64,000 bases of DNA from Pseudomonas helmanticensis (lineage in GTDB: Bacteria; Pseudomonadota; Gammaproteobacteria; Pseudomonadales; Pseudomonadaceae): assembly GCF_900182985.1 (NCBI RefSeq), contig NZ_FXUY01000001.1, positions 1,922,001-1,986,000 on the forward strand. The letters are read 5' to 3'. The notes beneath the pieces were generated by a model that was not told the DNA's origin, ran no database searches, and worked only from the letters and a program-made list of their open reading frames with translations. The translations under genes were made by a program, and so were the position numbers. Of the stretch, positions 1 through 64,000 are shown piece after piece; position 1 is the stretch's first letter, and each line of letters begins with the position of its first letter.

Positions 1-17
1 GAGCGAGTTTCGTGCCA
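1..17 (-). promoter_or_regulatory. Sigma54 (-24/-12) promoter firing leftward out of the window
   Basis: Read on the minus strand this is TGGCACG-N4-TCGCT, one mismatch from the RpoN consensus TGGCACG-N4-TTGCW, with the invariant GG and GC 10 bases apart. It points away from the sigma54 activator gene at 301. The likely target is an operon just outside the window, probably acetoin catabolism if the activator is AcoR (inference). Confidence 0.6.
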
Positions 18-72
18 GAAAAGGCAAGTGATTGATTTGTCGCGAAAATCGTTGAAAGCACGGGGAACCGGC

Positions 73-142
73 GTTCATTGCTGAACACATTTGAACAGTT
101 GGGCGATTGACAATGAACAATAGTGAACAACACTCTATGAAC
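73..142. promoter_or_regulatory. Cluster of TGAAC repeats, probable activator binding sites
   Basis: TGAAC occurs at 82, 92, 114, 124 and 138, and its inverse GTTCA at 73, giving GTTCA-N4-TGAAC at 73-86. Two pairs are spaced exactly 10 bp, and the pairs are 32 bp apart, about three helical turns. The cluster lies 60-125 bp upstream of the leftward sigma54 promoter, the usual place for an enhancer-binding protein. Binding by the adjacent AcoR-like protein is inferred. Confidence 0.55.
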
Positions 143-164
143 GCTTTTTGCGAACCGATCCCCC

Positions 165-250
165 TGTAGGAGCTGCCGCAGGCTGCGATCTTTTGATCTT
201 GATTGTCAAAAAACAGGATCAAAAGATCGCAGCCTGCGGCAGCTCCTACA
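165..250. repeat. REP-type inverted pair
   Basis: Two inverted copies of the Pseudomonas REP unit (TGTAGGAGCTGCCGCAGGC...GATC) are separated by a short loop. The unit is unlike coding sequence, which argues against the longer reading of the downstream gene from 148. Confidence 0.85.
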
Positions 251-300
251 GAGGGGATCGCATAACAATAATAAGAATGCTGCATCAGAGGCTGACTGCC

Positions 301-2151
301 ATGGCCGCACCTGCCCCGCCGCTGTCCCACGACGCGATCGTCCAGACTTCCTGGCAACGTTGCCGCGCGTTCGGTCTTGATCACCAGAGCACGCCGGCCT
401 TCGATCAGTTGCCTGCCGCCGGCATTGCGCATCTGCTCGACAGTCATCACTCACTGGTGCAGACCACGCATCAGGAAGTTCTGCCCTATTACGAAAACAT
501 CCTCAGCAACTCCAACTGCTTGATCATGCTCGCGGACAATCAGGGCCAAGTGCTGACCTCGTGGGGCACGCAACGCTTTATCGAACCGAATCTGGCGCGA
601 GGGTTTCAGGCCGGTGCGAGCTGGGTGGAACGCACCAGCGGCACCAATGCGATCGGCACGGCGCTGGCCTGTGAGCAAGCCGTGCACATCGAACACGACG
701 AACATTTTCTCAAGGCCAACCGTTTCATGACCGGTTCCGCCGCGCCGATTTTCGACGCCGAGCGCAAGGTGATCGCGGTGCTCGACGTGTCCAGCGACAG
801 CTACCTGCCGCCCTCGCATACCTTGGGCATGGTCAAGATGATGAGCCAGACCGTGGAAAACCGGCTGATCCTCAACCTGTTCCATGGCCAGCACTTTCAA
901 CTGACCTTCAACACCGGGCTGAACAACCTCGACAGTCAGTGGGCCGGGTTGTTGATTTTTGATGAGAGCGGTCAGGTGTTGTCGGCTAATCGCCGAGCGG
1001 ACAATCTGCTCGGCGTGCGCCTGTCGCGGGTAAGCGTCGAGAGCCTGTTCAAGGTGTCGATGCTGGAGCTGATCAATCAACCGGACGGCCTGCCGTTTGC
1101 CTTGCAGACCTCCGGGCGTAACCGTTTTCAATGTTTGTTGAAGCGACCGAAGCAGGCGCCGATTCAACCTCGCCTCTTCGCTGAAGCAAAAAGCGTCGAA
1201 GCGCCGATCAAGACAGCCGGCGCCATCAGCCTCAACACCCTGCACTTCGGCGACAGTCGTGTGGAAAAAGCCGTGCGTCAGGCGGAACGCTTGCTGGAAA
1301 AAGACATTCCTCTACTGATCCATGGCGAAACCGGAGTCGGCAAAGAAGTCTTCGTCAAAGCCCTGCATCAGGCCAGCTCGCGTTGCAAACAGGCATTCAT
1401 TGCCGTCAACTGTGCAGCGATCCCCGCCGAACTGGTCGAGTCGGAACTGTTCGGCTATGAAAAAGGCGCTTTCACCGGCGCCAATCAGAAAGGCAGCATC
1501 GGCCTGATTCGCAAGGCGGACAAAGGCACGTTGTTCCTTGATGAAATCGGCGACATGCCGCTGCCGACGCAGGCGCGGTTGTTGCGGGTGTTGCAGGAGC
1601 GTTGCGTGCAGCCGGTGGGCAGCAGCGAGTTGTTCCCGGTGGATTTGCGGATTATCTCGGCGACTAACCGCTCTTTACGCGAACAAGTGCAGTTGGGCCG
1701 GTTCAGGGAGGATTTGTATTACCGCATTGGCGGGCTGACGCTGGAGTTGCCGCCATTGCGCGAGCGCAGTGACAAGGAGGCGTTGTTCAAGCGGCTGTGG
1801 GAAGAGCATCGTGAACCGACGCAATGGGCCGGGTTGAGTCGTGAGGTGCTGGAGTTGTTCGAACGGCATCCGTGGCCGGGGAATTTGCGTCAGGTCAGCA
1901 GCGTGATGCAGGTGGCGCTGGCCATGGCCGAGGAACAACCGGTGAGGCCGGAGCATTTGCCGGATGATTTTTTTGTGGATCTGGAGATGGAGCCGGTGGA
2001 GAGCGCGGTGCCGTTGGGGGTTGATTTGAATGATGTGGAGGCGTTGAACCGTGAGTTGAAGGCTTCCGGGGGGAATATTTCGCATTTGGCGCGGCGGTTG
2101 GGGGTTAGTCGGAATACGCTTTATAAGCGGTTGCGGCAGATTGAAGGTTGA
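301..2151 (+). CDS. acoR: Sigma54-dependent Fis-family activator, AcoR-like
   Basis: Enhancer-binding protein of 616 aa that drives RpoN promoters. The N-terminal part carries the AcoR-type SWxRC segment and a GAF-like sensor region (about 60-215) with the TSGTNAIGTAL signature. The central AAA+ domain shows Walker A GETGVGKE, the sigma54-contact loop GAFTGA and Walker B FLDEIGD. A Fis-type helix-turn-helix (ASGGNISHLARRLGVSRNTL) ends the protein. ATG 301 is chosen because AGAGG lies 8 nt upstream; the in-frame extension to 148 runs through a REP repeat. In Pseudomonas, AcoR activates acetoin/2,3-butanediol catabolism genes, and the divergent sigma54 promoter at 1-17 fits. The exact inducer is not visible; a regulator of another alcohol pathway is possible. 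Confidence 0.75.
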   Translation: MAAPAPPLSHDAIVQTSWQRCRAFGLDHQSTPAFDQLPAAGIAHLLDSHHSLVQTTHQEVLPYYENILSNSNCLIMLADNQGQVLTSWGTQRFIEPNLARGFQAGASWVERTSGTNAIGTALACEQAVHIEHDEHFLKANRFMTGSAAPIFDAERKVIAVLDVSSDSYLPPSHTLGMVKMMSQTVENRLILNLFHGQHFQLTFNTGLNNLDSQWAGLLIFDESGQVLSANRRADNLLGVRLSRVSVESLFKVSMLELINQPDGLPFALQTSGRNRFQCLLKRPKQAPIQPRLFAEAKSVEAPIKTAGAISLNTLHFGDSRVEKAVRQAERLLEKDIPLLIHGETGVGKEVFVKALHQASSRCKQAFIAVNCAAIPAELVESELFGYEKGAFTGANQKGSIGLIRKADKGTLFLDEIGDMPLPTQARLLRVLQERCVQPVGSSELFPVDLRIISATNRSLREQVQLGRFREDLYYRIGGLTLELPPLRERSDKEALFKRLWEEHREPTQWAGLSREVLELFERHPWPGNLRQVSSVMQVALAMAEEQPVRPEHLPDDFFVDLEMEPVESAVPLGVDLNDVEALNRELKASGGNISHLARRLGVSRNTLYKRLRQIEG

Positions 2152-2163
2152 GTGAACTCCACG

Positions 2164-2353
2164 CCCCTCATCGGAACGCCGCCCGCCCAGCCCTCTCCCA
2201 GAGGTAGAGGGAGCTGACCGAGGTGTCTGGCGCTGGACATCGACCTGAAACATCGTGCCGATTATGGATTCAAAGCATCACGTTCAAGTCGGTGTATTTC
2301 TTGAACATCCCCCATTCAGTCCCCTCTCCTGGGGGAGAGGGTTAGGGTGAGGG
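2164..2353. repeat. MITE-like intergenic element, copy 1
   Basis: Element of about 190 bp with inverted ends (CCCTCA... / ...GGGTGAGGG) and an interior closely matching 3645-3820, including the stretch around GATTATGGATTCAAAGCA. Its right end overlaps the 3' end of the MFS gene at 2342, whose last codons and TAA stop lie inside the element. Confidence 0.75.
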
Positions 2354-3559
2354 CGAAAATTGCGGCTCAACCTGCACAGCCGAAGCAGCCCCCAATGTAC
2401 GCAACCCGAACAACACAACAACCACCATCATGATCCCCGCGCCAATCGCCACGCCAAACCCCGCCCGCGCGCCGTACGCATCGATAACCACCCCCGCCAA
2501 CATCCCGCCCAGTGCAACGCCGATGCTGATACCCGTGGTCATCCACGTCAGCCCTTCGGTGATCCGCGACGGCGGGATGATGATCGTCCCCAGCTTCATC
2601 ACCACGACCATCGTTGGCGCAAACGAGATGCCGGCGATGAACAGCGTCGCTGACAGGACATACACGTCGGCTGCAAAAATCGGCAACACGCCGGTGAACG
2701 CCGTGACCAGGATCCCGATCAGAAACTGTTTTTCGATCGCCAGCGAAACCCTCATCGCGCCGAACGTCAGGCCCGCAACCAGTGAACCGAACGCATAGGC
2801 GGCGAGGATAAAGGTCGCCGACGCTGGCCAGCCCTGCGCATTGGCGAACGCCACGACGGCGACATCGATTGCTCCGCCAATGACACCCATCGCCAACAGC
2901 GCCAGCACAATGGTGCGTACACCGGGAATCAGCAGGGTTGAGCCGCCATGACTGGCGTGGCCCACGACAACTTTAGGTTCAGTCTGGCGTTGCAGCAGAA
3001 ACGCCGTCACCCCGACGGCCAGCAATCCGACCGCGACCAGTGGCCCGGCTTCGGCGAAAAAACTCACGCTCAAACCGATCGCCAGTGGCGGGCCGACAAT
3101 GTAGGCCATTTCGGTGAGGACAGTGTCCAGCGAGAACGCCGTGTGCAGTTGCGGCTTACCCCGGAACAACTGCGTCCATCGGGCGCGAATCATCGACGGC
3201 ATGCTTGGCATCGTCCCCGCCAGTGCAGCCAGAACGAACAGCAACGCGGCTGGAGCGCGCAAGTAGACGGCGGTGATCAGCGCCAGCAACATGCCAATGC
3301 TGAACGCTGTGACGATGGGCAGCACACGACTCTGGCCATGTTGATCGACCTGTTTCGAGATGTGCGGGCCGAGTAACGCATTGGCCAGGGTGAACGTGCC
3401 GGCGACGGCGCCGGCCAGCCAGTAAACCCCGGTTTGTTGCACCAGCATGGTGATGATGCCGATGCCGATCATTGCCTGTGGCAAGCGGGCGATAGAACTC
3501 GCGAGCACTAGCCCGGTGGCGCCGGGGGTGGTCAGCAGTTCGCGATAGTGATTTGCCAT
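2342..3559 (-). CDS. MFS transporter
   Basis: Inner-membrane protein of 405 aa with about 12 hydrophobic segments and the general Major Facilitator layout of two six-helix halves. Early features are SSIARLPQAMIGIGI in helix 1 and, after helix 2, a charged loop (ISKQVDQHGQSRVLP) in the usual motif A position. AAGGG lies about 8 nt before ATG 3559. It stands alone between repeat elements and is convergent with the acoR-like gene. The C-terminal residues (FSPSP) and the stop codon come from the repeat element. The substrate cannot be read from sequence. Confidence 0.8.
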   Translation of the reverse strand: MANHYRELLTTPGATGLVLASSIARLPQAMIGIGIITMLVQQTGVYWLAGAVAGTFTLANALLGPHISKQVDQHGQSRVLPIVTAFSIGMLLALITAVYLRAPAALLFVLAALAGTMPSMPSMIRARWTQLFRGKPQLHTAFSLDTVLTEMAYIVGPPLAIGLSVSFFAEAGPLVAVGLLAVGVTAFLLQRQTEPKVVVGHASHGGSTLLIPGVRTIVLALLAMGVIGGAIDVAVVAFANAQGWPASATFILAAYAFGSLVAGLTFGAMRVSLAIEKQFLIGILVTAFTGVLPIFAADVYVLSATLFIAGISFAPTMVVVMKLGTIIIPPSRITEGLTWMTTGISIGVALGGMLAGVVIDAYGARAGFGVAIGAGIMMVVVVLFGLRTLGAASAVQVEPQFSPSP

Positions 3560-3644
3560 GGTGTTTCCCTTACATGATCATCGCCGCTCAGCATCCGGCT
3601 GAACGCGTTGCCGACATCAAGACCTACGCGAACGGCAAAAGCAA

Positions 3645-3820
3645 CCCTCACCCCAGCCCTCTCCCGGGGGGAGAGGGAGCTGACCGAGGCGTCTGACTTG
3701 ATGCATCGACCTGAAAAAGCCAGTTGATTATGGATTCAAAGCAACACGTTCAAGTCGGCGTATTTCCTGAATATCCCCCAATCATTTCCCTCTCCCCCTG
3801 GGAGAGGGCTAGGGTGAGGG
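3645..3820. repeat. MITE-like intergenic element, copy 2
   Basis: About 176 bp bounded by CCCTCACCCCAGCCCTCTCC and its imperfect inverse GGGAGAGGGCTAGGGTGAGGG. The interior is nearly the same as copy 1 (2164-2353). With the 3867-3976 repeat and the cysS terminator it fills the gene-free stretch 3560-3996, in which I see no coding gene. Confidence 0.8.
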
Positions 3821-3833
3821 GCTTTTCTCGCGG

Positions 3834-3863
3834 CCAAACAAAAACCCGCACACGGCGGGTTTT
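3834..3863 (-). terminator. Rho-independent terminator of cysS
   Basis: Stem AAAACCCGC / GCGGGTTTT with a 5-nt loop. In the leftward direction the stem is followed by a T-rich run, as expected for the end of the glnS-cysS transcript. Confidence 0.75.
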
Positions 3864-3866
3864 GTT

Positions 3867-3976
3867 GATCGTTCCCACGCACCGCGTGGGAATGCAGCCC
3901 GGGACGCTCTGCGTCTCTGCAAAGCCGAACGCGGAGCGTCCGAGGAGGCGTTCCCACGCAAAGCGTGGGAACGATC
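3867..3976. repeat. GTTCCCACGC-type repeat, copy 1
   Basis: About 110 bp with inverted ends GATCGTTCCCACGC / GCGTGGGAACGATC and internal GGACGCTC / GAGCGTCC arms. A second copy lies at 37443-37546. Confidence 0.8.
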
Positions 3977-3996
3977 ATCACGCCGAGCAGGTTCGG

Positions 3997-5379
3997 TCAG
4001 TCAGCCAGACGCCAGGTAGTCCCACCCTTGCCGTCTTCCAGCACAACGCCCATCGCCGTCAACTGATCACGAATCCGATCGGACTCAGCCCAATCCTTCC
4101 CGGCACGTGCCGCCAGACGCGCCGCGATCAGCGCATCGACTTCAGCCGCATCGACACGCCCTTCGGCGCCGGCTTGCAGGAAGTCATCGGCCTCAAGCTG
4201 CAACACGCCCAACACGCTCGCCAGTTCTTTCAGGCGCGCTGCCAGACCCGCCGCTGCAGCGAGATCGCTCTCACGCAGACGGTTGATCTCACGCACCATC
4301 TCGAACAGCACTGCGCAGGCTTCCGGCGTGCCGAAGTCGTCGTTCATCACCGTGGTGAAACGCTCGACGAATGCTTCGCCGCCCGCCGGTGCAACGTTCG
4401 GCAGCCCTTTCAACGCGTGGTAGAAACGCTCGAGTGCGCCTTTGGCGTCCTTGAGGTTGTCTTCCGAATAGTTGATCGCGCTGCGGTAGTGGCTCGACAC
4501 CAGCAGGTAACGCACGACTTCCGGGTGGTACTTTTCCAGCACGTCGCGAATGGTGAAGAAGTTGTTCAAGGACTTGGACATCTTCTCGCCATTGATGCGA
4601 ATCATGCCGCAATGCATCCACGCGTTGGCGTAGGTCTTGCCGGTGGCCGCTTCGCTCTGGGCGATTTCGTTTTCGTGGTGCGGGAACTCGAGGTCGCTGC
4701 CGCCGCCATGAATGTCGAAAGTTTCGCCGAGGCAGCAGGTGGACATCACCGAGCACTCGATGTGCCAGCCCGGACGCCCGGCGCCCCATGGCGATTCCCA
4801 GCTTGGCTCGCCCGGCTTGGTGGCTTTCCACAGGACGAAGTCCAGCGGATCCTGCTTGGCTTCGTCGACCTCGATGCGCGCACCGATGCGCAGGTCTTCG
4901 ATTTTCTTGCGCGACAGTTTGCCGTAGCCCATGAATCTGGCGACGCGGTAGTACACGTCGCCGTTGCCCGGGGCGTAGGCGTAACCCTTGTCGATCAAGG
5001 TCTGGATCATGCTCAGCATGCCCGGAATGTGATCGGTGGCACGCGGCTCCATGTCCGGCTTGAGGATGTTGAGGCGTGCCTCGTCCTCGTGCATCGCGGT
5101 GATCATGCGCTCGGTCAGCGCATCGTACGGCTCGCCGTTTTCGCGAGCACGATTGATGATCTTGTCTTCGATGTCGGTGATGTTGCGCACGTACGTCAGG
5201 TTATAACCGCTGAATCGCAACCAGCGTGTCACCAGGTCGAACGCGACCATGCTGCGGCCGTGGCCAATGTGGCAGTAGTCGTACACGGTCATCCCGCAGA
5301 CGTACATGCGCACATTGTTGCCATCGAGCGGTTTGAAGACTTCTTTGCTCTTGGTGAGCGTGTTGTAAATCGTCAGCAC
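3997..5379 (-). CDS. cysS: Cysteinyl-tRNA synthetase
   Basis: Class I aminoacyl-tRNA synthetase of 460 aa that charges tRNA-Cys in the cytoplasm. Visible hallmarks are the N-terminal zinc-site cysteine in [10 protein letters not shown], the HIGH motif (CHIGHGRSM), the [30 protein letters not shown] block with the other zinc ligands, and [10 protein letters not shown]. The C-terminal DALR-like helical region includes the conserved FGTPEA start. Length is usual for the family. It lies 22 bp downstream of glnS on the same strand, and the two are probably co-transcribed up to the terminator at 3834-3863. Confidence 0.97.
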
Positions 5380-5401
5380 TTTTAATTTCCTTGACGCTGA
5401 A

Positions 5402-7099
<1,698 letters not shown>

Positions 7100-7352
7100 A
7101 GGATCCTTGACTTACATGTGCGCGGCCGCAGAGAGGGGCCAGACAAAACAAAGCCGCTATCATAGCCGATGCTGTCAAGGGGCTGACAGAGCAGGCCCTA
7201 TAAAGGCGCGCTTTTTATCGCCAAGAAATGAAAAAACCGCCTCGAAATTCGCGCCTGTCACGCTAAACTGCGCACCTTGGCCCTGATGGGCTGAACCGGT
7301 AACGGGTCGACATGTCCCATTACCCACGAATTCCTTATAAAGAGTAGCGATC

Positions 7353-7859
7353 ATGACTCAAGTTAAATTGACCACCAACCATGGCGACATCGTCCTCGAA
7401 CTGAACGCTGAAAAGGCACCGGTGACCGTTGCCAACTTCATCGAATACGTCAAAGCCGGTCACTACGAAAACACCGTTTTCCACCGTGTAATCGGTAACT
7501 TCATGATCCAGGGCGGCGGTTTCGAGCCAGGCATGAAGGAAAAGAAAGACAAGCGTCCAAGCATCCAGAACGAAGCCGACAACGGCCTGCCGAACGAGAA
7601 GTACACCGTTGCGATGGCCCGTACCATGGAGCCGCATTCGGCTTCCGCGCAGTTCTTCATCAACGTCGCCGACAACAGCTTCCTGAACCACAGCGCCAAG
7701 ACTACTCAGGGCTGGGGCTACGCGGTATTCGCTAAAGTGGTTGCCGGCACCGACGTTGTCGACAAGATCAAAGGTGTTTCGACCACTTCCAAGTCCGGCC
7801 ACCAAGACGTGCCAAAAGACGACGTGATCATCGAGAAAGCCGAGATCATCGAAGCGTGA
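7353..7859 (+). CDS. ppiB: Cyclophilin-type peptidyl-prolyl isomerase B
   Basis: Cytoplasmic cyclophilin of 168 aa that speeds cis-trans isomerisation of prolyl bonds. Conserved residues are in [15 protein letters not shown] (catalytic Arg/Phe), [12 protein letters not shown] and [12 protein letters not shown]. There is no signal peptide, so this is the cytoplasmic PpiB rather than PpiA. The stop overlaps the lpxH start by 4 bp, so the two genes are translationally coupled. ppiB beside lpxH and cysS/glnS is a standard gammaproteobacterial arrangement. Confidence 0.95.
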
Positions 7860-8602
7860 TATTGCTGATTTCAGACTTGCATCTGGAAGAGGAGCGCCCG
7901 GACATCACCCGGGCGTTTCTGGATTTGCTCGCCGGACGCGCCCGCTCGGCGAGTGCGTTGTACATTCTCGGCGACTTCTTCGAAGCGTGGATTGGCGACG
8001 ACGCCATGACGCCCTTCCAGCGTTCCATCTGCCAGGCCCTTCGCGAATTGAGCGACAGCGGCACGGCGATTTTTCTGATGCACGGCAATCGCGACTTCAT
8101 GCTCGGCAAGGCCTTCTGCAAGCAGGCCGGCTGTACGTTGTTGAAGGACCCGAGTGTCGTGCAGTTTTATGGCGAGCCGGTGCTGTTGATGCACGGTGAC
8201 AGCCTGTGCACGCGCGACGTTGGCTATATGAAGCTGCGGCGCTATCTGCGTAATCCGATCACCCTGTTTATCCTGCGTAACCTGCCGCTGAGCAGCCGCC
8301 ATAAGCTGGCGCGCAAGCTGCGCAGCGAGAGCCGTGCACAGACGCGGATGAAGGCCAATGACATTGTCGATGTCACGCCGGAGGAGATTCCGCGGATCAT
8401 GCAGGCGTTCGGCGTAAAAACCCTGATCCATGGCCACACCCATCGCCCGGCGATCCACAAGTTGCAGATCGGCGATGAAGCGGCGAAGCGGATTGTGCTG
8501 GGGGATTGGGATCGTCAGGGCTGGGCGTTGCAGGTGGATGAGAGCGGGTACGCCTTGGCGCCGTTCGACTTCGCCCCGCCGCTGGCTTTGCCGCACGGCT
8601 AA
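7856..8602 (+). CDS. lpxH: UDP-2,3-diacylglucosamine diphosphatase
   Basis: Lipid A pathway enzyme of 248 aa that cleaves UDP-2,3-diacylglucosamine to lipid X and UMP at the inner face of the membrane. All calcineurin-like metallophosphoesterase motifs are visible: DLHL near the N-terminus, GDFFEAW, GNRDFM, HGDSLC and HGHTHRP. The start is GTG at 7856, overlapping the end of ppiB; no other start keeps the DLHL motif. A MITE-like element begins 10 bp after the stop. Confidence 0.95.
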
Positions 8603-8612
8603 AAGCTTTACC

Positions 8613-8786
8613 CCCTCACCCCAGCCCTCCCGAAACGTCGGACCGCCCCCAAGGGGGCGAGGGGGAAAGGGAGCCGATCTCTATGCTTTTCAAAACCCGA
8701 GTTCGACTCGGTATTGCAAGTCGGTGTACCTCGAACATCCACCACGGTCAGTCCCCTCTCCCTCCGGGAGAGGGTTAGGGTGAGGG
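8613..8786. repeat. MITE-like intergenic element, copy 3
   Basis: About 174 bp with the same inverted ends as 2164-2353 and 3645-3820 (CCCTCACCCCAGCCCTCCC... / ...GGGTTAGGGTGAGGG). The interior is more diverged but keeps an AAGTCGGTGTA segment. It fills the gap between lpxH and the convergent efflux gene. Confidence 0.75.
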
Positions 8787-8796
8787 GCTTTTGACC

Positions 8797-10326
8797 TTAG
8801 TGCCCGGAAGCGGCCGGGCCGGCCTTCGCAGCAAACGGTGGCTTGGCCAGCCACACAATCAGAATCAACCCCATGAAGCCCCAGCCCAGCAGCGTGAAGT
8901 AATCCACGGTGGAGAGCATGTACGCCTGACTGGTCAGCACATGATCGAGCTGCGCATACGCCGGGTTGCTCGCCCCGCCCAACTGGTTCAGCGCCTCACG
9001 TGTGGCCGGCTCATAAGTGCTGATGCTTTCACTCATATACGCATGATGCTGATCCGCCCGACGAATCCAGATCCACGTGGTCAGCGACGCCGCAAAACTA
9101 CCGCCCAACGTCCGCAGGAACGTCGCCAGGCCCGCGCCATCGGCAATCTGGCTCGGCGGCAGGTCAGACATCAAAATGCTCAGGGTCGGCATGAAGAAAA
9201 GTGCCACGCCAATGCCCATGAACAGCTGCACCAGCGCGATGTGCTGGAAGTCGACTTCGTTGGTGAACCCAGCCCGCATGAAGCAGCTCAGGCCAATCGC
9301 CAGGAACGCTAGCCCGGCCAGCAGGCGCAGGTCGAACTTGTTCGCGTACTTGCCGACAAACGGCGACAGCAGCACCGGCAGAATCCCGATCGGCGCCACG
9401 GCCAGCCCGGCCCACGTTGCGGTGTAGCCCATTTGCGTCTGCAACCACTGCGGCAGGATCAGGTTGATGCCGAAGAACCCGGCGTAACCCAGCACCAGCA
9501 CCAGCGTGCCGATGCGGAAGTTACGGTGCGCAAACAAGCGCAGGTTGACCACCGGATGCTGGTCGGTCATTTCCCAGATGATGAACACCGCCAGTGCCAC
9601 CACCGAAATCGCCGCGCCAATGATGATGAAGTTCGACTCGAACCAATCCAGGTCATTGCCCTTGTCGAGGATCACCTGCAACGCGCCAACACCAATGATC
9701 AGCGTGATCAGACCGACGTAATCCATCGGCTGACGGCTGGTTTCCACCGGACGTTTGGCCAACTGCGAGCGCACCACCATCACCGCAAAGATGCCAATCG
9801 GCACGTTGATGAAGAAGATCCACGGCCAGCTGTAACTGTCAGTAATCCAGCCACCAAGAATCGGCCCAGCAATGGGCGCCACCACTGTGACCATCGCCAG
9901 TAACGCCAGGGCCATGCCACGCCTGGCGGGCGGATAGACCGCGATCAACAGGGTTTGCGTCATCGGGTACAGTGGCCCGGCGACCAGACCTTGCAGCACG
10001 CGGAAGCCGATCAGTTCCGGCATCGACGTCGAGATACCGCAGAGAAACGAGGCCAGCACAAACAGAATGGTGGCCCACAAAAACAGTTTTACCTCGCCGA
10101 AACGGCGGCTGAGCCAGCCGGTCAGAGGCAGCGCAATCGCGTTGCTCACCGCGAACGAGGTGATCACCCAGGTGCCCTGCTCCGAACTCACCCCCAGGTT
10201 GCCGGAAATCGTCGGCAGCGCCACGTTGGCGATGGTGGTGTCGAGCACTTGCATGAACGTCGCCAGCGACAGACCGATGGTGCTGAGCAACAGGCTGGGC
10301 GGCGTGAAAGAGGCGTTATTGCTCAT
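8797..10326 (-). CDS. emrB: DHA2-family MFS multidrug exporter, EmrB-like
   Basis: Inner-membrane drug/proton antiporter of 509 aa with 14 predicted helices. DHA2 signatures are visible: motif D1-like LATFMQVLDTTIANVALPTI in helix 1, GWLSRRFGEVKLFLW (motif A) and LLAMVTVVAPIAGPILGGWI (motif C). AAAGGA lies 8 nt before ATG 10326. It is the last gene of a leftward marR-OMF-emrA-emrB operon and should pump substrates through the EmrA-like adaptor and NodT-like outer membrane channel. A REP pair separates it from emrA. The substrates are unknown. Confidence 0.9.
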   Translation of the reverse strand: MSNNASFTPPSLLLSTIGLSLATFMQVLDTTIANVALPTISGNLGVSSEQGTWVITSFAVSNAIALPLTGWLSRRFGEVKLFLWATILFVLASFLCGISTSMPELIGFRVLQGLVAGPLYPMTQTLLIAVYPPARRGMALALLAMVTVVAPIAGPILGGWITDSYSWPWIFFINVPIGIFAVMVVRSQLAKRPVETSRQPMDYVGLITLIIGVGALQVILDKGNDLDWFESNFIIIGAAISVVALAVFIIWEMTDQHPVVNLRLFAHRNFRIGTLVLVLGYAGFFGINLILPQWLQTQMGYTATWAGLAVAPIGILPVLLSPFVGKYANKFDLRLLAGLAFLAIGLSCFMRAGFTNEVDFQHIALVQLFMGIGVALFFMPTLSILMSDLPPSQIADGAGLATFLRTLGGSFAASLTTWIWIRRADQHHAYMSESISTYEPATREALNQLGGASNPAYAQLDHVLTSQAYMLSTVDYFTLLGWGFMGLILIVWLAKPPFAAKAGPAASGH

Positions 10327-10415
10327 CGCGAATCCTTTGGAACCGGGTTGGCGCTGCGTCCGTTACAGACGCGGCTGCCCATGCGGAAAACAATCTATGG
10401 GATAAGGAAAACTAC

Positions 10416-10521
10416 TGTGGCGAGGGGATTTATCCCCGTTGGACTGCGCAGCAGTCCCGTCTTTTCCTGATCCAAAGAGGGGCCGCTGCGCGACCCAACG
10501 GGGATAAATCCCCTCGCCACA
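10416..10521. repeat. GGCGAGGGGATTTATCCCC-type inverted pair
   Basis: Two inverted copies of TGTGGCGAGGGGATTTATCC, with loop arms GACTGCGCAGCAGTC and GCCGCTGCGCGAC. It lies in the 259-bp gap between emrA and emrB, inside the operon, where it could affect mRNA stability. Confidence 0.85.
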
Positions 10522-10585
10522 AGGAATTCCTTTTCCCAGATCAATCCCTGTATCTCAGATAAATCCCCTGACCACAGGTGTGATC

Positions 10586-11788
10586 TCAGCGTTGCGCGGT
10601 TTTGCTGACCGCTGCGCTGTTGTCGTGGATCAGCTGCGCAATCATCGCGTCGGCTTCGGCCAGTTGGCGGTCGTAAACATTGGTGCTGAACGAGGCCTTT
10701 TGTGGAGGCTGTTGCGCCAGCACCGGACCGCTCTGGTCGTGCAGGTTCACTTCAACATTGGTCGACAGACCGACGCGCAGCGGATGCTTGGCCAGTTCTT
10801 CGGCGTTGATGTGGATGCGCACCGGCACACGCTGAACAATCTTGATCCAGTTACCGGTGGCGTTCTGCGCTGGCAGCAAGGCAAACGCGCTACCGGTACC
10901 GGCGCCAAGGCTGTCGACGGTGCCGCTGTACTTCACGTCGCTGCCGTAGATGTCCGACTCGATATCAACCGGCTGACCGATGCGCATGTCACGCAGTTGG
11001 GTTTCCTTGAAGTTCGCATCGATCCACAGTTGATCCAGCGGAATCACTGCCATCAGCGCCGTGCCCGGCTGCACACGCTGACCAAGTTGTACGGTGCGTT
11101 TGGCCACATAACCGGTGACCGGCGCGATCAAGGTGCTACGGGCATTGGTCAGGTAAGCCTGACGCAGATCGGCAGCGGCGGACATCACGTCCGGGTGCGA
11201 CGACACCACGGTGTCATCGACCAGTGCGCTGGTGGTTTTCAGTTGCTGCTTGGCATTGGCCAAGGCGTTTTGCGCCGAGGTCAGGTCGTCGCGAGCGTGG
11301 GACAGTTCTTCCTGGGAAATTGCCCCGCCCTGCGCCAGGTTCTTCCGGCGGTTGTAGTTGTCCTGGGCTTTTTGCACTTCAGCCTGTTGCGCGTTGACCT
11401 GGGCTTTCATGCCATCAACGTTGCTGTACAAGCCGCGCACCTGACGTACGGTGCGCGCCAGTTTCGCTTGAGCACTTTGCAGGCCGACTTCGGCGTCGTT
11501 CGGGTCGAAGTTGATCAGTACCTGGCCTTCATGCACCAGATCACCGTCGTCAGCACCGATGCTGACCACGGTGCCAGTCACCAGCGGGGTGATTTCGACG
11601 ACGTTGCCGTTGACGTAGGCGTCGTCAGTACTTTCATTGAAGCGCCCGATGAATTCGTGATACGCCCAGACGCCGGCGCAGGCGAGTGCAACCACGACCG
11701 CCAGGACCAACAGCATCACTTTGCGTTTGCGCGGGTTGCCGGTGTCCGGGGTGTTGTCTTGAGCTTGGGTGTTTTCGGCAGTGGCCAT
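10586..11788 (-). CDS. emrA: EmrA-like periplasmic adaptor (HlyD family)
   Basis: Membrane fusion protein of 400 aa linking the EmrB-like pump to the outer membrane channel. Visible in order: a cytoplasmic lead, one transmembrane anchor (VMLLVLAVVVALACAGVWAY), a barrel-sandwich start (NVVEITPLVTGTV), an alpha-helical hairpin rich in Gln/Ala (about 100-215), the second lipoyl half (TLIAPVTGYVAKRTVQLGQ) and a C-terminal beta-barrel. AAGGT precedes ATG 11788. It is 15 bp downstream of the OMF gene. Confidence 0.92.
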   Translation of the reverse strand: MATAENTQAQDNTPDTGNPRKRKVMLLVLAVVVALACAGVWAYHEFIGRFNESTDDAYVNGNVVEITPLVTGTVVSIGADDGDLVHEGQVLINFDPNDAEVGLQSAQAKLARTVRQVRGLYSNVDGMKAQVNAQQAEVQKAQDNYNRRKNLAQGGAISQEELSHARDDLTSAQNALANAKQQLKTTSALVDDTVVSSHPDVMSAAADLRQAYLTNARSTLIAPVTGYVAKRTVQLGQRVQPGTALMAVIPLDQLWIDANFKETQLRDMRIGQPVDIESDIYGSDVKYSGTVDSLGAGTGSAFALLPAQNATGNWIKIVQRVPVRIHINAEELAKHPLRVGLSTNVEVNLHDQSGPVLAQQPPQKASFSTNVYDRQLAEADAMIAQLIHDNSAAVSKTAQR

Positions 11789-11803
11789 GACAATTACCTT
11801 GAA

Positions 11804-13273
11804 TTAGTTGTGCGGCGTGGCTGGGGTGGCGTTGGCTGCGGTCAGGGTTTGCCCCTGGAAGCCGCCGCCCAGCGCTTGCATCAGTTGAATCGACAGGTCG
11901 ATCTGCTCGGCATTGAGGTTGGCCAACTGACGCTGGGCCTGCAGCAATTGCTGCTCGATGCTGAGCACGTCCAGGTAGTTGCCGATGCCGGAACCGTAAC
12001 GCTGGACGACGGTGTTGTAAGAATCCTGAGCAATCTCGGTGGCGTGTTGCTGCGCACCGATCTGCCGGCCGATGTCACGCAACTGGTTGATCGTGTCGCT
12101 GACATCACCGAGTGCTTTCACCAGGCTTTTGTTGTACTGCGCCACTGCCAGGTCGTAATCGGCGTCGCGGGCGTCGAGGTTGGCGCGCAGGCGTCCGCCG
12201 TCGAAGATCGGCACCGAAATGGTCGGGGCAATGTTGAAGAAGCGACTGGCCGAACCGAACATCGCGTCACCCAACAAAGATTCGGCACCGGCCGAAGCCG
12301 ACAGGTTCAAGTTGGGATAGAAGCGGGTTTTCGCCGAGTCGATGTCTTTGCTCGCCGCTTCGACACGCCAGCGGGCGGCAACCAGATCCGGGCGACGACC
12401 GAGCAATTCGGCAGGCAACACCGACGGCACCGCGACAGCACTGGCTTGCAGGACTTTTGGCCGGGCGATTTCGTTACCGCGATCCGGGCCTTTGCCGAGC
12501 AGCACGGCTAAGGCGATCCTGGCGCTGCTCAGGCGTTTTTCCGCATCGATCAGGCTGGCTTCGGAACTGGCTTCCAGACTCTGGGTTTGCTGGAACTGGT
12601 ACTGGCTGTCGATCCCGGAACTCAGGCGACGCTGGCTCAAATCGAGCATCTGCTTGGTACGCTTGAGGTCGTCATTGGCCAGGTCATAAACGATATGCGC
12701 CTGACCGAGATCGCTATAGGCGCGAGCAACATCCGCGGCCAGCGTCAACTGTGCCGCCTGACGATCGACTTCAGCGGCGCGGGCCTGACCGAGTGCGGCT
12801 TCCCAGGCATCACGCTGGCCGCCCCACAGGTCGAAGTTGTAATTGAAGCCGGCGCTGACATTACGCACGGTGGCGTAAGCATCGCCCTGCCCCCGTGGAT
12901 CCTGATCCTTGGCCAGGCGCGAGCGGCTGATGCCGGCGCTGGCGTCGAGGGTTGGATAACGCTCGGCATCGGCGGCATACGCAGCGGCGCTGGCCTGATG
13001 GGCGCGGGCTTCGGCGATTTGCATGTCGGGGCTGTCGTGCAGAGCTTCGCGGATCAAGCCGTCGAGTTGCGGATCGCCGAGGCTGGTCCACCAGTCGCTT
13101 TTCGGCCACGCGGCCGGCGACAGGGTCACGCCGTTGAGGGATTGGCCGACTTTCAGGTTTTTCGCATCGAGGCTCGCGCCCGACGTGTCGAGGCCGCTGT
13201 AGTTGGCGCAACCGGCGAGGATCATCGCCGACAGCACCAGGGTCAGGCTGCTGCGCAGGGTTTTACCGCTCAT
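11804..13273 (-). CDS. NodT-family outer membrane efflux lipoprotein
   Basis: Outer membrane channel of 489 aa for the tripartite pump. The signal peptide ends in a lipobox, ILAG-C, so the mature protein is a lipoprotein. Two outer-membrane-efflux repeats follow, including LAADVARAYSDLGQA and the coiled helices common to OprM/NodT. ATG 13273 is preferred to GTG 13282 because AGGTG lies 6 nt upstream of it. The gene overlaps the end of marR by 11 bp, so translation is probably coupled. Confidence 0.92.
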   Translation of the reverse strand: MSGKTLRSSLTLVLSAMILAGCANYSGLDTSGASLDAKNLKVGQSLNGVTLSPAAWPKSDWWTSLGDPQLDGLIREALHDSPDMQIAEARAHQASAAAYAADAERYPTLDASAGISRSRLAKDQDPRGQGDAYATVRNVSAGFNYNFDLWGGQRDAWEAALGQARAAEVDRQAAQLTLAADVARAYSDLGQAHIVYDLANDDLKRTKQMLDLSQRRLSSGIDSQYQFQQTQSLEASSEASLIDAEKRLSSARIALAVLLGKGPDRGNEIARPKVLQASAVAVPSVLPAELLGRRPDLVAARWRVEAASKDIDSAKTRFYPNLNLSASAGAESLLGDAMFGSASRFFNIAPTISVPIFDGGRLRANLDARDADYDLAVAQYNKSLVKALGDVSDTINQLRDIGRQIGAQQHATEIAQDSYNTVVQRYGSGIGNYLDVLSIEQQLLQAQRQLANLNAEQIDLSIQLMQALGGGFQGQTLTAANATPATPHN

Positions 13274-13745
13274 TGTGTTCACCTAAGCGCTGGAGGGTGA
13301 TCGGGTCACCGGCTGCCAGCAGGATTTTCTTGAGGATGTATTCCAGGGTCTTCAGCTCGTCCGGGGTGACGGCGCCGGCCAGTTCATTCATTGCATCGGC
13401 GCCGATGTGCGGCAGGCGATCGGCCAGTTGCTGGCCTTGCTCGGTCAGGGTCAGTTGCACCTGACGGCGATCGCCTTCGCTGCGTTGGCGAGCGAGAAAA
13501 CCTTTCTGCTCCAGACGATCGAGCATGCGTGTCATCGAACCGCTGTCGAGCGACAGATGCCGGCACAGTTCGGCCGGGGTATCGACGCCGTACTGGGCCA
13601 TGATGATCAACACCTTGAACTGCGCGGCGGTGATGCCGTGGGGTTCCATGTGGGTGTCGATGATCCGGTCTTTGAGCAGCGCAGCACGGCCAAGCAACAG
13701 GCCGAGATGGCAGTGTTTGAATTCGTCCGGGGTGAAATGCTTCAT
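13263..13745 (-). CDS. MarR-family repressor of the efflux operon
   Basis: Winged-helix regulator of 160 aa. The MarR core is plain: GITAAQFKVLIIMAQYG, the recognition region SLDSGSMTRMLDRLEQKGFLARQRSEGDRR with the DxR wing, then LTEQGQQL. AGGTGAG precedes ATG 13745. It is the first gene of the operon and overlaps the channel gene, the usual arrangement for a ligand-responsive autorepressor such as EmrR/MprA. Its operators are probably the two CTGCCTAGGCAG palindromes just upstream. Confidence 0.92.
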   Translation of the reverse strand: MKHFTPDEFKHCHLGLLLGRAALLKDRIIDTHMEPHGITAAQFKVLIIMAQYGVDTPAELCRHLSLDSGSMTRMLDRLEQKGFLARQRSEGDRRQVQLTLTEQGQQLADRLPHIGADAMNELAGAVTPDELKTLEYILKKILLAAGDPITLQRLGEHNER

Positions 13746-13759
13746 TTGCTCACCTAATA

Positions 13760-13815
13760 ACTGCCTAGGCAGTGAATGTATGTCGAGATGTTACTGCCTA
13801 GGCAGCGAATGTCAA
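13760..13815 (-). promoter_or_regulatory. Efflux operon promoter with two MarR-type operators
   Basis: A perfect 12-bp palindrome CTGCCTAGGCAG occurs at 13761-13772 and again at 13794-13805, 33 bp apart. On the minus strand, TTGACA (13810-13815) and TAACAT (13788-13793) form a promoter with a 16-bp spacer that contains the distal palindrome. The proximal palindrome sits between promoter and start codon. Repressor binding would block RNA polymerase. Confidence 0.8.
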
Positions 13816-13886
13816 CGAAATAGTTAGGAAGCTTTGTAAATAGTTGACCAGTGGAGTTGGTTTTTGTGCTGAAGAGGGGTGACGAA

Positions 13887-13967
13887 GATCAAAAGATCGC
13901 AGCCTTCGGCAGCTCCTACAGGGATCAGAACCGTGTAGGAGCTGCCGAAGGCTGCGATCTTTTGATC
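13887..13967. repeat. REP-type inverted pair
   Basis: Inverted copies of GATCAAAAGATCGCAGCCTT...GTAGGAGCT with a short loop, directly against the stop of the leftward gene at 13969. Possibly acts as its transcript end. Confidence 0.85.
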
Positions 13968-13968
13968 T

Positions 13969-15300
13969 CTATGAGGATGTCGAGGAATCGTCAGAAGGAT
14001 GCACTGGTGGCGGCTGCACCGGATGCACCTCACGCCCGCGCAAGGCAGTCGCCACATAGCCAAAGGCACGTTTGCTCACCGCATAAATGCTGTGCCAGCC
14101 CGGCGGTGCCGGCTCGATGGCCGCATGCAGCGCTCGCGCATAGTCGAGCACCAGCCCGGGCGTCCAGGCCATCGCCTCGGCGCGTTTGCGCACTTGCGCG
14201 GCGACCCAGAACTCGGGGCTGAAGATGACTCGGGCGAAGTCGAGCATGCTCGAATGACCCCGGTTCATCGCCCCTTCCAGCGCCGCTTCGAGGCTATGGG
14301 CGACGGCACTGGAGCAATTGCGACTGGTCAGGTTGTACGTGCTGTTCTGCCGATACTCCGCCCAGAACGCACTGAGTCGCCGCGCATCGTAGTGGGCAAA
14401 ACTGACCTGCACCGAAGACGGACACCAGTCCGCCACCTCGCCGGCATAGTCCGGCAGAAACCTGCCGGCGACATCGTTGTTCGGCGTCGCCCGCAGCAAG
14501 CGCACGAAATCCCCCGCCGAACGATCGATGTCATCCAACGGGTAATGGCTGATGTAGATGTCCGGGCCACATTCCAGTGCCGCGTGGCCGGCGGAGATCA
14601 CGCCGTTGATGTCGACCGCCGCGATGTAGCGATTCAGCAGGCGATTGCGCACCAAGGTGTCATCGACGGTGCCGCTGGGGGTCCAGACATGAATCACCAC
14701 CGCGCCGCTGTTGGCCGGCGCAGGGCCCTCGACAGGACTGGCCAGCGGCGGCTGGTTTTTGAAGCGCACGGCTTGCCGCAACAAGGCGCAACCGGTGAGA
14801 AACAGGCTCATGCCAATGCAAAACGGTACCGTGCCCTTATACAGCGTCGGGTACGGCTCGAAGATGAACACGCCAAAGCCGATTTCGAACAAACCCGTGA
14901 GCAGTGACACTTGCCAACCGACAAAACGCACCACCACCGCTGCCGCCAACCGAAAGCCGCCATCGAGCAGAAAAGCCCCGCCAAACAGCACCGCCAGAAT
15001 CAGCCCGGCGGCGTGTTGCCGGTCGACGATCAGCAGTCCCAGCAAGAGAAAAGCCAATCCTCGCGCTTTGCGCAGGGCAGCAGCGGTCCCGGCTTGCGGT
15101 GCCGGCACCAGCAGCAGGATCAGCGCTTCGAGCAATAACAGGTAACCGAAAAGATGCAGCGGGAAATACAAAACGCCGTCGAGCGCATCAATGAAGATGC
15201 CCACACCGGCCGCGCCCCAGACAATGCCCGTCAACGCCAGCGCTGACCAACGCTTGCGGACGAATTCGTGACCGAGCAAGACCATACTCAAGCGGACCAT
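13969..15300 (-). CDS. DUF308/HdeD-like membrane protein fused to a papain-like peptidase domain
   Basis: Protein of 443 aa. Residues about 18-175 hold six hydrophobic helices resembling HdeD/DUF308 membrane proteins. After a Pro-rich linker, residues about 200-420 form a soluble domain with a conserved-looking His (SAGHAALE, H239) and a Cys (SRNCSSAV, C329). That His-before-Cys order fits a circularly permuted NlpC/P60- or DUF4105-like cysteine hydrolase. ATG 15300 is chosen over GTG 15339 because AGAGG lies about 8 nt upstream. The substrate is unknown; a peptide, lipid or cell-wall amide bond is possible. It is monocistronic and divergent from the fimbrial adhesin gene. Confidence 0.6.
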   Translation of the reverse strand: MVRLSMVLLGHEFVRKRWSALALTGIVWGAAGVGIFIDALDGVLYFPLHLFGYLLLLEALILLLVPAPQAGTAAALRKARGLAFLLLGLLIVDRQHAAGLILAVLFGGAFLLDGGFRLAAAVVVRFVGWQVSLLTGLFEIGFGVFIFEPYPTLYKGTVPFCIGMSLFLTGCALLRQAVRFKNQPPLASPVEGPAPANSGAVVIHVWTPSGTVDDTLVRNRLLNRYIAAVDINGVISAGHAALECGPDIYISHYPLDDIDRSAGDFVRLLRATPNNDVAGRFLPDYAGEVADWCPSSVQVSFAHYDARRLSAFWAEYRQNSTYNLTSRNCSSAVAHSLEAALEGAMNRGHSSMLDFARVIFSPEFWVAAQVRKRAEAMAWTPGLVLDYARALHAAIEPAPPGWHSIYAVSKRAFGYVATALRGREVHPVQPPPVHPSDDSSTSS

Positions 15301-15401
15301 GTGACCTCTCTGGTAAACCGGGAAGCGCACCACGTGCACGGCTTTCAGGCTCAGGTGAGTCTAATACATCGTCGCGTTTGCGGATTCGCGCGAGGGTGTT
15401 C

Positions 15402-15415
15402 TAAGAATCGCCTGA
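15402..15415 (+). promoter_or_regulatory. RcsB-like box upstream of the adhesin gene
   Basis: TAAGAATCGCCTGA matches 13 of 14 positions of the RcsB homodimer consensus as I recall it (KMRGAWTMWYCTGW). A -10-like TCTAAC starts 22 bp after the box, and the adhesin ATG is 65 bp downstream. Near-identical boxes lie at 16457 and 24437. Confidence 0.65.
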
Positions 15416-15479
15416 TGTCCATCGGCAAACGGCGTGTCTAACGTACGCCACTCTTTGGCCAACACGTAAAGTCCCTTTC

Positions 15480-16451
15480 ATGAAGCGTCTAAAACTGCAA
15501 CGCTCCCTGCTCACCTGCGCCGCGGCGACGTTGCTGGCCTGCGCAACGGACGCGATGGCAGCCATTTGCTCATTCACCGGTAATATCAACACGCAAACGC
15601 TCAATTTCGGCGCCAGCCTGGCCAATGGTGGTCTGACCATCCCCGCTGACACGCCCGATGGAACCGTGGTTTACCAGGATACTGCGCAGCAATCGTCTAA
15701 TAACGAATGGGAATGCACCGCCTCCACGCAATATGGTGTGGGCGTCAATCCTGTCTATGGTACCCCGACCGACAAAGTATCCACGTTCCCTCTGGGCAAT
15801 ACAGGGCTTTCCTTCCGGGTCTGGATAGATGCGCTAAATCGCTATGAGGGTTCGCTGCGTGCGTTAGTGCCAGGGCGCTACGCCATACCATCAGGCTCGA
15901 CCCGTCTGGAAATCGTCAAGTCAGGCCCATTGGCGGCGCAGATCACGATACCGGCCGGCAATCTGGGCAATCTGCAATCAAGTGAAATCATCTTGAGCAA
16001 ATACAACCTGGCCAACGCTTTGGTGTTGAACGCAGCCTCCTGCCAGACCCCTGCCGTCCCGGTCGCCATGGGCGATGACTATCAACTCCAGGAGTTCAGC
16101 GAAGCGGGCGCCAAACCCCGCACCGTGCGCTTCGCCATCGCCTTGAATCAGTGCCAGACCGGCATCAGGAAAGTCACCTATTCGCTCAAGGCCACCACGC
16201 CCGTCATCGACGCGACCAAGGGCATCGTTGCACTCAATAGCACCTCCACCGCCACTGGCATCGGCCTGCAATTGATGAATGACGTCGGGCAACCGATCGC
16301 ATTCGACACCACCTACCCGTTCAACGCCTTCACCACCACCGGAACCGATTTCAAAATCCCGTTAACCGCCGCGTACTACCGTCTGCCCACGGGCGAACTC
16401 AAGGCTGGCAGCGCCAACACCGAAGTCACCTTCGTCGTGAACTACTTGTAG
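15480..16451 (+). CDS. Fimbrial tip adhesin (two-domain pilin)
   Basis: Secreted protein of 323 aa. A signal peptide (cut after DAMA) is followed by an N-terminal domain of about 165 aa of receptor-binding type, then a pilin-like domain starting near ASCQTPAVPVAMG, with a second Cys in LNQCQTG and a C-terminal beta strand (NTEVTFVVNYL) for chaperone and usher recognition. The double-length architecture is that of FimH/CupB6-type tip adhesins, not shaft pilins. It lies upstream of the signalling genes, 8 kb from the pilin, chaperone and usher genes it should need, on the same strand and behind the same type of RcsB-like box. The ligand is unknown. Confidence 0.75.
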   Translation: MKRLKLQRSLLTCAAATLLACATDAMAAICSFTGNINTQTLNFGASLANGGLTIPADTPDGTVVYQDTAQQSSNNEWECTASTQYGVGVNPVYGTPTDKVSTFPLGNTGLSFRVWIDALNRYEGSLRALVPGRYAIPSGSTRLEIVKSGPLAAQITIPAGNLGNLQSSEIILSKYNLANALVLNAASCQTPAVPVAMGDDYQLQEFSEAGAKPRTVRFAIALNQCQTGIRKVTYSLKATTPVIDATKGIVALNSTSTATGIGLQLMNDVGQPIAFDTTYPFNAFTTTGTDFKIPLTAAYYRLPTGELKAGSANTEVTFVVNYL

Positions 16452-16456
16452 CACTC

Positions 16457-16470
16457 TAAGGATCGTCTGA
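16457..16470 (+). promoter_or_regulatory. RcsB-like box upstream of the first hybrid kinase
   Basis: TAAGGATCGTCTGA is the weaker of the three boxes, with two mismatches to the RcsB consensus. CATAGA, a possible -10, starts 22 bp downstream, the same spacing as at the other boxes. It suggests that the regulatory genes are themselves under the RcsB-like regulator. Confidence 0.5.
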
Positions 16471-16505
16471 TTTCCCCCGCTCCCGGCCCTCCATAGAGTG
16501 CCGGG

Positions 16506-19307
16506 ATGAGATTGAAGAACTACCTCCATCAGATCAGCCCGCTCCTGTCCTCGCCCGATGCGGCGCGGCGCCTGCTGCGCATTTTTGCCCTGGTGCTGCT
16601 GGTGGGCATTCTAGGCGGCGTGTACAGCTTCCTGCTGTTTACCTTCAACAATGAGATTTCCCAACGGCGCAGCTACATGAGCAGCGCCATCGCCGAAGCG
16701 CATACCTTTTTCACCACCCGTGAAGCGCTGCTGGAAAGCCTGAGCCTGTCGGCCACACGCAAGGCGAAAATAAACGTGCCGGTGTCCGAAGAAGAAATCC
16801 GTCTGCTGCTGGGGCAACCGCCGGGCAAGCAATGGAGCATCTGGCTGACCCAGCGAATGCGCGATTACCTGAAAGCCAAGCAGCTCAATCTGCTGTATGT
16901 CAGCAATGGCGGTCATGTATTGCGGCTATACAACGCGACGCCGCTGGTCGTCGGTTTGCCACAGGCCACGCTGGATCAACTGGAAGCGCTCAAGCTCACG
17001 GCGACCTTGTCGGAACTGTGGCTGACCCATGCCGCAGACGGGCACTCGCAGCTGTACATCTTCATTCGCCTGGATGAACGCGATGTCCACTCCGGCTGGC
17101 TCGGCCTGGAAATGGACGACCGTGAAGTCTCCAACGCCTTGAACGACCACAGCGCCGGCGAGTTCACCATGTTCAACTCCCAAGGCAAGCCGCTGTTCAG
17201 CAACAGCCATAAACCACCGCCCGAACAGAATCTGCCGCTGCTGCGGCAACAGGATTTTTTCGGCTTCGTCGGCGATGGCTGGCTGCCCGAGCAATTGGTG
17301 TTGCGCAAACAGCTGAAATCGTCGGATTGGCAGCTGACTTACTCCATTGATTTGCTGGCGGTGCTGCGCGCCCTGTGGCCACAAATGCTCGGCGCGCTGC
17401 TGTTCTGCGTGTTGAGTATCAGCCTGGTGTGCCTGTTGGTTCGTCGTTTGGAGCATCGCGTCATTACCCCGGCGATCCAGCGCATACAGGCGCTGGTGGA
17501 AAGCGAACTGTTCAGCCGCGACGTGATTCAGACCGCGCCGGTGGCGCTGTGCGTGCTGCGCCGCAGTGACGGCCAAGTGGTGCTGGACAACACCCTCGCG
17601 CGGCAATGGCTGGGCCAGTGCAGCGAGCAACTGGGCGCGGGCTGGATCCGTGATGCATTTGACGAAACCACGCCATGCCTGACCGATTACTTCGAGACCG
17701 CCGACGGTCGTCACCTGTACCTGAGCTGTGCGCCCACCCGCTACAAGGGTGAAGACGTGTTGCTCTGTGCATTTAGCGATATCAGCGCACGGCGGCAAAT
17801 CGAAGCAGCACTGGAACAGGCACGCCAATCGGCGGATGCCGCCAACGAAGCGAAGACCTTGTTTCTGGCGACCATGAGCCACGAAATCCGCACCCCGCTC
17901 TACGGCGTACTGGGCACTCTGGAGTTGCTCGCGCGCACGCAGCTGGACACTCAGCAGAAAAGTTACCTGCGGGCGATCGAGGGGTCGTCGGCCACCTTGC
18001 TGCAGTTGATTTGCGACGTGCTCGATGTGTCGAAGATCGAAGCCGGGCAACTGGCGCTGGAGCTGAGCGAATTTTCCGTCTTAGATCTGGTGCACGAGGT
18101 GGTGCAGGGTTACGCCGCTGCCGCGCAAAGCAAAGGCCTGCAACTCTATGCCTGCCTGGACCCGCAACTGCCTGAGCACTTGATCGGCGATGTCAGCCGG
18201 GTGCGACAGATCCTCAACAACCTGCTGAGCAACGCGGTCAAGTTCACCGATTCCGGGCGCGTGGTGTTGCGAGTCAGACTGCTCGCTCGCGAAGGCGAAC
18301 GCGTGTGTCTGCAATGGCAGGTTTCGGACACCGGCAAAGGCATCGCCCATGACGATCAGGCGTTTATTTTCGAACCGTTCTACCAGACCGCCGGCAACAC
18401 CAATGTGGTTGCCGGCACCGGCCTGGGGTTGCCGATCTGCCAGCGTCTGACCCACTTGATGAATGGCACCCTGCGCATGGTCAGCGAGCCGGGCCTGGGC
18501 AGCAGTTTTTCCCTGAGCGTGCCGCTGGAGCAACGCTGCAGTAACACACCATCCGCAGCTTTGCCGCCCTTGGCAGCGGACATTGTCTATGTCGTTTCGC
18601 CCGTGCGCGAACTGGCCGACAGCGTCAGTGGCTGGTTGCGTCGTTGGGGCGCCCGCGCGCATATCGGCGCACCGGACGACATCGAGCCTGATACAACGGC
18701 AGTGTTGCTGGAACTGTATCCCGCGGCCTTCGGACAGCGCCCGAACCTGACATGGCGCGGGCCGCGCGTACTGGCCAGCGGTGACGGCGCCCACGAGCCG
18801 CAGTTCAGCGGCGACGGCTGGCAGGTCAATCTGAATGATCTGCTGGCGATTCAACGGGCCGTTCGCCAGGCCCAGAGCGGCCAGATCCTTCACCGCCCGC
18901 AAGACAATGAACCCCACGCGATGAGCGCGTTGCACCTGCACATCCTGGTGGCCGAAGACAACGTCATCAATCAACTGATCCTGCGCGATCAGCTCGAAGA
19001 ACTCGGCTGCACCGTGGCACTGGCCAGCGACGGCGAAGAGGCCTTGGCGCTGTGGCCCGACGCTGCGTTCGACATCATCTTGACCGACGTCAACATGCCC
19101 CGCCTCAACGGTTATGAGCTGGCCAAAGCCCTGCGGCGCCTCGGTTGCAGCATTCCGATCATCGGCGCGACCGCCAACGCCCTGCGCGGTGAGGACGCGC
19201 TGTGCCTGGCTGCCGGCATGAATCACTGCCTGGTCAAACCTTTTACGCTACGAGCCTTGTTCGCTGTCCTGGCTCCCTACGAACGAGTCGCCCATGAAGC
19301 CCTGTAG
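16506..19307 (+). CDS. Hybrid sensor histidine kinase (RocS/RcsC-PvrS type), no Hpt
   Basis: Inner-membrane kinase of 933 aa. Two transmembrane segments (about 24-47 and 292-316) bracket a periplasmic sensor region. Then come a PAS-like segment, the HisKA box [15 protein letters not shown] (H459), HATPase N, G1 and G2 boxes ([29 protein letters not shown]), a degenerate receiver-like module (about 690-790) lacking a phospho-Asp, and a true receiver (DIILTDVNMP, D861). The protein ends after the receiver, with no Hpt domain. Phosphate transfer to the RcsB-like regulator therefore needs an external Hpt, most simply that of the second kinase at 20568. It overlaps the phosphodiesterase gene by 14 bp. 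Confidence 0.9.
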   Translation: MRLKNYLHQISPLLSSPDAARRLLRIFALVLLVGILGGVYSFLLFTFNNEISQRRSYMSSAIAEAHTFFTTREALLESLSLSATRKAKINVPVSEEEIRLLLGQPPGKQWSIWLTQRMRDYLKAKQLNLLYVSNGGHVLRLYNATPLVVGLPQATLDQLEALKLTATLSELWLTHAADGHSQLYIFIRLDERDVHSGWLGLEMDDREVSNALNDHSAGEFTMFNSQGKPLFSNSHKPPPEQNLPLLRQQDFFGFVGDGWLPEQLVLRKQLKSSDWQLTYSIDLLAVLRALWPQMLGALLFCVLSISLVCLLVRRLEHRVITPAIQRIQALVESELFSRDVIQTAPVALCVLRRSDGQVVLDNTLARQWLGQCSEQLGAGWIRDAFDETTPCLTDYFETADGRHLYLSCAPTRYKGEDVLLCAFSDISARRQIEAALEQARQSADAANEAKTLFLATMSHEIRTPLYGVLGTLELLARTQLDTQQKSYLRAIEGSSATLLQLICDVLDVSKIEAGQLALELSEFSVLDLVHEVVQGYAAAAQSKGLQLYACLDPQLPEHLIGDVSRVRQILNNLLSNAVKFTDSGRVVLRVRLLAREGERVCLQWQVSDTGKGIAHDDQAFIFEPFYQTAGNTNVVAGTGLGLPICQRLTHLMNGTLRMVSEPGLGSSFSLSVPLEQRCSNTPSAALPPLAADIVYVVSPVRELADSVSGWLRRWGARAHIGAPDDIEPDTTAVLLELYPAAFGQRPNLTWRGPRVLASGDGAHEPQFSGDGWQVNLNDLLAIQRAVRQAQSGQILHRPQDNEPHAMSALHLHILVAEDNVINQLILRDQLEELGCTVALASDGEEALALWPDAAFDIILTDVNMPRLNGYELAKALRRLGCSIPIIGATANALRGEDALCLAAGMNHCLVKPFTLRALFAVLAPYERVAHEAL

Positions 19308-20481
19308 CATTCTGATTGTCGAAGACCACCCCTTCCAACACCTGTATTTGCAGAACCTGTTCAGCGAGTTGGGCGACTTTGATCTGGCGTGCGCCAGGGA
19401 CGGCGAAGAAGCACTGGATTACCTGAAACAACGCGACTTCGATCTGGTGCTCACCGACCTGCTGATGCCCGGCATGGACGGCGTGCAATTTATTCAGGGC
19501 CTCGCCGCCCAACGTTCGCGTCCGGCGCTGGCGATCATGAGCGCCGCCTCACGACGCATGCTGATGGGCGCGAGCCTGGTGGCGAGCAACCTGCAAGTGA
19601 AAGTCATCGGGCTGATTTCCAAACCAGTGAACGCTGCCGCCCTGCGCTGCCTGATCGATCAATTGCAGGCGCTGCGCCAGAGCGCTCCAGCGGCGAACCA
19701 TCCCGGCATTGATCGTCAGAGTATTTCCAACGCCCTCGACAATGGTGAACTGCAAGCCTGGTTTCAACCCAAAAAGGCCTTGAGCAATGGCCGCATTGTT
19801 GCCGCCGAAGCGCTGGTACGCTGGAACCATCCCGAACATGGCACGCTGTTGCCCGGTGTGTTCTTGCCGGCATTGATTGCGTTCGGTCTCGAAGAGCCGT
19901 TGCTCTGGTGCGTGCTGAAACAGGCGATCACCGCCCAAGCGACCTGGCGCGAACAGGGCTATGACATTCCGGTCTCGGTCAATTTGCCCACGCACCTGCT
20001 CAACAGCCACGACCTGCCCGACCGCATCCTCGCTTTCGTGCTTGCCCATCAGGGCTTGCCCGCGCGGATCTGTTTCGAGTTGATGGAGTGCTCGGTGCCC
20101 GATGACATCAGCAATTTCTACGCCGGCGCGTGCCGCTTGCGGATCAAGGGGTTCGGTCTGTCGCAGGACGATTTCGGCAAGGGCTACAGCTCATACATGA
20201 ACCTGGTGTCCGCGCCGTTCACCGAACTGAAAATCGACCGTGCTCTGGTACAAGGCTGCAATGCCAACGCCGAACTCGCGCAAGCCCTGACCAGCATTGT
20301 CAGCCTCGGTCGCCAATTGGGTCTGACCGTGGTGGCCGAAGGCGTAGAAACCGCACAAGAACTTGCTCTGTTGCGTAAGATCGACTGCACTCAGGTTCAG
20401 GGTTTCCTGATTTCCCACGCCGTTTCAGCCGAGCAGTTCCAGCACTTGCTGACCCACGACGGGCCGGCGACTGCCTATTGA
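19294..20481 (+). CDS. Response regulator c-di-GMP phosphodiesterase (REC-EAL, RocR/PvrR-like)
   Basis: Cytoplasmic protein of 395 aa. The receiver domain has the acidic pair in VEDHP and phospho-acceptor D55 (LVLTDLLMPG). The EAL domain starts near 150 with EALVRW at 172-177. Residues needed for hydrolysis are present: N230, E265, D292-D293 (DDFGKGYSS), K313 and E349 (VAEGVET). An active enzyme degrading c-di-GMP is therefore predicted. Length and layout match P. aeruginosa RocR (about 392 aa) and PvrR, which antagonise cup fimbrial expression. Its start lies inside the upstream kinase gene, so the two are translationally coupled. Confidence 0.92.
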   Translation: MKPCSILIVEDHPFQHLYLQNLFSELGDFDLACARDGEEALDYLKQRDFDLVLTDLLMPGMDGVQFIQGLAAQRSRPALAIMSAASRRMLMGASLVASNLQVKVIGLISKPVNAAALRCLIDQLQALRQSAPAANHPGIDRQSISNALDNGELQAWFQPKKALSNGRIVAAEALVRWNHPEHGTLLPGVFLPALIAFGLEEPLLWCVLKQAITAQATWREQGYDIPVSVNLPTHLLNSHDLPDRILAFVLAHQGLPARICFELMECSVPDDISNFYAGACRLRIKGFGLSQDDFGKGYSSYMNLVSAPFTELKIDRALVQGCNANAELAQALTSIVSLGRQLGLTVVAEGVETAQELALLRKIDCTQVQGFLISHAVSAEQFQHLLTHDGPATAY

Positions 20482-20567
20482 GCGGCACGTGGCTGTTGTT
20501 CAACGTCGCTCGCTACCGAGGTCACTGTGTCCCAAGGCTGTCCCATCACCGCTGGCCAGGCGCTGTA

Positions 20568-23500
20568 ATGCCGCATACCAATGCATTTCTGGACAAACTG
20601 GCCAGCAGTTCGCTGCGCTTGAACAAAAGTCTGCTGCTGCTCGGCGCCCTGGTGTTGCTGCTGTTGGGCATCAGCTATGTTGGCGTGCAGCGCATGCTCG
20701 AAGAGCAGCGCGATACCCTGCAGTTTCACTTCGCCCGGTTGATGGAGAACATCCACGAGCAGGAAGTGTTTCTGCGCGATATCTCGCAAGCCAGTGCCAA
20801 GGGCCAATATTTCCCTTTGGTGTTGCCCACTTATTCGCAAAAGCTGCTGCCCGAAGAAGGCCCGAATGTCTATGAAGGACGCGGCTTGCCGTTCTCCCTG
20901 CCGTTCAGTGTAAAGATCGATCCGCACAGAATCGCCGCCGACCAATACCCCAAGGTTTTCGCGCTGGGCAGTTATCTGGCCGCCTACTACAGCGCGTTCT
21001 GGGCGGCATCGCACTATCAGTCGCCGCAAGTGATCCTGCTCAATGGCCCCGACAACTTCGACGTGGCCGTGCCCTCCGCCGGGCGCTTGCGCGGTGCCGG
21101 CCCCATGCAGATTGGCGCGTTTGCCGAAATAATGAGCCAGGTGAACCAGCACACACGCGAGCAGCCTTCATCCGCGGCCGATCATCAAGTGCATTGGGCG
21201 CCCTACCCGCCCACTCAGGACAGCGAGGCGACACCGACCCTGCTGGCCTACGTCAGGATCAATCTGCTGCAGCCAACGCTGACCATTGAAGGTGCCGATT
21301 CCTGGGTGGTGCTCGGCACGCTGTTGAAACTGTCCCAGGTGAACAACATCGAGCGATTGATGGAGTGGTCGATTTACGATGACTTCACTTTGATCACCCC
21401 GGCCGGCGTGGTCTTGACCGGCGCACAGAGGTCCGACCAGGCACTGGATGAAGGGATAAACTTCAACCGCGACGGCCTGGTGTTCAAGCTGAGCAGCCCC
21501 GGCGAGCAACACTGGACCGCGATCTACGTCATCAGCCTGCGCAGTTTCCTCAGCTATGCGCTGTGGCCATTGCTGTGCCTCGTGGCGGTGGTGCTGGCGT
21601 TGCTCGGTTGCGGTCGGGCCATCAATCGCTGGTACACCGCGCGCGTGATACTGCCGGCGCAAAGTGCGCACGCGAGCATCGCCGAAAGCGAGGCATTCAG
21701 CCGGGCGGTGATCGACACCGCGCCAACCGGCCTGTGCGTGATCCGCCGCAGCGATCACCACGTACTCCTGGAAAACCAGCGCGCCCAGCAATGGCACGAC
21801 AGCAGCCGTTTGATGAGCCTGCTCAAGTCGCACACACAGTCCGGTCATGCCGATCTGGAAATCGACGGGCGGCACCTGCATATGGCCTTCGTCTCGACAC
21901 GTTACCAGGGCCAGGACGCTTGGCTGTGTGCGCTGCACGATGTGACCCGGCACATCGAAGACGCGGCAGCCCTGGAAGAAGCACGGCAGGCCGCCGACTC
22001 GGCCAACCAAGCCAAAAGTCGTTTCCTCGCCACCATGAGCCATGAGATTCGTACGCCGCTCTACGGTGTGCTAGGCACCCTCGAATTGCTCGGCCTGACG
22101 CCGCTCGCGCCGCGCCAGCAGGATTATCTGGACACCATCCAGCGCTCCTCCGCCAGCCTGTTCAAGCTCATCAGCGATGTGCTCGATGTGTCGAAGATCG
22201 AGGCCGGGCAAATGACCCTTGAGCTTCAGGACTTCTGTCCGCTGGAGCTGACTGAAGACGTCGTGCGCACTTACAGCGCCTTTGCCCGCGCCAAAGGCCT
22301 GCAACTGTATGCGTGCATCGATTCGGCATTGCCGGACCGGCTTCTGGGTGACCCGTTGCGCATCCGCCAGATTCTCAACAACCTGCTGAGCAACGCGATC
22401 AAATTCACCGACAATGGCCGCGTGGTGCTGCGCGGACGCGTGTTGCAAAACGCCGCTGGCAGCGCCGAAGTGCAATGGCAGGTCAGCGATTCGGGCGTGG
22501 GGATTTCCCAGGCGCAGCAACAGCAATTGTTCGACCCGTTCTATCAGGTCAACGACGCCGACAGTCAGGCCGGCGCGGGTCTGGGCCTGGCCATTTGCAA
22601 ATGGCTGTGCGAGTTGATGCACGGTCAGTTGAGCGTGGTCAGTGAACCGGGGTTGGGCAGCAGTTTTACCCTGCAACTCGCACTGGAGAACGTGCCGGGC
22701 GCATTGGCCGACTGCCCCGCGTTCGTGGCCGGAAGCCCCGCCGTTTATGTTCGTGCACCCGTTAACGAACTGGCGCTGCACCTCATCGCCTGGCTCAATC
22801 GTTTTGGCCTGGATTGTCGCTTGGTGACGACCGAGATGCCGCCATCGGCGGCGCTGTTGGTGGACCTCATGCCCCTCGACAATGCCCCGCGCTGGAGCGG
22901 GCCAAGGATCGTCGCCGTAGCGGGCGGGCCAAACCCGTCGCAACTGAATGGCACCGACTGGGCGGTCGACGCCGACGATGTGCGCGCAATTGCCTGGGCG
23001 ATTTATCTGGCACAACACGGCACCCATGCGCAGCGCCCAGCCTCGTTGCAGGCAAAGACCCGCCCACTGAATCTGCAGGTGCTGGTGGCCGAAGACAACG
23101 TGATCAACGCGGCGATCATCAAGGAACAACTGGAAGCACTGGGCTGCGCGGTGGTCGTCGCCGCGAATGGCGAACAGGCCTTGGCACAGTGGGCGCCCGG
23201 TCGTTTCAATCTGCTGCTGACCGACGTCAATATGCCCGTCGTGAATGGCTACCGGCTGGCCGAGGCCGTACGCCAACAGGACGCGACGCTGCCGATCATT
23301 GGCGTCACCGCCAACGCCCTGCGCGAAGAAGGCGAACGCTGTGCCGCCGTTGGCATGAACGCGTGGATGGTCAAACCGCTGAACCTCGCTACCCTGCGCA
23401 CGCAACTTGAGCAACATTGCAAAATCGCTGTGGCCCCCGTTATCGATGCCCCGCCGCCGCTATCAGCAAAAATGCGCGAGTTGTTTGTCACCACCCTGCG

Positions 23501-23732
23501 CCAGGATATTCAGACCACCCTGACGGCACTGGATGCAGCCGACGCCAACAGCGTGGCGCAGCAACTGCACAGCATGGCGGGGGCGTTGGGGGCGGTGCAG
23601 ATCAACGTCTTGGCCAGCGCGTTTGTCGAACTGGAATGTCGCTTGACCGGCATGGCCGTGACGCCCGCGCTGGCCGTGGAAGTACGCCAACACCTGGCGC
23701 GGCTGAATGATTTGCTCGACTCCCTCGAATAA
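20568..23732 (+). CDS. Hybrid sensor histidine kinase with C-terminal Hpt (RocS1-like)
   Basis: Unorthodox kinase of 1054 aa, paralogous to the kinase at 16506. Two membrane segments (about 24-42 and 330-348) bracket a periplasmic region. They are followed by a PAS-like segment, HisKA ([16 protein letters not shown]492), HATPase, a receiver-like module without phospho-Asp, a receiver ([10 protein letters not shown]886) and an Hpt domain ([12 protein letters not shown]1001). ATG 20568 is chosen because the membrane anchor follows directly; a TTG at 20478 overlapping the previous gene is possible but adds unlikely sequence. It can run a full His-Asp-His-Asp relay to the RcsB-like regulator, whose start is 22 bp downstream. 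Confidence 0.9.
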
Positions 23733-23754
23733 CTTCACTCTGGATAAATCACTC

Positions 23755-24402
23755 ATGGAAACCTTCAACGTTGTCATTGCCGATGATCACCCCATCGTGC
23801 TGCTGGGGGTACGGGAACTGGTCGAGCGTGATCAACGCTTTCGCGTGGTGGGCGAAGCCGTTGGCTCCGATGAGCTGATCAAGCTGCTGGAGACCCGGCC
23901 TGTGGATTTGTTGATCACCGACTTCAACATGCCCGCCGAGTCGCCCTACGGTGACGGCCTGAAACTGGTGGAATACCTGACGCGGCATTTTCCCAAGGTT
24001 CGGGTGTTGGTGCTGACCATGATCTCCAATCCGTTGATCCTGACGCGCCTGCAGGAACTCGGCGTGCTGGCGGTCATTCAGAAAAACCAGCTGCACGATG
24101 AAATAGCCGCCGCCCTCAAAGCCATTGCCAAAGGCAGCCCGGTGCGCTGGCAGACACCCGCGCCGACATCAGTGGTGAACGACGGCGCTGATCTGGACGA
24201 ACGTTTTTCAAGGCTGTCGCCCAAGGAACATGAAATCCTGCGTTTGTTCGTTCAGGGCCAGGGCGTCAACGACATTGCCCGCCACTTGAACAGAAGTGCC
24301 AAAACCATCAGCACGCAGAAAATCTCGGCGATGCGCAAACTTGAAGTCAGCAGTGACCAGGAACTATTGACTTATTGCATCGAACGCAACTTGTTCAACT
24401 AA
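23755..24402 (+). CDS. RcsB/RocA1-like response regulator
   Basis: Two-domain regulator of 215 aa, the same size as E. coli RcsB. The receiver has the acidic pocket in IADDHP and phospho-acceptor D56 (LLITDFNMPAE), exactly the RcsB position. The C-terminal LuxR-type helix-turn-helix reads SPKEHEILRLF...NDIARHLNRSAKTISTQKISAMRKL, and the KTIS-QK-SAM recognition-helix pattern is typical of RcsB. ATG 23755 is used; the in-frame extension to 23707 only overlaps the kinase gene. It is the likely output of both kinases, and its predicted sites are the boxes at 15402, 16457 and 24437. It sits directly upstream of the pilin gene. Confidence 0.9.
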   Translation: METFNVVIADDHPIVLLGVRELVERDQRFRVVGEAVGSDELIKLLETRPVDLLITDFNMPAESPYGDGLKLVEYLTRHFPKVRVLVLTMISNPLILTRLQELGVLAVIQKNQLHDEIAAALKAIAKGSPVRWQTPAPTSVVNDGADLDERFSRLSPKEHEILRLFVQGQGVNDIARHLNRSAKTISTQKISAMRKLEVSSDQELLTYCIERNLFN

Positions 24403-24436
24403 CAAAGCGGACAATTCGATGAGACTTCCGTATATC

Positions 24437-24450
24437 TAGGAATCGTCTGA
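24437..24450 (+). promoter_or_regulatory. RcsB-like box upstream of the pilin operon
   Basis: TAGGAATCGTCTGA, 13 of 14 to the recalled RcsB consensus. The sequence after it (TGTTCCATCGGTAAACCGCG) is nearly the same as after the adhesin box at 15402. A -10-like TTTATT begins about 22 bp after the box, and the pilin ATG is 62 bp downstream. Confidence 0.7.
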
Positions 24451-24511
24451 TGTTCCATCGGTAAACCGCGTTTTATTGTGTTGCTTTAACCCCACCAATG
24501 GAAAAAGCAAC

Positions 24512-25105
24512 ATGAAAAAGTTGTCCCGAACGCTTCTCGCCCTTTCGATCTTCGCTGCGGCCGGCAATGTCCTGGCAGCCGACCCACCGGTTACGCCAAC
24601 CAAGGCGGGCAGCGGCACCATCAACTTCACCGGCACCATCAACAACGACGCCTGTTCGGTTGAAAGCGCCGGCAAGGACAAGACCATTTCGGTCGCCATG
24701 GGTGAAGTGTCGATCAAAGACATGGGCACCGCGACTGCGCCGAAAGGCAACGGCACCTTGAGCGTCGAAAACTTCGACATGAAGATCAACTGCAACGCTG
24801 GCACCAAGGTTGCGATGATCTTCGAACCGACCAAAGGCGCCGGTTCGGGCATCGAGCCTGGCACTAAAGTGCTGCGACTGATCAGCGGCCTGGGGGCTGC
24901 AAAAGGCATCGGTATCGCCTTGCTCGACGCCAATGGCGCTGTGATCGACTTGAGCTCGCCAGCCACCGCGAAGATCGAAAACACCCTGCAGGACAGCAAT
25001 ACCACGCTGAAATTTTCGGCCGCCTACGTCACCACGGTTGACCCGAAACTGGCTGTTGCCGGTCGTGGCGATGCCACCCTGCCGTTCACCCTCCAATACG
25101 AATAA
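24512..25105 (+). CDS. Major fimbrial subunit (type 1-like pilin)
   Basis: Pilin of 197 aa. Signal peptide MKKLSRTLLALSIFAAAGNVLA, then a single pilin domain: donor strand region SGTINFTGTINNDACSV, first Cys in NNDACSV, second Cys in MKINCNAGTK, and the terminal beta-zipper strand GDATLPFTLQYE. ATG 24512 is chosen for the signal peptide; GGAAAAAG lies upstream. It is the first structural gene after the regulators and is separated from the chaperone by a GC-rich hairpin. It resembles CupA1/CupB1/CupD1-class shaft subunits. Confidence 0.88.
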   Translation: MKKLSRTLLALSIFAAAGNVLAADPPVTPTKAGSGTINFTGTINNDACSVESAGKDKTISVAMGEVSIKDMGTATAPKGNGTLSVENFDMKINCNAGTKVAMIFEPTKGAGSGIEPGTKVLRLISGLGAAKGIGIALLDANGAVIDLSSPATAKIENTLQDSNTTLKFSAAYVTTVDPKLAVAGRGDATLPFTLQYE

Positions 25106-25130
25106 CCCGCGCGAACTTTCGAGCCCGGTG

Positions 25131-25148
25131 CGGGGCCTCGCGGCCCCG
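25131..25148 (+). terminator. GC-rich hairpin between pilin and chaperone genes
   Basis: Perfect stem CGGGGCC / GGCCCCG with loop TCGC, followed only by a weak TGCTTTC. It could attenuate transcription or protect the 3' end of the pilin message so that more pilin than chaperone and usher is made. Confidence 0.5.
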
Positions 25149-25177
25149 TGCTTTCAATCATCTGCGCGGTAACCATC

Positions 25178-25927
25178 ATGTTTTATCGTCACTCACTGTC
25201 ATTTTGCGCGGGCCTGCTGGGCCTGTTCGTGGTCACTCAGGCCACGGCCGGCATTTCCCTGAGCAGCACCCGCCTGATCTTCGACGGCCAGCACAAGGAA
25301 GCCGGCATCACCGTCCGTAACAGCGGTGAAGACGTATTGATCCAGTCCTGGATCGACACCGAAGCCAGCGAAACCGCTTCCGTGCCATTTGCGGTCACAC
25401 CGCCGCTGGTGCGTGTCAGCGGCGAAGAACAGCAAATACTGCGGGTCATCTACGAAGGCACCGGCATGCCGACCGACCGCGAATCGGTGGTCTGGTTGAA
25501 CGTGCAGGAAATCCCCCAGACCGCGAAAACCCAGAACACCTTGCAGCTCGCCGTACGTCAGCGCATCAAGGTGTTCTTCCGCCCCGCGGGCCTGAAAAAC
25601 AACGCCTACCTTGCACCGGGTGAGTTGACCTGGCGCCTGGCCGAGCGCGCCGAAAAAAGCGTGCTGGTGGTGAACAACCCCGGTCTTTATCACGTGTCTA
25701 TTGCCGATATCACCCTGCAATCCGGCGCACTCAGCGAGCACCCGTTTGATTCGATGATGATCGCCCCCGGCGAACGCAAAGAGTTCGCCCTGAAACAACT
25801 TCACTCGACGAACACGCCAACTTTGTTATTCAGCAGTATTAATGACTATGGCGCTCAAGATCGTTTTACCGCGCAACTTTCCAACAGCGCCGAAAACCGC
25901 GCTCGTCCAAAGAACGAATCTCCATAA
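25178..25927 (+). CDS. Periplasmic fimbrial chaperone (PapD/FimC family)
   Basis: Chaperone of 249 aa for pilin folding in the periplasm. Signal peptide ends near TQATA, and the mature start GISLSSTRLIFDGQHKEAGITVRNSG is typical of the family. The signature region is VWLNVQEIPQTAK...LQLAVRQRIKVFFRPAGL, with the conserved Arg and Lys that anchor subunit C-termini, and a second Ig-like domain follows. ATG 25178 is preferred to 25148, which lies in the hairpin. It sits 72 bp after the pilin and 84 bp before the usher. Confidence 0.92.
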   Translation: MFYRHSLSFCAGLLGLFVVTQATAGISLSSTRLIFDGQHKEAGITVRNSGEDVLIQSWIDTEASETASVPFAVTPPLVRVSGEEQQILRVIYEGTGMPTDRESVVWLNVQEIPQTAKTQNTLQLAVRQRIKVFFRPAGLKNNAYLAPGELTWRLAERAEKSVLVVNNPGLYHVSIADITLQSGALSEHPFDSMMIAPGERKEFALKQLHSTNTPTLLFSSINDYGAQDRFTAQLSNSAENRARPKNESP

Positions 25928-26011
25928 CTCGCGAGTCGCTTTGATCGCGCACTTTCACTGTATTTCTCTTCGCTCCGTTAGTTCGTATCGGAGGTGATAT
26001 AGGGTTCCTGC

Positions 26012-28510
26012 ATGTTTTTACTCAAACGCGACGGCCTGGCATCGTTGTTGATCGCCTCGGCTATCAGCACGGCGTGCCAGGCTGACGGCGATGAACAGTT
26101 CAATACCTCGTTTCTGCAAGGTGCCGCGTCGACCGTCGATGTGCAATCGCTGCTCGCCAGTAACAGCGTACTGCCCGGCCACTACCGGGTTGACCTCTAC
26201 AGCAATGACACGCTGGTCGGTCGTCGCGACATCGACTTCCGCCGCCACCCCGGCAACGGCAAGATCCAGGCCTGCCTGACCCTGGAGATGGTCCAGCAGT
26301 TGGGCGTCGACATCGCCAAGTTGCAGGCCAGCGGCAAACTCGACGCCGACGATCCGAGCGCCTGCCTCGACCTGCCGGCACTGATCGAGCATGCCTCCGT
26401 GCGTTACGACGTGCCACGCCTGCGCCTGCTGGTCAGCGTGCCGCAAAGCGCCATGGAACGTGGCCGGCGTGGTTACGTTGATCCGGCGCTGTGGGACGAA
26501 GGCGTGCCGGCAGCATTCATCAACTATCAGGTCAGCAGCAACCGTAACAGCACGCAAACGGCCGATACCATTGCCAATAACGTCGGCCTGCGCAACGGCA
26601 TCAACCTCGGCGGCTGGCGTCTGCGCAATGAGTCCAACTTCAACAGCAGCACCGGCCAGCCGAGTACGTTCAAGAGCAACCGCAGCTATCTGCAACATGA
26701 CCTGACCGCGCTGAAGGGCCAGTTCAGCGCCGGGGATATTTTCTCCGACGCCGACCTGTTCGACAGCGTGCGCTATCGCGGCCTGAAACTGGCCTCCGAT
26801 GACGGCATGCGCGCTGACAGCGAACGCGGCTACGCGCCTGTCATTCGCGGGATCGCCCAGTCCAGCGCCACCGTGGAAATTCGTCAGAACAACTACATGC
26901 TCTACAGCGCCAACGTGCCGCCGGGCCCGTTCGAGATCAGTGATATCTATCCCAGCGGTTCCAACGGCGATCTGGAAATAACGATCATCGAGGCCGACGG
27001 TCAGCGCCGGGTGACGGTGCAGGCGTTCTCCAGCCTGCCGATCATGGTGCGTCAGGGTCAGTTGAAATACAGCGTCTCGGCCGGCCGCTACAACAGCAAT
27101 AGCGATGACCAGCAGACACCGCAGTTCCTCAGCAGCACGCTGGCCTATGGCATCAGCAGCAATTTGTCCGGCATCATCGGCGTGCAGGCGACCGAGGATT
27201 TCCAGGCGTTGTCCTTGGGCGCCGGGCGCAATACGTCGATCGGTGCCGTGTCGCTCGACGTGACGCATTCCGCCAGCCGCACCTTTGGCCAAGTGGTCAA
27301 GGGCAACAGTTTGCGCGCGCTGTACGCCAAGACATTCACCGGTACCGACACCAGCTTCACCCTCGCCGCCTATCGCTATTCGACCGAGGGTTATCGCACC
27401 CTCACCGACCATGTCGAGGAACTGAGCCACGAGGGCGAAAAACGCACCGGCAACTCGAAGACCCGCACCGACCTGACCGTCAATCAGAGTCTGGGACGCG
27501 ATCAGCAATTTGGCAGCGTCTACCTCAATGCCAGTGACCAGCGCTATTGGGGACGCGGTGGCTCGCAAAGTCTCTCGGCGGGTTACAGCAACTATTGGGG
27601 CGAAGTCAGTTACAACCTCGGCGCCACCTACACCAAGGATATCGGCAACTATGGGCCGGCGAACAACGACACCCTGGTCAACCTGTCGCTGTCGTTCCCG
27701 CTGGGTTCGAAACCTCGTGCACCCCGTGCCTTTGTTTCCGCGAGCACACAGAAAGCCACCGACAGCACCCAAGTGGGGATCAATGGTTACCTGACGGAAG
27801 ACAGCGATACTTACTATTCGGTGCAAGGTGGTAGCAGCAGCACCGGCGGCGGCAGTGGTTCGGCCAACCTCAGCACCCGCACCTCGGTAATGGACATCAG
27901 TGCCGGTTACAGTCAGGGGCGCGGCTACAACTCGCAGAACCTCAATCTGGCCGGTTCGATCGTCGGCCACGGCGGCGGGATCAACCTCGGGCAAACCGTC
28001 GGTGAGACGTTTGCGCTGGCGCAGGTAGAAGGGGTTTCCGGGGTAAAGATCGGCAGCTTCTCCGGGGCGAAAACCGCTCGTAATGGCTATGCCGTGGTGC
28101 CCAATGCGCAACCCTATCGGGTCAACTGGATCAACCTCGACACCCGCGATCTGGGCGCCGATATCGAAATCGATAACGCGACCCGGCAAGTGGTGCCGCG
28201 CCGTGGTGCAGTGGTGCTGGCACGCTATGCGAGCAAGACCGGGCGCCGCGTGCAATTTGCCTTGTTCGATACGCAGCACCGGCCGATTCCCTTTGGTGCT
28301 TCCCTTGAAGATGGCGCTGGCAAGCAACTGGCAATCTCCGACCCGAGCGGCAAGGCACTGGCGCTGGTGGAAAGCGACACCGGGACGCTCACAATCAATT
28401 GGCAAGGCCAGCGTTGTGAAGCACCGTATGCGTTACCTGAACGTGACAAGGCATTGAACTATGAGCGGGCCTCGCTGGTGTGCCGCCCGTCCCCAGTTAA
28501 TCTGCCGTAA
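26012..28510 (+). CDS. Fimbrial outer membrane usher (FimD/PapC family)
   Basis: Usher of 832 aa that secretes and polymerises the fimbria. After a signal peptide (cut near ACQA) come the N-terminal chaperone-binding domain (FNTSFLQG...LPGHYRVDLYSND), the 24-strand barrel with plug (PVIRGIAQSSATVEIRQNNYMLY...PPGPFEISDIYPSG) and two C-terminal domains ending in a Cys pair (QRCEAPYALP...LVCRP). A very strong Shine-Dalgarno GGAGGTGAT lies 13 nt before the ATG and AGGG 7 nt before it; no other in-frame start exists because a TAG is 12 nt upstream. It is the last gene of the locus. Confidence 0.94.
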   Translation: MFLLKRDGLASLLIASAISTACQADGDEQFNTSFLQGAASTVDVQSLLASNSVLPGHYRVDLYSNDTLVGRRDIDFRRHPGNGKIQACLTLEMVQQLGVDIAKLQASGKLDADDPSACLDLPALIEHASVRYDVPRLRLLVSVPQSAMERGRRGYVDPALWDEGVPAAFINYQVSSNRNSTQTADTIANNVGLRNGINLGGWRLRNESNFNSSTGQPSTFKSNRSYLQHDLTALKGQFSAGDIFSDADLFDSVRYRGLKLASDDGMRADSERGYAPVIRGIAQSSATVEIRQNNYMLYSANVPPGPFEISDIYPSGSNGDLEITIIEADGQRRVTVQAFSSLPIMVRQGQLKYSVSAGRYNSNSDDQQTPQFLSSTLAYGISSNLSGIIGVQATEDFQALSLGAGRNTSIGAVSLDVTHSASRTFGQVVKGNSLRALYAKTFTGTDTSFTLAAYRYSTEGYRTLTDHVEELSHEGEKRTGNSKTRTDLTVNQSLGRDQQFGSVYLNASDQRYWGRGGSQSLSAGYSNYWGEVSYNLGATYTKDIGNYGPANNDTLVNLSLSFPLGSKPRAPRAFVSASTQKATDSTQVGINGYLTEDSDTYYSVQGGSSSTGGGSGSANLSTRTSVMDISAGYSQGRGYNSQNLNLAGSIVGHGGGINLGQTVGETFALAQVEGVSGVKIGSFSGAKTARNGYAVVPNAQPYRVNWINLDTRDLGADIEIDNATRQVVPRRGAVVLARYASKTGRRVQFALFDTQHRPIPFGASLEDGAGKQLAISDPSGKALALVESDTGTLTINWQGQRCEAPYALPERDKALNYERASLVCRPSPVNLP

Positions 28511-28538
28511 GAAAAAATCCTTGCCCACCACAGATCAG

Positions 28539-28671
28539 TGTAGGAGTGAGCCTGCTCGCGATAAGGCCATCAGCCGCACCATTGATATCGACTGAAAAAA
28601 CGCTATCGCGAGCAGGCTCACTCCTACAGGGGAACGCATTCCAAATGTAGGCCTTCGCCTGCTCGCGATGG
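28539..28671. repeat. REP-type inverted pair (GAGTGAGCCTGCTCGCGAT class)
   Basis: TGTAGGAGTGAGCCTGCTCG and its inverse at 28539-28628, then a further partial unit to 28671. It lies between the convergent usher and tamB genes. Confidence 0.85.
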
Positions 28672-28702
28672 CAACGACTCGATTTACGGAGAAAAGTGCG
28701 CG

Positions 28703-31700
28703 TCAGAAATCGCGCTTGTAGAAAATATCCAGCGAACTCGCAACGCCACTGGCCGCCTCTACATAGACCTTCTTGCTCAGCTTGTAACGCAGCGCAATGG
28801 TGCTGGCCGGTTCAAATACGCCAACGCCATAACGCAAACTCAGCTTCTCGGTAATATTGCCGCTGGCCACCACACTGGTGGCATCGCCGCTGCCAGCCGT
28901 GTCGAGCTGGAAATCCTGAATGCCTAGGTCTTTGGCCAAGCCGCTGGTGACCCCGGAGCTGCCCATCAAGCCCAACCCCAGCGCCGCTTGCGCGAGCATG
29001 TTGTTATCTTCGCCGTTGGTGCTCAGCGGACGCCCGAGTACCAGATAGGACAGGGCCTGCTCCTGGCTCATCGCCGGTTCGGAGAAGATCTGCGTGGTCG
29101 GTTGTTCAGCGCTGCCGCTCAGGCGAATACCGGCGATCACATCATCGGTCTGGCGGATCGCTTCGATGTCCAGATACGGCTGATCGAGGGGGCCGGCAAA
29201 CAGCAGACGCGCGCGCCGTACCGTCAGGCGCTGGCCATAGGCTCGATATTTGCCGTCGTTCAGCCACAGTTCACCACGCGTATCCATGTTGTCGCCGATG
29301 TGCACATGACCTTGCACGTTGGCGGTCAGACCAAATCCGGCGAAGGCGAGTTTGTCTTCACCGACCACCACGTCAATGTCCATTTTCATCGCCAGCGGTG
29401 GTTTGCCCTCCTCGGTCTGCGCACCGACGATGATCGTGTCATCGGAGACTTTCACCGTTGATGGCGGCAGTTCACGCACGGTGATTTCGCCTTTGGGCAC
29501 CTGAACTTTGCCAGCGATTTTCAGTTCGTCGCCGGCCATGGAAATTTTCAGGTCCGGCGCCACTTCCACCTTGGCATACGGCTCGACGCTGACCGGCAGT
29601 TGCGTGCCTTTCAATGCCAGATCGACCACCAGCGCCTGACCCCAGGCGACATTGCCGTTGAGACTGCCCTGCCCGCTCTTGCCACTTTTCCAGCCGCCGT
29701 CGAGGCGCACCGACTCACCGGCAATCAGGGCGGTAAGTTGCAGATTCTGCAGCTCCATCGGCAACTCGGCGCCGGACACTTCGCCGTCGCTGAGCTGCAC
29801 GGTGCCGTTGACCAGCGGCGCCAGGAGTCCGCCGGAAATCGTCCCGCTGCCGTTGAGGCGCCCAGTGAGTTTCTCGACCATCGGCACAAACGGCCGCGCC
29901 ACCGACAGGTCCAGTCCACTGAGGCGAAACGATCCGCTCAGCGGTTTGTTTTTCGGCAACGGATTCAGCTGAGCCTGCACCATCAGTTCGCCGAGTTTGC
30001 CGCCGACGAAATTGAGTTCGGTGTCGACGCGCTTCGGTGTGAGTTTGCTGGTCAGTTTGAGTGTCTGGTACGGGAAGTCCAGCCACTGATCCTTTTCCTT
30101 CATGCGCAAGGTGCCGCCGCTGGCGTCGATGCTGACCACGCCGTTGGGGCCGCTGGCCGGCAGATCCAGTTGCAGATCGGCGTTGAGCTTGCCCTGCCAG
30201 GCGAAGTCTTTCGGCAGCCATTGCGCGAGGCTTTCGATGGGGAATTGCTTGAGGTGGTAGCGCAGTTTCGGCTCCGGCATCAGCCGTTGGTCTTCACCGC
30301 ACAGGCTGGCATTGCCGGACATCCAGCAATGCGCGCCGAAGTTGATTTTGCCGTCAGCCAGACGTTCGAGCTTGGCCGGGCTTTGCAGTTTCCAGTCCTG
30401 GCCACCGGCCTGAATATCGCCGTTGGCCAAGCGACCGCGCCAGTTACCCTTGTCCAGATTACCGTCGAGGCCTAGGGCCAGTTTCAGCTTCGGCCCGAGC
30501 AAGTCGAGGCTGAGTTTCTGGCTCTTGATGTCGCCTTGGGCGCTGGCGGTCAGCGTGCCCAGCGAGGTGTCACCGGCCTGAATGCCGGAACCCTTGAGGT
30601 CGATTTTCGCTCGTTGCGCACTGTCGAGCGTGGCGTCGAGGTTGAGGCTTTGCAGGCGATTGTCCTGGAACGCCAGTTGCGAACCTTGCAGGTCGAGTTT
30701 GCCCTGCGGTGCTTGCAGCGTACCGGCGACATTGATCTGACCGTTAATCTGCCCGCGCAGTTGCGGCCAGAGCTGGGCCAGGCGCGTCAGCTTGATATCG
30801 ATCTGCCCGGTGAGTTTTTGTTGCAGGCTGCCCTTGCCGCTGATGCTGTTGTCGCCGAGACGGATTTGCAGGGCATTCAGATTCCATTGCTCGCCCGCGC
30901 CGTCGGCCTTGGCCTGAAGGATCGCCGGTTGCCCGCGCAGTTTGCCTTTCAAGTCGAGATCAGCGGTGAGGCTCAAGCGGTCATTCTTCATTTCGCCTTG
31001 GCTTTTCAATGGCCCGGCCAAGGTGCCCGGCAACTCGCCAACCCAATACGCCGGGTTGAGCGCCGACAGCTCCAGCGCCGTGTCCCAAGCGATGCCGTCG
31101 GCGAACTGCACATTCACATGACCTTCGGCTTTGCCCTGCCCGGCTTCCATTTTCAGTTGTGGCAAAGCGATCTGTTTCAGGCTGCCGCTGAACGGACTGC
31201 TCAGGGTAAACGCCCCGGCCGGACCATCCAGTGCGGCGTCGAAGTTGCCGAGGTATTGGCCGTCGGTGTAGGAGACTTCGCCAGTGAAGGTACGCAAGGC
31301 GACTTGTGGCTCGTCAATTTCGTTATAGAGCCGGTGCCACGGAAAATCCTGCCAGTTGATATTGGCTTGCGCGCTGAGGCCTTTGCTCCAGTCGAGGCTG
31401 CCGCTGAGCTTCAGGCTTTGCTTGTCGTTGGCGGTCAGGTCGAGGCCAGCGATCTGTGCGCCGCTGGCGTCGACTTTGCCTTTGAGCAGCAGCGCCACCG
31501 GGCCTTTATCGGCGGGCAGCGTGGCGTTGCCGTTTAACTGGTAACCGTTTTTCAGGTCGCCTTCGCCGGTCAGCAGCAATTGATTAAGTTGCAGGGTGTC
31601 GGGCAGGTCGGCGCTCGGTTTGAACGCATCGCTGGTGATGCGCACTTTCGCCGGGAGGTTTTCCACCAGCGGTTGCAATTCGCCGCTCAACTGGCCGTCG

Positions 31701-32377
31701 AGGTAGCCATGACTGTCGGCGCGCAGGTTGAGGGTTTTCAGCAGATCGCCATCGACTTTCAGCGCCAGCGTCCACGGTTCAGTGCCCGGCGACGGCAATG
31801 TCAGGTCACCGGCGATATTCAACGGCCAGTTGCCGGTCGGCTGCAGCGTGCCGGACAGGTTCAGGCTGAGGTCGTCGCGCTGCAATTTGATGCTTTCAAT
31901 CTGCATACCCTGGGCGGTCCAGTGCGCCGCCAGTTGCAAGCCCTTGAGTTGCTCGCTGCCGTTGAACAGCAGACTGCCGACTTTTACGTCGCCCAGTTCG
32001 ATGGCCAGCGGCAATTGCAGATCCGGCAGTTTGATCGGACCGCTGTCGGTGGTTTCCGCGCTCGGCGGGAATTGCAGGATCACCTGATCAGCCTGGAGCT
32101 GTTCGATGCACAAGGTCATGCGCGTCAGGCACAGCGGCGACCAGGCGAAGATCGCCTGGTTCAGCTCCACCCGGCTGCTGTCCTGCTGCCACAACAGATG
32201 ATCGGCACTCCATTGCCCGCCAAGACGACCGTGGAAATTCTCTACCGTCAGGCCGGGCACGAGACCCAATACCCAACGGCTGCCAGCCTGCGTGCCGAGC
32301 ACGGCAGTGAGGCTCAATACAATCAACAAGACCAACGCCAATAGCGCCAGTGCCGTTATTTTCAAACCACGCTTCAC
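28703..32377 (-). CDS. tamB: Translocation and assembly module protein TamB
   Basis: Large AsmA-like bridge protein of 1224 aa spanning inner membrane to periplasm. An N-terminal anchor (ITALALLALVLLIVLSLTAVLG) leads into a very long beta-rich region of repeated LDLTA/LSGSL-type strands, and the C-terminal TamB (DUF490) domain ends in DIFYKRDF. Known roles: works with TamA in outer membrane protein assembly and in lipid transport to the outer membrane. The start overlaps tamA by 4 bp, so the pair is translationally coupled. Confidence 0.93.
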   Translation of the reverse strand: MKRGLKITALALLALVLLIVLSLTAVLGTQAGSRWVLGLVPGLTVENFHGRLGGQWSADHLLWQQDSSRVELNQAIFAWSPLCLTRMTLCIEQLQADQVILQFPPSAETTDSGPIKLPDLQLPLAIELGDVKVGSLLFNGSEQLKGLQLAAHWTAQGMQIESIKLQRDDLSLNLSGTLQPTGNWPLNIAGDLTLPSPGTEPWTLALKVDGDLLKTLNLRADSHGYLDGQLSGELQPLVENLPAKVRITSDAFKPSADLPDTLQLNQLLLTGEGDLKNGYQLNGNATLPADKGPVALLLKGKVDASGAQIAGLDLTANDKQSLKLSGSLDWSKGLSAQANINWQDFPWHRLYNEIDEPQVALRTFTGEVSYTDGQYLGNFDAALDGPAGAFTLSSPFSGSLKQIALPQLKMEAGQGKAEGHVNVQFADGIAWDTALELSALNPAYWVGELPGTLAGPLKSQGEMKNDRLSLTADLDLKGKLRGQPAILQAKADGAGEQWNLNALQIRLGDNSISGKGSLQQKLTGQIDIKLTRLAQLWPQLRGQINGQINVAGTLQAPQGKLDLQGSQLAFQDNRLQSLNLDATLDSAQRAKIDLKGSGIQAGDTSLGTLTASAQGDIKSQKLSLDLLGPKLKLALGLDGNLDKGNWRGRLANGDIQAGGQDWKLQSPAKLERLADGKINFGAHCWMSGNASLCGEDQRLMPEPKLRYHLKQFPIESLAQWLPKDFAWQGKLNADLQLDLPASGPNGVVSIDASGGTLRMKEKDQWLDFPYQTLKLTSKLTPKRVDTELNFVGGKLGELMVQAQLNPLPKNKPLSGSFRLSGLDLSVARPFVPMVEKLTGRLNGSGTISGGLLAPLVNGTVQLSDGEVSGAELPMELQNLQLTALIAGESVRLDGGWKSGKSGQGSLNGNVAWGQALVVDLALKGTQLPVSVEPYAKVEVAPDLKISMAGDELKIAGKVQVPKGEITVRELPPSTVKVSDDTIIVGAQTEEGKPPLAMKMDIDVVVGEDKLAFAGFGLTANVQGHVHIGDNMDTRGELWLNDGKYRAYGQRLTVRRARLLFAGPLDQPYLDIEAIRQTDDVIAGIRLSGSAEQPTTQIFSEPAMSQEQALSYLVLGRPLSTNGEDNNMLAQAALGLGLMGSSGVTSGLAKDLGIQDFQLDTAGSGDATSVVASGNITEKLSLRYGVGVFEPASTIALRYKLSKKVYVEAASGVASSLDIFYKRDF

Positions 32378-34101
32378 AGCTCAGGCCCCATGGAAAAGTG
32401 CAGCCGGATGCCGCCATCGTCGTCGAGTGCGTGGGCCAGGTCGAGGCGGATCGGCCCCACAGGCGAGACCCAGCGCACACCAATACCGACCCCGGTCTTG
32501 AGGTTCGGCAGTTCGAGTTTGTTGAAGGAATTACCCTGATCGACGAAGGTCGCCACGCGCCATTTCTCGGCGATCGAGTATTGATATTCGACGCTACCGG
32601 CGACCATGTAACGGCCGCCGATGCGATCGCCCTCGGAGTTTTTCGGCGACAGGCTCTGGTAGTCGTAACCGCGCACGCTCTGATCGCCACCGGCGAAGAA
32701 ACGCAGCGACGGTGGCACCGAGTTGTAGCCGTTGGTGGCGCTGCCGCCGACCTGCACGCGACCGAGGAAGCGGTGCTTGTCGAACACCGTGGTCAAACCT
32801 TTGACCAGCGCGGTGCCATATAAAAGGTTGTTGTCGGAACCGAGGCCTTCCTTGGCCACTTTGCTTTCAAAGCTCAGTCGATAGCCGTTGTGCGGGTCGA
32901 TGCGGTTATCGCTTTTCAGGTACGAATAACTGATGCCGGGCATCAGCAAGGTACTCAGGCCCGAGTCGTCGCCGAGTTCATATTCTTCACGCTGCCACTT
33001 CAGCGAAATCACTCGCTGCCAGCCGCTAGGCAACTTGCTGTGCCACTCCGGTCCGAAGGTCAGCAGCTTGCTGAGCGTGTCAGAGCCGTCGATGTCTTCG
33101 AATTGATAGCCGCCGGCCCAACGCAGTTTGTCGGTCAGTGGCGGGTCGAGCGGAATGTCGTAGAACAGCCCGACGTTTTGCCGTGGTGCCGACAGTTCCG
33201 CTTCCCAGCCATAGCTGTCGCCTTGCGGGTTGACCCAGTGGCGGGTCCAGTTGGCTTTGATACGCGGGCCGACGTCGGTTGAATAACCGAGGCCCAGGCC
33301 CATGGTGCGCGGCTTGCGCGTGTCGAGTTTGACGTCGACCGGGATCTCCTCGTTTTTCGCCGTGGTCGGCGCAGCATCGACGCGCACGCCTTCGAAATAG
33401 CCGCTCGATTGCAGGTCGCGGTTGAGTTCGGCGATCAGCTCGGAGTCGTACGGTTCGCCTTCCTTGAACGGCACCATGCGTTGCAGCAGGTCTTCGTCAA
33501 ACGGCGTGTCGCCCTCGAATTTGACTTTGCCCAGCGCATAACGCGGGCCGCTTTCGTAGATCAATTCAACGTCGGCGACACCGGCGCGCGGGTCGACCAG
33601 AAGTTTCTGGCGGGTGAAGTGGCCGCTGAAGAAACCGAAGCGCGAGGCCTGATTCTGAATAAGTCTTTTGGCGTCTTCGTAACGCCCATGATTGAGTACC
33701 GCGCCGGATTTCAGCACGTCGCTTTTCGGTACACGAAAGGATTTGAGGGAGGCCGCCGGGCCGTCGACACGAATGGTGACGTTGCGCAGGCGAATCGGCT
33801 CGCCGGGATCGATGTTCAGCACCAGGCGTGGTTTTTCGCCGCCCTTGACGTCACTTTCGATCTGCGGCTGGTAGTAGCCCAATGCCTGGGCGGCTTTGCG
33901 CGCCTGCTCTTCGGCACCGCGACTGAAGCGTTGCAAAGCTTCTTCGTCACGGTCGCCGAGGCTGCCGATATAGCCTTCTATATTGGCTTTAAGTTCATCG
34001 TTGGACGGTTTGATCCGTACGTCCAATTCACTTTGCGCCAGCGCCGCGCAGCTGGTTAACAGCACAAGCACGCCACTGGTAAATCTTCCTGGAAACTTCA
34101 T
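32374..34101 (-). CDS. tamA: Outer membrane assembly protein TamA
   Basis: Omp85-family protein of 575 aa. Signal peptide MKFPGRFTSGVLVLLTSCAALAQ, three POTRA domains (about 25-265, including SELDVRIKPSNDELKANIEG and VKFEGDTPFDEDLLQRM), then a beta-barrel with the family motif in RFFAGGDQSVRGYDYQSLSP and a C-terminal strand HFSMGPEL. ATG 34101 is chosen for the signal peptide; the extension to 34155 adds a non-signal stretch. Partner of TamB. Confidence 0.93.
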   Translation of the reverse strand: MKFPGRFTSGVLVLLTSCAALAQSELDVRIKPSNDELKANIEGYIGSLGDRDEEALQRFSRGAEEQARKAAQALGYYQPQIESDVKGGEKPRLVLNIDPGEPIRLRNVTIRVDGPAASLKSFRVPKSDVLKSGAVLNHGRYEDAKRLIQNQASRFGFFSGHFTRQKLLVDPRAGVADVELIYESGPRYALGKVKFEGDTPFDEDLLQRMVPFKEGEPYDSELIAELNRDLQSSGYFEGVRVDAAPTTAKNEEIPVDVKLDTRKPRTMGLGLGYSTDVGPRIKANWTRHWVNPQGDSYGWEAELSAPRQNVGLFYDIPLDPPLTDKLRWAGGYQFEDIDGSDTLSKLLTFGPEWHSKLPSGWQRVISLKWQREEYELGDDSGLSTLLMPGISYSYLKSDNRIDPHNGYRLSFESKVAKEGLGSDNNLLYGTALVKGLTTVFDKHRFLGRVQVGGSATNGYNSVPPSLRFFAGGDQSVRGYDYQSLSPKNSEGDRIGGRYMVAGSVEYQYSIAEKWRVATFVDQGNSFNKLELPNLKTGVGIGVRWVSPVGPIRLDLAHALDDDGGIRLHFSMGPEL

Positions 34102-34167
34102 AGGCGCGGATGCTATCACGGGCTTGGGAGCGTGATAGAACAGGAAATTTCCCAAGAAGTTTCATTG

Positions 34168-34818
34168 TCATGCTGTTGCAGTTTGTAACACCTGCGGATT
34201 GGCGTGGAAAAATACGTGTTCACGCACCGGGCCGACGGCAACTTCGCCGATCTCTTCGTAACCCTGCCTTTTATAGAATTCCAGGTAACGCGGGTTGCCG
34301 GTGTCGAGCACCACGCCTTGCGAGGTTTCATCCACCGCGCACCAGTTGTGTACGGCGGTCAACAGTTGCTCGCCAAAGTGCTTGCCCTGGAACTGTGGGT
34401 GAATCCCCAGCAGCGGCAGCATGTGCACCGAATCGGTCGGCACGCAGGCGGCGACTGCATCGTGGTATTCGAGATAACGGCGGGTGCAGCGAAAACCGGT
34501 GCTGAGCACCATGCGCAGGCGCCATGCCCAACTTTCGGTGATGCCCAAACGGCGTTGCGGCGGCGCGATCAGGGCGATGCCGATCAGACGGTCGTTGACC
34601 AGCAGGCCGATCGCGGGCAAGTCCTGGAGAAAATGCTGTTTGACCAGTTCGCGTACCGTGGCGCGCACGCGTTGCTCGTAACCGGGACGCTCGGCTTCGA
34701 ACAGGTAGCCGAAGGTCGGCTCGTGGCGATAGGCCTGATACAGCAAGGAGCGCGCTTCACGCGAGTAGCCACGGTCAAGCATGTGAATGTCGGCGATGGC
34801 GGTCTGGGTTTCAGGCAT
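34168..34818 (-). CDS. GNAT-family N-acetyltransferase
   Basis: Protein of 216 aa with the GNAT fold. The acetyl-CoA binding loop is in LLGIHPQFQGKHFGEQLL, and the end GVVLDTGNPRYLEFYKRQGYEEIGE is typical of motif B. ATG 34818 is chosen; the in-frame extension to 35058 runs through a REP pair. The acceptor substrate cannot be deduced. It is upstream of tamA on the same strand but separated from it by 66 bp. Confidence 0.8.
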   Translation of the reverse strand: MPETQTAIADIHMLDRGYSREARSLLYQAYRHEPTFGYLFEAERPGYEQRVRATVRELVKQHFLQDLPAIGLLVNDRLIGIALIAPPQRRLGITESWAWRLRMVLSTGFRCTRRYLEYHDAVAACVPTDSVHMLPLLGIHPQFQGKHFGEQLLTAVHNWCAVDETSQGVVLDTGNPRYLEFYKRQGYEEIGEVAVGPVREHVFFHANPQVLQTATA

Positions 34819-34940
34819 GACGGTGATTCTCCCCGGGGCGCGTGCAAATGGCGGCGCTCTTGTTGGTACGAACCTGTTGGCGGTGGGACAGTTCCCCACA
34901 GGTATAGACCAACCTTGGATCTTCATCGACCGGGCGGACG

Positions 34941-35009
34941 CTATCGCGAGCAGGCTCACTCCTACATTTGGAATGCGTTCCCCTGTAGGAGTGAGCCTGC
35001 TCGCGATGG
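34941..35009. repeat. REP-type inverted pair (GAGTGAGCCTGCTCGCGAT class)
   Basis: Inverted copies of CTATCGCGAGCAGGCTCACT with a loop TTTGGAATGCGTTCCC. It lies between the divergent GNAT and xthA genes. Confidence 0.85.
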
Positions 35010-35114
35010 CGCCATTGCAGACACTACAAATCCCACTGGCCAAAATGATTTCTCCCACACTGGCCCATTTCCCCCCTGTCAGCTAGCATCGCCCTTTTGC
35101 CAGGACTGCCGACC

Positions 35115-35927
35115 ATGAAGATCGTTTCCTTCAACATCAACGGACTGCGCGCCCGTCCGCATCAGCTGGCAGCGCTGATCGAAAAACATCAGCCGGACGT
35201 CATCGGCCTGCAGGAAACCAAGGTCCACGACGATCAGTTCCCGCTGGAAGAAGTCCGCGCCCTCGGCTACCACGTATATTTCCACGGCCAGAAAGGCCAT
35301 TACGGCGTGGCCATGCTTTCGCGCCAGGAGCCGATCGCCATCCACAAAGGTTTCGCCACCGATGAAGAAGACGCTCAGCGTCGTTTCATCTGGGGCACCT
35401 TCGCCGACGCCAATGGCCTGCCGGTGACGATCATGAACGGCTATTTCCCACAGGGTGAAAGCCGCGACCATCCGACCAAGTTCCCGGCCAAGCAGCGTTT
35501 CTACAGCGATCTGCAAACGCTGCTGGAAAGCCAGTTCCACAACGAACAGCCCGTGGTGGTGATGGGCGATGTGAACATTTCCCCGGAAGACTGCGACATC
35601 GGCATCGGCCCGGACAACATGAAGCGCTGGCTGAAAACCGGCAAATGCAGCTTCCTGCCGGAAGAACGCGAGTGGATGGCACGCTTGAAGAACTGGGGCC
35701 TGACTGACAGTTATCGCCACCTGAACCCGGACGTGACCGACATGTTCAGCTGGTTCGACTACCGCAGCCGTGGTTTTGAGGATGAGCCGAAGCGCGGGCT
35801 GCGCATTGATGTGATTCTGGCGTCGCACGGTTTGTTGCCGCGGGTGAAGGCGGCGGGTGTGGACTATGAATTGCGTGGGATGGAAAAGCCTTCTGACCAT
35901 GCGCCGATCTGGCTTGAACTCAGCTGA
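35115..35927 (+). CDS. xthA: Exodeoxyribonuclease III
   Basis: AP endonuclease/3' exonuclease of 270 aa used in base-excision repair. Endonuclease-exonuclease-phosphatase motifs are clear: [22 protein letters not shown] (metal-binding Glu), [47 protein letters not shown] and the catalytic SDHAPIW. ATG 35115 is used because CAGGA lies 9 nt upstream and the protein then begins as in E. coli XthA. Confidence 0.95.
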
Positions 35928-35937
35928 TATCAGCCAA

Positions 35938-36023
35938 GATCAAAAGATCGCAGCCTTCGGCAGCTCCTACATTTGAAATGCGTTCCCCCTGTAGGAGCTG
36001 CCGAAGGCTGCGATCTTTTGATC
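35938..36023. repeat. REP-type inverted pair
   Basis: Inverted GATCAAAAGATCGCAGCCTT units around a TTTGAAATGCGTTCCC loop, directly after xthA. Confidence 0.85.
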
Positions 36024-36091
36024 TGTCATCTTTTGGTCATGCTTCTGACTTAATCTCCCCGGCAATCCCCTTCGCTTGATTCGGTGCCGGC

Positions 36092-37426
36092 ATGACCCTG
36101 CGTGTTCTCTGCGTGTTTCTCTTGAGTGCATGGCTGACGGTCTCTGCCGCTGCCCTGCCCCTTCCCGAAAACGGCCCGGCGCTGCGCATTCAAGGCTCCA
36201 ACACCATCGGCGCCGAACTCGGCCCGGCGCTGGTCGAAGGCCTGTTGCAAGAACAGGGTCTGCTGAAAATCCACCGCGATACCCCGGACACCGCCAACGA
36301 ATTGCGCATCGTCGGCCAGACCCACGAAGGCAAACGCGTGGTCGTCGAAGTCGCCGCCCACGGCTCCAGCACCGGTTTCACCGCGTTGAAAAACGCCAGC
36401 GCCGATCTGGCCGCGTCCTCTCGCGAGATCAAGGACAGTGAGTTGCAGACCCTGCAATCACTGGGCGATCTGAAAAGCTCCGCCGCCGAGCAAGTCATCG
36501 CCATCGATGGCCTGGCGATCATCCTGCATCCCGATAATCCGTTGCAGCAACTCGACACCGAGCAACTGGCGCGGGTCTTCGCCGGCGAAGTAAAAAGCTG
36601 GGAAGACCTCGGCGGGCGTGGCGGCGCGATTCATTTGTATGCGCGCGATGATCAGTCGGGCACCTACGACACGTTTAAGGAATTGGTCCTCAGTCGTCGT
36701 GGGAAAATTCTCGGCAGCGCCGCAAAACGTTTTGAATCCAGCGAACAGTTATCCGACGCGGTGAGTAGCGATCCGCAGGGCATCGGCTTCATTGGTTTGC
36801 CGTATGTGCGTCAGGCCAAAGCCGTGGCGATTGCCGATGGCGCGTCGCAATCGATGCTGCCGCTCAACAGCCTGATCGCGACTGAAGACTATCCATTGTC
36901 CCGACGTTTGTTCTTCTATCTGCCGCCGGACAGCAAAAACCCGTGGGCGCAGGCGTTGGTGACGTTTGCGCAAAGCCGTCAGGGTCAGGCGATCGTCGCG
37001 GCCAATGGTTTTGTCAGCCAGACCGTGCACGCCATGACGGTCGCGCCGAATGCGCTGATGCCCGAGGGTTATCAATCCCTCAGCCGTCACGCCCAGCGTC
37101 TGACAGTCAACTTCCGGTTTGAAGAAGGCAGCGCGAGCCTGGACAACAAGGCGCGTCAGGATCTGGCGCGGGTGCTCGACTATATAAAGCGCCATGACAA
37201 GAGCGAACGTGCGGTGACGCTGGTGGGTTTTGGTGATGCCAAGGACGACCCGGCGCGCGCGGATCTGCTGTCGAAACTGCGGGCCATGGCGGTGCGGCGC
37301 GAGTTGGTGAAGAGCGGTGTGGTGTTGCGTGAGGTGCGCGGCTTTGGTGCGTTGATGCCGGTGGCGACCAATAGCGCGGATGAGGGGCGGATCAAGAATC
37401 GGCGGGTTGAGGTTTGGGTGTATTGA
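36092..37426 (+). CDS. Phosphate-binding-like protein fused to an OmpA-like domain
   Basis: Periplasmic protein of 444 aa. A signal peptide (MTLRVLCVFLLSAWLTVSAAA) is followed by a PstS-like solute-binding domain (about 28-300) with the ligand loops GSNTIGAELG, SREIKDSE and DDQSGTYDTFKEL. A C-terminal OmpA-like domain (about 345-444) has VNFRFEEGSASLDNKARQDL and ends in GRIKNRRVEVWVY, the usual peptidoglycan-binding signature. No pst transport genes are adjacent, so a role in phosphate uptake is unproven; a sensor or wall-tethered binding protein is as likely. Confidence 0.85.
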   Translation: MTLRVLCVFLLSAWLTVSAAALPLPENGPALRIQGSNTIGAELGPALVEGLLQEQGLLKIHRDTPDTANELRIVGQTHEGKRVVVEVAAHGSSTGFTALKNASADLAASSREIKDSELQTLQSLGDLKSSAAEQVIAIDGLAIILHPDNPLQQLDTEQLARVFAGEVKSWEDLGGRGGAIHLYARDDQSGTYDTFKELVLSRRGKILGSAAKRFESSEQLSDAVSSDPQGIGFIGLPYVRQAKAVAIADGASQSMLPLNSLIATEDYPLSRRLFFYLPPDSKNPWAQALVTFAQSRQGQAIVAANGFVSQTVHAMTVAPNALMPEGYQSLSRHAQRLTVNFRFEEGSASLDNKARQDLARVLDYIKRHDKSERAVTLVGFGDAKDDPARADLLSKLRAMAVRRELVKSGVVLREVRGFGALMPVATNSADEGRIKNRRVEVWVY

Positions 37427-37442
37427 GCCTGATGTTGATGCA

Positions 37443-37546
37443 GATCGTTCCCACGCTCCGCGTGGTAACGCCGCCATGGATGCTCCGCGTCCACTGTGAC
37501 GCGGAGCGTCACGGGACGCATTCCCACGCAGAGCGTGGGAACGATC
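37443..37546. repeat. GTTCCCACGC-type repeat, copy 2
   Basis: About 104 bp with ends GATCGTTCCCACGC / GCGTGGGAACGATC and internal GCTCCGCGTCC / GCGGAGCGTC arms, matching 3867-3976. It lies between two convergent genes. Confidence 0.8.
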
Positions 37547-37553
37547 AGGTGGA

Positions 37554-38783
37554 TCAGCGTTCGCTACGCAGCATTTCCTTCGGCACATATTTGCCGATCT
37601 CAAACTTGCCAATCGCCGCACGGTGCACTTCGTCCGGGCCATCGGCCAGACGCAATGTCCGTTGCATCGCATACATATAAGCCAGCGGGAAATCGTTCGA
37701 CACCCCTGCCCCGCCATGCATCTGAATCGCCCGGTCGATCACGCGTAGCGCTACGTTCGGCGCGACGACCTTGATCTGTGCGATCTCGCTCTTCGCCACT
37801 TTGTTACCGACGGTGTCCATCATGTACGCCGCTTTCAAAGTCAGCAGGCGCGCCATGTCAATTTCCATCCGCGAGTCGGCGATCTTGTCGACGTTACCGC
37901 CCAGGCGTGCCAGCGGCTTGCCGAATGCAGTGCGGCTCACCGAGCGTTTGCACATCAATTCCAGCGCACGCTCCGCCATGCCGACCGAACGCATGCAGTG
38001 GTGAATTCGCCCTGGGCCGAGACGCCCCTGAGCGATTTCGAAGCCGCGTCCTTCACCGAGCAAGACGTTTTCGTACGGCACCCGCACGTTGTCGAACAGC
38101 ACTTCAGCGTGACCGTGCGGTGCGTCGTCGTAACCGAACACCGGCAGCGGTCGGACGATTTTCACCCCGGGGGTGTCGACCGGCACGAGGATCATCGAAT
38201 GCTGGGCGTGGCGCGGTGCATCGGGATTGCTCAGGCCCATGAAGATGAGGATCTTGCAACGTGGATCGCAGGCGCCGGAGGTCCACCATTTTTTGCCGTT
38301 GATCACCCACTCGTCGCCATCACGCACCGCACGGGCGGCCATGTTGGTGGCGTCGGAGGAAGCCACGTCCGGTTCGGTCATGGCGAACGCCGAACGGATC
38401 TCGCCGCGCAGCAACGGTTCGAGCCAGCGCTGTTTCTGTTCTTCGTTGGCGTAGCGCACCAACACTTCCATGTTGCCGGTGTCCGGCGCCGAGCAGTTGA
38501 ACGGCTCTGGCCCGAGCAGTGAGCGGCCCATGATTTCCGCCAATGGTGCGTATTCAAGGTTGCTCAGGCCGGCGCCGAGTTCCGATTCCGGCAGGAACAG
38601 ATTCCACAGGCCTTCGGCCTTGGCGCGGGCTTTGAGCTCTTCCATGATCGCCGTCGGCTGCCAGCGATCGCCTTCGGCAACCTGGCGTTCGAATACGGCT
38701 TCGGCCGGGTAAACGTAAGCGTCCATGAACGCGGTCACGCGCTCACGCAGTTCTTGCACCTTGGGCGAATAAGCGAAATCCAT
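37554..38783 (-). CDS. Acyl-CoA dehydrogenase
   Basis: FAD-dependent acyl-CoA dehydrogenase of 409 aa. Signatures are [17 protein letters not shown] (FAD binding), [33 protein letters not shown] and the C-terminal [34 protein letters not shown]. It resembles the ACAD10/11-type branch and differs from the isovaleryl-CoA enzyme at 44156. GGGAG precedes ATG 38783. It is divergent from a LysR regulator at 38954, which probably controls it. The chain-length substrate is unknown. Confidence 0.9.
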
Positions 38784-38953
38784 GAGCAGCTCCCGATGGT
38801 TAAGGCAGTTCTTTGGCGGAGGTTGTTTAAGTCATGCAATCGATGCTAGAACAGCGTTGATAATTTACCTAGCCTATTCTCGGCGTGTATAAACATTCAT
38901 CACCGATATATGATCGGCTGATTGCCAGCCCCCTAAAACAAGAGAAACGCGTT

Positions 38954-39889
38954 ATGAATCTGAGTAAGGTCGACCTCAACCTTTTCATCGTCTTCGACGC
39001 GATCTACACCGAAGCCAACCTGACCCGCGCCGGGCAGATTGTCGGCATCACCCAGCCGGCGGTGTCCAACGCATTGGCACGGTTGCGCGAGACCTTCAAC
39101 GATCCGCTGTTCGTGCGCACGGCTCAGGGCATGGTGCCGACGCCGATGGCGCAGAACATCATCGGCCCGGTGCGCAATGCGCTGTCACTGCTGCGCGTGT
39201 CAGTTCAGGAAAGTCGCATTTTCAACCCGGCGCAAGCGGTCAAGACCTACCGCATCAGCATGACCGACCTCACCGAGGCGGTGATTCTGCCGCCATTGTT
39301 CCAGCGCCTGCGCCGCCTGGCGCCGACAGTGATCATCGAAAGTTTCCTGTCGAAACGTCGCGAGACCACCAAGGAACTGGCCGCCGGGCGCCTCGATTTT
39401 GCCGTGGATGCGCCGCTCAACACTGACCCGCAGGTGCGCCACGTCAAGCTGATGGAAGACCGTTACGTCTGTGCGATGCGCAAAGGGCATCCGATGGCGG
39501 GCAAGGAAAAGCTCTCGCTGGATGATTATCTGTCCCTGACGCATATCCACATTTCCAGCCGTCGCAGTGGCCTGGGGTATGTCGATCTGGCGTTGGGCAA
39601 GATGGGCATTCAGCGCAAGATCGCCCTGCGTTCGCAGCATTATTTGATGGCGTCGCAGGTGATGCAGCAGACGGACATGGTCATGACCGTGCCGGAGCGT
39701 TTTGCCCGGCGACATGAGCTGCAGGCGTTTAATCTGCCGGTGAATGATGTGCCGCCGGTGGAGACGCATCTGTATTGGCATGAGAGCACCGATCAGGACC
39801 CGGCAAATCGCTGGATGCGCGAGCAGATGATCGAGTTGTGCCAGCAGGTGACGGCACAGGAGAAGAAGCTGGATAAGCAGGTGGTTTGA
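38954..39889 (+). CDS. LysR-family transcriptional regulator
   Basis: Regulator of 311 aa. The N-terminal winged helix is MNLSKVDLNLFIVFDAIYTEANLTRAGQIVGITQPAVSNALARLRE, and a substrate-binding domain (about 95-300) follows. The layout is of the NodD/LeuO-like class. ATG 38954 is chosen; the upstream extension lies in the divergent promoter region. The divergent acyl-CoA dehydrogenase is the probable target. Confidence 0.9.
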   Translation: MNLSKVDLNLFIVFDAIYTEANLTRAGQIVGITQPAVSNALARLRETFNDPLFVRTAQGMVPTPMAQNIIGPVRNALSLLRVSVQESRIFNPAQAVKTYRISMTDLTEAVILPPLFQRLRRLAPTVIIESFLSKRRETTKELAAGRLDFAVDAPLNTDPQVRHVKLMEDRYVCAMRKGHPMAGKEKLSLDDYLSLTHIHISSRRSGLGYVDLALGKMGIQRKIALRSQHYLMASQVMQQTDMVMTVPERFARRHELQAFNLPVNDVPPVETHLYWHESTDQDPANRWMREQMIELCQQVTAQEKKLDKQVV

Positions 39890-39894
39890 GGAAA

Positions 39895-39966
39895 GATCAA
39901 AAGATCGCAGCCTGCGGCAGCTCCTACATGGATCGGTGTAGGAGCTGCCGCAGGTTGCGATCTTTT
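39895..39966. repeat. REP-type inverted pair
   Basis: Inverted GATCAAAAGATCGCAGCCTG units with a short GGATCG loop; the right arm has one change (GTTGCGATC). It lies between the LysR gene and the liuR operator. Confidence 0.85.
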
Positions 39967-39972
39967 TCTTGC

Positions 39973-39988
39973 TTGACGTAAACGTCAA
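39973..39988 (+). promoter_or_regulatory. LiuR-type operator upstream of liuR
   Basis: TTGACGTAAACGTCAA, a near-perfect palindrome whose left half doubles as a -35-like TTGACG. It matches the ACGTTAACGT palindromes before liuA at 44042 and 44086. Suggests that LiuR controls its own gene. Confidence 0.7.
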
Positions 39989-40031
39989 CCTGCCATTAGC
40001 TTAGCGCCAAGACCTTTTTCCGAGCGCGCCC

Positions 40032-40430
40032 ATGAGCAGCCAGACCTACAGCATTTCCGACCTCGCCCGCGAGCTCGACATCACCACCCGGGCGATCCGT
40101 TTTTATGAAGAACAAGGCCTGCTCAGCCCTGAGCGCCGTGGCCAGGAACGCATCTATTCGCCACGCGACAAGGTCAGCCTGAAGTTGATCCTGCGGGGCA
40201 AGCGCATCGGTTTCTCCTTGGCCGAATGCCGCGAACTGATCGAGCTCTACGACCCGTCCAGCGGTAACACCAAGCAGCTCAATAGCATGTTGGCGAAAAT
40301 CACTGAACGCCGCGAGCAGTTGGAACAGCAGTTGCTGGATATCGAACAGATGAAGCTGGAACTCGATACCGCCGAAGAGCGCTGCGTGCAGGCGCTGGAG
40401 CAGACGCTCAAGAGCCAGCAGGCGATCTGA
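40032..40430 (+). CDS. liuR: MerR-family regulator of leucine/isovalerate catabolism
   Basis: MerR-type regulator of 132 aa. The helix-turn-helix and wing are SISDLARELDITTRAIRFYEEQGLLSPERRGQERIYSPRDK, followed by a long dimerisation coiled coil (about 80-125, rich in Glu and Leu). Its place beside liuE and near liuABCD, and the palindromes upstream of it and of liuA, identify it as LiuR. It is separated from liuE by a REP pair. Confidence 0.9.
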   Translation: MSSQTYSISDLARELDITTRAIRFYEEQGLLSPERRGQERIYSPRDKVSLKLILRGKRIGFSLAECRELIELYDPSSGNTKQLNSMLAKITERREQLEQQLLDIEQMKLELDTAEERCVQALEQTLKSQQAI

Positions 40431-40448
40431 CAAACAACACAAATCCCC

Positions 40449-40537
40449 TGTAGGAGTGAGCCTGCTCGCGATAGCGGCGTGTCAGATAATATTTGTTCGA
40501 CTGACACACCGCTATCGCGAGCAGGCTCACTCCTACA
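40449..40537. repeat. REP-type inverted pair (GAGTGAGCCTGCTCGCGAT class)
   Basis: TGTAGGAGTGAGCCTGCTCG and its inverse, with a loop containing GTGTCAGATAA / CTGACAC. It lies between liuR and liuE, probably inside one transcript. Confidence 0.85.
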
Positions 40538-40573
40538 AAAGATCTCCACGAATTCAAAAGAGCAGGTCAGCCC

Positions 40574-41473
40574 ATGTCCCTCCCCTCCCAAGTACGCCTG
40601 ATCGAAGTCGGCCCGCGCGACGGCCTGCAGAACGAAGCCCAACCGATCAGCGTCGCTGACAAAGTACAACTGGTCGACGCGCTGAGCGCGGCCGGGCTTG
40701 GCTATATCGAAGTCGGCAGTTTCGTCTCGCCCAAATGGGTGCCGCAAATGGCCGGTTCTGCCGAAGTGTTCGCGCAGATCCAGCGCAAGCCTGGCGTGAC
40801 CTACGGTGCGCTGGCACCGAACCTGCGCGGCTTTGAAGATGCGATCGCTGCCGGGGTCAAGGAAGTCGCGGTGTTCGCCGCTGCGTCCGAAGCGTTCTCG
40901 CAGCGCAACATCAACTGCTCGATCAGTGAAAGCCTGGCGCGTTTTGCGCCGATCATGGAAGCGGCAAAACAACACGGCATTACCGTGCGCGGTTACGTGT
41001 CGTGCGTGCTCGGTTGCCCGTACGAAGGCACGGTCGCGCCGGAGCAAGTGGCCATGGTCGCGCGCGAGTTGTATGCGATGGGCTGCTACGAAGTTTCCTT
41101 GGGCGACACCATCGGCACCGGCACCGCTGGCGCCACCCGCCGCCTGTTCGAAGTGGTTTCAGCGCAAGTGCCACGGGAAAAACTCGCCGGGCATTTCCAC
41201 GACACCTATGGCCAGGCCATGGCCAACATCTACGCCAGCCTGCTCGAAGGCATTTCAGTGTTCGACAGCTCTATCGCGGGCCTCGGCGGCTGCCCGTACG
41301 CCAAAGGTGCGAGCGGTAACGTTGCCACCGAAGACGTCGTGTACCTGCTCAACGGCCTCGGCATCGAGAGCGGCATCGACCTGGACGCCTTGATTGTCGC
41401 GGGTCAGCAGATCAGCGCGGTGCTCGGTCGCCCAAGCGGTTCGCGCGTGGCCAAGGCTCGCAGCGCACAGTGA
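40574..41473 (+). CDS. liuE: Hydroxymethylglutaryl-CoA lyase
   Basis: Enzyme of 299 aa splitting HMG-CoA to acetyl-CoA and acetoacetate, the last step of leucine degradation. Family motifs: EVGPRDGLQNE at the N-terminus (catalytic Arg, metal Asp), SLGDTIGTGT, AGHFHDTYGQA (metal-binding His pair) and the catalytic cysteine loop GLGGCPYAKGASGNVATED (C240). Length matches the family. It is also called mvaB; in P. putida, as I recall, the same gene precedes CrcY, as here. Confidence 0.95.
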   Translation: MSLPSQVRLIEVGPRDGLQNEAQPISVADKVQLVDALSAAGLGYIEVGSFVSPKWVPQMAGSAEVFAQIQRKPGVTYGALAPNLRGFEDAIAAGVKEVAVFAAASEAFSQRNINCSISESLARFAPIMEAAKQHGITVRGYVSCVLGCPYEGTVAPEQVAMVARELYAMGCYEVSLGDTIGTGTAGATRRLFEVVSAQVPREKLAGHFHDTYGQAMANIYASLLEGISVFDSSIAGLGGCPYAKGASGNVATEDVVYLLNGLGIESGIDLDALIVAGQQISAVLGRPSGSRVAKARSAQ

Positions 41474-41482
41474 GGGGGGAAG

Positions 41483-41525
41483 GTGTTACCGCTGTGTCTG
41501 AAATGTGGGTTTAAGCGAGTAACAC
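41483..41525 (+). promoter_or_regulatory. CbrB-like upstream activator site of CrcY
   Basis: Inverted repeat GTGTTAC (41483-41489) ... GTAACAC (41519-41525), separated by 29 bp and centred about 128 bp before the predicted CrcY start. GTTAC/GTAAC half-sites are, as I recall, those described for CbrB at crc RNA promoters. Confidence 0.55.
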
Positions 41526-41604
41526 GGAAACAAATTGTCTGGTTTCGTCTGAACGAAAAATCCTCATAATTCATATCTTATTGATTTATAAGGGTTTTTA
41601 AAAG

Positions 41605-41621
41605 TTGGCACGGCTTCTGCT
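41605..41621 (+). promoter_or_regulatory. Sigma54 promoter of CrcY
   Basis: TTGGCACGGCTTCTGCT has the invariant GG and GC exactly 10 bases apart and the TGGCAC core intact. Predicted transcription start is near 41632. Confidence 0.88.
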
Positions 41622-41631
41622 ATCTCTATGG

Positions 41632-42006
41632 CATAACAAGAATAAAAAGCAGCAAACCAATAAAAATAAGACGTAACGACTCTGACATAACAAAAACAAC
41701 ACGGCAGAGACGCAGCTAACAGATTTTTTTGGAGAAGGTGTGCTTTTCAGGGTGCTCTCAGGAGTGACCCGCAACCGGGCAGAGAACAATAAAACTACCT
41801 TCAGGTAGCTACCGAATCGGTTGGATCGTTTAACGAGAAAGCAGATCAGCGCTCAAAAAAATACGTTTGCTCTTGACCCCGGATGGGGGTCGCCAAAAAC
41901 AGCGGTAAAGGGCCACGGTTGCCAAAAACAACAACAGACCGACCCTCAATAATAAAAAAGAGCACGCGACGACAAAATTAAAGGGGAGCCTCGGCTCCCC
42001 TTTGTG
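41632..42006 (+). ncRNA. crcY: CrcY-type small RNA, antagonist of Hfq/Crc
   Basis: Untranslated RNA of about 370 nt that titrates the Hfq-Crc complex and so relieves carbon catabolite repression. Evidence: position downstream of the HMG-CoA lyase gene, as in P. putida; a sigma54 promoter; several A-rich CA motifs of the AAnAAnAA type (AACAAGAATAAAAA near the 5' end, ATAACAAAAACAACA, GAACAATAAAAC, CCAAAAACAACAACAG, AATAATAAAAAAG near the 3' end); and a strong terminator. It accounts for most of the gene-free stretch 41474-42101. No open reading frame of interest is present there. Confidence 0.88.
41980..42006 (+). terminator. CrcY terminator
   Basis: Stem AAAGGGGAGCC / GGCTCCCCTTT closed by a minimal TC-centred loop, followed by TGTGCTTTC. 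Confidence 0.85.
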
Positions 42007-42025
42007 CTTTCTGCAATTCCTCTTT

Positions 42026-42100
42026 TTAAAAGATCGCAGCCTGCGGCAGCTCCTACACCGATCCCCTGTAGGAGCTGCCGCAGGCTGCGATCTTTTGATC
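42026..42100. repeat. REP-type inverted pair
   Basis: Inverted AAAGATCGCAGCCTGCGGCA units with loop CCGATCCCC. It lies between the CrcY terminator and the 3' end of the leftward acyl-CoA synthetase gene. Confidence 0.85.
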
Positions 42101-42101
42101 T

Positions 42102-43796
42102 TCACCGCACCGTTTTCAGTTCCTCGATGCTGATTTCACGCATCCTGAATTTCTGGATCTTGCCCGTCACCGTCATCGGAAACTCTTCGACGAACTTGAA
42201 GTGCCGTGGCGTCTTGAAGTGCGCGATGCGCTCCTTGCACCAGGTTTGCAGTTCCAGTTCGGACGCATTGTGGCCGGGATGAAATTTGATCCAGGCGACA
42301 ATCTCCTCACCGTAACGCGAGCACGGAATGCCGATCACCTGCACGTCCGCCACTGCCGGGTGGGTGAAGAAAAACTCCTCCAGCTCGCGCGGATAAACGT
42401 TCTCGCCGCCGCGAATGATCATGTCCTTGTTACGCCCGGCGATGTTGACGTAACCCTCCTCGTTCATGCTCGCCAGATCGCCGGTGTGCATCCAGCCCGC
42501 TTCATCGATGGCTTCGGCCGTGGCTTGCGGATTGCTCCAGTAACCGAGCATCACGCTGTAACCCCGGGTGCACAGTTCGCCGATGGTGCCGCGCGGCACG
42601 AGGTTGCCGGCCTCGTCGATGATCTTGCTTTCCAGTTGCGGCTGGGTGCGACCGACGGTGGTCACGCGTAATTCCAACTCGTCGTTGGGGCCGGTTTGCA
42701 GCGACACCGGACTGGTTTCGGTCATGCCGTAAGCGATCTGTACTTCACTCATGTGCATCTCGCTGATGACCCGGCGCATCACTTCGATCGGGCAGGTGGC
42801 GCCGGCCATGATCCCGGTGCGCAGGCTCGACAGATCGAATTCGGCGCGTTGCGGCTGGTCGAGCATGGCAATGAACATGGTCGGTACGCCGTAGAGCCCG
42901 GTGGCTTTTTCTTCGGCGACGGTTTGCAGGGTCAGCAACGGATCGAACGCATCGTTGGGGTAAATCATCGTGCTGCCGTGGGTGATGCAGCCGAGGTTGC
43001 CCATGACCATGCCGAAGCAGTGGTACAGCGGCACCGGGATCACCAGGCGATCGGTCGGAGTCAGGCCGATGCTTTCGCCGACCATGTAACCGTTGTTGAG
43101 GATGTTGTAGTGGCTGAGGGTCGCACCTTTGGGGAAACCGGTGGTGCCGGAGGTGTACTGGATGTTCACCGGTTGATCGAAGTGCAGGCTGTCGCTGCGT
43201 TCGCTGAGTTGTTCTGCGGTAACGCTGGCGGCCATGTCGGTCAGTTGTGACCATGGCAGGAAACCTGAAGGCGGTTGAGCGTCGAGGCTGATCACCCCGC
43301 GCAAGTCCGGCAGACGTTCACTGCGCAATTGACCAATGGATTGTTCGGCCAGTTCTGGCACCAATCCTTGCAACATGCCGTGGTAGTTCGACGACTTGAA
43401 TGCGCCAGCGCAGACCAGCCATTGGCAGCCGGATTGCTTGAGTACGTATTCGAGTTCGGAACTGCGGTAGGCCGGATTGACGTTGACCAGGATCACGCCG
43501 ATTTTCGCCGTGGCGAATTGAGTGATGCACCACTGCGCGCAGTTCGGCGCCCAGATACCGAGGCGGTCGCCAGCCTGCAACCCCAGGGCGAGCAAGGCTC
43601 TGGCATGGAGATCCACCGCGTCGGCCAGTTGTCGCCACGAATAGCGCAGTTGCTGATGGCGCACGACAAGCGCTTCGCTGTCGGGGAATTGCGCGACGGT
43701 CTGATCGAACTTCTGCCCGATGGTCAGCGCCAGCAAGGCTTTGTCCTGGGAACCACGGGTGTAGCTGCGCTGCGGGTTTGCACTGGGTTGATCCAT
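42102..43796 (-). CDS. Acyl-CoA synthetase (AMP-binding)
   Basis: Adenylate-forming ligase of 564 aa. AMP-binding motifs are [17 protein letters not shown] (P-loop), the aromatic-rich [29 protein letters not shown] and the C-terminal [21 protein letters not shown], with the catalytic Lys near [16 protein letters not shown] 43796 with AGGGG upstream is used; the in-frame extension to 43994 runs through a repeat. It is divergent from liuABCD across the LiuR boxes, so a role in activating branched or medium-chain acids is likely, but the substrate is inferred. Confidence 0.9.
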
Positions 43797-43857
43797 GACG
43801 ACCCCTATTGTCTTTATTAGTGGGTTTACCGAATTACACTTTTTGTGGGAGCCAACT

Positions 43858-43978
43858 GTGGCGAGGGGATTTATCCCCGATGGGTGGCGAAGCCGCCCCT
43901 GCATATCTCCAGACAAATCAGATTTACAGATTTCACGACTGCTTCGCAGCCGAACGGGGATAAATCCCCTCGCCACAC
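43858..43978. repeat. GGCGAGGGGATTTATCCCC-type inverted pair
   Basis: Inverted copies of TGTGGCGAGGGGATTTATCC with GGTGGCGAAGCCGCC and GACTGCTTCGCAGCC arms, the same family as 10416-10521. With the LiuR boxes at 44042-44100 it accounts for the gene-free stretch 43797-44155. Confidence 0.85.
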
Positions 43979-44041
43979 AAGCCCGCTCCCACAAAAAAGC
44001 AGTCCGCTTTCAATCTTGAACTGCCCCTACTCTCGCTGAAG

Positions 44042-44100
44042 TTGACGTTAACGTAAAGGGTGATTGACAGCCATTCGTCACAGGCTTACGTTAACGTAAA
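44042..44100 (+). promoter_or_regulatory. Tandem LiuR operators and promoter of liuABCD
   Basis: Two palindromes centred on ACGTTAACGT: TTGACGTTAACGTAA at 44042-44056 and TTACGTTAACGTAA at 44086-44099, 43 bp apart, about four helical turns. A -35-like TTGACA at 44064-44069 lies between them. The same palindrome core precedes liuR. The divergent acyl-CoA synthetase may share the sites. Confidence 0.8.
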
Positions 44101-44155
44101 GGTGAGAGCCGAGTAACCGCCCTCCCCACCCTACAAAAAAGCCAAAAGGTGACCC

Positions 44156-45319
44156 ATGAGCTATCCATCCCTGAACTTCGCCCTCGGTGAAACCATCGAC
44201 ATGCTGCGCGATCAGGTTCAGTCCTTTGTCGCCAAGGAGATCGCTCCGCGCGCCGCGCAGATCGACAGCGACAACCTGTTCCCCGCCGACATGTGGGGCA
44301 AATTCGGTGACATGGGCCTGCTCGGCATTACCGTGCCGGAAGAGTACGGCGGCGCGGGCCTGGGTTATCTGGCGCACGTCGTGGCGATGGAAGAAATCAG
44401 CCGTGGCTCGGCTTCGGTGGCGCTGTCCTATGGCGCGCATTCCAACCTCTGCGTCAATCAGATCAACCGTAACGGCAACCACGAACAGAAAACCAAGTAT
44501 CTGCCGAAGCTGATCAGCGGCGAACACGTCGGCGCGCTGGCGATGAGCGAACCGAACGCCGGTTCCGACGTGGTCTCGATGAAACTGCGGGCCGACAAGC
44601 GCGGCGACCGTTTCGTCCTCAACGGCAGCAAAACCTGGATCACCAATGGCCCTGACGCCAACACTTACGTGATCTACGCCAAGACCGATCTGGAAAAAGG
44701 TCCGCACGGCATCACCGCGTTCATCGTCGAGCGCGACTGGAAAGGCTTCAGCCGCAGCAACAAGTTCGACAAGCTCGGCATGCGCGGCTCCAACACTTGC
44801 GAGTTGTTCTTCGATGACGTCGAAGTGCCGGAAGAAAACATCCTCGGCGTGCTCAATGGCGGCGTCAAAGTGCTGATGAGCGGCCTCGATTACGAGCGCG
44901 TCGTGCTGTCAGGCGGCCCGACCGGGATCATGCAGTCGTGCATGGACCTGATCGTGCCGTACATCCACGACCGCAAACAGTTCGGCCAGAGCATCGGTGA
45001 GTTCCAGCTGATCCAGGGCAAAGTCGCCGACATGTACACCCAACTCAACGCCAGCCGCGCCTACCTTTATGCGGTTGCGCAGGCCTGCGAACGTGGCGAA
45101 ACCACCCGTAAAGATGCCGCCGGCGTAATCCTCTACACCGCAGAGCGCGCCACACAAATGGCCCTCGATGCGATCCAGATTCTCGGCGGTAACGGTTACA
45201 TCAACGAATTCCCGGCGGGCCGTCTGCTGCGCGACGCCAAGCTGTACGAAATCGGCGCCGGCACCAGTGAGATCCGTCGCATGCTGATCGGTCGCGAACT
45301 CTTCAACGAAACGAAATGA
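44156..45319 (+). CDS. liuA: Isovaleryl-CoA dehydrogenase
   Basis: FAD enzyme of 387 aa oxidising isovaleryl-CoA to 3-methylcrotonyl-CoA in leucine catabolism. Signatures: [32 protein letters not shown], the isovaleryl-type catalytic base in [12 protein letters not shown] (E247, on helix G as in isovaleryl-CoA dehydrogenases) and the end [49 protein letters not shown] precedes ATG 44156. First gene of liuABCD. Confidence 0.95.
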
Positions 45320-45320
45320 A

Positions 45321-45412
45321 TTTCGTCAGCTGCGAGCTGCAAGTTTCAAGCTGCAAGAGAACAGCCTCAACTTGCCGCTCCAAGCTTGCAACTCGTAGCT
45401 GCTTACGGAGTA
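45321..45412. repeat. AGCTGCAAG-type degenerate inverted repeat
   Basis: Overlapping AGCTGCGAGCTGCAAG, TTTCAAGCTGCAAG and AAGCTTGCAACTCGTAGCTGC units form an imperfect hairpin in the liuA-liuB gap, inside the operon. It may shape the ratio of the two products. Confidence 0.65.
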
Positions 45413-45416
45413 AGCC

Positions 45417-47021
45417 ATGATTCTGCATACACAGCTCAATCCTCGCTCTGCAGAGTTCGCCGCCAACAGCGCGGCGATGCTCAAACAGGTCGACGCCCTG
45501 CACACCCTGCTCGCCCAAGTGGCACAGGGTGGCGGCGCGAAAGCCCAGGAACGCCACACCTCACGGGGCAAATTGCTGCCGCGTGAGCGCATTAATCGCT
45601 TGCTAGATCCAGGTTCGCCGTTTCTGGAAATCAGTCAACTGGCCGCCCACGCCGTTTACGGTGAAGACGTGCCCGCCGCTGGCGTGATTGCCGGGATCGG
45701 CCGGGTCGAAGGCGTCGAGTGCATGATCGTCGCCAACGACGCAACGGTTAAGGGTGGTTCGTACTACCCGCTGACCGTGAAGAAACACCTGCGCGCACAA
45801 ACCATCGCGCAGCAGAATCGTCTGCCGTGCATCTATCTGGTCGACTCCGGCGGTGCCAACCTGCCGCGTCAGGATGAAGTGTTTCCGGATCGCGAGCACT
45901 TCGGGCGGATCTTCTTCAACCAGGCCAACATGAGTGCGATGGGCATTCCGCAAATCGCTGTGGTCATGGGTTCATGCACCGCTGGTGGCGCGTACGTGCC
46001 GGCGATGGCGGACGAAGCGATCATGGTGCGCAATCAGGCGACGATTTTCCTCGCCGGCCCGCCGCTGGTAAAAGCCGCGACCGGTGAAGTGGTCAGCGCC
46101 GAGGACTTGGGCGGTGCCGATGTGCACTGCAAGATTTCCGGGGTCGCCGACCATTACGCCGAGAGCGACGAACACGCCCTCGCCCTCGCCCGCCGCAGCG
46201 TTGCCAACCTCAACTGGCGCAAACTCGGCGACGTGCAGCAGCGCACGCCGATTGCGCCGCTGTACGCCAGCGACGAGTTGTACGGCGTGGTTTGCGCCGA
46301 CGCCAAGCAACCGTTCGACGTGCGCGAAGTGATTGCGCGACTGGTCGACGGCTCAGTGTTCGATGAGTTCAAGGCGCTGTTCGGCACCACGCTGGTCTGC
46401 GGTTTCGCCCATCTGCACGGTTACCCGATCGCGATACTGGCGAACAACGGCATCCTCTTCGCCGAAGCCGCGCAGAAAGGCGCGCACTTCATCGAACTGG
46501 CCTGCCAGCGCGGCATTCCGCTACTGTTTTTACAGAACATTACCGGTTTCATGGTCGGCCAGAAATACGAGGCCGGTGGCATCGCCAAGCACGGCGCAAA
46601 ACTGGTGACTGCCGTGGCCTGCGCCAAGGTGCCAAAATTTACCGTGATCATCGGCGGCAGTTTTGGCGCCGGTAACTACGGCATGTGCGGTCGTGCTTAC
46701 GACCCGCGATTCCTGTGGATGTGGCCGAACGCGCGGATTGGCGTGATGGGCGCCGAACAGGCGGCCGGCGTGCTGGTGCAGGTCAAACGCGAGCAGGCTG
46801 AACGCAGCGGTCAGGCGTTCAGTGCCGAGCAGGAAGCCGAGATCAAGCAGCCGATCCTCGACCAATACGAAGAGCAGGGTCATCCCTACTATTCCAGCGC
46901 ACGGCTGTGGGACGACGGCGTCATCGACCCCGCGCAAACCCGCGATGTGCTGGCCCTGGCCTTGTCCGCGTCGTTGAACGCGCCAATCGAACCGAGCCGC
47001 TTCGGCGTGTTCCGGATGTGA
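45417..47021 (+). CDS. liuB: Methylcrotonyl-CoA carboxylase, beta (carboxyltransferase) subunit
   Basis: Subunit of 534 aa transferring the carboxyl group from biotin to 3-methylcrotonyl-CoA. Crotonase-fold carboxyltransferase halves are clear: [22 protein letters not shown], the acyl-CoA site [45 protein letters not shown], and the second half [27 protein letters not shown] and [29 protein letters not shown]. Works with liuD. The next gene starts 13 bp downstream. Confidence 0.95.
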
Positions 47022-47034
47022 TCGGGAGAATCTC

Positions 47035-47850
47035 ATGAGCGACTTCAACACTCTCGAACTGCACAGCGACCCACGGGGTTTCGCGACGCTGTGGCTCAAC
47101 CGCGCGGAAAAGAACAACGCATTCAACGCCGAGATGATCCGCGAACTGATCCTCGCCCTCGACCAGGTTGCCAGCGACGCCAGCCTGCGTTTCCTGCTGG
47201 TGCGCGGGCGCGGCAAGCACTTCAGCGCCGGCGCCGATCTGGCGTGGATGCAGCAGTCGGCCGAACTCGATTACCACACCAACCTCGACGACGCCCGCGA
47301 ACTGGCCGAGCTGATGTACAACCTCGCCAAACTGAAAATCCCCACCGTGGCCGTGGTGCAAGGCGCAGCGTTCGGTGGCGCGCTGGGGCTGATCAGTTGC
47401 TGCGACATGGCGATTGGCGCCGATGACGCGCAATTCTGCCTGTCGGAAGTGCGCATTGGTCTGGCGCCAGCGGTGATCAGTCCGTTCGTGGTGCAAGCCA
47501 TTGGCGAACGCGCAGCGCGGCGTTATGCACTGACCGCTGAACGTTTTGGCGGTCAGCGCGCACGCGAAATCGGTTTGTTGTCAGACAGCTATCCGCCTGC
47601 CGAACTGGATGAGCAAGTCGAACAATGGATCAACAATCTGCTGCTCAACAGCCCCGCCGCCATGCGCTCCAGCAAAGACTTGTTGCGTGAAGTCGGCAAC
47701 GGCGCACTGACACCGGCGCTGCGCCGCTACACCGAAAACGCCATCGCGCGCATCCGCGTCAGTCCTGAAGGTCAGGAAGGCTTGCGCGCCTTTCTGCAAA
47801 AACGTCCGCCGAGCTGGCAAGCCGCACCCACCACCAAGGAGTCGCGTTGA
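47035..47850 (+). CDS. liuC: Methylglutaconyl-CoA hydratase
   Basis: Crotonase-family enzyme of 271 aa hydrating 3-methylglutaconyl-CoA to HMG-CoA. Oxyanion-hole segments GKHFSAGADLAWM and VQGAAFGGALGLISCCDMAIG are present, as is the SEVRIGLAPAVISPFVVQAIG region. Between liuB and liuD; its stop overlaps the liuD start (TGATG). Confidence 0.94.
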   Translation: MSDFNTLELHSDPRGFATLWLNRAEKNNAFNAEMIRELILALDQVASDASLRFLLVRGRGKHFSAGADLAWMQQSAELDYHTNLDDARELAELMYNLAKLKIPTVAVVQGAAFGGALGLISCCDMAIGADDAQFCLSEVRIGLAPAVISPFVVQAIGERAARRYALTAERFGGQRAREIGLLSDSYPPAELDEQVEQWINNLLLNSPAAMRSSKDLLREVGNGALTPALRRYTENAIARIRVSPEGQEGLRAFLQKRPPSWQAAPTTKESR

Positions 47851-49799
47851 TGAGCGCACCTGTTCTCACCACCTTGCTGGTGGCCAACCGTGGCGAAATC
47901 GCTTGCCGCGTGATGCGCACCGCGAAAGCGCTGGGCCTGACCACTGTCGCCGTGCACAGCGCCACTGACCGCGACGCGCGGCACAGTCGTGAAGCGGATA
48001 TTCGTGTTGATCTGGGCGGCAGCAAAGCGGCCGAGAGTTACCTGCAAATCGACAAATTGATCGCGGCAGCCAAGGCCAGCGGCGCGCAGGCAATTCACCC
48101 GGGTTATGGTTTTCTGTCGGAGAACGCCGGATTCGCGCGCGCCATCGAAGCGGCCGGGCTGATCTTCCTCGGCCCACCCGCTTCGGCCATTGACGCGATG
48201 GGCAGCAAGTCCGCCGCCAAAGCCCTGATGGAAACCGCCGGCGTGCCGCTGGTGCCGGGCTATCACGGCGAAGCGCAGGATCTGGAGACCTTCCGCGCTG
48301 CCTGCGAGCGCATCGGTTATCCGGTGTTGCTCAAGGCGACTGCCGGCGGCGGAGGCAAAGGCATGAAAGTCGTCGAGGAGGTCAGCCAACTGGCCGAAGC
48401 CCTCGCCTCGGCGCAGCGGGAAGCGCAATCATCGTTCGGCGATTCGCGCATGCTGGTAGAGAAATACCTGCTCAAGCCGCGTCACGTGGAAATCCAGGTG
48501 TTCGCCGACCAGCATGGCCATTGTCTGTACCTCAACGAACGTGATTGCTCGATCCAGCGTCGGCATCAAAAAGTCGTCGAGGAAGCTCCGGCTCCGGGTT
48601 TGTCGGTGGAGTTGCGTCGCGCGATGGGCGAAGCCGCCGTGCGTTCGGCGCAGGCGATCGGTTATGTCGGCGCGGGTACCGTGGAGTTTCTGCTCGACGC
48701 CCGGGGCGAATTCTTCTTCATGGAGATGAACACCCGCTTGCAGGTCGAGCACCCGGTGACCGAGGCCATCACCGGTCTCGATCTGGTTGCCTGGCAGATC
48801 CGTGTGGCCCGTGGCGAAGCGCTGCCGATCACTCAGGAACAAGTGCCGCTGATTGGCCATGCGATTGAAGTGCGCTTGTATGCCGAAGATCCGTCGAATG
48901 ATTTTCTGCCAGCCGCCGGACGTCTGGACTTGTATCGCGAGTCGGCTGAAGGGCCGGGGCGTCGGGTCGATAGCGGGGTCGAAGAAGGCGATGAAATTTC
49001 GCCGTTCTACGACCCGATGCTCGGCAAGTTGATAGCCTGGGGTGAGGATCGTGAACAGGCACGCCTGCGCCTGTTGAGCATGCTCGACGCGTTCGCGATT
49101 GGTGGGCTGAAAACCAACATCAACTTTCTGCGGCGGATTATCGCGCATCCGGCGTTTGCGGCAGCGGAGCTGGATACCGGGTTCATTCCGCGTTATCAGG
49201 AGCAATTGCTCCCCGCTCCGGGTGAGTTGAGCGATGCCTTCTGGCAGGCGGCGGGCCAGGCGTTTGCCCAGAGTTTGCCGAAAGGTGCGCGGGCAGACGA
49301 CCCGAATTCACCGTGGGCAGCGAGTAGCGGATTACGCGCGGGGCTGCCACCGGAAATCACCTTGCACCTGAGTTGCGAAGGACAGGATCGGGCGCTGACG
49401 TTGGCTGCGGGAAGCACTGGCACATTGTCCGGCGAGCAGTTTGTTGTCGAACAGAACGGTGTGCGTCGCTCTCTGCGGGCGATTCGTCAGGGTGATTCGT
49501 TGTATCTACAGTGGGAAGGTGAGTTGCGCCGGATCGCCACATACGACCCGATTAGCGCCGTCGAAGCCAGCCACAGTCACCAGGGCGGTCTGACTGCACC
49601 GATGAATGGCAGCATCGTTCGGGTGCTGGTCGAGGCCGGCCAAACGGTCGAGGCCGGCGCGCAACTGGTGGTACTGGAAGCGATGAAGATGGAACACAGT
49701 ATCCGCGCGCCCCACGCCGGGGTGATCAAAGCGCTGTATTGCCAGGAAGGCGAAATGGTTAGCGAAGGCAGCGCTTTGGTTGAATTGGAAGCTGTGTGA
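47850..49799 (+). CDS. liuD: Methylcrotonyl-CoA carboxylase, alpha (biotin) subunit
   Basis: Protein of 649 aa with a biotin carboxylase (LVANRGEIACRVMRTAKALG; ATP-grasp loop KATAGGGGKGMKVV; NERDCSIQRRHQKVVEEAPAP; EMNTRLQVEHPVTE) and a C-terminal biotin carrier domain with the biotinyl lysine in EAMKMEHSI (K613). ATG 47850 is preferred to the overlapping TTG 47847; AAGGAG lies upstream. Last gene of the liu operon, which with liuE converts isovaleryl-CoA to acetoacetate and acetyl-CoA. Confidence 0.95.
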   Translation: MSAPVLTTLLVANRGEIACRVMRTAKALGLTTVAVHSATDRDARHSREADIRVDLGGSKAAESYLQIDKLIAAAKASGAQAIHPGYGFLSENAGFARAIEAAGLIFLGPPASAIDAMGSKSAAKALMETAGVPLVPGYHGEAQDLETFRAACERIGYPVLLKATAGGGGKGMKVVEEVSQLAEALASAQREAQSSFGDSRMLVEKYLLKPRHVEIQVFADQHGHCLYLNERDCSIQRRHQKVVEEAPAPGLSVELRRAMGEAAVRSAQAIGYVGAGTVEFLLDARGEFFFMEMNTRLQVEHPVTEAITGLDLVAWQIRVARGEALPITQEQVPLIGHAIEVRLYAEDPSNDFLPAAGRLDLYRESAEGPGRRVDSGVEEGDEISPFYDPMLGKLIAWGEDREQARLRLLSMLDAFAIGGLKTNINFLRRIIAHPAFAAAELDTGFIPRYQEQLLPAPGELSDAFWQAAGQAFAQSLPKGARADDPNSPWAASSGLRAGLPPEITLHLSCEGQDRALTLAAGSTGTLSGEQFVVEQNGVRRSLRAIRQGDSLYLQWEGELRRIATYDPISAVEASHSHQGGLTAPMNGSIVRVLVEAGQTVEAGAQLVVLEAMKMEHSIRAPHAGVIKALYCQEGEMVSEGSALVELEAV

Positions 49800-49838
49800 T
49801 GTGAGGATCGATCCTGCGCCTGACGAGGATCGATCTGA

Positions 49839-50498
49839 CTAGTAACGCGCCGTTGCCTGCATCACAACACCGATGATTCGACACTCATCGGTGAACAGGG
49901 TTTTCGGCCAGGTCGGATTGAGCGGCACCAGGTAACGCTGGCCGCCCTCTTCGTCGAGCTTGCGAAATATCGCTTCCTCGCTGTCCTGCCACTGGGCGAT
50001 AACCAGTTTGCCGGGCACTGCCTCCACTTCCGGATCGACCAGAATCAGCATGCCTTCGGCGATGCTCTGGCCACTTGGCGCCGTCATCGAATTGCCCGTG
50101 ACTGTCAGCCAGAACGCCGCGCCTCGGGCGTGGTAATCCGTCAGTTCAAAACGCTGTTTATCGGTTGCCGGAGTGTAGGCAGGCTGCCCGCTCTCGCGCA
50201 CTTCGCACGGCGTGTGCCAATTGCTGACCGGGTAGCGGAAGTACGGGTTGTACTTCTGCGCCAGCGGCATTTCGTCGTCGGGTGTCAGCGGCGGCTCACG
50301 GATCACCAGCACCACTTCAAGGAAATCCATGCCCAGCGCCTGCAAGACGCGGTTCATTTCCGTGACACCGGGTTCGCGACGTTTGTTCAGCCAATGGCCG
50401 ATCCCGCCTTGGGACATGCCGACGCGCTCTCCGAGCTCTGTTTGAGTGATTTTGAGTTCACTCATCTTGGCCTTGACCAACTCAATCCATTTATCCAT
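49839..50498 (-). CDS. XRE/S24 LexA-like repressor
   Basis: Repressor of 219 aa. The N-terminal Cro/CI-type helix-turn-helix is MDKWIELVKAKMSELKITQTELGERVGMSQGGIGHWLNKRREP. The C-terminal S24 peptidase domain has the nucleophile Ser in VTGNSMTAPSG and the Lys in PGKLVIAQW. The helix-turn-helix to S24 linker (about 70-115) presumably holds the cleavage site, but no Ala-Gly or Cys-Gly bond stands out. ATG 50498 with AAGGTG upstream. It resembles PrtR/CI-type regulators cleaved during the SOS response. No phage or pyocin genes adjoin it. It is divergent from a DUF6124 gene, the likely target. Confidence 0.85.
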   Translation of the reverse strand: MDKWIELVKAKMSELKITQTELGERVGMSQGGIGHWLNKRREPGVTEMNRVLQALGMDFLEVVLVIREPPLTPDDEMPLAQKYNPYFRYPVSNWHTPCEVRESGQPAYTPATDKQRFELTDYHARGAAFWLTVTGNSMTAPSGQSIAEGMLILVDPEVEAVPGKLVIAQWQDSEEAIFRKLDEEGGQRYLVPLNPTWPKTLFTDECRIIGVVMQATARY

Positions 50499-50555
50499 GT
50501 GCGGCACCTTACCCGGACGCCTTTGGCCGGCAAAACACATATTGTAGTATTTAAA

Positions 50556-50585
50556 TTCTGGTCACAACTACGCATCGTACTATGC
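50556..50585 (+). promoter_or_regulatory. Promoter and putative operator of the DUF6124 gene
   Basis: TTCTGG (50556-50561), a 16-bp spacer and TACTAT (50578-50583) make a plausible promoter. The -10 lies inside the palindrome GCATCGTACTATGC (50572-50585, 12 of 14 symmetric). A related TTGTAGTAT is at about 50543. Binding by the divergent S24 repressor is inferred. Confidence 0.5.
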
Positions 50586-50628
50586 TGCAAGCACGGATTT
50601 TCAATCAAACAAGGAGTGACCACTCATC

Positions 50629-50967
50629 ATGGATATCACCAGCAAAGACTTGCCCGAGCTGCAAATGGACACCACATTCACCTCGCCCCAAGGTAATGCC
50701 GCGGCCCAGCGAGCACTGGACTATTACTTGAAACCAGCTGTGTCAGAACCTGAGGTTGATGAGCGTTTCTTCGACGTCAATCGTCATGTCAGCGGCGAAG
50801 AAGCCCTCGTGCACGCGTCGGATCTGTTGCGCTGCGCAGCCGCCACTGCGTGCAAGGCCGCAGAAAACCTGCAGGGCGCTAGTCGCGATCTGGCATTTTC
50901 GGTGGTGCATATGGTGGATATGGCGCGGGCGATGGTCGACCATTCGATCGACGGCGAAGAAATCTGA
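50629..50967 (+). CDS. DUF6124 (DUF3077-like) family protein
   Basis: Small protein of 112 aa with no signal peptide or membrane segment. Family-like segments are TTFTSPQGN, SGEEALVHASDLLRCAAATACKAAENLQGASRDLAFSVVHMVDMARAMVDHSI; the C-terminal half is helical. Such proteins are common and multicopy in Pseudomonas, and their function is unknown to me. Its promoter lies opposite that of the S24 repressor. Confidence 0.8.
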   Translation: MDITSKDLPELQMDTTFTSPQGNAAAQRALDYYLKPAVSEPEVDERFFDVNRHVSGEEALVHASDLLRCAAATACKAAENLQGASRDLAFSVVHMVDMARAMVDHSIDGEEI

Positions 50968-51033
50968 GGAACAACAATAAGGACGGACGGGAAAGAATTT
51001 CCCCATCGCGCAGATAAAAACATTTGACTTGCA

Positions 51034-51052
51034 AATGATAATGATTATTATT
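51034..51052 (+). promoter_or_regulatory. Fur box and promoter of prrF
   Basis: AATGATAATGATTATTATT contains TGATAAT-G-ATTATTA, one mismatch from the Fur 7-1-7 inverted repeat. It overlaps a promoter with TTGACT (51024-51029) and TATTAT (51046-51051) at 16-bp spacing. Expected to be repressed by iron-loaded Fur. Confidence 0.88.
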
Positions 51053-51058
51053 GCAAGC

Positions 51059-51170
51059 AACTGGTCGCGAGATCAGTCGATGGACCAGAGACCTTAGGTC
51101 GGTCTTCTGGACTATCTCCTCATCAGGCTAATCACGGTTTTTGACCCGGCTTTTTGCCGGGTCTTTTTTT
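51059..51170 (+). ncRNA. prrF: PrrF iron-responsive small RNA
   Basis: About 112-nt RNA, functionally like RyhB. The body matches my recollection of PrrF: AACTGGTCGCGAGATCAGT at the 5' end, GGTCGGTCTTCTGG, CTATCTCCTCATCAGGCTAA, ATCACGGTTTTTGACCCGGC and a terminator. Made during iron starvation, it base-pairs with mRNAs of iron-rich proteins (sodB, sdh, acnB in P. aeruginosa) and lowers their expression. A single copy is seen here, unlike the tandem prrF1-prrF2 of P. aeruginosa; a second may lie elsewhere. Confidence 0.9.
51143..51170 (+). terminator. prrF terminator
   Basis: Stem GACCCGGC / GCCGGGTC with loop TTTTT and an eight-T tail. A second small hairpin GCCCGTTTTTCGGGC follows directly. 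Confidence 0.92.
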
Positions 51171-51445
51171 GCCCGTTTTTCGGGCTTATGGCTTCAGGCT
51201 AATGAAGTCTTAAGGTGCTGCAAATTCGATGGCGCGGATAATATCAAAAGAATATCGGTTGGCAAGCCGAGCCCGGCCACATTGGGGCAAACTAATGATA
51301 AATAGCACTTGAGAATCAATCGCACAGCCACTAAGCTGCATCCGCGTCATGGAGGACGCCCCCCGCCACAACCCCGCAATTCCCCTCGGTTTCAGCCCAA
51401 TCTTGTGTAAAGTATCGGCCATAACAATCCTGATCAGGAACCGAT
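51171..51445. other. Gene-free stretch after prrF
   Basis: No convincing gene. A 70-codon reading frame on the minus strand (51210-51422) has no ribosome site or recognisable protein. An AT-rich AATGATAAATAGCACTTGAGAATC near 51291 weakly recalls Fur-type sequence. Confidence 0.4.
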
Positions 51446-52597
51446 ATGACCGTGGCTAAATCTTCGTTCGACATCAGCGCCAATTTTGACAGCGGCAACA
51501 TCCAAGTCATTGATATCAGTAACCCGCTCAGCCCGGTTCTGGCCATTCGCCCGGACACGCGCAGCGCCCATTTCCAGTGGTTCCACTTCAAGGCCAGCGG
51601 CTTGCATGTCGGCCAGGAACACTGGTTTCGCCTGAACAATGCCAGTCAGTCCTCCTACAACAAAGCCTGGACCGGTTATCAAGCCGTGGCCTCCTACGAT
51701 CACGTCAACTGGTTCCGTGTACCGACGATTTTCGAAGGCGACTGCCTGCGTTTTAGTCTCGAAGCCACGCAGACCCACGCCTGGTTTGCCTACTTCGAAC
51801 CCTACAGCCGTGGTCGCCATGACTGGCTGATCGAGCAGGCACTGAGCAAGGCCGGCACCGAACTGCTGGCCACCGGTAAAAGCGTCGAGGGCCGCGACAT
51901 TCAGCTGTTGCGCAAAGGCAGCGGTGCCGAAGGTCAGCGTAAGGTCTGGATCATCGCCCAACAGCATCCGGGCGAACACATGGCCGAATGGTTCATGGAA
52001 GGCGTGATCGAGCGTCTGGAAAAACACGACGACCCGGTACTCAACAAACTCCTGGCCAGTGCCGATCTGTATCTGGTGCCGAACATGAACCCGGACGGCG
52101 CTTTCCATGGTCACCTGCGCACCAATGCGATGGGCCAGGACTTGAACCGCGCCTGGCAAAGCGCCAGTCAGGAAGTCAGCCCTGAGGTACTTTTCGTACA
52201 GCAGCAAATGGAAAAGTACGGCGTCGATCTGTTCCTCGACGTACACGGCGACGAAGAAATCCCCCACGTCTTCACTGCCGGTTGCGAAGGCAATCCGGGT
52301 TACACACCGCGGCTGGAGAAACTCGAAGAGCATTTCCGCAGCCACTTGAAACACACCACCAAAGACTTCCAGACCAAATACGGCTACACCCGCGACGAAC
52401 CGGGTCAGGCCAACATGACCCTGGCCTGCAACAGCGTTGGCCAGAAGTACGACTGCCTGGCGCTGACCCTGGAAATGCCGTTCAAGGATCACGACGACCA
52501 TCCTGATAAAGAAACCGGCTGGTCAGGCAAACGCTCGAAACAATTGGGCAAGGACGTGCTGACCACCATCGCTGACATGGTCGATACCCTGCGCTGA
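51446..52597 (+). CDS. M14-family zinc carboxypeptidase, cytosolic CCP-like
   Basis: Protein of 383 aa without a signal peptide. An N-terminal beta-rich domain (about 10-125: FQWFHFKASGLHVGQEHWFRL, YDHVNWFRVPTIFEGDCLRFSL) of the type in cytosolic carboxypeptidases precedes an M14 catalytic domain: zinc ligands in AQQHPGEHMAEWFMEG (HxxE) and LDVHGDEE (His), the substrate-binding NMNPDGAFHGHLRTN and DLNRAW, and a candidate catalytic Glu in LALTLEMPFKD. In eukaryotes this branch trims C-terminal glutamates; the bacterial substrate is unknown. A bidirectional hairpin follows. Confidence 0.88.
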   Translation: MTVAKSSFDISANFDSGNIQVIDISNPLSPVLAIRPDTRSAHFQWFHFKASGLHVGQEHWFRLNNASQSSYNKAWTGYQAVASYDHVNWFRVPTIFEGDCLRFSLEATQTHAWFAYFEPYSRGRHDWLIEQALSKAGTELLATGKSVEGRDIQLLRKGSGAEGQRKVWIIAQQHPGEHMAEWFMEGVIERLEKHDDPVLNKLLASADLYLVPNMNPDGAFHGHLRTNAMGQDLNRAWQSASQEVSPEVLFVQQQMEKYGVDLFLDVHGDEEIPHVFTAGCEGNPGYTPRLEKLEEHFRSHLKHTTKDFQTKYGYTRDEPGQANMTLACNSVGQKYDCLALTLEMPFKDHDDHPDKETGWSGKRSKQLGKDVLTTIADMVDTLR

Positions 52598-52617
52598 TCC
52601 CCTCCTCCCTCCACACC

Positions 52618-52646
52618 AAAAGATCGCAGCTTGTCTGCGATCTTTT
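52618..52646 (+). terminator. Rho-independent terminator after the carboxypeptidase gene
   Basis: Stem AAAAGATCGCAG / CTGCGATCTTTT with loop CTTGT, ending in a T run. It reuses REP-like sequence. Confidence 0.75.
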
Positions 52647-52677
52647 GCTTTGTGCAATTCAGGGGCCCGTGCAATCA

Positions 52678-52731
52678 GGTTGCAAATTTAAACCACAACC
52701 CGTACCGTCAATCTGGTTTTATTTTAAAACC
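52678..52731 (+). promoter_or_regulatory. Two palindromes upstream of the MFS gene
   Basis: GGTTTTATTTTAAAACC at 52715-52731 is a 7-bp inverted repeat around TTT. GGTTGCAAATTTAAACC at 52678-52694 is a looser match with the same GGTT/AACC ends. Centres are 37 bp apart. They may be operators for an unlinked regulator. Confidence 0.45.
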
Positions 52732-52748
52732 TAAAAAGGACGCCGGGC

Positions 52749-53948
52749 ATGCAACATCAATCGTTAAACAGCAGCGTGGTGCTGCTCTTCGCCGTGGCGT
52801 GTGGCTTGGCGGTGGGCAACGTCTATTACGCGCAGCCTCTGCTGGACGCCATGGCCGAGGCTTTTGCGATGTCGCCGGCCGGTATCGGCATCGTCATCAC
52901 CTTGACGCAGGTGGGTTACGGCATTGGTTTGGTGCTGCTGGTGCCGCTCGGGGATCTGCTTAACCGGCGCCGACTGATCGTTACGCAAAGCCTGCTCTCG
53001 GTCGTGGCGTTGCTGATGATCGCCTGGGCACCGAACAGCGCCTGGCTGCTGCTGGGCATGACACTGACCGGCTTGCTCGCCGTGGTGACGCAAGTGCTGG
53101 TGGCTTATGCAGCAACGCTGGCCGACCCGGCGCAACGCGGTCGGGTGGTCGGCGTGGTGACCAGCGGGATCGTCGTCGGCATCTTGCTGGCGCGCACGGC
53201 CGCCGGAGCAATGGCTGATGTGGCCGGTTGGCAGGCGATCTACTTGCTCTCGGCCGGGCTGACTTTGCTGATGGCATTGCTGCTGTTCAGCGTATTGCCC
53301 AAGGATGAACAACCGCAGCCAACCACCACTTATGGAGCGTTGATCGCCTCGGTATTCAGCCTGTTCAGGCAGGAAGCGCTGCTGCGCCAACGCGCGATAC
53401 TTGCTCTGCTGACATTCGCCAGCGCCATGGTGCTGTGGACGCCCATGGTGTTGCCGTTGGCCGCCCCACCGCTGTCACTTTCGCACAGCGAAATCGGTCT
53501 ATTCGGCCTCGCGGGTGCCGTCGGCGCACTGGCCGCCGCGCGTGCCGGATATCTCGCCGATCGCGGGCTTGGTCAGTGGGTCAGCGGGCTTTCGCTGTTG
53601 CTGATGCTCGCGTCGTGGCTGCCCATCGCGCTGACCCAATCCTCGCTGTGGGCCTTGCTGCTTGGCGTGATCACTCTGGATCTGGGCCTGCAAGCGGTGC
53701 ACGTCACCAGCCAAAGCATGATCTACAGCGTGCGCCCCGAGGCGCAAAGCCGCCTCACCGCCGGTTACATGCTGTTTTATTCGATCGGCAGCGCTGGCGG
53801 TTCAATTGCCTCGACCGCCATGTACGCCTGGGCGGGCTGGAACGGCGTGTGCCTGCTGGGTGCAGGCATCAACGCCGTCGCGCTGGGGTATTGGTGGCTA
53901 ACCCTGAAAAGTGGCGCACCTGCTCAATGCGCCAGCCCGTCGGGTTAA
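52749..53948 (+). CDS. MFS transporter
   Basis: Inner-membrane protein of 399 aa with 12 hydrophobic segments. Signatures are NVYYAQPLLDAMAEAF in helix 1, the motif A-like GDLLNRRRLIVTQ after helix 2, and SGIVVGILLARTAAGAMADV in helix 5 (drug-efflux motif C position). AAGGA lies 9 nt before ATG 52749. It resembles the YnfM/AraJ-type exporters. The substrate is unknown. It converges with the cytochrome b561 gene with a 4-bp overlap of ends. Confidence 0.88.
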   Translation: MQHQSLNSSVVLLFAVACGLAVGNVYYAQPLLDAMAEAFAMSPAGIGIVITLTQVGYGIGLVLLVPLGDLLNRRRLIVTQSLLSVVALLMIAWAPNSAWLLLGMTLTGLLAVVTQVLVAYAATLADPAQRGRVVGVVTSGIVVGILLARTAAGAMADVAGWQAIYLLSAGLTLLMALLLFSVLPKDEQPQPTTTYGALIASVFSLFRQEALLRQRAILALLTFASAMVLWTPMVLPLAAPPLSLSHSEIGLFGLAGAVGALAAARAGYLADRGLGQWVSGLSLLLMLASWLPIALTQSSLWALLLGVITLDLGLQAVHVTSQSMIYSVRPEAQSRLTAGYMLFYSIGSAGGSIASTAMYAWAGWNGVCLLGAGINAVALGYWWLTLKSGAPAQCASPSG

Positions 53949-54490
53949 CGGCGATCGCGGCCGCGCAACATGCTGTCGAGCACCTCGTCACGGCGTACCC
54001 AGCCGTGAAACAACGCCGCCGCCAGATGCAGCAACACCGTCAGGAACAGCAGATACGCCAGATAACCGTGAGCCTTGCGCAGCAACGCAAACAGTTGCGC
54101 ATCGGCCGGCACAAACGACGGCAACTGCAACGAGGCGCTGAGCATGACCGGCTCGCCCGAGGCACTGATCATTGCCCAGCCAAGCAGCGGCAACACCAGC
54201 ATCAACGCATACAACAACAGGTGCGAAGCCTTGGCCGCCATCACCTGCCAGCCCGGCAGATCCGCCGGCAGCGGAGGCTGGCGAGTGGTCAAACGCACCA
54301 GCAGGCGCACGATCACCAGCGCCAGAATCGCAATGCCCAACGGTTTGTGCAGATGAATCAGCCATTCATGTCGCGACGAGACCGAGGTGACCATACCCGC
54401 GCCGATAAACAGCATGGCGATAATCATCACCGCCATCAGCCAGTGCAGCAAACGCGCCAACAGGACGAAATGAGTCGGTTGGGTTCTCAT
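53945..54490 (-). CDS. Cytochrome b561
   Basis: Membrane di-heme protein of 181 aa with four helices. Candidate heme histidines are in ARLLHWLMAV, WLIHLHKPLG, KASHLLLYAL and LLHLAAALFHGW. ATG 54490 overlaps the stop of the upstream catalase-like gene by 4 bp. It probably passes electrons from quinol to, or partners with, the catalase-like peroxidase in the same ECF-sigma-controlled operon (inference). Confidence 0.9.
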   Translation of the reverse strand: MRTQPTHFVLLARLLHWLMAVMIIAMLFIGAGMVTSVSSRHEWLIHLHKPLGIAILALVIVRLLVRLTTRQPPLPADLPGWQVMAAKASHLLLYALMLVLPLLGWAMISASGEPVMLSASLQLPSFVPADAQLFALLRKAHGYLAYLLFLTVLLHLAAALFHGWVRRDEVLDSMLRGRDRR

Positions 54491-55593
54491 GGACGAGCCT
54501 CCTGTTTGGCGGCGGGCAACTGGCTGACTTCGCTGGTGCGACGCAGGTAGGAATCGGCGTAACCGGCAGAACGCGCGGCAAGCAATGGATCGTCCGTCCC
54601 TTGAATCCCCGAGGGCAGGACCAACGGATCGTAGTTGATGTCGCGGCACTCACCGCTGAGTTGCGGCTGGGTTTTCTCTAGCACCAGCGTGCCGGCGTTC
54701 AGCACTTTGCGCCCGGCGGGCCAGATTTTACTGGCATCGTTGACCGGATCGTCGGGATTGGCCAGGGTGATGTTCAACTGAAAGCGCAGCGGTGCCGCGG
54801 CGAGCTTTTGCACCAGATCCTTCTCGAGAAAATCGCCGCCTTCAGGTGCGGTGGCACCCGCAGCATCTTCAGCCAAGGGCGTCATGCTCCAGCGCACGGC
54901 CTGCTTTTTGCCACTGGCGTCCACCAGATAAAACGCGTTGATGCTGTTGTAGGTTTCCGTGGCATAACTGGCCGACGGCTTGGCGGTCTTCACCCAAGTC
55001 AGAAACGGCACAGCTTCGGGGTGTGAAGCGAAGAACGCCGGCACTTTCGCTGGATCAGGCTTGCCCGTGGCCGGGTCCGGCGACTGCGCCTGCTGCAACT
55101 GATAGAACGCCTCGGGGGTGCCGACCGGGAACACCGGCATGCTGTTCATCCCGGTGCGCCATTGCTGCCCGTTGGCCTGGGTGAAACGCAACGCCAGACT
55201 GCGAATCGGCACGGCGCTGTCCGGCGCATAAGGATTGCCCGCCGGCAACGCGAATCGCCCGACCACCGGGGTGCGCGGTTCGTTGAACACTTGCGCGGAA
55301 GAAAACACCCGCGCCTCGCCACTGCTCTCGAAATGGCCGATCACGCACACGCCTTTGGCATGGTTACGACGAAACCCGGGATGCACGCCGTTGTTTTTCT
55401 CCAGCACATCGACCAGCGCTTTTGGCGTCAGACGTTGTGGGTCGAAGTTACCGTGCACGTAGGCAAATGCCCCGGCGACGGCAGCGACGACCACGGCAAT
55501 GCCGCTCAGACGCAAAATCAGGCTCGCGGCGCTCAATGGCGGGCGCTGCGGCCCGCCGGGCGGGGCTGCATTGGGGGATGAGCGATCAACCAT
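54487..55593 (-). CDS. Catalase-family peroxidase (SrpA-like), membrane-anchored
   Basis: Short heme protein of 368 aa. An N-terminal transmembrane or signal segment (LSGIAVVVAAVAGAFAYVHG) places the rest in the periplasm. A reduced catalase core follows: distal His in HPGFRRNHAKGVCVIGHF, ARVFSSAQVF, a PVRSL-like PIRSLALRFTQANG, and the heme-ligand Tyr region LLAARSAGYADSY. Such mini-catalases usually act as peroxidases. ATG 55593 is chosen for GGAG 9 nt upstream. First gene of the operon with cytochrome b561, behind an ECF-type promoter. Confidence 0.9.
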   Translation of the reverse strand: MVDRSSPNAAPPGGPQRPPLSAASLILRLSGIAVVVAAVAGAFAYVHGNFDPQRLTPKALVDVLEKNNGVHPGFRRNHAKGVCVIGHFESSGEARVFSSAQVFNEPRTPVVGRFALPAGNPYAPDSAVPIRSLALRFTQANGQQWRTGMNSMPVFPVGTPEAFYQLQQAQSPDPATGKPDPAKVPAFFASHPEAVPFLTWVKTAKPSASYATETYNSINAFYLVDASGKKQAVRWSMTPLAEDAAGATAPEGGDFLEKDLVQKLAAAPLRFQLNITLANPDDPVNDASKIWPAGRKVLNAGTLVLEKTQPQLSGECRDINYDPLVLPSGIQGTDDPLLAARSAGYADSYLRRTSEVSQLPAAKQEARP

Positions 55594-55636
55594 GAACGAC
55601 TCCAGGGCCATCGGCCGCAAGTAGGAAGAATCAGCA

Positions 55637-55662
55637 AGACGCGCCGCATCCGGATTTATTCC
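55637..55662 (-). promoter_or_regulatory. ECF-type promoter of the catalase/cytochrome b561 operon
   Basis: On the minus strand GGAATAA (55662-55656), 14 bp, then CGTCT (55641-55637), 44 bp before the catalase start. The same elements and spacing occur on the plus strand at 55691. Confidence 0.75.
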
Positions 55663-55690
55663 ACAGGCCGGTATTTATTTTTCCGAACGT

Positions 55691-55716
55691 GGAATAACCT
55701 GCGGCGACGGACGTCT
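55691..55716 (+). promoter_or_regulatory. ECF-type promoter of the sigma/anti-sigma operon
   Basis: GGAATAA (55691-55697), 14 bp, then CGTCT (55712-55716), 35 bp before the sigma gene start. Identity with the divergent promoter implies autoregulation. Confidence 0.75.
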
Positions 55717-55750
55717 CCCTAGTCCACAGCGTAGTGACTAGCAGAATTTC

Positions 55751-56257
55751 ATGAGCGAATTCGACGAACAGTTGAGAGAAATCATTCCCAGATTGCGCCG
55801 CTTTGCCGTGTCGTTAACGCGCAACAGCAGCAGCGCCGACGATCTGGTGCAGGGCTGTCTGGAGCGCGCCCTGTCGAATTGGGGCGCAAAACGCGCCGAC
55901 GGCGACTTGCGAGCCTGGCTGTTTGCGATCCTCTACCGGCAGTTTCTCGATGCCCACCGGCGCTCGCGGCGCTATGCGCGGATGCTCGAATTCTTCACCG
56001 GTCGTGACGATGCCGAGCCTTCGGTAGAGCGCACCGTGATTGCCCAGTCGACCCTGCAGGCCTTCGACCGTTTGCCCACCGAACAGCGCGCGCTGTTGCT
56101 GATGGTTTCCGTGGAAGGCCTCACCTATAAAGAGGTCGCCGAGATTCTCGGCGCCCCGATCGGCACCGTGATGTCGCGCCTGTCCCGCGCCCGCCAGGCC
56201 TTGCGCCAACTCAGCGACGGCGAAATCAGCAGCCCTTCTTTGCGGATACTCAAATGA
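55751..56257 (+). CDS. ECF sigma factor
   Basis: Sigma-70 family factor of 168 aa with only regions 2 and 4. Region 2: PRLRRFAVSLTRNSSSADDLVQGCLERAL...LRAWLFAILYRQFLDAHR. Region 4: RALLLMVSVEGLTYKEVAEILGAPIGTVMSRLSRARQALRQL. It overlaps the anti-sigma gene by 4 bp. Probable regulon: itself and the divergent catalase/cytochrome b561 pair, suggesting an oxidative or envelope stress signal. Confidence 0.93.
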   Translation: MSEFDEQLREIIPRLRRFAVSLTRNSSSADDLVQGCLERALSNWGAKRADGDLRAWLFAILYRQFLDAHRRSRRYARMLEFFTGRDDAEPSVERTVIAQSTLQAFDRLPTEQRALLLMVSVEGLTYKEVAEILGAPIGTVMSRLSRARQALRQLSDGEISSPSLRILK

Positions 56258-57009
56258 TCAGCCTGCCTCCCAGCGAGCATGATTTGCATGCTTACGTCGA
56301 CCACCAGCTCAGCGACGCCGATCGGCGTGTGCTGGAAGCCTGGCTGGCCAGTCACCCGGAACAGGCGGCAAAGCTGCGCGCCTGGCAACAGGATGCCCAG
56401 CAACTGCGCGCGGCGCTCGGCGGTGCCTTGCAGCAACCGGCCAATCCGGCACTTGAGCCGGCACTGATCCGCCAGCGCCGTCAGCGCCAGGCACGTCGCC
56501 ATCTGGCCAGTGCGGCAGTGTTGATGATCGCGGTCAGCGTCGGCGGTTTCAGCGGATGGCAGGCCCGCGAGATGACGCTTGTGCGCCCTTCCCTGTTACC
56601 GATGACCGACGCGTTGCAGGCTTATCGGCTGATCGCCCAACAAGGGATGTTGCCGGCCGATTACAAGGTCGACAGTGACGGTGACATGCAGCGCTGGCTC
56701 GATCGTTATTTCACTCGGGCCACTCGTTTGCCGGATCTGAAAGCCGCCGGGTTCGAACCGGTCAGCGGACGCTTGCTCAGCACCGATGAAGGGCCGGCGG
56801 CGATGGTGATGTATGAGGATGGCAGCGGGCACAAGGTGAGCTTTTATGTTCGCCCACCGGGACCGAAAAACACCTTTTTGCCGCGCGGCACCCGCAGTGA
56901 CGGCGATTTGCAAGCCGAGTACTGGTCGGGTGGCGGCTACAACTACGCAATGGTCAGCCCGACCGACTCGCCGGCGGCGCAACAGCTCAAGCATTCACTG
57001 CAATTCTGA
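56254..57009 (+). CDS. Membrane anti-sigma factor
   Basis: Protein of 251 aa. The N-terminal cytoplasmic segment (SEHDLHAYVDHQLSDADRRVLEAWLASHPEQAAKLRAW) is the zinc-finger-like anti-sigma domain type, lacking the second Cys ligands. One transmembrane helix (about 82-100, LASAAVLMIAVSVGGFSGW) leads to a periplasmic domain of about 150 aa. Coupled to the sigma gene by ATGA overlap. The periplasmic part probably senses the inducing stress. Confidence 0.88.
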   Translation: MISLPPSEHDLHAYVDHQLSDADRRVLEAWLASHPEQAAKLRAWQQDAQQLRAALGGALQQPANPALEPALIRQRRQRQARRHLASAAVLMIAVSVGGFSGWQAREMTLVRPSLLPMTDALQAYRLIAQQGMLPADYKVDSDGDMQRWLDRYFTRATRLPDLKAAGFEPVSGRLLSTDEGPAAMVMYEDGSGHKVSFYVRPPGPKNTFLPRGTRSDGDLQAEYWSGGGYNYAMVSPTDSPAAQQLKHSLQF

Positions 57010-57017
57010 ACCGCCCC

Positions 57018-57090
57018 TGTAGGAGCTGCGGCACGCTGCGATCCTTTGATCTTGATCGTAAAAAACAGGATCAAAAGATCGCAGCCTCGT
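57018..57090. repeat. Degenerate REP-type inverted pair
   Basis: TGTAGGAGCTGCGGCACGCTGCGATCC and an inverse GATCAAAAGATCGCAGCC around GATCGTAAAAAACAG, the same loop type as at 165-250. It lies between convergent anti-sigma and pilus genes. Confidence 0.75.
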
Positions 57091-57140
57091 TGCACTCGAC
57101 AGCGCCTGCAGGGGATGAGACCGGTCAGGAGGAAGTCAGG

Positions 57141-58118
57141 TCAAAAACCGACGTCGAGCACCACATTGTCCAGGTATGTGCCGGCCGGTGGTGTGGTCTG
57201 GTCGGTATAGATTTTTGCGTTGTAGTTGAAGATCTGGCTGCCGGTGCCCAAACCGTTGCCGGGATTGACCTCGGCATCGGTACTCGCGCGCCGCGCCGCG
57301 CCGACGCTGCCCCAGCGCGTGGTGCCGGCGCTTTTGAAAATGTCGTAGGCGAGGTAATTGCTCCCGGAAATCATCCGCCGCCGCCCGCCGGCGCTCAGCG
57401 GATTCTGGCCATCACTCAAACCCACCGTGTAGGCACTGCCCTTGGTGCAGGCCAGATTGATGGTCAGCCCGGTCACCGGGGTGAAGGCGCTGACCACCGG
57501 CGCGCTGCCGAAGGCAATGTTCGGCGCGGTAATCGTGCAGTCGTTGGACACGGTCAGGTTCACCGTCAGCGTGGTGGTTGCGCTGTTGATATCGCGCCCT
57601 AGGCAGATGGCGCCGATGCCGATCCCCGAGCAGTAATTCCAGTTCCAGAAAATGCTCAGGGTCTCGGTATACACCCCGGCGGCGACATTACTGCCGATGG
57701 TTGTGCCGAGGTAGAGCGGCACGGTTTTCGGCGTCGTGCCGTTGAGCAGGCCCAAGGCATCGATGATGCCGTTACGGGCAAAATCATAGGCGGTGCCGCG
57801 AGTCAGCGGGTAGCTGGTGCTGTTGTTGGCGTAGACCGTGTAACTGATGACATCGCCAGTCGGCCCGACCAGACCGCTTTGAGTCGAGGAAACCGTGCCC
57901 CAGAAATGGTCACCGCTGGTCAACAGTGACAACAGCGAACCGGTGCAACTCAACCCGCCATTGAGCGTCGAGCTGGGCTGCGAAACCGTGCGCACGGCAA
58001 TCGAACTGAGCGTACCGAATGCCGCCGGAGTAGTGCTGACCACCGAACACAACGCCTGCGCCGCCCCCGGCATCAGCAATGCCAGCCACAAGCAAAACCG
58101 TGCAACGCTCACTGACAC
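57141..58118 (-). CDS. Csu-type pilus tip adhesin (two SCPU domains)
   Basis: Secreted protein of 325 aa, about twice the size of the shaft subunits. Signal peptide ends near GAAQA. The first spore coat U-like domain (about 24-180) and second (about 190-325, SNDCTITAPNIAFG...GTYLDNVVLDVGF) match the CsuE layout. It is last in the operon and overlaps the usher gene by 10 bp. In Acinetobacter the CsuE tip binds hydrophobic surfaces through exposed loops; the same role is inferred here. Confidence 0.85.
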   Translation of the reverse strand: MSVSVARFCLWLALLMPGAAQALCSVVSTTPAAFGTLSSIAVRTVSQPSSTLNGGLSCTGSLLSLLTSGDHFWGTVSSTQSGLVGPTGDVISYTVYANNSTSYPLTRGTAYDFARNGIIDALGLLNGTTPKTVPLYLGTTIGSNVAAGVYTETLSIFWNWNYCSGIGIGAICLGRDINSATTTLTVNLTVSNDCTITAPNIAFGSAPVVSAFTPVTGLTINLACTKGSAYTVGLSDGQNPLSAGGRRRMISGSNYLAYDIFKSAGTTRWGSVGAARRASTDAEVNPGNGLGTGSQIFNYNAKIYTDQTTPPAGTYLDNVVLDVGF

Positions 58119-60466
58119 ACCAACGGCCCGATCAGCGGCACCTGGTTCTGGTTCATGTCGACACTGAATTGCGCCTGACAGGTTTTGCCGTCAGCCAGCG
58201 TCACCTGCAAAGTGTTATGCGCCTGAAGGTTTTCCAGATAGACCAGCCCGTCCCAACCGACCACCGTCCGCGTGCCACTCTCCTGATGCAGCACGCCAGC
58301 GCCCAGCGCCAGTTCGCGCTGCTGCGGATCGACCAGGATGATGCTCGCGGCAATCACCCGGCTCAGCGGGAATTCCAGCAGATAACCACTGCCGCGACGC
58401 ACGGCGATGCGTTGTTCGACGTTGGGGCTGCGCACATTCGGCGGCAGATTCAGCGGATCGATTTCGTACTTGCCACGGTAGTAGGCGCTGCTCCACGGCA
58501 CCAGCAGGTGACCATTCTTGTCCGTCTGGCCGACCTGCTGGTTCTCGTAGCGCACCGGAATATCGGCAAAACCATCGGTACTGACCACCACAAACGCATC
58601 GTCGATTCGATTGGCGGCGAACACTTGCCGATCCATCCACACCAGCGAACCACTGGCATCGGCCCAACGGGTTTCAGCGTCGGAAGTGCCGTAGACGCCA
58701 GCCTGCAACTGCACCGATTGCAGGCGCCAGGTCACGTCGGCCTGACGGTAATCGGCGCCATCACCCTTGGCGTAACCCAGATTGAAACCGACGCCGCCCT
58801 CGGTGGGCACCGCACGACTGTAATTGACCCGCTGCTGACTCTGGCCGGTCTTGCTGCGCTCGCTGCTGATCGCCAGGCTGCCGCGCAAGTCGAACGGAAT
58901 CACCAGTTGCGCCTGCACCGCCCATTTGCTGTCGCCGATCTCGCGGTTGGCCGAGAGATAGAAACTGCTGTTGCGCCACAGCGGTTTGCTCCAGCTCAGA
59001 TTGAGCAGTCGCGTGCGTGAATCGTCCGCCGCGCGCACATCGAAGTAGCCCGCACCGAGGCTGCCCCAACGATCGAGATTGAGGCTCAGGGTCGCTTGTT
59101 CGCTGCGGCGGCTGAGGCTGATGTAGGGAGTGTCGATCACGGTCAGGTCGGCGTACTGATCATGGCGTTGCAGGCGTTGGTAGGAAAAACTGAAACGCTG
59201 ATTGCTGTACTGGTAGCCGAGGCTCAGTTGCTCACCGACTTCACCGTCGAAACGGCTCTGGCTGAGCGCACTGTTGAGTACGCCGAAGTTACCCAGCCGC
59301 AGATTGCCACCGAGGCCGCCGAGGGTCAGTGAATCCGAAGCTTCGGCATGGCTTTCGAGGGTAAAGCTGTCGCTGACGCCATAACGCAGGCTGCCGGAGG
59401 TGACGCCGGTGCCGTAACTGAAATCCTTCAGGCCGTAGTCGCGGCGCAGCGTACCGGCAGCCACGGAAAAATCACTCAAGCCTTGTTGCAGCAGACTGCT
59501 GGTGACGTAGAACGGCAAGGTGGTCGACACCTGTCGACCGAGTGCATCGGTGGTCACCACCACGGCTTCACCGGCACCGTTGATGAACGGAATGTTGGTC
59601 AGGGTATAAGGGCCGGGCTGAAGATCGGCACTGCTGGACTTGTAGCCATTGATGAACAGATCCACTGACGACGGCACCGCCGCTTCACCGGCAAATTGCG
59701 GCAGCGGATAGGTCACCAGATCCGGGCGCACGGCAAAATCGCGCGAGAATTGCACACCGCCCAGCCGCACCGAACTGCTCCACGGCAAGGCACCGCTGAT
59801 CACGTCGCCGGCTTCGTAGGTGAGCATTCGCTCATCGTCCGAGTAGCGCCACGTGGTGTCGTAGCGCAAGTAGCCATTGTCGAGGGTGTTGAGCGAATCA
59901 CCGGACAGCGTGCGCCGGTACTGCCCAGTGTTGGACAGCGTGCCCCAGCTATCGAACAGGCGCACCTCGTTCCATGCGGCGAGATACGTGCCGGCATCGT
60001 CGGTGTCGTTGAGGTACAGATCGTAGTTGAACAGCGCGCCGAAACTGCTCAGCGCCGGAGTGCGTGGATAGGCCTGGCGATTACCGATGAATTGTTCGGG
60101 CAACCAGTCTGGCGGGACATCCAGCAACAGGCGCTGGCCGACGCTGTCGTAGTCGCTGTGCAGGCCCGGCAGGCTGTCGAGATCAACTTCCGCGCCGAGG
60201 TTGTCGGGCAGTTTCATGCCGGTTTCGCGCAACGCCGTAACCGGTATGAGCAGCTTCCCGCCACGCTGCTGCACCGCCACCACCCGTCCGGTATTCATCT
60301 GGTTGACCACCAGTTCGAGAAACAGCTGAGCATCACTCACCGCCTCCATGCCACTGGGTGGCGGCGGCAGTTCGCCGGCCCCGGAGGGTTGAACGAACAC
60401 CAGGCAACACGCGCCGGTGATGTGCCACAGCGGACGCTGAATACGGCGAGCCCATCCTCGGCTCAT
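58109..60466 (-). CDS. Archaic chaperone-usher pathway usher (CsuD-like)
   Basis: Outer membrane usher of 785 aa. Signal peptide near CCLVFVQPSGAGE, N-terminal domain, barrel with plug region (VDLFINGYKSSSADLQPGPYTLTNIPFINGAGEAVVVTTDALGRQ) and C-terminal domains ending GKTCQAQFSVDMNQNQVPLIGPLVCQ. It shares little sequence with the 26012 usher, as expected of the sigma/archaic clade. The Shine-Dalgarno is weak (GGACG). It lies about 100 bp downstream of the chaperone gene. Confidence 0.92.
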   Translation of the reverse strand: MSRGWARRIQRPLWHITGACCLVFVQPSGAGELPPPPSGMEAVSDAQLFLELVVNQMNTGRVVAVQQRGGKLLIPVTALRETGMKLPDNLGAEVDLDSLPGLHSDYDSVGQRLLLDVPPDWLPEQFIGNRQAYPRTPALSSFGALFNYDLYLNDTDDAGTYLAAWNEVRLFDSWGTLSNTGQYRRTLSGDSLNTLDNGYLRYDTTWRYSDDERMLTYEAGDVISGALPWSSSVRLGGVQFSRDFAVRPDLVTYPLPQFAGEAAVPSSVDLFINGYKSSSADLQPGPYTLTNIPFINGAGEAVVVTTDALGRQVSTTLPFYVTSSLLQQGLSDFSVAAGTLRRDYGLKDFSYGTGVTSGSLRYGVSDSFTLESHAEASDSLTLGGLGGNLRLGNFGVLNSALSQSRFDGEVGEQLSLGYQYSNQRFSFSYQRLQRHDQYADLTVIDTPYISLSRRSEQATLSLNLDRWGSLGAGYFDVRAADDSRTRLLNLSWSKPLWRNSSFYLSANREIGDSKWAVQAQLVIPFDLRGSLAISSERSKTGQSQQRVNYSRAVPTEGGVGFNLGYAKGDGADYRQADVTWRLQSVQLQAGVYGTSDAETRWADASGSLVWMDRQVFAANRIDDAFVVVSTDGFADIPVRYENQQVGQTDKNGHLLVPWSSAYYRGKYEIDPLNLPPNVRSPNVEQRIAVRRGSGYLLEFPLSRVIAASIILVDPQQRELALGAGVLHQESGTRTVVGWDGLVYLENLQAHNTLQVTLADGKTCQAQFSVDMNQNQVPLIGPLVCQ

Positions 60467-60567
60467 ACACGTTTTACGTCCGTCAATGGACTGAATCCTC
60501 CTGATACTGCGGTGGCCTGATACGGCTATGTCTGGCTCTCAGTCTTTGTCGGCCCACAACCACTCAA

Positions 60568-61356
60568 TCAGCGTGCCGGGGTAATGCTCTGCACCTGCGG
60601 CGCGCCATTGACCCGTACCTGCAACGCCGAATCCCCGGCCAGCGAACCCGGCGCCGGCCAGCGCATCACCGCGCCCGGCAGCACATAACCGAGCAAGCCT
60701 TCGGCCAGCGGTTTGCTCTGCCCACCCTGTTTGATCGCGACATCCGTCAACCGTGCATGCACCGCGCCCTGATTGCGCACCTCGACGTAGGGCCGACCAT
60801 CGACCGCCACCGTGCGCCAGCTCAATTGTGGCAAACCGATGCCCTTCGGATCTCGCGCACGCGTGCTGTCTTCCTTGCTCCACAGTCCCGCGCCGTAGGC
60901 AAACAGCGGCACCGAATAGCGCATCTGGAAGCGGATCGCTGCGGCGGTCTTGCCGCCGTCAGCAGAGGGTGGTTGTGCGGAAGGGATTTCGTCGATGATG
61001 ATGCGGTAGGCCAGTTCCTGACCCGGCGGCACCTCTTTGGTTCGGGTCAGGCGCACCAGTTGTTTTTGCCCCGGTTCGATCTTCGCCACCGGCGGGCTGC
61101 CGATCACGTCGCGCTGATTCTGGTATTGCTCCTCGAAACCGTTCTGGCTCCAGCCAAACACGCGGATCTGCAGATTGGCGGTCTCGTTGCCGCGATTTTC
61201 GAGCCACAGTGCACTGGCCTGTTGATCGGCTTCGAGCACCGGGTCGATCGGCCAGATCAACACCGAACTGGCGGCGCCGGCATGGCCTGTTCCGAGCATG
61301 AGCAGCGCCAGCATCGCACTTTGCAGTAACGCGTGCCGTGACATGAATGACCCCAT
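60568..61356 (-). CDS. Archaic pilus chaperone (CsuC-like)
   Basis: Periplasmic chaperone of 262 aa. Signal peptide to about GHAGA, then ASSVLIWPIDPVLEADQQASALWLENRGNETANLQIRVFGW, the archaic-type first strand, and KQLVRLTRTKEVPPGQELAYRIIIDEIP around the subunit-binding Arg. ATG 61356 is chosen because GGAG lies 8-9 nt upstream. Between the minor subunit genes and the usher, as in csuA/BABCDE. Confidence 0.92.
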   Translation of the reverse strand: MGSFMSRHALLQSAMLALLMLGTGHAGAASSVLIWPIDPVLEADQQASALWLENRGNETANLQIRVFGWSQNGFEEQYQNQRDVIGSPPVAKIEPGQKQLVRLTRTKEVPPGQELAYRIIIDEIPSAQPPSADGGKTAAAIRFQMRYSVPLFAYGAGLWSKEDSTRARDPKGIGLPQLSWRTVAVDGRPYVEVRNQGAVHARLTDVAIKQGGQSKPLAEGLLGYVLPGAVMRWPAPGSLAGDSALQVRVNGAPQVQSITPAR

Positions 61357-61390
61357 AGACCTGCTCCTTGTCGGCAATGGCTACTGCACC

Positions 61391-61891
61391 TCACCACGAC
61401 AGTTGCACCTGCAACACGTCGCTGTACGTCCCCCCAGGCTGATTGCCCGGTAGTTGCACCTGACCGTAAATCGGCAGGCTGATGTTGTTCGCATCGCTGT
61501 ACGCCACTGCCACGCTCTGGCCGATGCCCAGGCTCTGGCTATATGCCGCATCGCGAAACAGCGCATACGCCACCCGCGCACTGCCGCTGTTGACCTGCAT
61601 GTGCCGGCCACTGCTGTTGTACTGACCGCCATCGACGCTCATGTTCAGCGTCACCCCGGGCGTGCATTGCAATTGCACGCCACCGGTCAGCGCGACCTGC
61701 ACGGTGCCGGTGGCCAATGCCGAACGCGAGCCGAAATTCAGCCCGCCATAGTTCGACACACCGCCCACCACCAGGCATCCCGCCGTGACCGTGGCGCTGA
61801 CCTGGAAACTCTGACTGGTCGCCGCCGTCAGCGGCAGCGGTGCACTGCCCGCACAGAGCAGGAGCAGCGCGGCGCATCCCTGCCGGCGCAT
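61391..61891 (-). CDS. SCPU-domain pilus subunit
   Basis: Pilin-like protein of 166 aa. Signal peptide ends near LTAA; SQSFQVSATVTAGCLVVGG begins the spore coat U domain, and it ends GGTYSDVLQVQLSW. Two cysteines (TAGCLV, LQCTPG) form the expected disulfide. Fourth subunit gene in the operon; probably a minor or adaptor pilin. Confidence 0.85.
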   Translation of the reverse strand: MRRQGCAALLLLCAGSAPLPLTAATSQSFQVSATVTAGCLVVGGVSNYGGLNFGSRSALATGTVQVALTGGVQLQCTPGVTLNMSVDGGQYNSSGRHMQVNSGSARVAYALFRDAAYSQSLGIGQSVAVAYSDANNISLPIYGQVQLPGNQPGGTYSDVLQVQLSW

Positions 61892-61895
61892 GGCA

Positions 61896-62432
61896 TCAGA
61901 ACGTCAGTTCAACAGCGACGGTGTCGGTGTACGTGCCGGCCGGCAAACCGGCCTTGCCCACGGCCTGACCGTAGATATTCACGGTCTGCGCAACACCGGT
62001 ACTCGCGGCGAGATTGATCGTCCCGTCGATCGCCAACAGCTGCGAATGACCGGCATCGGTGTACAAGTCGTACGGGACATAATTGGCCACGCCGTCAAAC
62101 AGGGCGCGCGTGCCACCCGGTGATTTGCCGTCGTTGGCACCGGCGCGCACCTTGACCGTCGGCGTGGTGCCGCTGGAGCAAAGAATCGACAACGCCCCGC
62201 CGCCACCGCCGAGCACTTGCCCGGTGGCCGTGGTGAACAGGCTGTTGGCGGTGCCGAAGCTCAATGCACCGAAGTTCAGCCCGGTGGAACCACCGGCACC
62301 GTTGACCTGACAGCTGCTGATCAGGATCAGGCTGGAAGTGATCTGGCCGGTGACCGTGGTGGCGGCGTTGGCACTGGAAACCAGCGCCAGACCGAGCAGC
62401 GGCAAAGCTATCCTTGATGCAAACATACGCAT
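61896..62432 (-). CDS. SCPU-domain pilus subunit, CsuA/B-like
   Basis: Subunit of 178 aa. Signal peptide MRMFASRIALPLLGLALVSSANAA, donor-strand segment TTVTGQITSSLILISSCQVNG, YVPYDLYTDAGHSQ, and the terminal AGTYTDTVAVELTF. It is the closest of the four to the CsuA/B shaft pilin pattern that I recall, although it is third in gene order. Cys pair SSCQV and ILCSSG. Confidence 0.85.
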   Translation of the reverse strand: MRMFASRIALPLLGLALVSSANAATTVTGQITSSLILISSCQVNGAGGSTGLNFGALSFGTANSLFTTATGQVLGGGGGALSILCSSGTTPTVKVRAGANDGKSPGGTRALFDGVANYVPYDLYTDAGHSQLLAIDGTINLAASTGVAQTVNIYGQAVGKAGLPAGTYTDTVAVELTF

Positions 62433-62452
62433 GGTGTCCGTCCTCTACGGGG

Positions 62453-62986
62453 TTACCAGTCGAGCGTCACCGTCAGGGTGTCGGTATAGACCCCAGCCGG
62501 AACCGCGCGGGTATTCGCCACCACTGAGCCAAATACCGGAATGGGTATCTGCGCACCGCTGGTGACAGCGAAATTGTGTTGTTGGCCGATGCTGTAGCTC
62601 CGGGCGCCGGAGGGATCGACGAACAGTTGATAGGGAATGGTCTGGCGGCCATTGCTCAGGCGCCGGGTATTGCCGTCACCGTGGGTGCCGCCGTCGATAG
62701 TGACGGTGAAGCCGGTGACCGAAGGATTGCAGGCGACATTGAGTTTGCCGCTGCTGTCGCCGTCGAGACTGGCCTTGATCGGCGCATTCCAGGTGGGTCC
62801 CTGAAGACCGAAATCAAGTGTGCCAAGCTCACCCACCGGGCTGGCGGGATTGGAGGAGTTGGTGACTTCGCAGCCGGCAATCAGGATCAGCCGCGCGTGG
62901 ATCTGCCCGCTGACAGCCGCCTGCGCGTCGTCGGCGAGTAATGCCAGCGTACCTGCTGCCATGACCATCCAGTGTTTGCCTGTCAT
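62453..62986 (-). CDS. SCPU-domain pilus subunit
   Basis: Subunit of 177 aa. Signal peptide ends near DDAQA; AAVSGQIHARLILIAGCEVTN opens the domain, IPYQLFVDPSGARSYSIGQ is the conserved middle and AGVYTDTLTVTLDW the end. ATG 62986 is preferred to 63019 because it starts directly at the signal peptide, with a GGGACGGG stretch upstream. Confidence 0.85.
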   Translation of the reverse strand: MTGKHWMVMAAGTLALLADDAQAAVSGQIHARLILIAGCEVTNSSNPASPVGELGTLDFGLQGPTWNAPIKASLDGDSSGKLNVACNPSVTGFTVTIDGGTHGDGNTRRLSNGRQTIPYQLFVDPSGARSYSIGQQHNFAVTSGAQIPIPVFGSVVANTRAVPAGVYTDTLTVTLDW

Positions 62987-63090
62987 TGCGCCCGTCCCTA
63001 CTCCTTCAGGTGACTCCAACCCTTGCGTTCATCATTGAACGTCTTGACTGCACAACCCGAAACTTCCGGGTTGCCGGTAAAACCTCGCGA

Positions 63091-63612
63091 TCACCAGGTG
63101 ACCGTGACCTTGACCAGATCCGAATAACGGCTGACTCGCGGCACCTCGGTCAAACGCTCGATCCGTGCGTACAACGGCAACTCCACCGTGCCGCTGTCCG
63201 GCACGCGCCCGCTGACCGGCACATTCACCACCAGCGGCACACGCCGCGCGGCGTCCTGATACAGGCGATACGGAATCGGCTTGCTGTCAGCCGTACCGGC
63301 CAGGTAGCGAACCTCGCCGACGCCACCGTGCAGACCGCCATCGACACGCATTTGATACGGCGTGTCCGGATTGCATTCCAGCCGTGGCAAGCGTTGATTG
63401 GTCAGCGCTGCAGCCAATGGCCCGGCCGGGTCGTCGAGACGCGCGGTGCTGCCGAAATCGAGGACACCCAGTTGCTCGATGCCGGCCTCGCGCTGCTGGC
63501 CGATCAATTGGCAGCCGCGTTGCACATCGACGCGCACTTCGACCTGAAGATCCGCCGCGTATGCCGGTGCGCAAAACACTCCCAGCAGGCCCATGACCAC
63601 TCGTGCATTCAC
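63091..63612 (-). CDS. SCPU-domain pilus subunit, first gene of the Csu-type operon
   Basis: Subunit of 173 aa with GTG start. Signal peptide MNARVVMGLLGVFCAPAYAA, LQVEVRVDVQRGCQLIGQ, IPYRLYQDAARR and the terminal VSRYSDLVKVTVTW. It is the most divergent of the four. The operon promoter should lie in 63613-63899. Confidence 0.82.
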   Translation of the reverse strand: MNARVVMGLLGVFCAPAYAADLQVEVRVDVQRGCQLIGQQREAGIEQLGVLDFGSTARLDDPAGPLAAALTNQRLPRLECNPDTPYQMRVDGGLHGGVGEVRYLAGTADSKPIPYRLYQDAARRVPLVVNVPVSGRVPDSGTVELPLYARIERLTEVPRVSRYSDLVKVTVTW

Positions 63613-63899
63613 TGCCCCATTCCTTGTCAGGGATCGCTTGCGTTGGCGTTACTGTGTTTCAGGTTAGCAACGGACGGCGATTGCGCCAGTCGATTGGATC
63701 CACTGAACGGCCGGGATATGTTTCGAAAGGTTGGCAACAGGGCGAATCATGTCGCTGAAAATAGCTGTACAGCCCGCAGAATATTGTTCAGTAACCGCCC
63801 ATTCTCGATGCTCCGTGGTGGTCGCCCCGCTGAACGTCTGGTTACACTACCCCGCCGCGCTCAGTGGAGCCGGTTCGACCTGCCCGGAGTAACCCAGAG
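63613..63899. other. Intergenic region with divergent promoters
   Basis: About 290 bp between the leftward pilus operon and a rightward gene. I see no repeat or clear promoter. No RcsB-like box of the type at 15402 is present. GGTTACACT near 63841 may be part of the rightward promoter. Confidence 0.4.
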
Positions 63900-64000
63900 T
63901 GCCCGCCCGACTGCCCGACCGATCGCGACTGAGCCAGCGCTGGCCGGCGTTGCGCCGCTTGTTCGGCAAGGGCATGGCCGCCAGCGCCGGGCATGACGCC
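63900..64000 (+). CDS. Start of an unidentified gene cut by the window end
   Basis: Open frame from GTG 63900 to the end without a stop, at least 33 codons. GGAG lies 9 nt upstream. The visible N-terminus (PARLPDRSRLSQRWPALRRL) is Arg-rich and not recognised. Confidence 0.5.

Follow-up and report, generated by a model that had tools for sequence, protein, structure and literature searches.

Within the window, a 64,000-nucleotide stretch of Pseudomonas helmanticensis DNA, fimbrial genes flank a set of signalling genes, all on the + strand and all assigned by Pfam. The first gene (15480..16451) encodes a fimbrial adhesin-like protein of 323 aa with a Fimbrial domain (PF00419) at residues 186-322; the N-terminal part of this protein had no Pfam match. 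Four signalling genes come next: a pvrS-like hybrid histidine kinase gene (933 aa, 16506..19307), for which a leaderless start is predicted; a pvrR-like gene for a receiver-EAL protein (395 aa, 19294..20481); an rcsC-like gene for a hybrid kinase with an Hpt domain (1084 aa, 20478..23732); and an rcsB-like gene for a LuxR-type response regulator (215 aa, 23755..24402), the predicted activator of the three promoter boxes described below. They are followed by genes for a fimbrial pilin (197 aa, 24512..25105), a PapD-type fimbrial chaperone (249 aa, 25178..25927), and an outer-membrane usher (832 aa, 26012..28510). The names pvrS, pvrR, rcsC, and rcsB were chosen because gene order and domains correspond to those set out for the PA14 island of P. 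aeruginosa in the available text of PMC3842833.

The likeness to the PvrSR/RcsCB-CupD system of PA14 (PAPI-1 island) extends to the pvrS-pvrR-rcsC-rcsB order with a pilin operon behind it, to the prediction that the four genes form one operon, and to the domains of the products (hybrid kinase, receiver-EAL PvrR, RcsC with Hpt, and LuxR-type response regulator) (PMC3842833, available text). In contrast to the five-gene cupD1-5 cluster of PA14, only pilin, chaperone, and usher genes follow rcsB within the window, and the adhesin gene stands alone upstream of pvrS with a box of its own. Since a five-gene cupD1-5 cluster was not found in the window, the locus is termed CupD-like rather than cupD. 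By its description in the available text of PMC3842833, the P. aeruginosa Roc1 system (RocS1/RocA1/RocR) that acts on CupB/CupC is similar as well, with a sensor, an EAL regulator, and a DNA-binding regulator antagonistically controlling fimbriae.

Three 14-mers resembling RcsB sites had been placed at 15402, 16457, and 24437, and all three were found at exactly these positions on the + strand. Box 1 (TAAGAATCGCCTGA, 15402..15415) lies in the adhesin promoter, box 2 (TAAGGATCGTCTGA, 16457..16470) in the promoter of the signalling operon at −49 to −36 from the pvrS ATG, and box 3 (TAGGAATCGTCTGA, 24437..24450) in the pilin operon promoter, where its GAA occupies 24440-24442, or −72 to −70 from the pilin ATG. 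In a comparison by hand with KMRGAWTMWYCTGNY, which we take to be the RcsB consensus, the boxes show 1, 2, and 1 mismatches, the same numbers as originally given; this consensus was not found among the matches listed in the literature search. The −10-like hexamer expected downstream of each box is present, at a distance of exactly 23 nt in all three cases and not the approximately 22 bp first stated: TAACGT after box 1 (15439..15444), TAGAGT after box 2 (16494..16499), which ends 6 nt before the pvrS ATG and whose TAG is an in-frame stop, and TATTGT after box 3 (24474..24479). A distance of 23 nt is exactly filled by a −35 slot of 6 nt and a spacer of 17 nt, so that each box abuts the −35 slot. 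No sigma-70 consensus promoter was found at the three box sites, as is expected of activator-dependent promoters; one match lay elsewhere, on the other strand. The approximately 20 bases said to be common to boxes 1 and 3 downstream are shared for the most part, with a one-base offset, and they diverge in more distant relatives; a functional role for these bases was rejected on account of that divergence beyond near relatives.

With up to three mismatches allowed, the window alone gave 22 matches versus 15.9 expected, a slight enrichment that was reached by 5 of 100 shuffles. A scan of the 6.53-Mb genome with the 14-mer, which the original prediction had proposed as a check, returned the three boxes as the only exact matches to TARGRATCGYCTGA. 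One mismatch to TARGRATCGYCTGA added eight genome matches versus two for the reversed control; all eight lie within mechanical reading frames, one of them (L006) overlapping a putative start codon. At this stringency, the strain's own genome did not support a wider regulon, with TANNNT missing at 22 to 24 nt from all 13 extra matches (the eight with one mismatch and five more); weaker sites may exist elsewhere in this genome. Since the TARGRATCGYCTGA pattern was taken from the three boxes themselves, the genome scan is circular, and the independent test is a comparative one.

The loci compared were the best 80 of 140 with an rcsB relative, all titled Pseudomonas, which with the window made 81 sequences. 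A composite of a box with at most one mismatch to TARGRWTYGYCTKA, a distance of 22 to 24 nt, and TANNNT occurred 146 times in these sequences versus 0 times for the reversed box. Composites were also counted gene by gene, with up to two box mismatches, at those loci among the best 80 of 140 in which the gene start was located. The box and −10 hexamer were found upstream of the pilin gene in 44 of 45 loci and upstream of pvrS in 65 of 76, with TANNNT missing at 22 to 24 nt in the other 11; five loci in which the match to pvrS was partial (L032, L040, L088, L097, and L098) do not enter these pvrS figures. For the adhesin gene, the count was at least 13 of 21 loci, and the composite scan added one more (L034), so that 7 of 21 (8, less L034) were without the composite; L021, with a partial adhesin match, was left out of this count though the composite is present there. 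The box also accompanies genes that have moved: in L041 the pilin gene is displaced by approximately 5 kb with the box still alongside, and in L024 the adhesin gene is inverted with the box still preceding it, without TANNNT.

Across the genus, 48 genomes in an even draw of 298 from Pseudomonas contained the exact 15-mer TAAGRATCGTCTKAT, with 78 occurrences in total versus 0 for the reversed sequence. Of the 298 genomes, 76 carry an rcsB orthologue (E <= 1e-50); 30 of these lack the exact 15-mer, and the other 46 are among the 48 genomes with a box. Most of the exact boxes (70 of 78) lie within 10 kb of the rcsB orthologue (Fisher p about 4e-31, with relatedness ignored). Among the eight that do not, two are in a fragmented genome (G206), and four are away from rcsB and from any visible fimbrial gene start; three of these four are without TANNNT, and one (in G110) has TANNNT at 24 nt, though a search of 150 nt showed no gene start. 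In G104 and G110, a PapD-type fimbrial chaperone gene over 2 Mb away from rcsB has a box 49 nt upstream of its ATG, with CAGAAT, not TANNNT, at the −10 place. For genus loci with the exact 15-mer, TANNNT at 23 to 24 nt accompanies 28 of 30 (27 of the 29 judged, plus L113). Because the box follows both the genes and rcsB across the genus, the proposal that adhesin, signalling operon, and pilin operon are joined in one regulon of the local RcsB-like protein, with its binding predicted, is well supported by the comparison across Pseudomonas.

These results suggested that three promoters with one box and one spacing are probably bound and coactivated by phosphorylated RcsB, its own operon included, and that the pvrS mRNA is likely leaderless. 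The box, the 23-nt spacing, the TANNNT hexamer, their conservation, and the association with rcsB are read directly from the DNA sequences; for this strain, activation, the direction of the phosphorelay, and the effect on c-di-GMP are inferred by analogy to PA14.

The pvrS promoter stands in a fixed position relative to the start codon. In 73 of 76 loci (among the best 80 of 140), the start of the box and the pvrS ATG are 48 to 50 nt apart, the exceptions being L087, which has an insert between the −10 hexamer and the ATG, and L099 and L100, which are without a box. TANNNT lies at 23 to 24 nt in 64 of these 73 loci and ends 5 to 7 nt before the ATG (6 nt in 55 loci, 7 nt in 8, and 5 nt in 1). 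The leader after the −10 hexamer measures 29 to 61 nt at the pilin gene and 23 to 44 nt at the adhesin gene. A +1 placed seven bases after the hexamer coincides with the A of the pvrS ATG; the start codon is ATG in 75 of 75 loci, and an in-frame stop falls at −12, inside the hexamer, in 35 of 75. It is likely, judging from this arrangement, that the pvrS mRNA would begin at the start codon, and the conserved geometry predicts a leaderless pvrS phosphorelay operon throughout the genus. The same 49-nt box-to-ATG geometry is found before a fimbrial chaperone gene in L036, L136, and L139, with CATGAT or CAGAAT where TANNNT is expected.

The rival explanation that survives best accepts the RcsB regulon and holds that pvrS is not leaderless, its mRNA starting upstream, for example by read-through from the adhesin gene or at a second promoter, and the fixed distance reflecting a compact intergenic region. 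Read-through is possible given that the adhesin gene ends 5 nt from box 2. In addition, TANNNT lies 6 nt before the ATG of the usher gene, without a box, in 18 of 20 loci. The Shine-Dalgarno words AGGA, GGAG, and GAGG are missing between −20 and −4 at all pvrS starts (0 of 75), 5 of which show pairing with the 16S tail of −4.4 kcal/mol or better, and they are equally missing at pilin (0 of 39), chaperone (0 of 25), usher (0 of 20), adhesin (0 of 12), and rcsC (0 of 10) starts; they are present at 13 of 62 pvrR and 9 of 78 rcsB starts. Since it is also seen at pilin, chaperone, usher, and adhesin starts, the absence of these words is not special to pvrS and does not discriminate, and, with TANNNT before the usher gene as well, the leaderless case rests on the fixed composite. 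This composite argues against a start farther upstream, since the 48- to 50-nt distance is held while the spacer between distant pairs drops to 34% identity (box, 86%; −10 hexamer, 75%; discriminator, 32%; upstream of the box, 29%; figures from 46 pvrS loci of identical geometry, selected for box and TANNNT). The distance also survives when the upstream gene is different, absent, or inverted. We therefore regard an upstream start as possible, if rather unlikely. A stronger form of the leaderless reading is put forward tentatively, as one that we would not yet call probable: RcsB would drive a deliberately leaderless operon in which box, −10 hexamer, and ATG are locked together so that PvrS is always leaderless. 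The pilus switch would thereby escape 5′-UTR control (small RNAs and Rsm/Hfq-type repression), stay translatable when Shine-Dalgarno initiation is limited, and amplify itself, with the PvrR brake in the same mRNA.

The regulator itself is most similar to RcsB. Its best solved-structure match is E. coli RcsB (2.6e-44), the next family being NarL (6.8e-16), and the similarity to RcsB is full-length and above that to other NarL-family members. Identity to enteric RcsB is approximately 44 to 47% (best enteric records among the matches listed), and the recognition helix is nearly identical to that of E. coli RcsB, in which K180 and S184 make the base contacts (PMC5829831, available part). All 80 readable Pseudomonas RcsB proteins retain the equivalents of K180, T181, Q185, and K186, and the phosphoacceptor D56 is retained in 81 of 81. 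The Pseudomonas proteins differ from enterobacterial RcsB in the replacement of S184, by T in 24 and by A in 56 of the 80 readable proteins, and in their targets, which in this analysis were fimbrial and relay genes. The boxes share with the enterobacterial RcsB/RcsAB box the start TAAGAAT and a site upstream of −35, where RcsB homodimer sites usually lie (PMC5651002, available part); the right half is different, with CTKA here versus TAAGAATATTCCTA. No clear link between box class (TCTGA or TCTTA) and recognition-helix changes was seen by eye. A PA14-type copy of the regulator above 60% identity was not found in plasmid records, the only records covered by that search.

The boxes might instead be bound by a different NarL-family regulator or by RcsB in a heterodimer with an RcsA-like protein: the genome holds eight other NarL-family matches, and enteric RcsB also uses partners (PMC5829831 and PMC5651002, available parts). 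We consider this unlikely, since these paralogues are only 28 to 32% identical to the regulator and box presence tracks the rcsB orthologue, as described above (46 of 48 genomes). Moreover, the TCTTA form of the box, TAAGA-n4-TCTTA, is an inverted repeat with the symmetry that one would expect of a homodimer site.

In the mechanism that we propose for RcsB, the phosphorylated protein would bind the three boxes and turn on the adhesin gene, pvrS-pvrR-rcsC-rcsB, and the pilin-chaperone-usher genes together. An RcsB homodimer bound to the imperfect inverted repeat TAAGA-n4-TCTKA, which at pvrS would be centred at −42.5 if transcription starts at the ATG, could touch RNA polymerase and stand in for the missing −35 element. 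The phosphate would pass from PvrS to the Hpt domain of RcsC and on to RcsB, a path with genetic support in PA14. By raising its own relay operon, RcsB would exert positive feedback, and the coinduced PvrR would lower c-di-GMP, oppose this feedback, and limit or disperse the biofilm. Through the common box, the adhesin gene would regain step with the pilin operon, from which the relay genes separate it.

Feedback of the opposite sign, with RcsB repressing its own operon via box 2, appears improbable. It has a precedent in that the title of an article on the Salmonella Rcs relay speaks of autoregulation, which is reportedly negative. The placement of the box relative to the −10 hexamer at pvrS is, against this, the same as at the pilin promoter, and overproduction of RcsB in PA14 raises pvrS, pvrR, rcsC, and rcsB expression (PMC3842833, available text). 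Finally, chance similarity combined with shared ancestry, without any function, accords with the modest enrichment at three mismatches in the window alone and can be rejected on the reversed-box controls, which gave 0 versus 146 matches in the 81 sequences and 0 versus 78 in the 298 genomes, and on the conserved islands amid diverged DNA.

The regulator, the pilin box, and self-induction are already known from PA14. As in PA14, a box precedes the first pilin gene with its GAA near −75, and the GAA at −78 to −76 of cupD1 was described there as crucial (PMC3842833, available text). The box with predicted leaderless geometry before pvrS is a difference from PA14 as reported, in that the available text of PMC3842833 does not mention a pvrS box. 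The pvrS box, the leaderless pvrS mRNA, and the genus-wide rule were not reported among the matches listed or in the available text of PMC2696094 and PMC3842833.

The comparison turns one PA14 promoter site into a genus-wide rule (box, 23 nt, and TANNNT) by which pilus genes can be located even far from rcsB. It also offers a way to explain in cis the self-induction that was reported for the pvrSR/rcsCB operon. Should the leaderless prediction be true, Pseudomonas would have a leaderless operon, both conserved and regulated, that encodes a multistep phosphorelay, which would provide a test case for why bacteria retain leaderless starts.

The predicted leaderless start of pvrS, the hybrid histidine kinase gene, has a spacing in which the RcsB-like box lies 48 to 50 nt before the ATG and the -10 hexamer ends 5 to 7 nt before it; this spacing was clearly broken only in the Pseudomonas comparison locus L087 (2508-2643), where about 86 extra nt separate the -10 from the ATG. 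L031:652-1218 and L034:512-2716 look like tandem duplications in which either the start of pvrS or the adhesin gene has been copied together with its box. The genome of L090 retains both boxes even though its rcsB has a disrupted reading frame (10001-10644).

At the usher start (window 26000-26012), a TANNNT hexamer was found 6 nt upstream, without a box, in 18 of the 20 loci examined. Between genes at window 28540-28640, inspection by eye showed an inverted repeat built on the motif GTAGGAGTGAGCCTGCTCGCGAT; it resembles the REP elements of fluorescent pseudomonads.

Fimbrial chaperone-like genes in three loci have an ATG exactly 49 nt from an upstream box (L036:839-888, L136:1702-1751, and L139:1858-1907). 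The spacing is that of pvrS, but CATGAT or CAGAAT stands where the -10 would be. Two of these boxes, those of L136 and L139, are over 2 Mb from rcsB.

A second fimbrial chaperone, with PapD domains in L046 (906-1652), is preceded by a box with a -10 at about 780-940 (plus strand), with pvrS downstream, in L042, L045-L049, L051-L056, L058, and L064. An adhesin-sized gene follows it in L046 and L042. L046 also carries a divergent box, TCAGAATCGCCTTA or near it (844-857, minus strand), with TANNNT 23 to 24 nt away, and the equivalent position is occupied in L047-L049, L051-L056, L058, and L064. In L046 this box faces a small gene (243-791, minus strand) that had no Pfam match and, read by eye, may be receiver-domain-like, an arrangement recalling the PA1468 case in PMC3842833.
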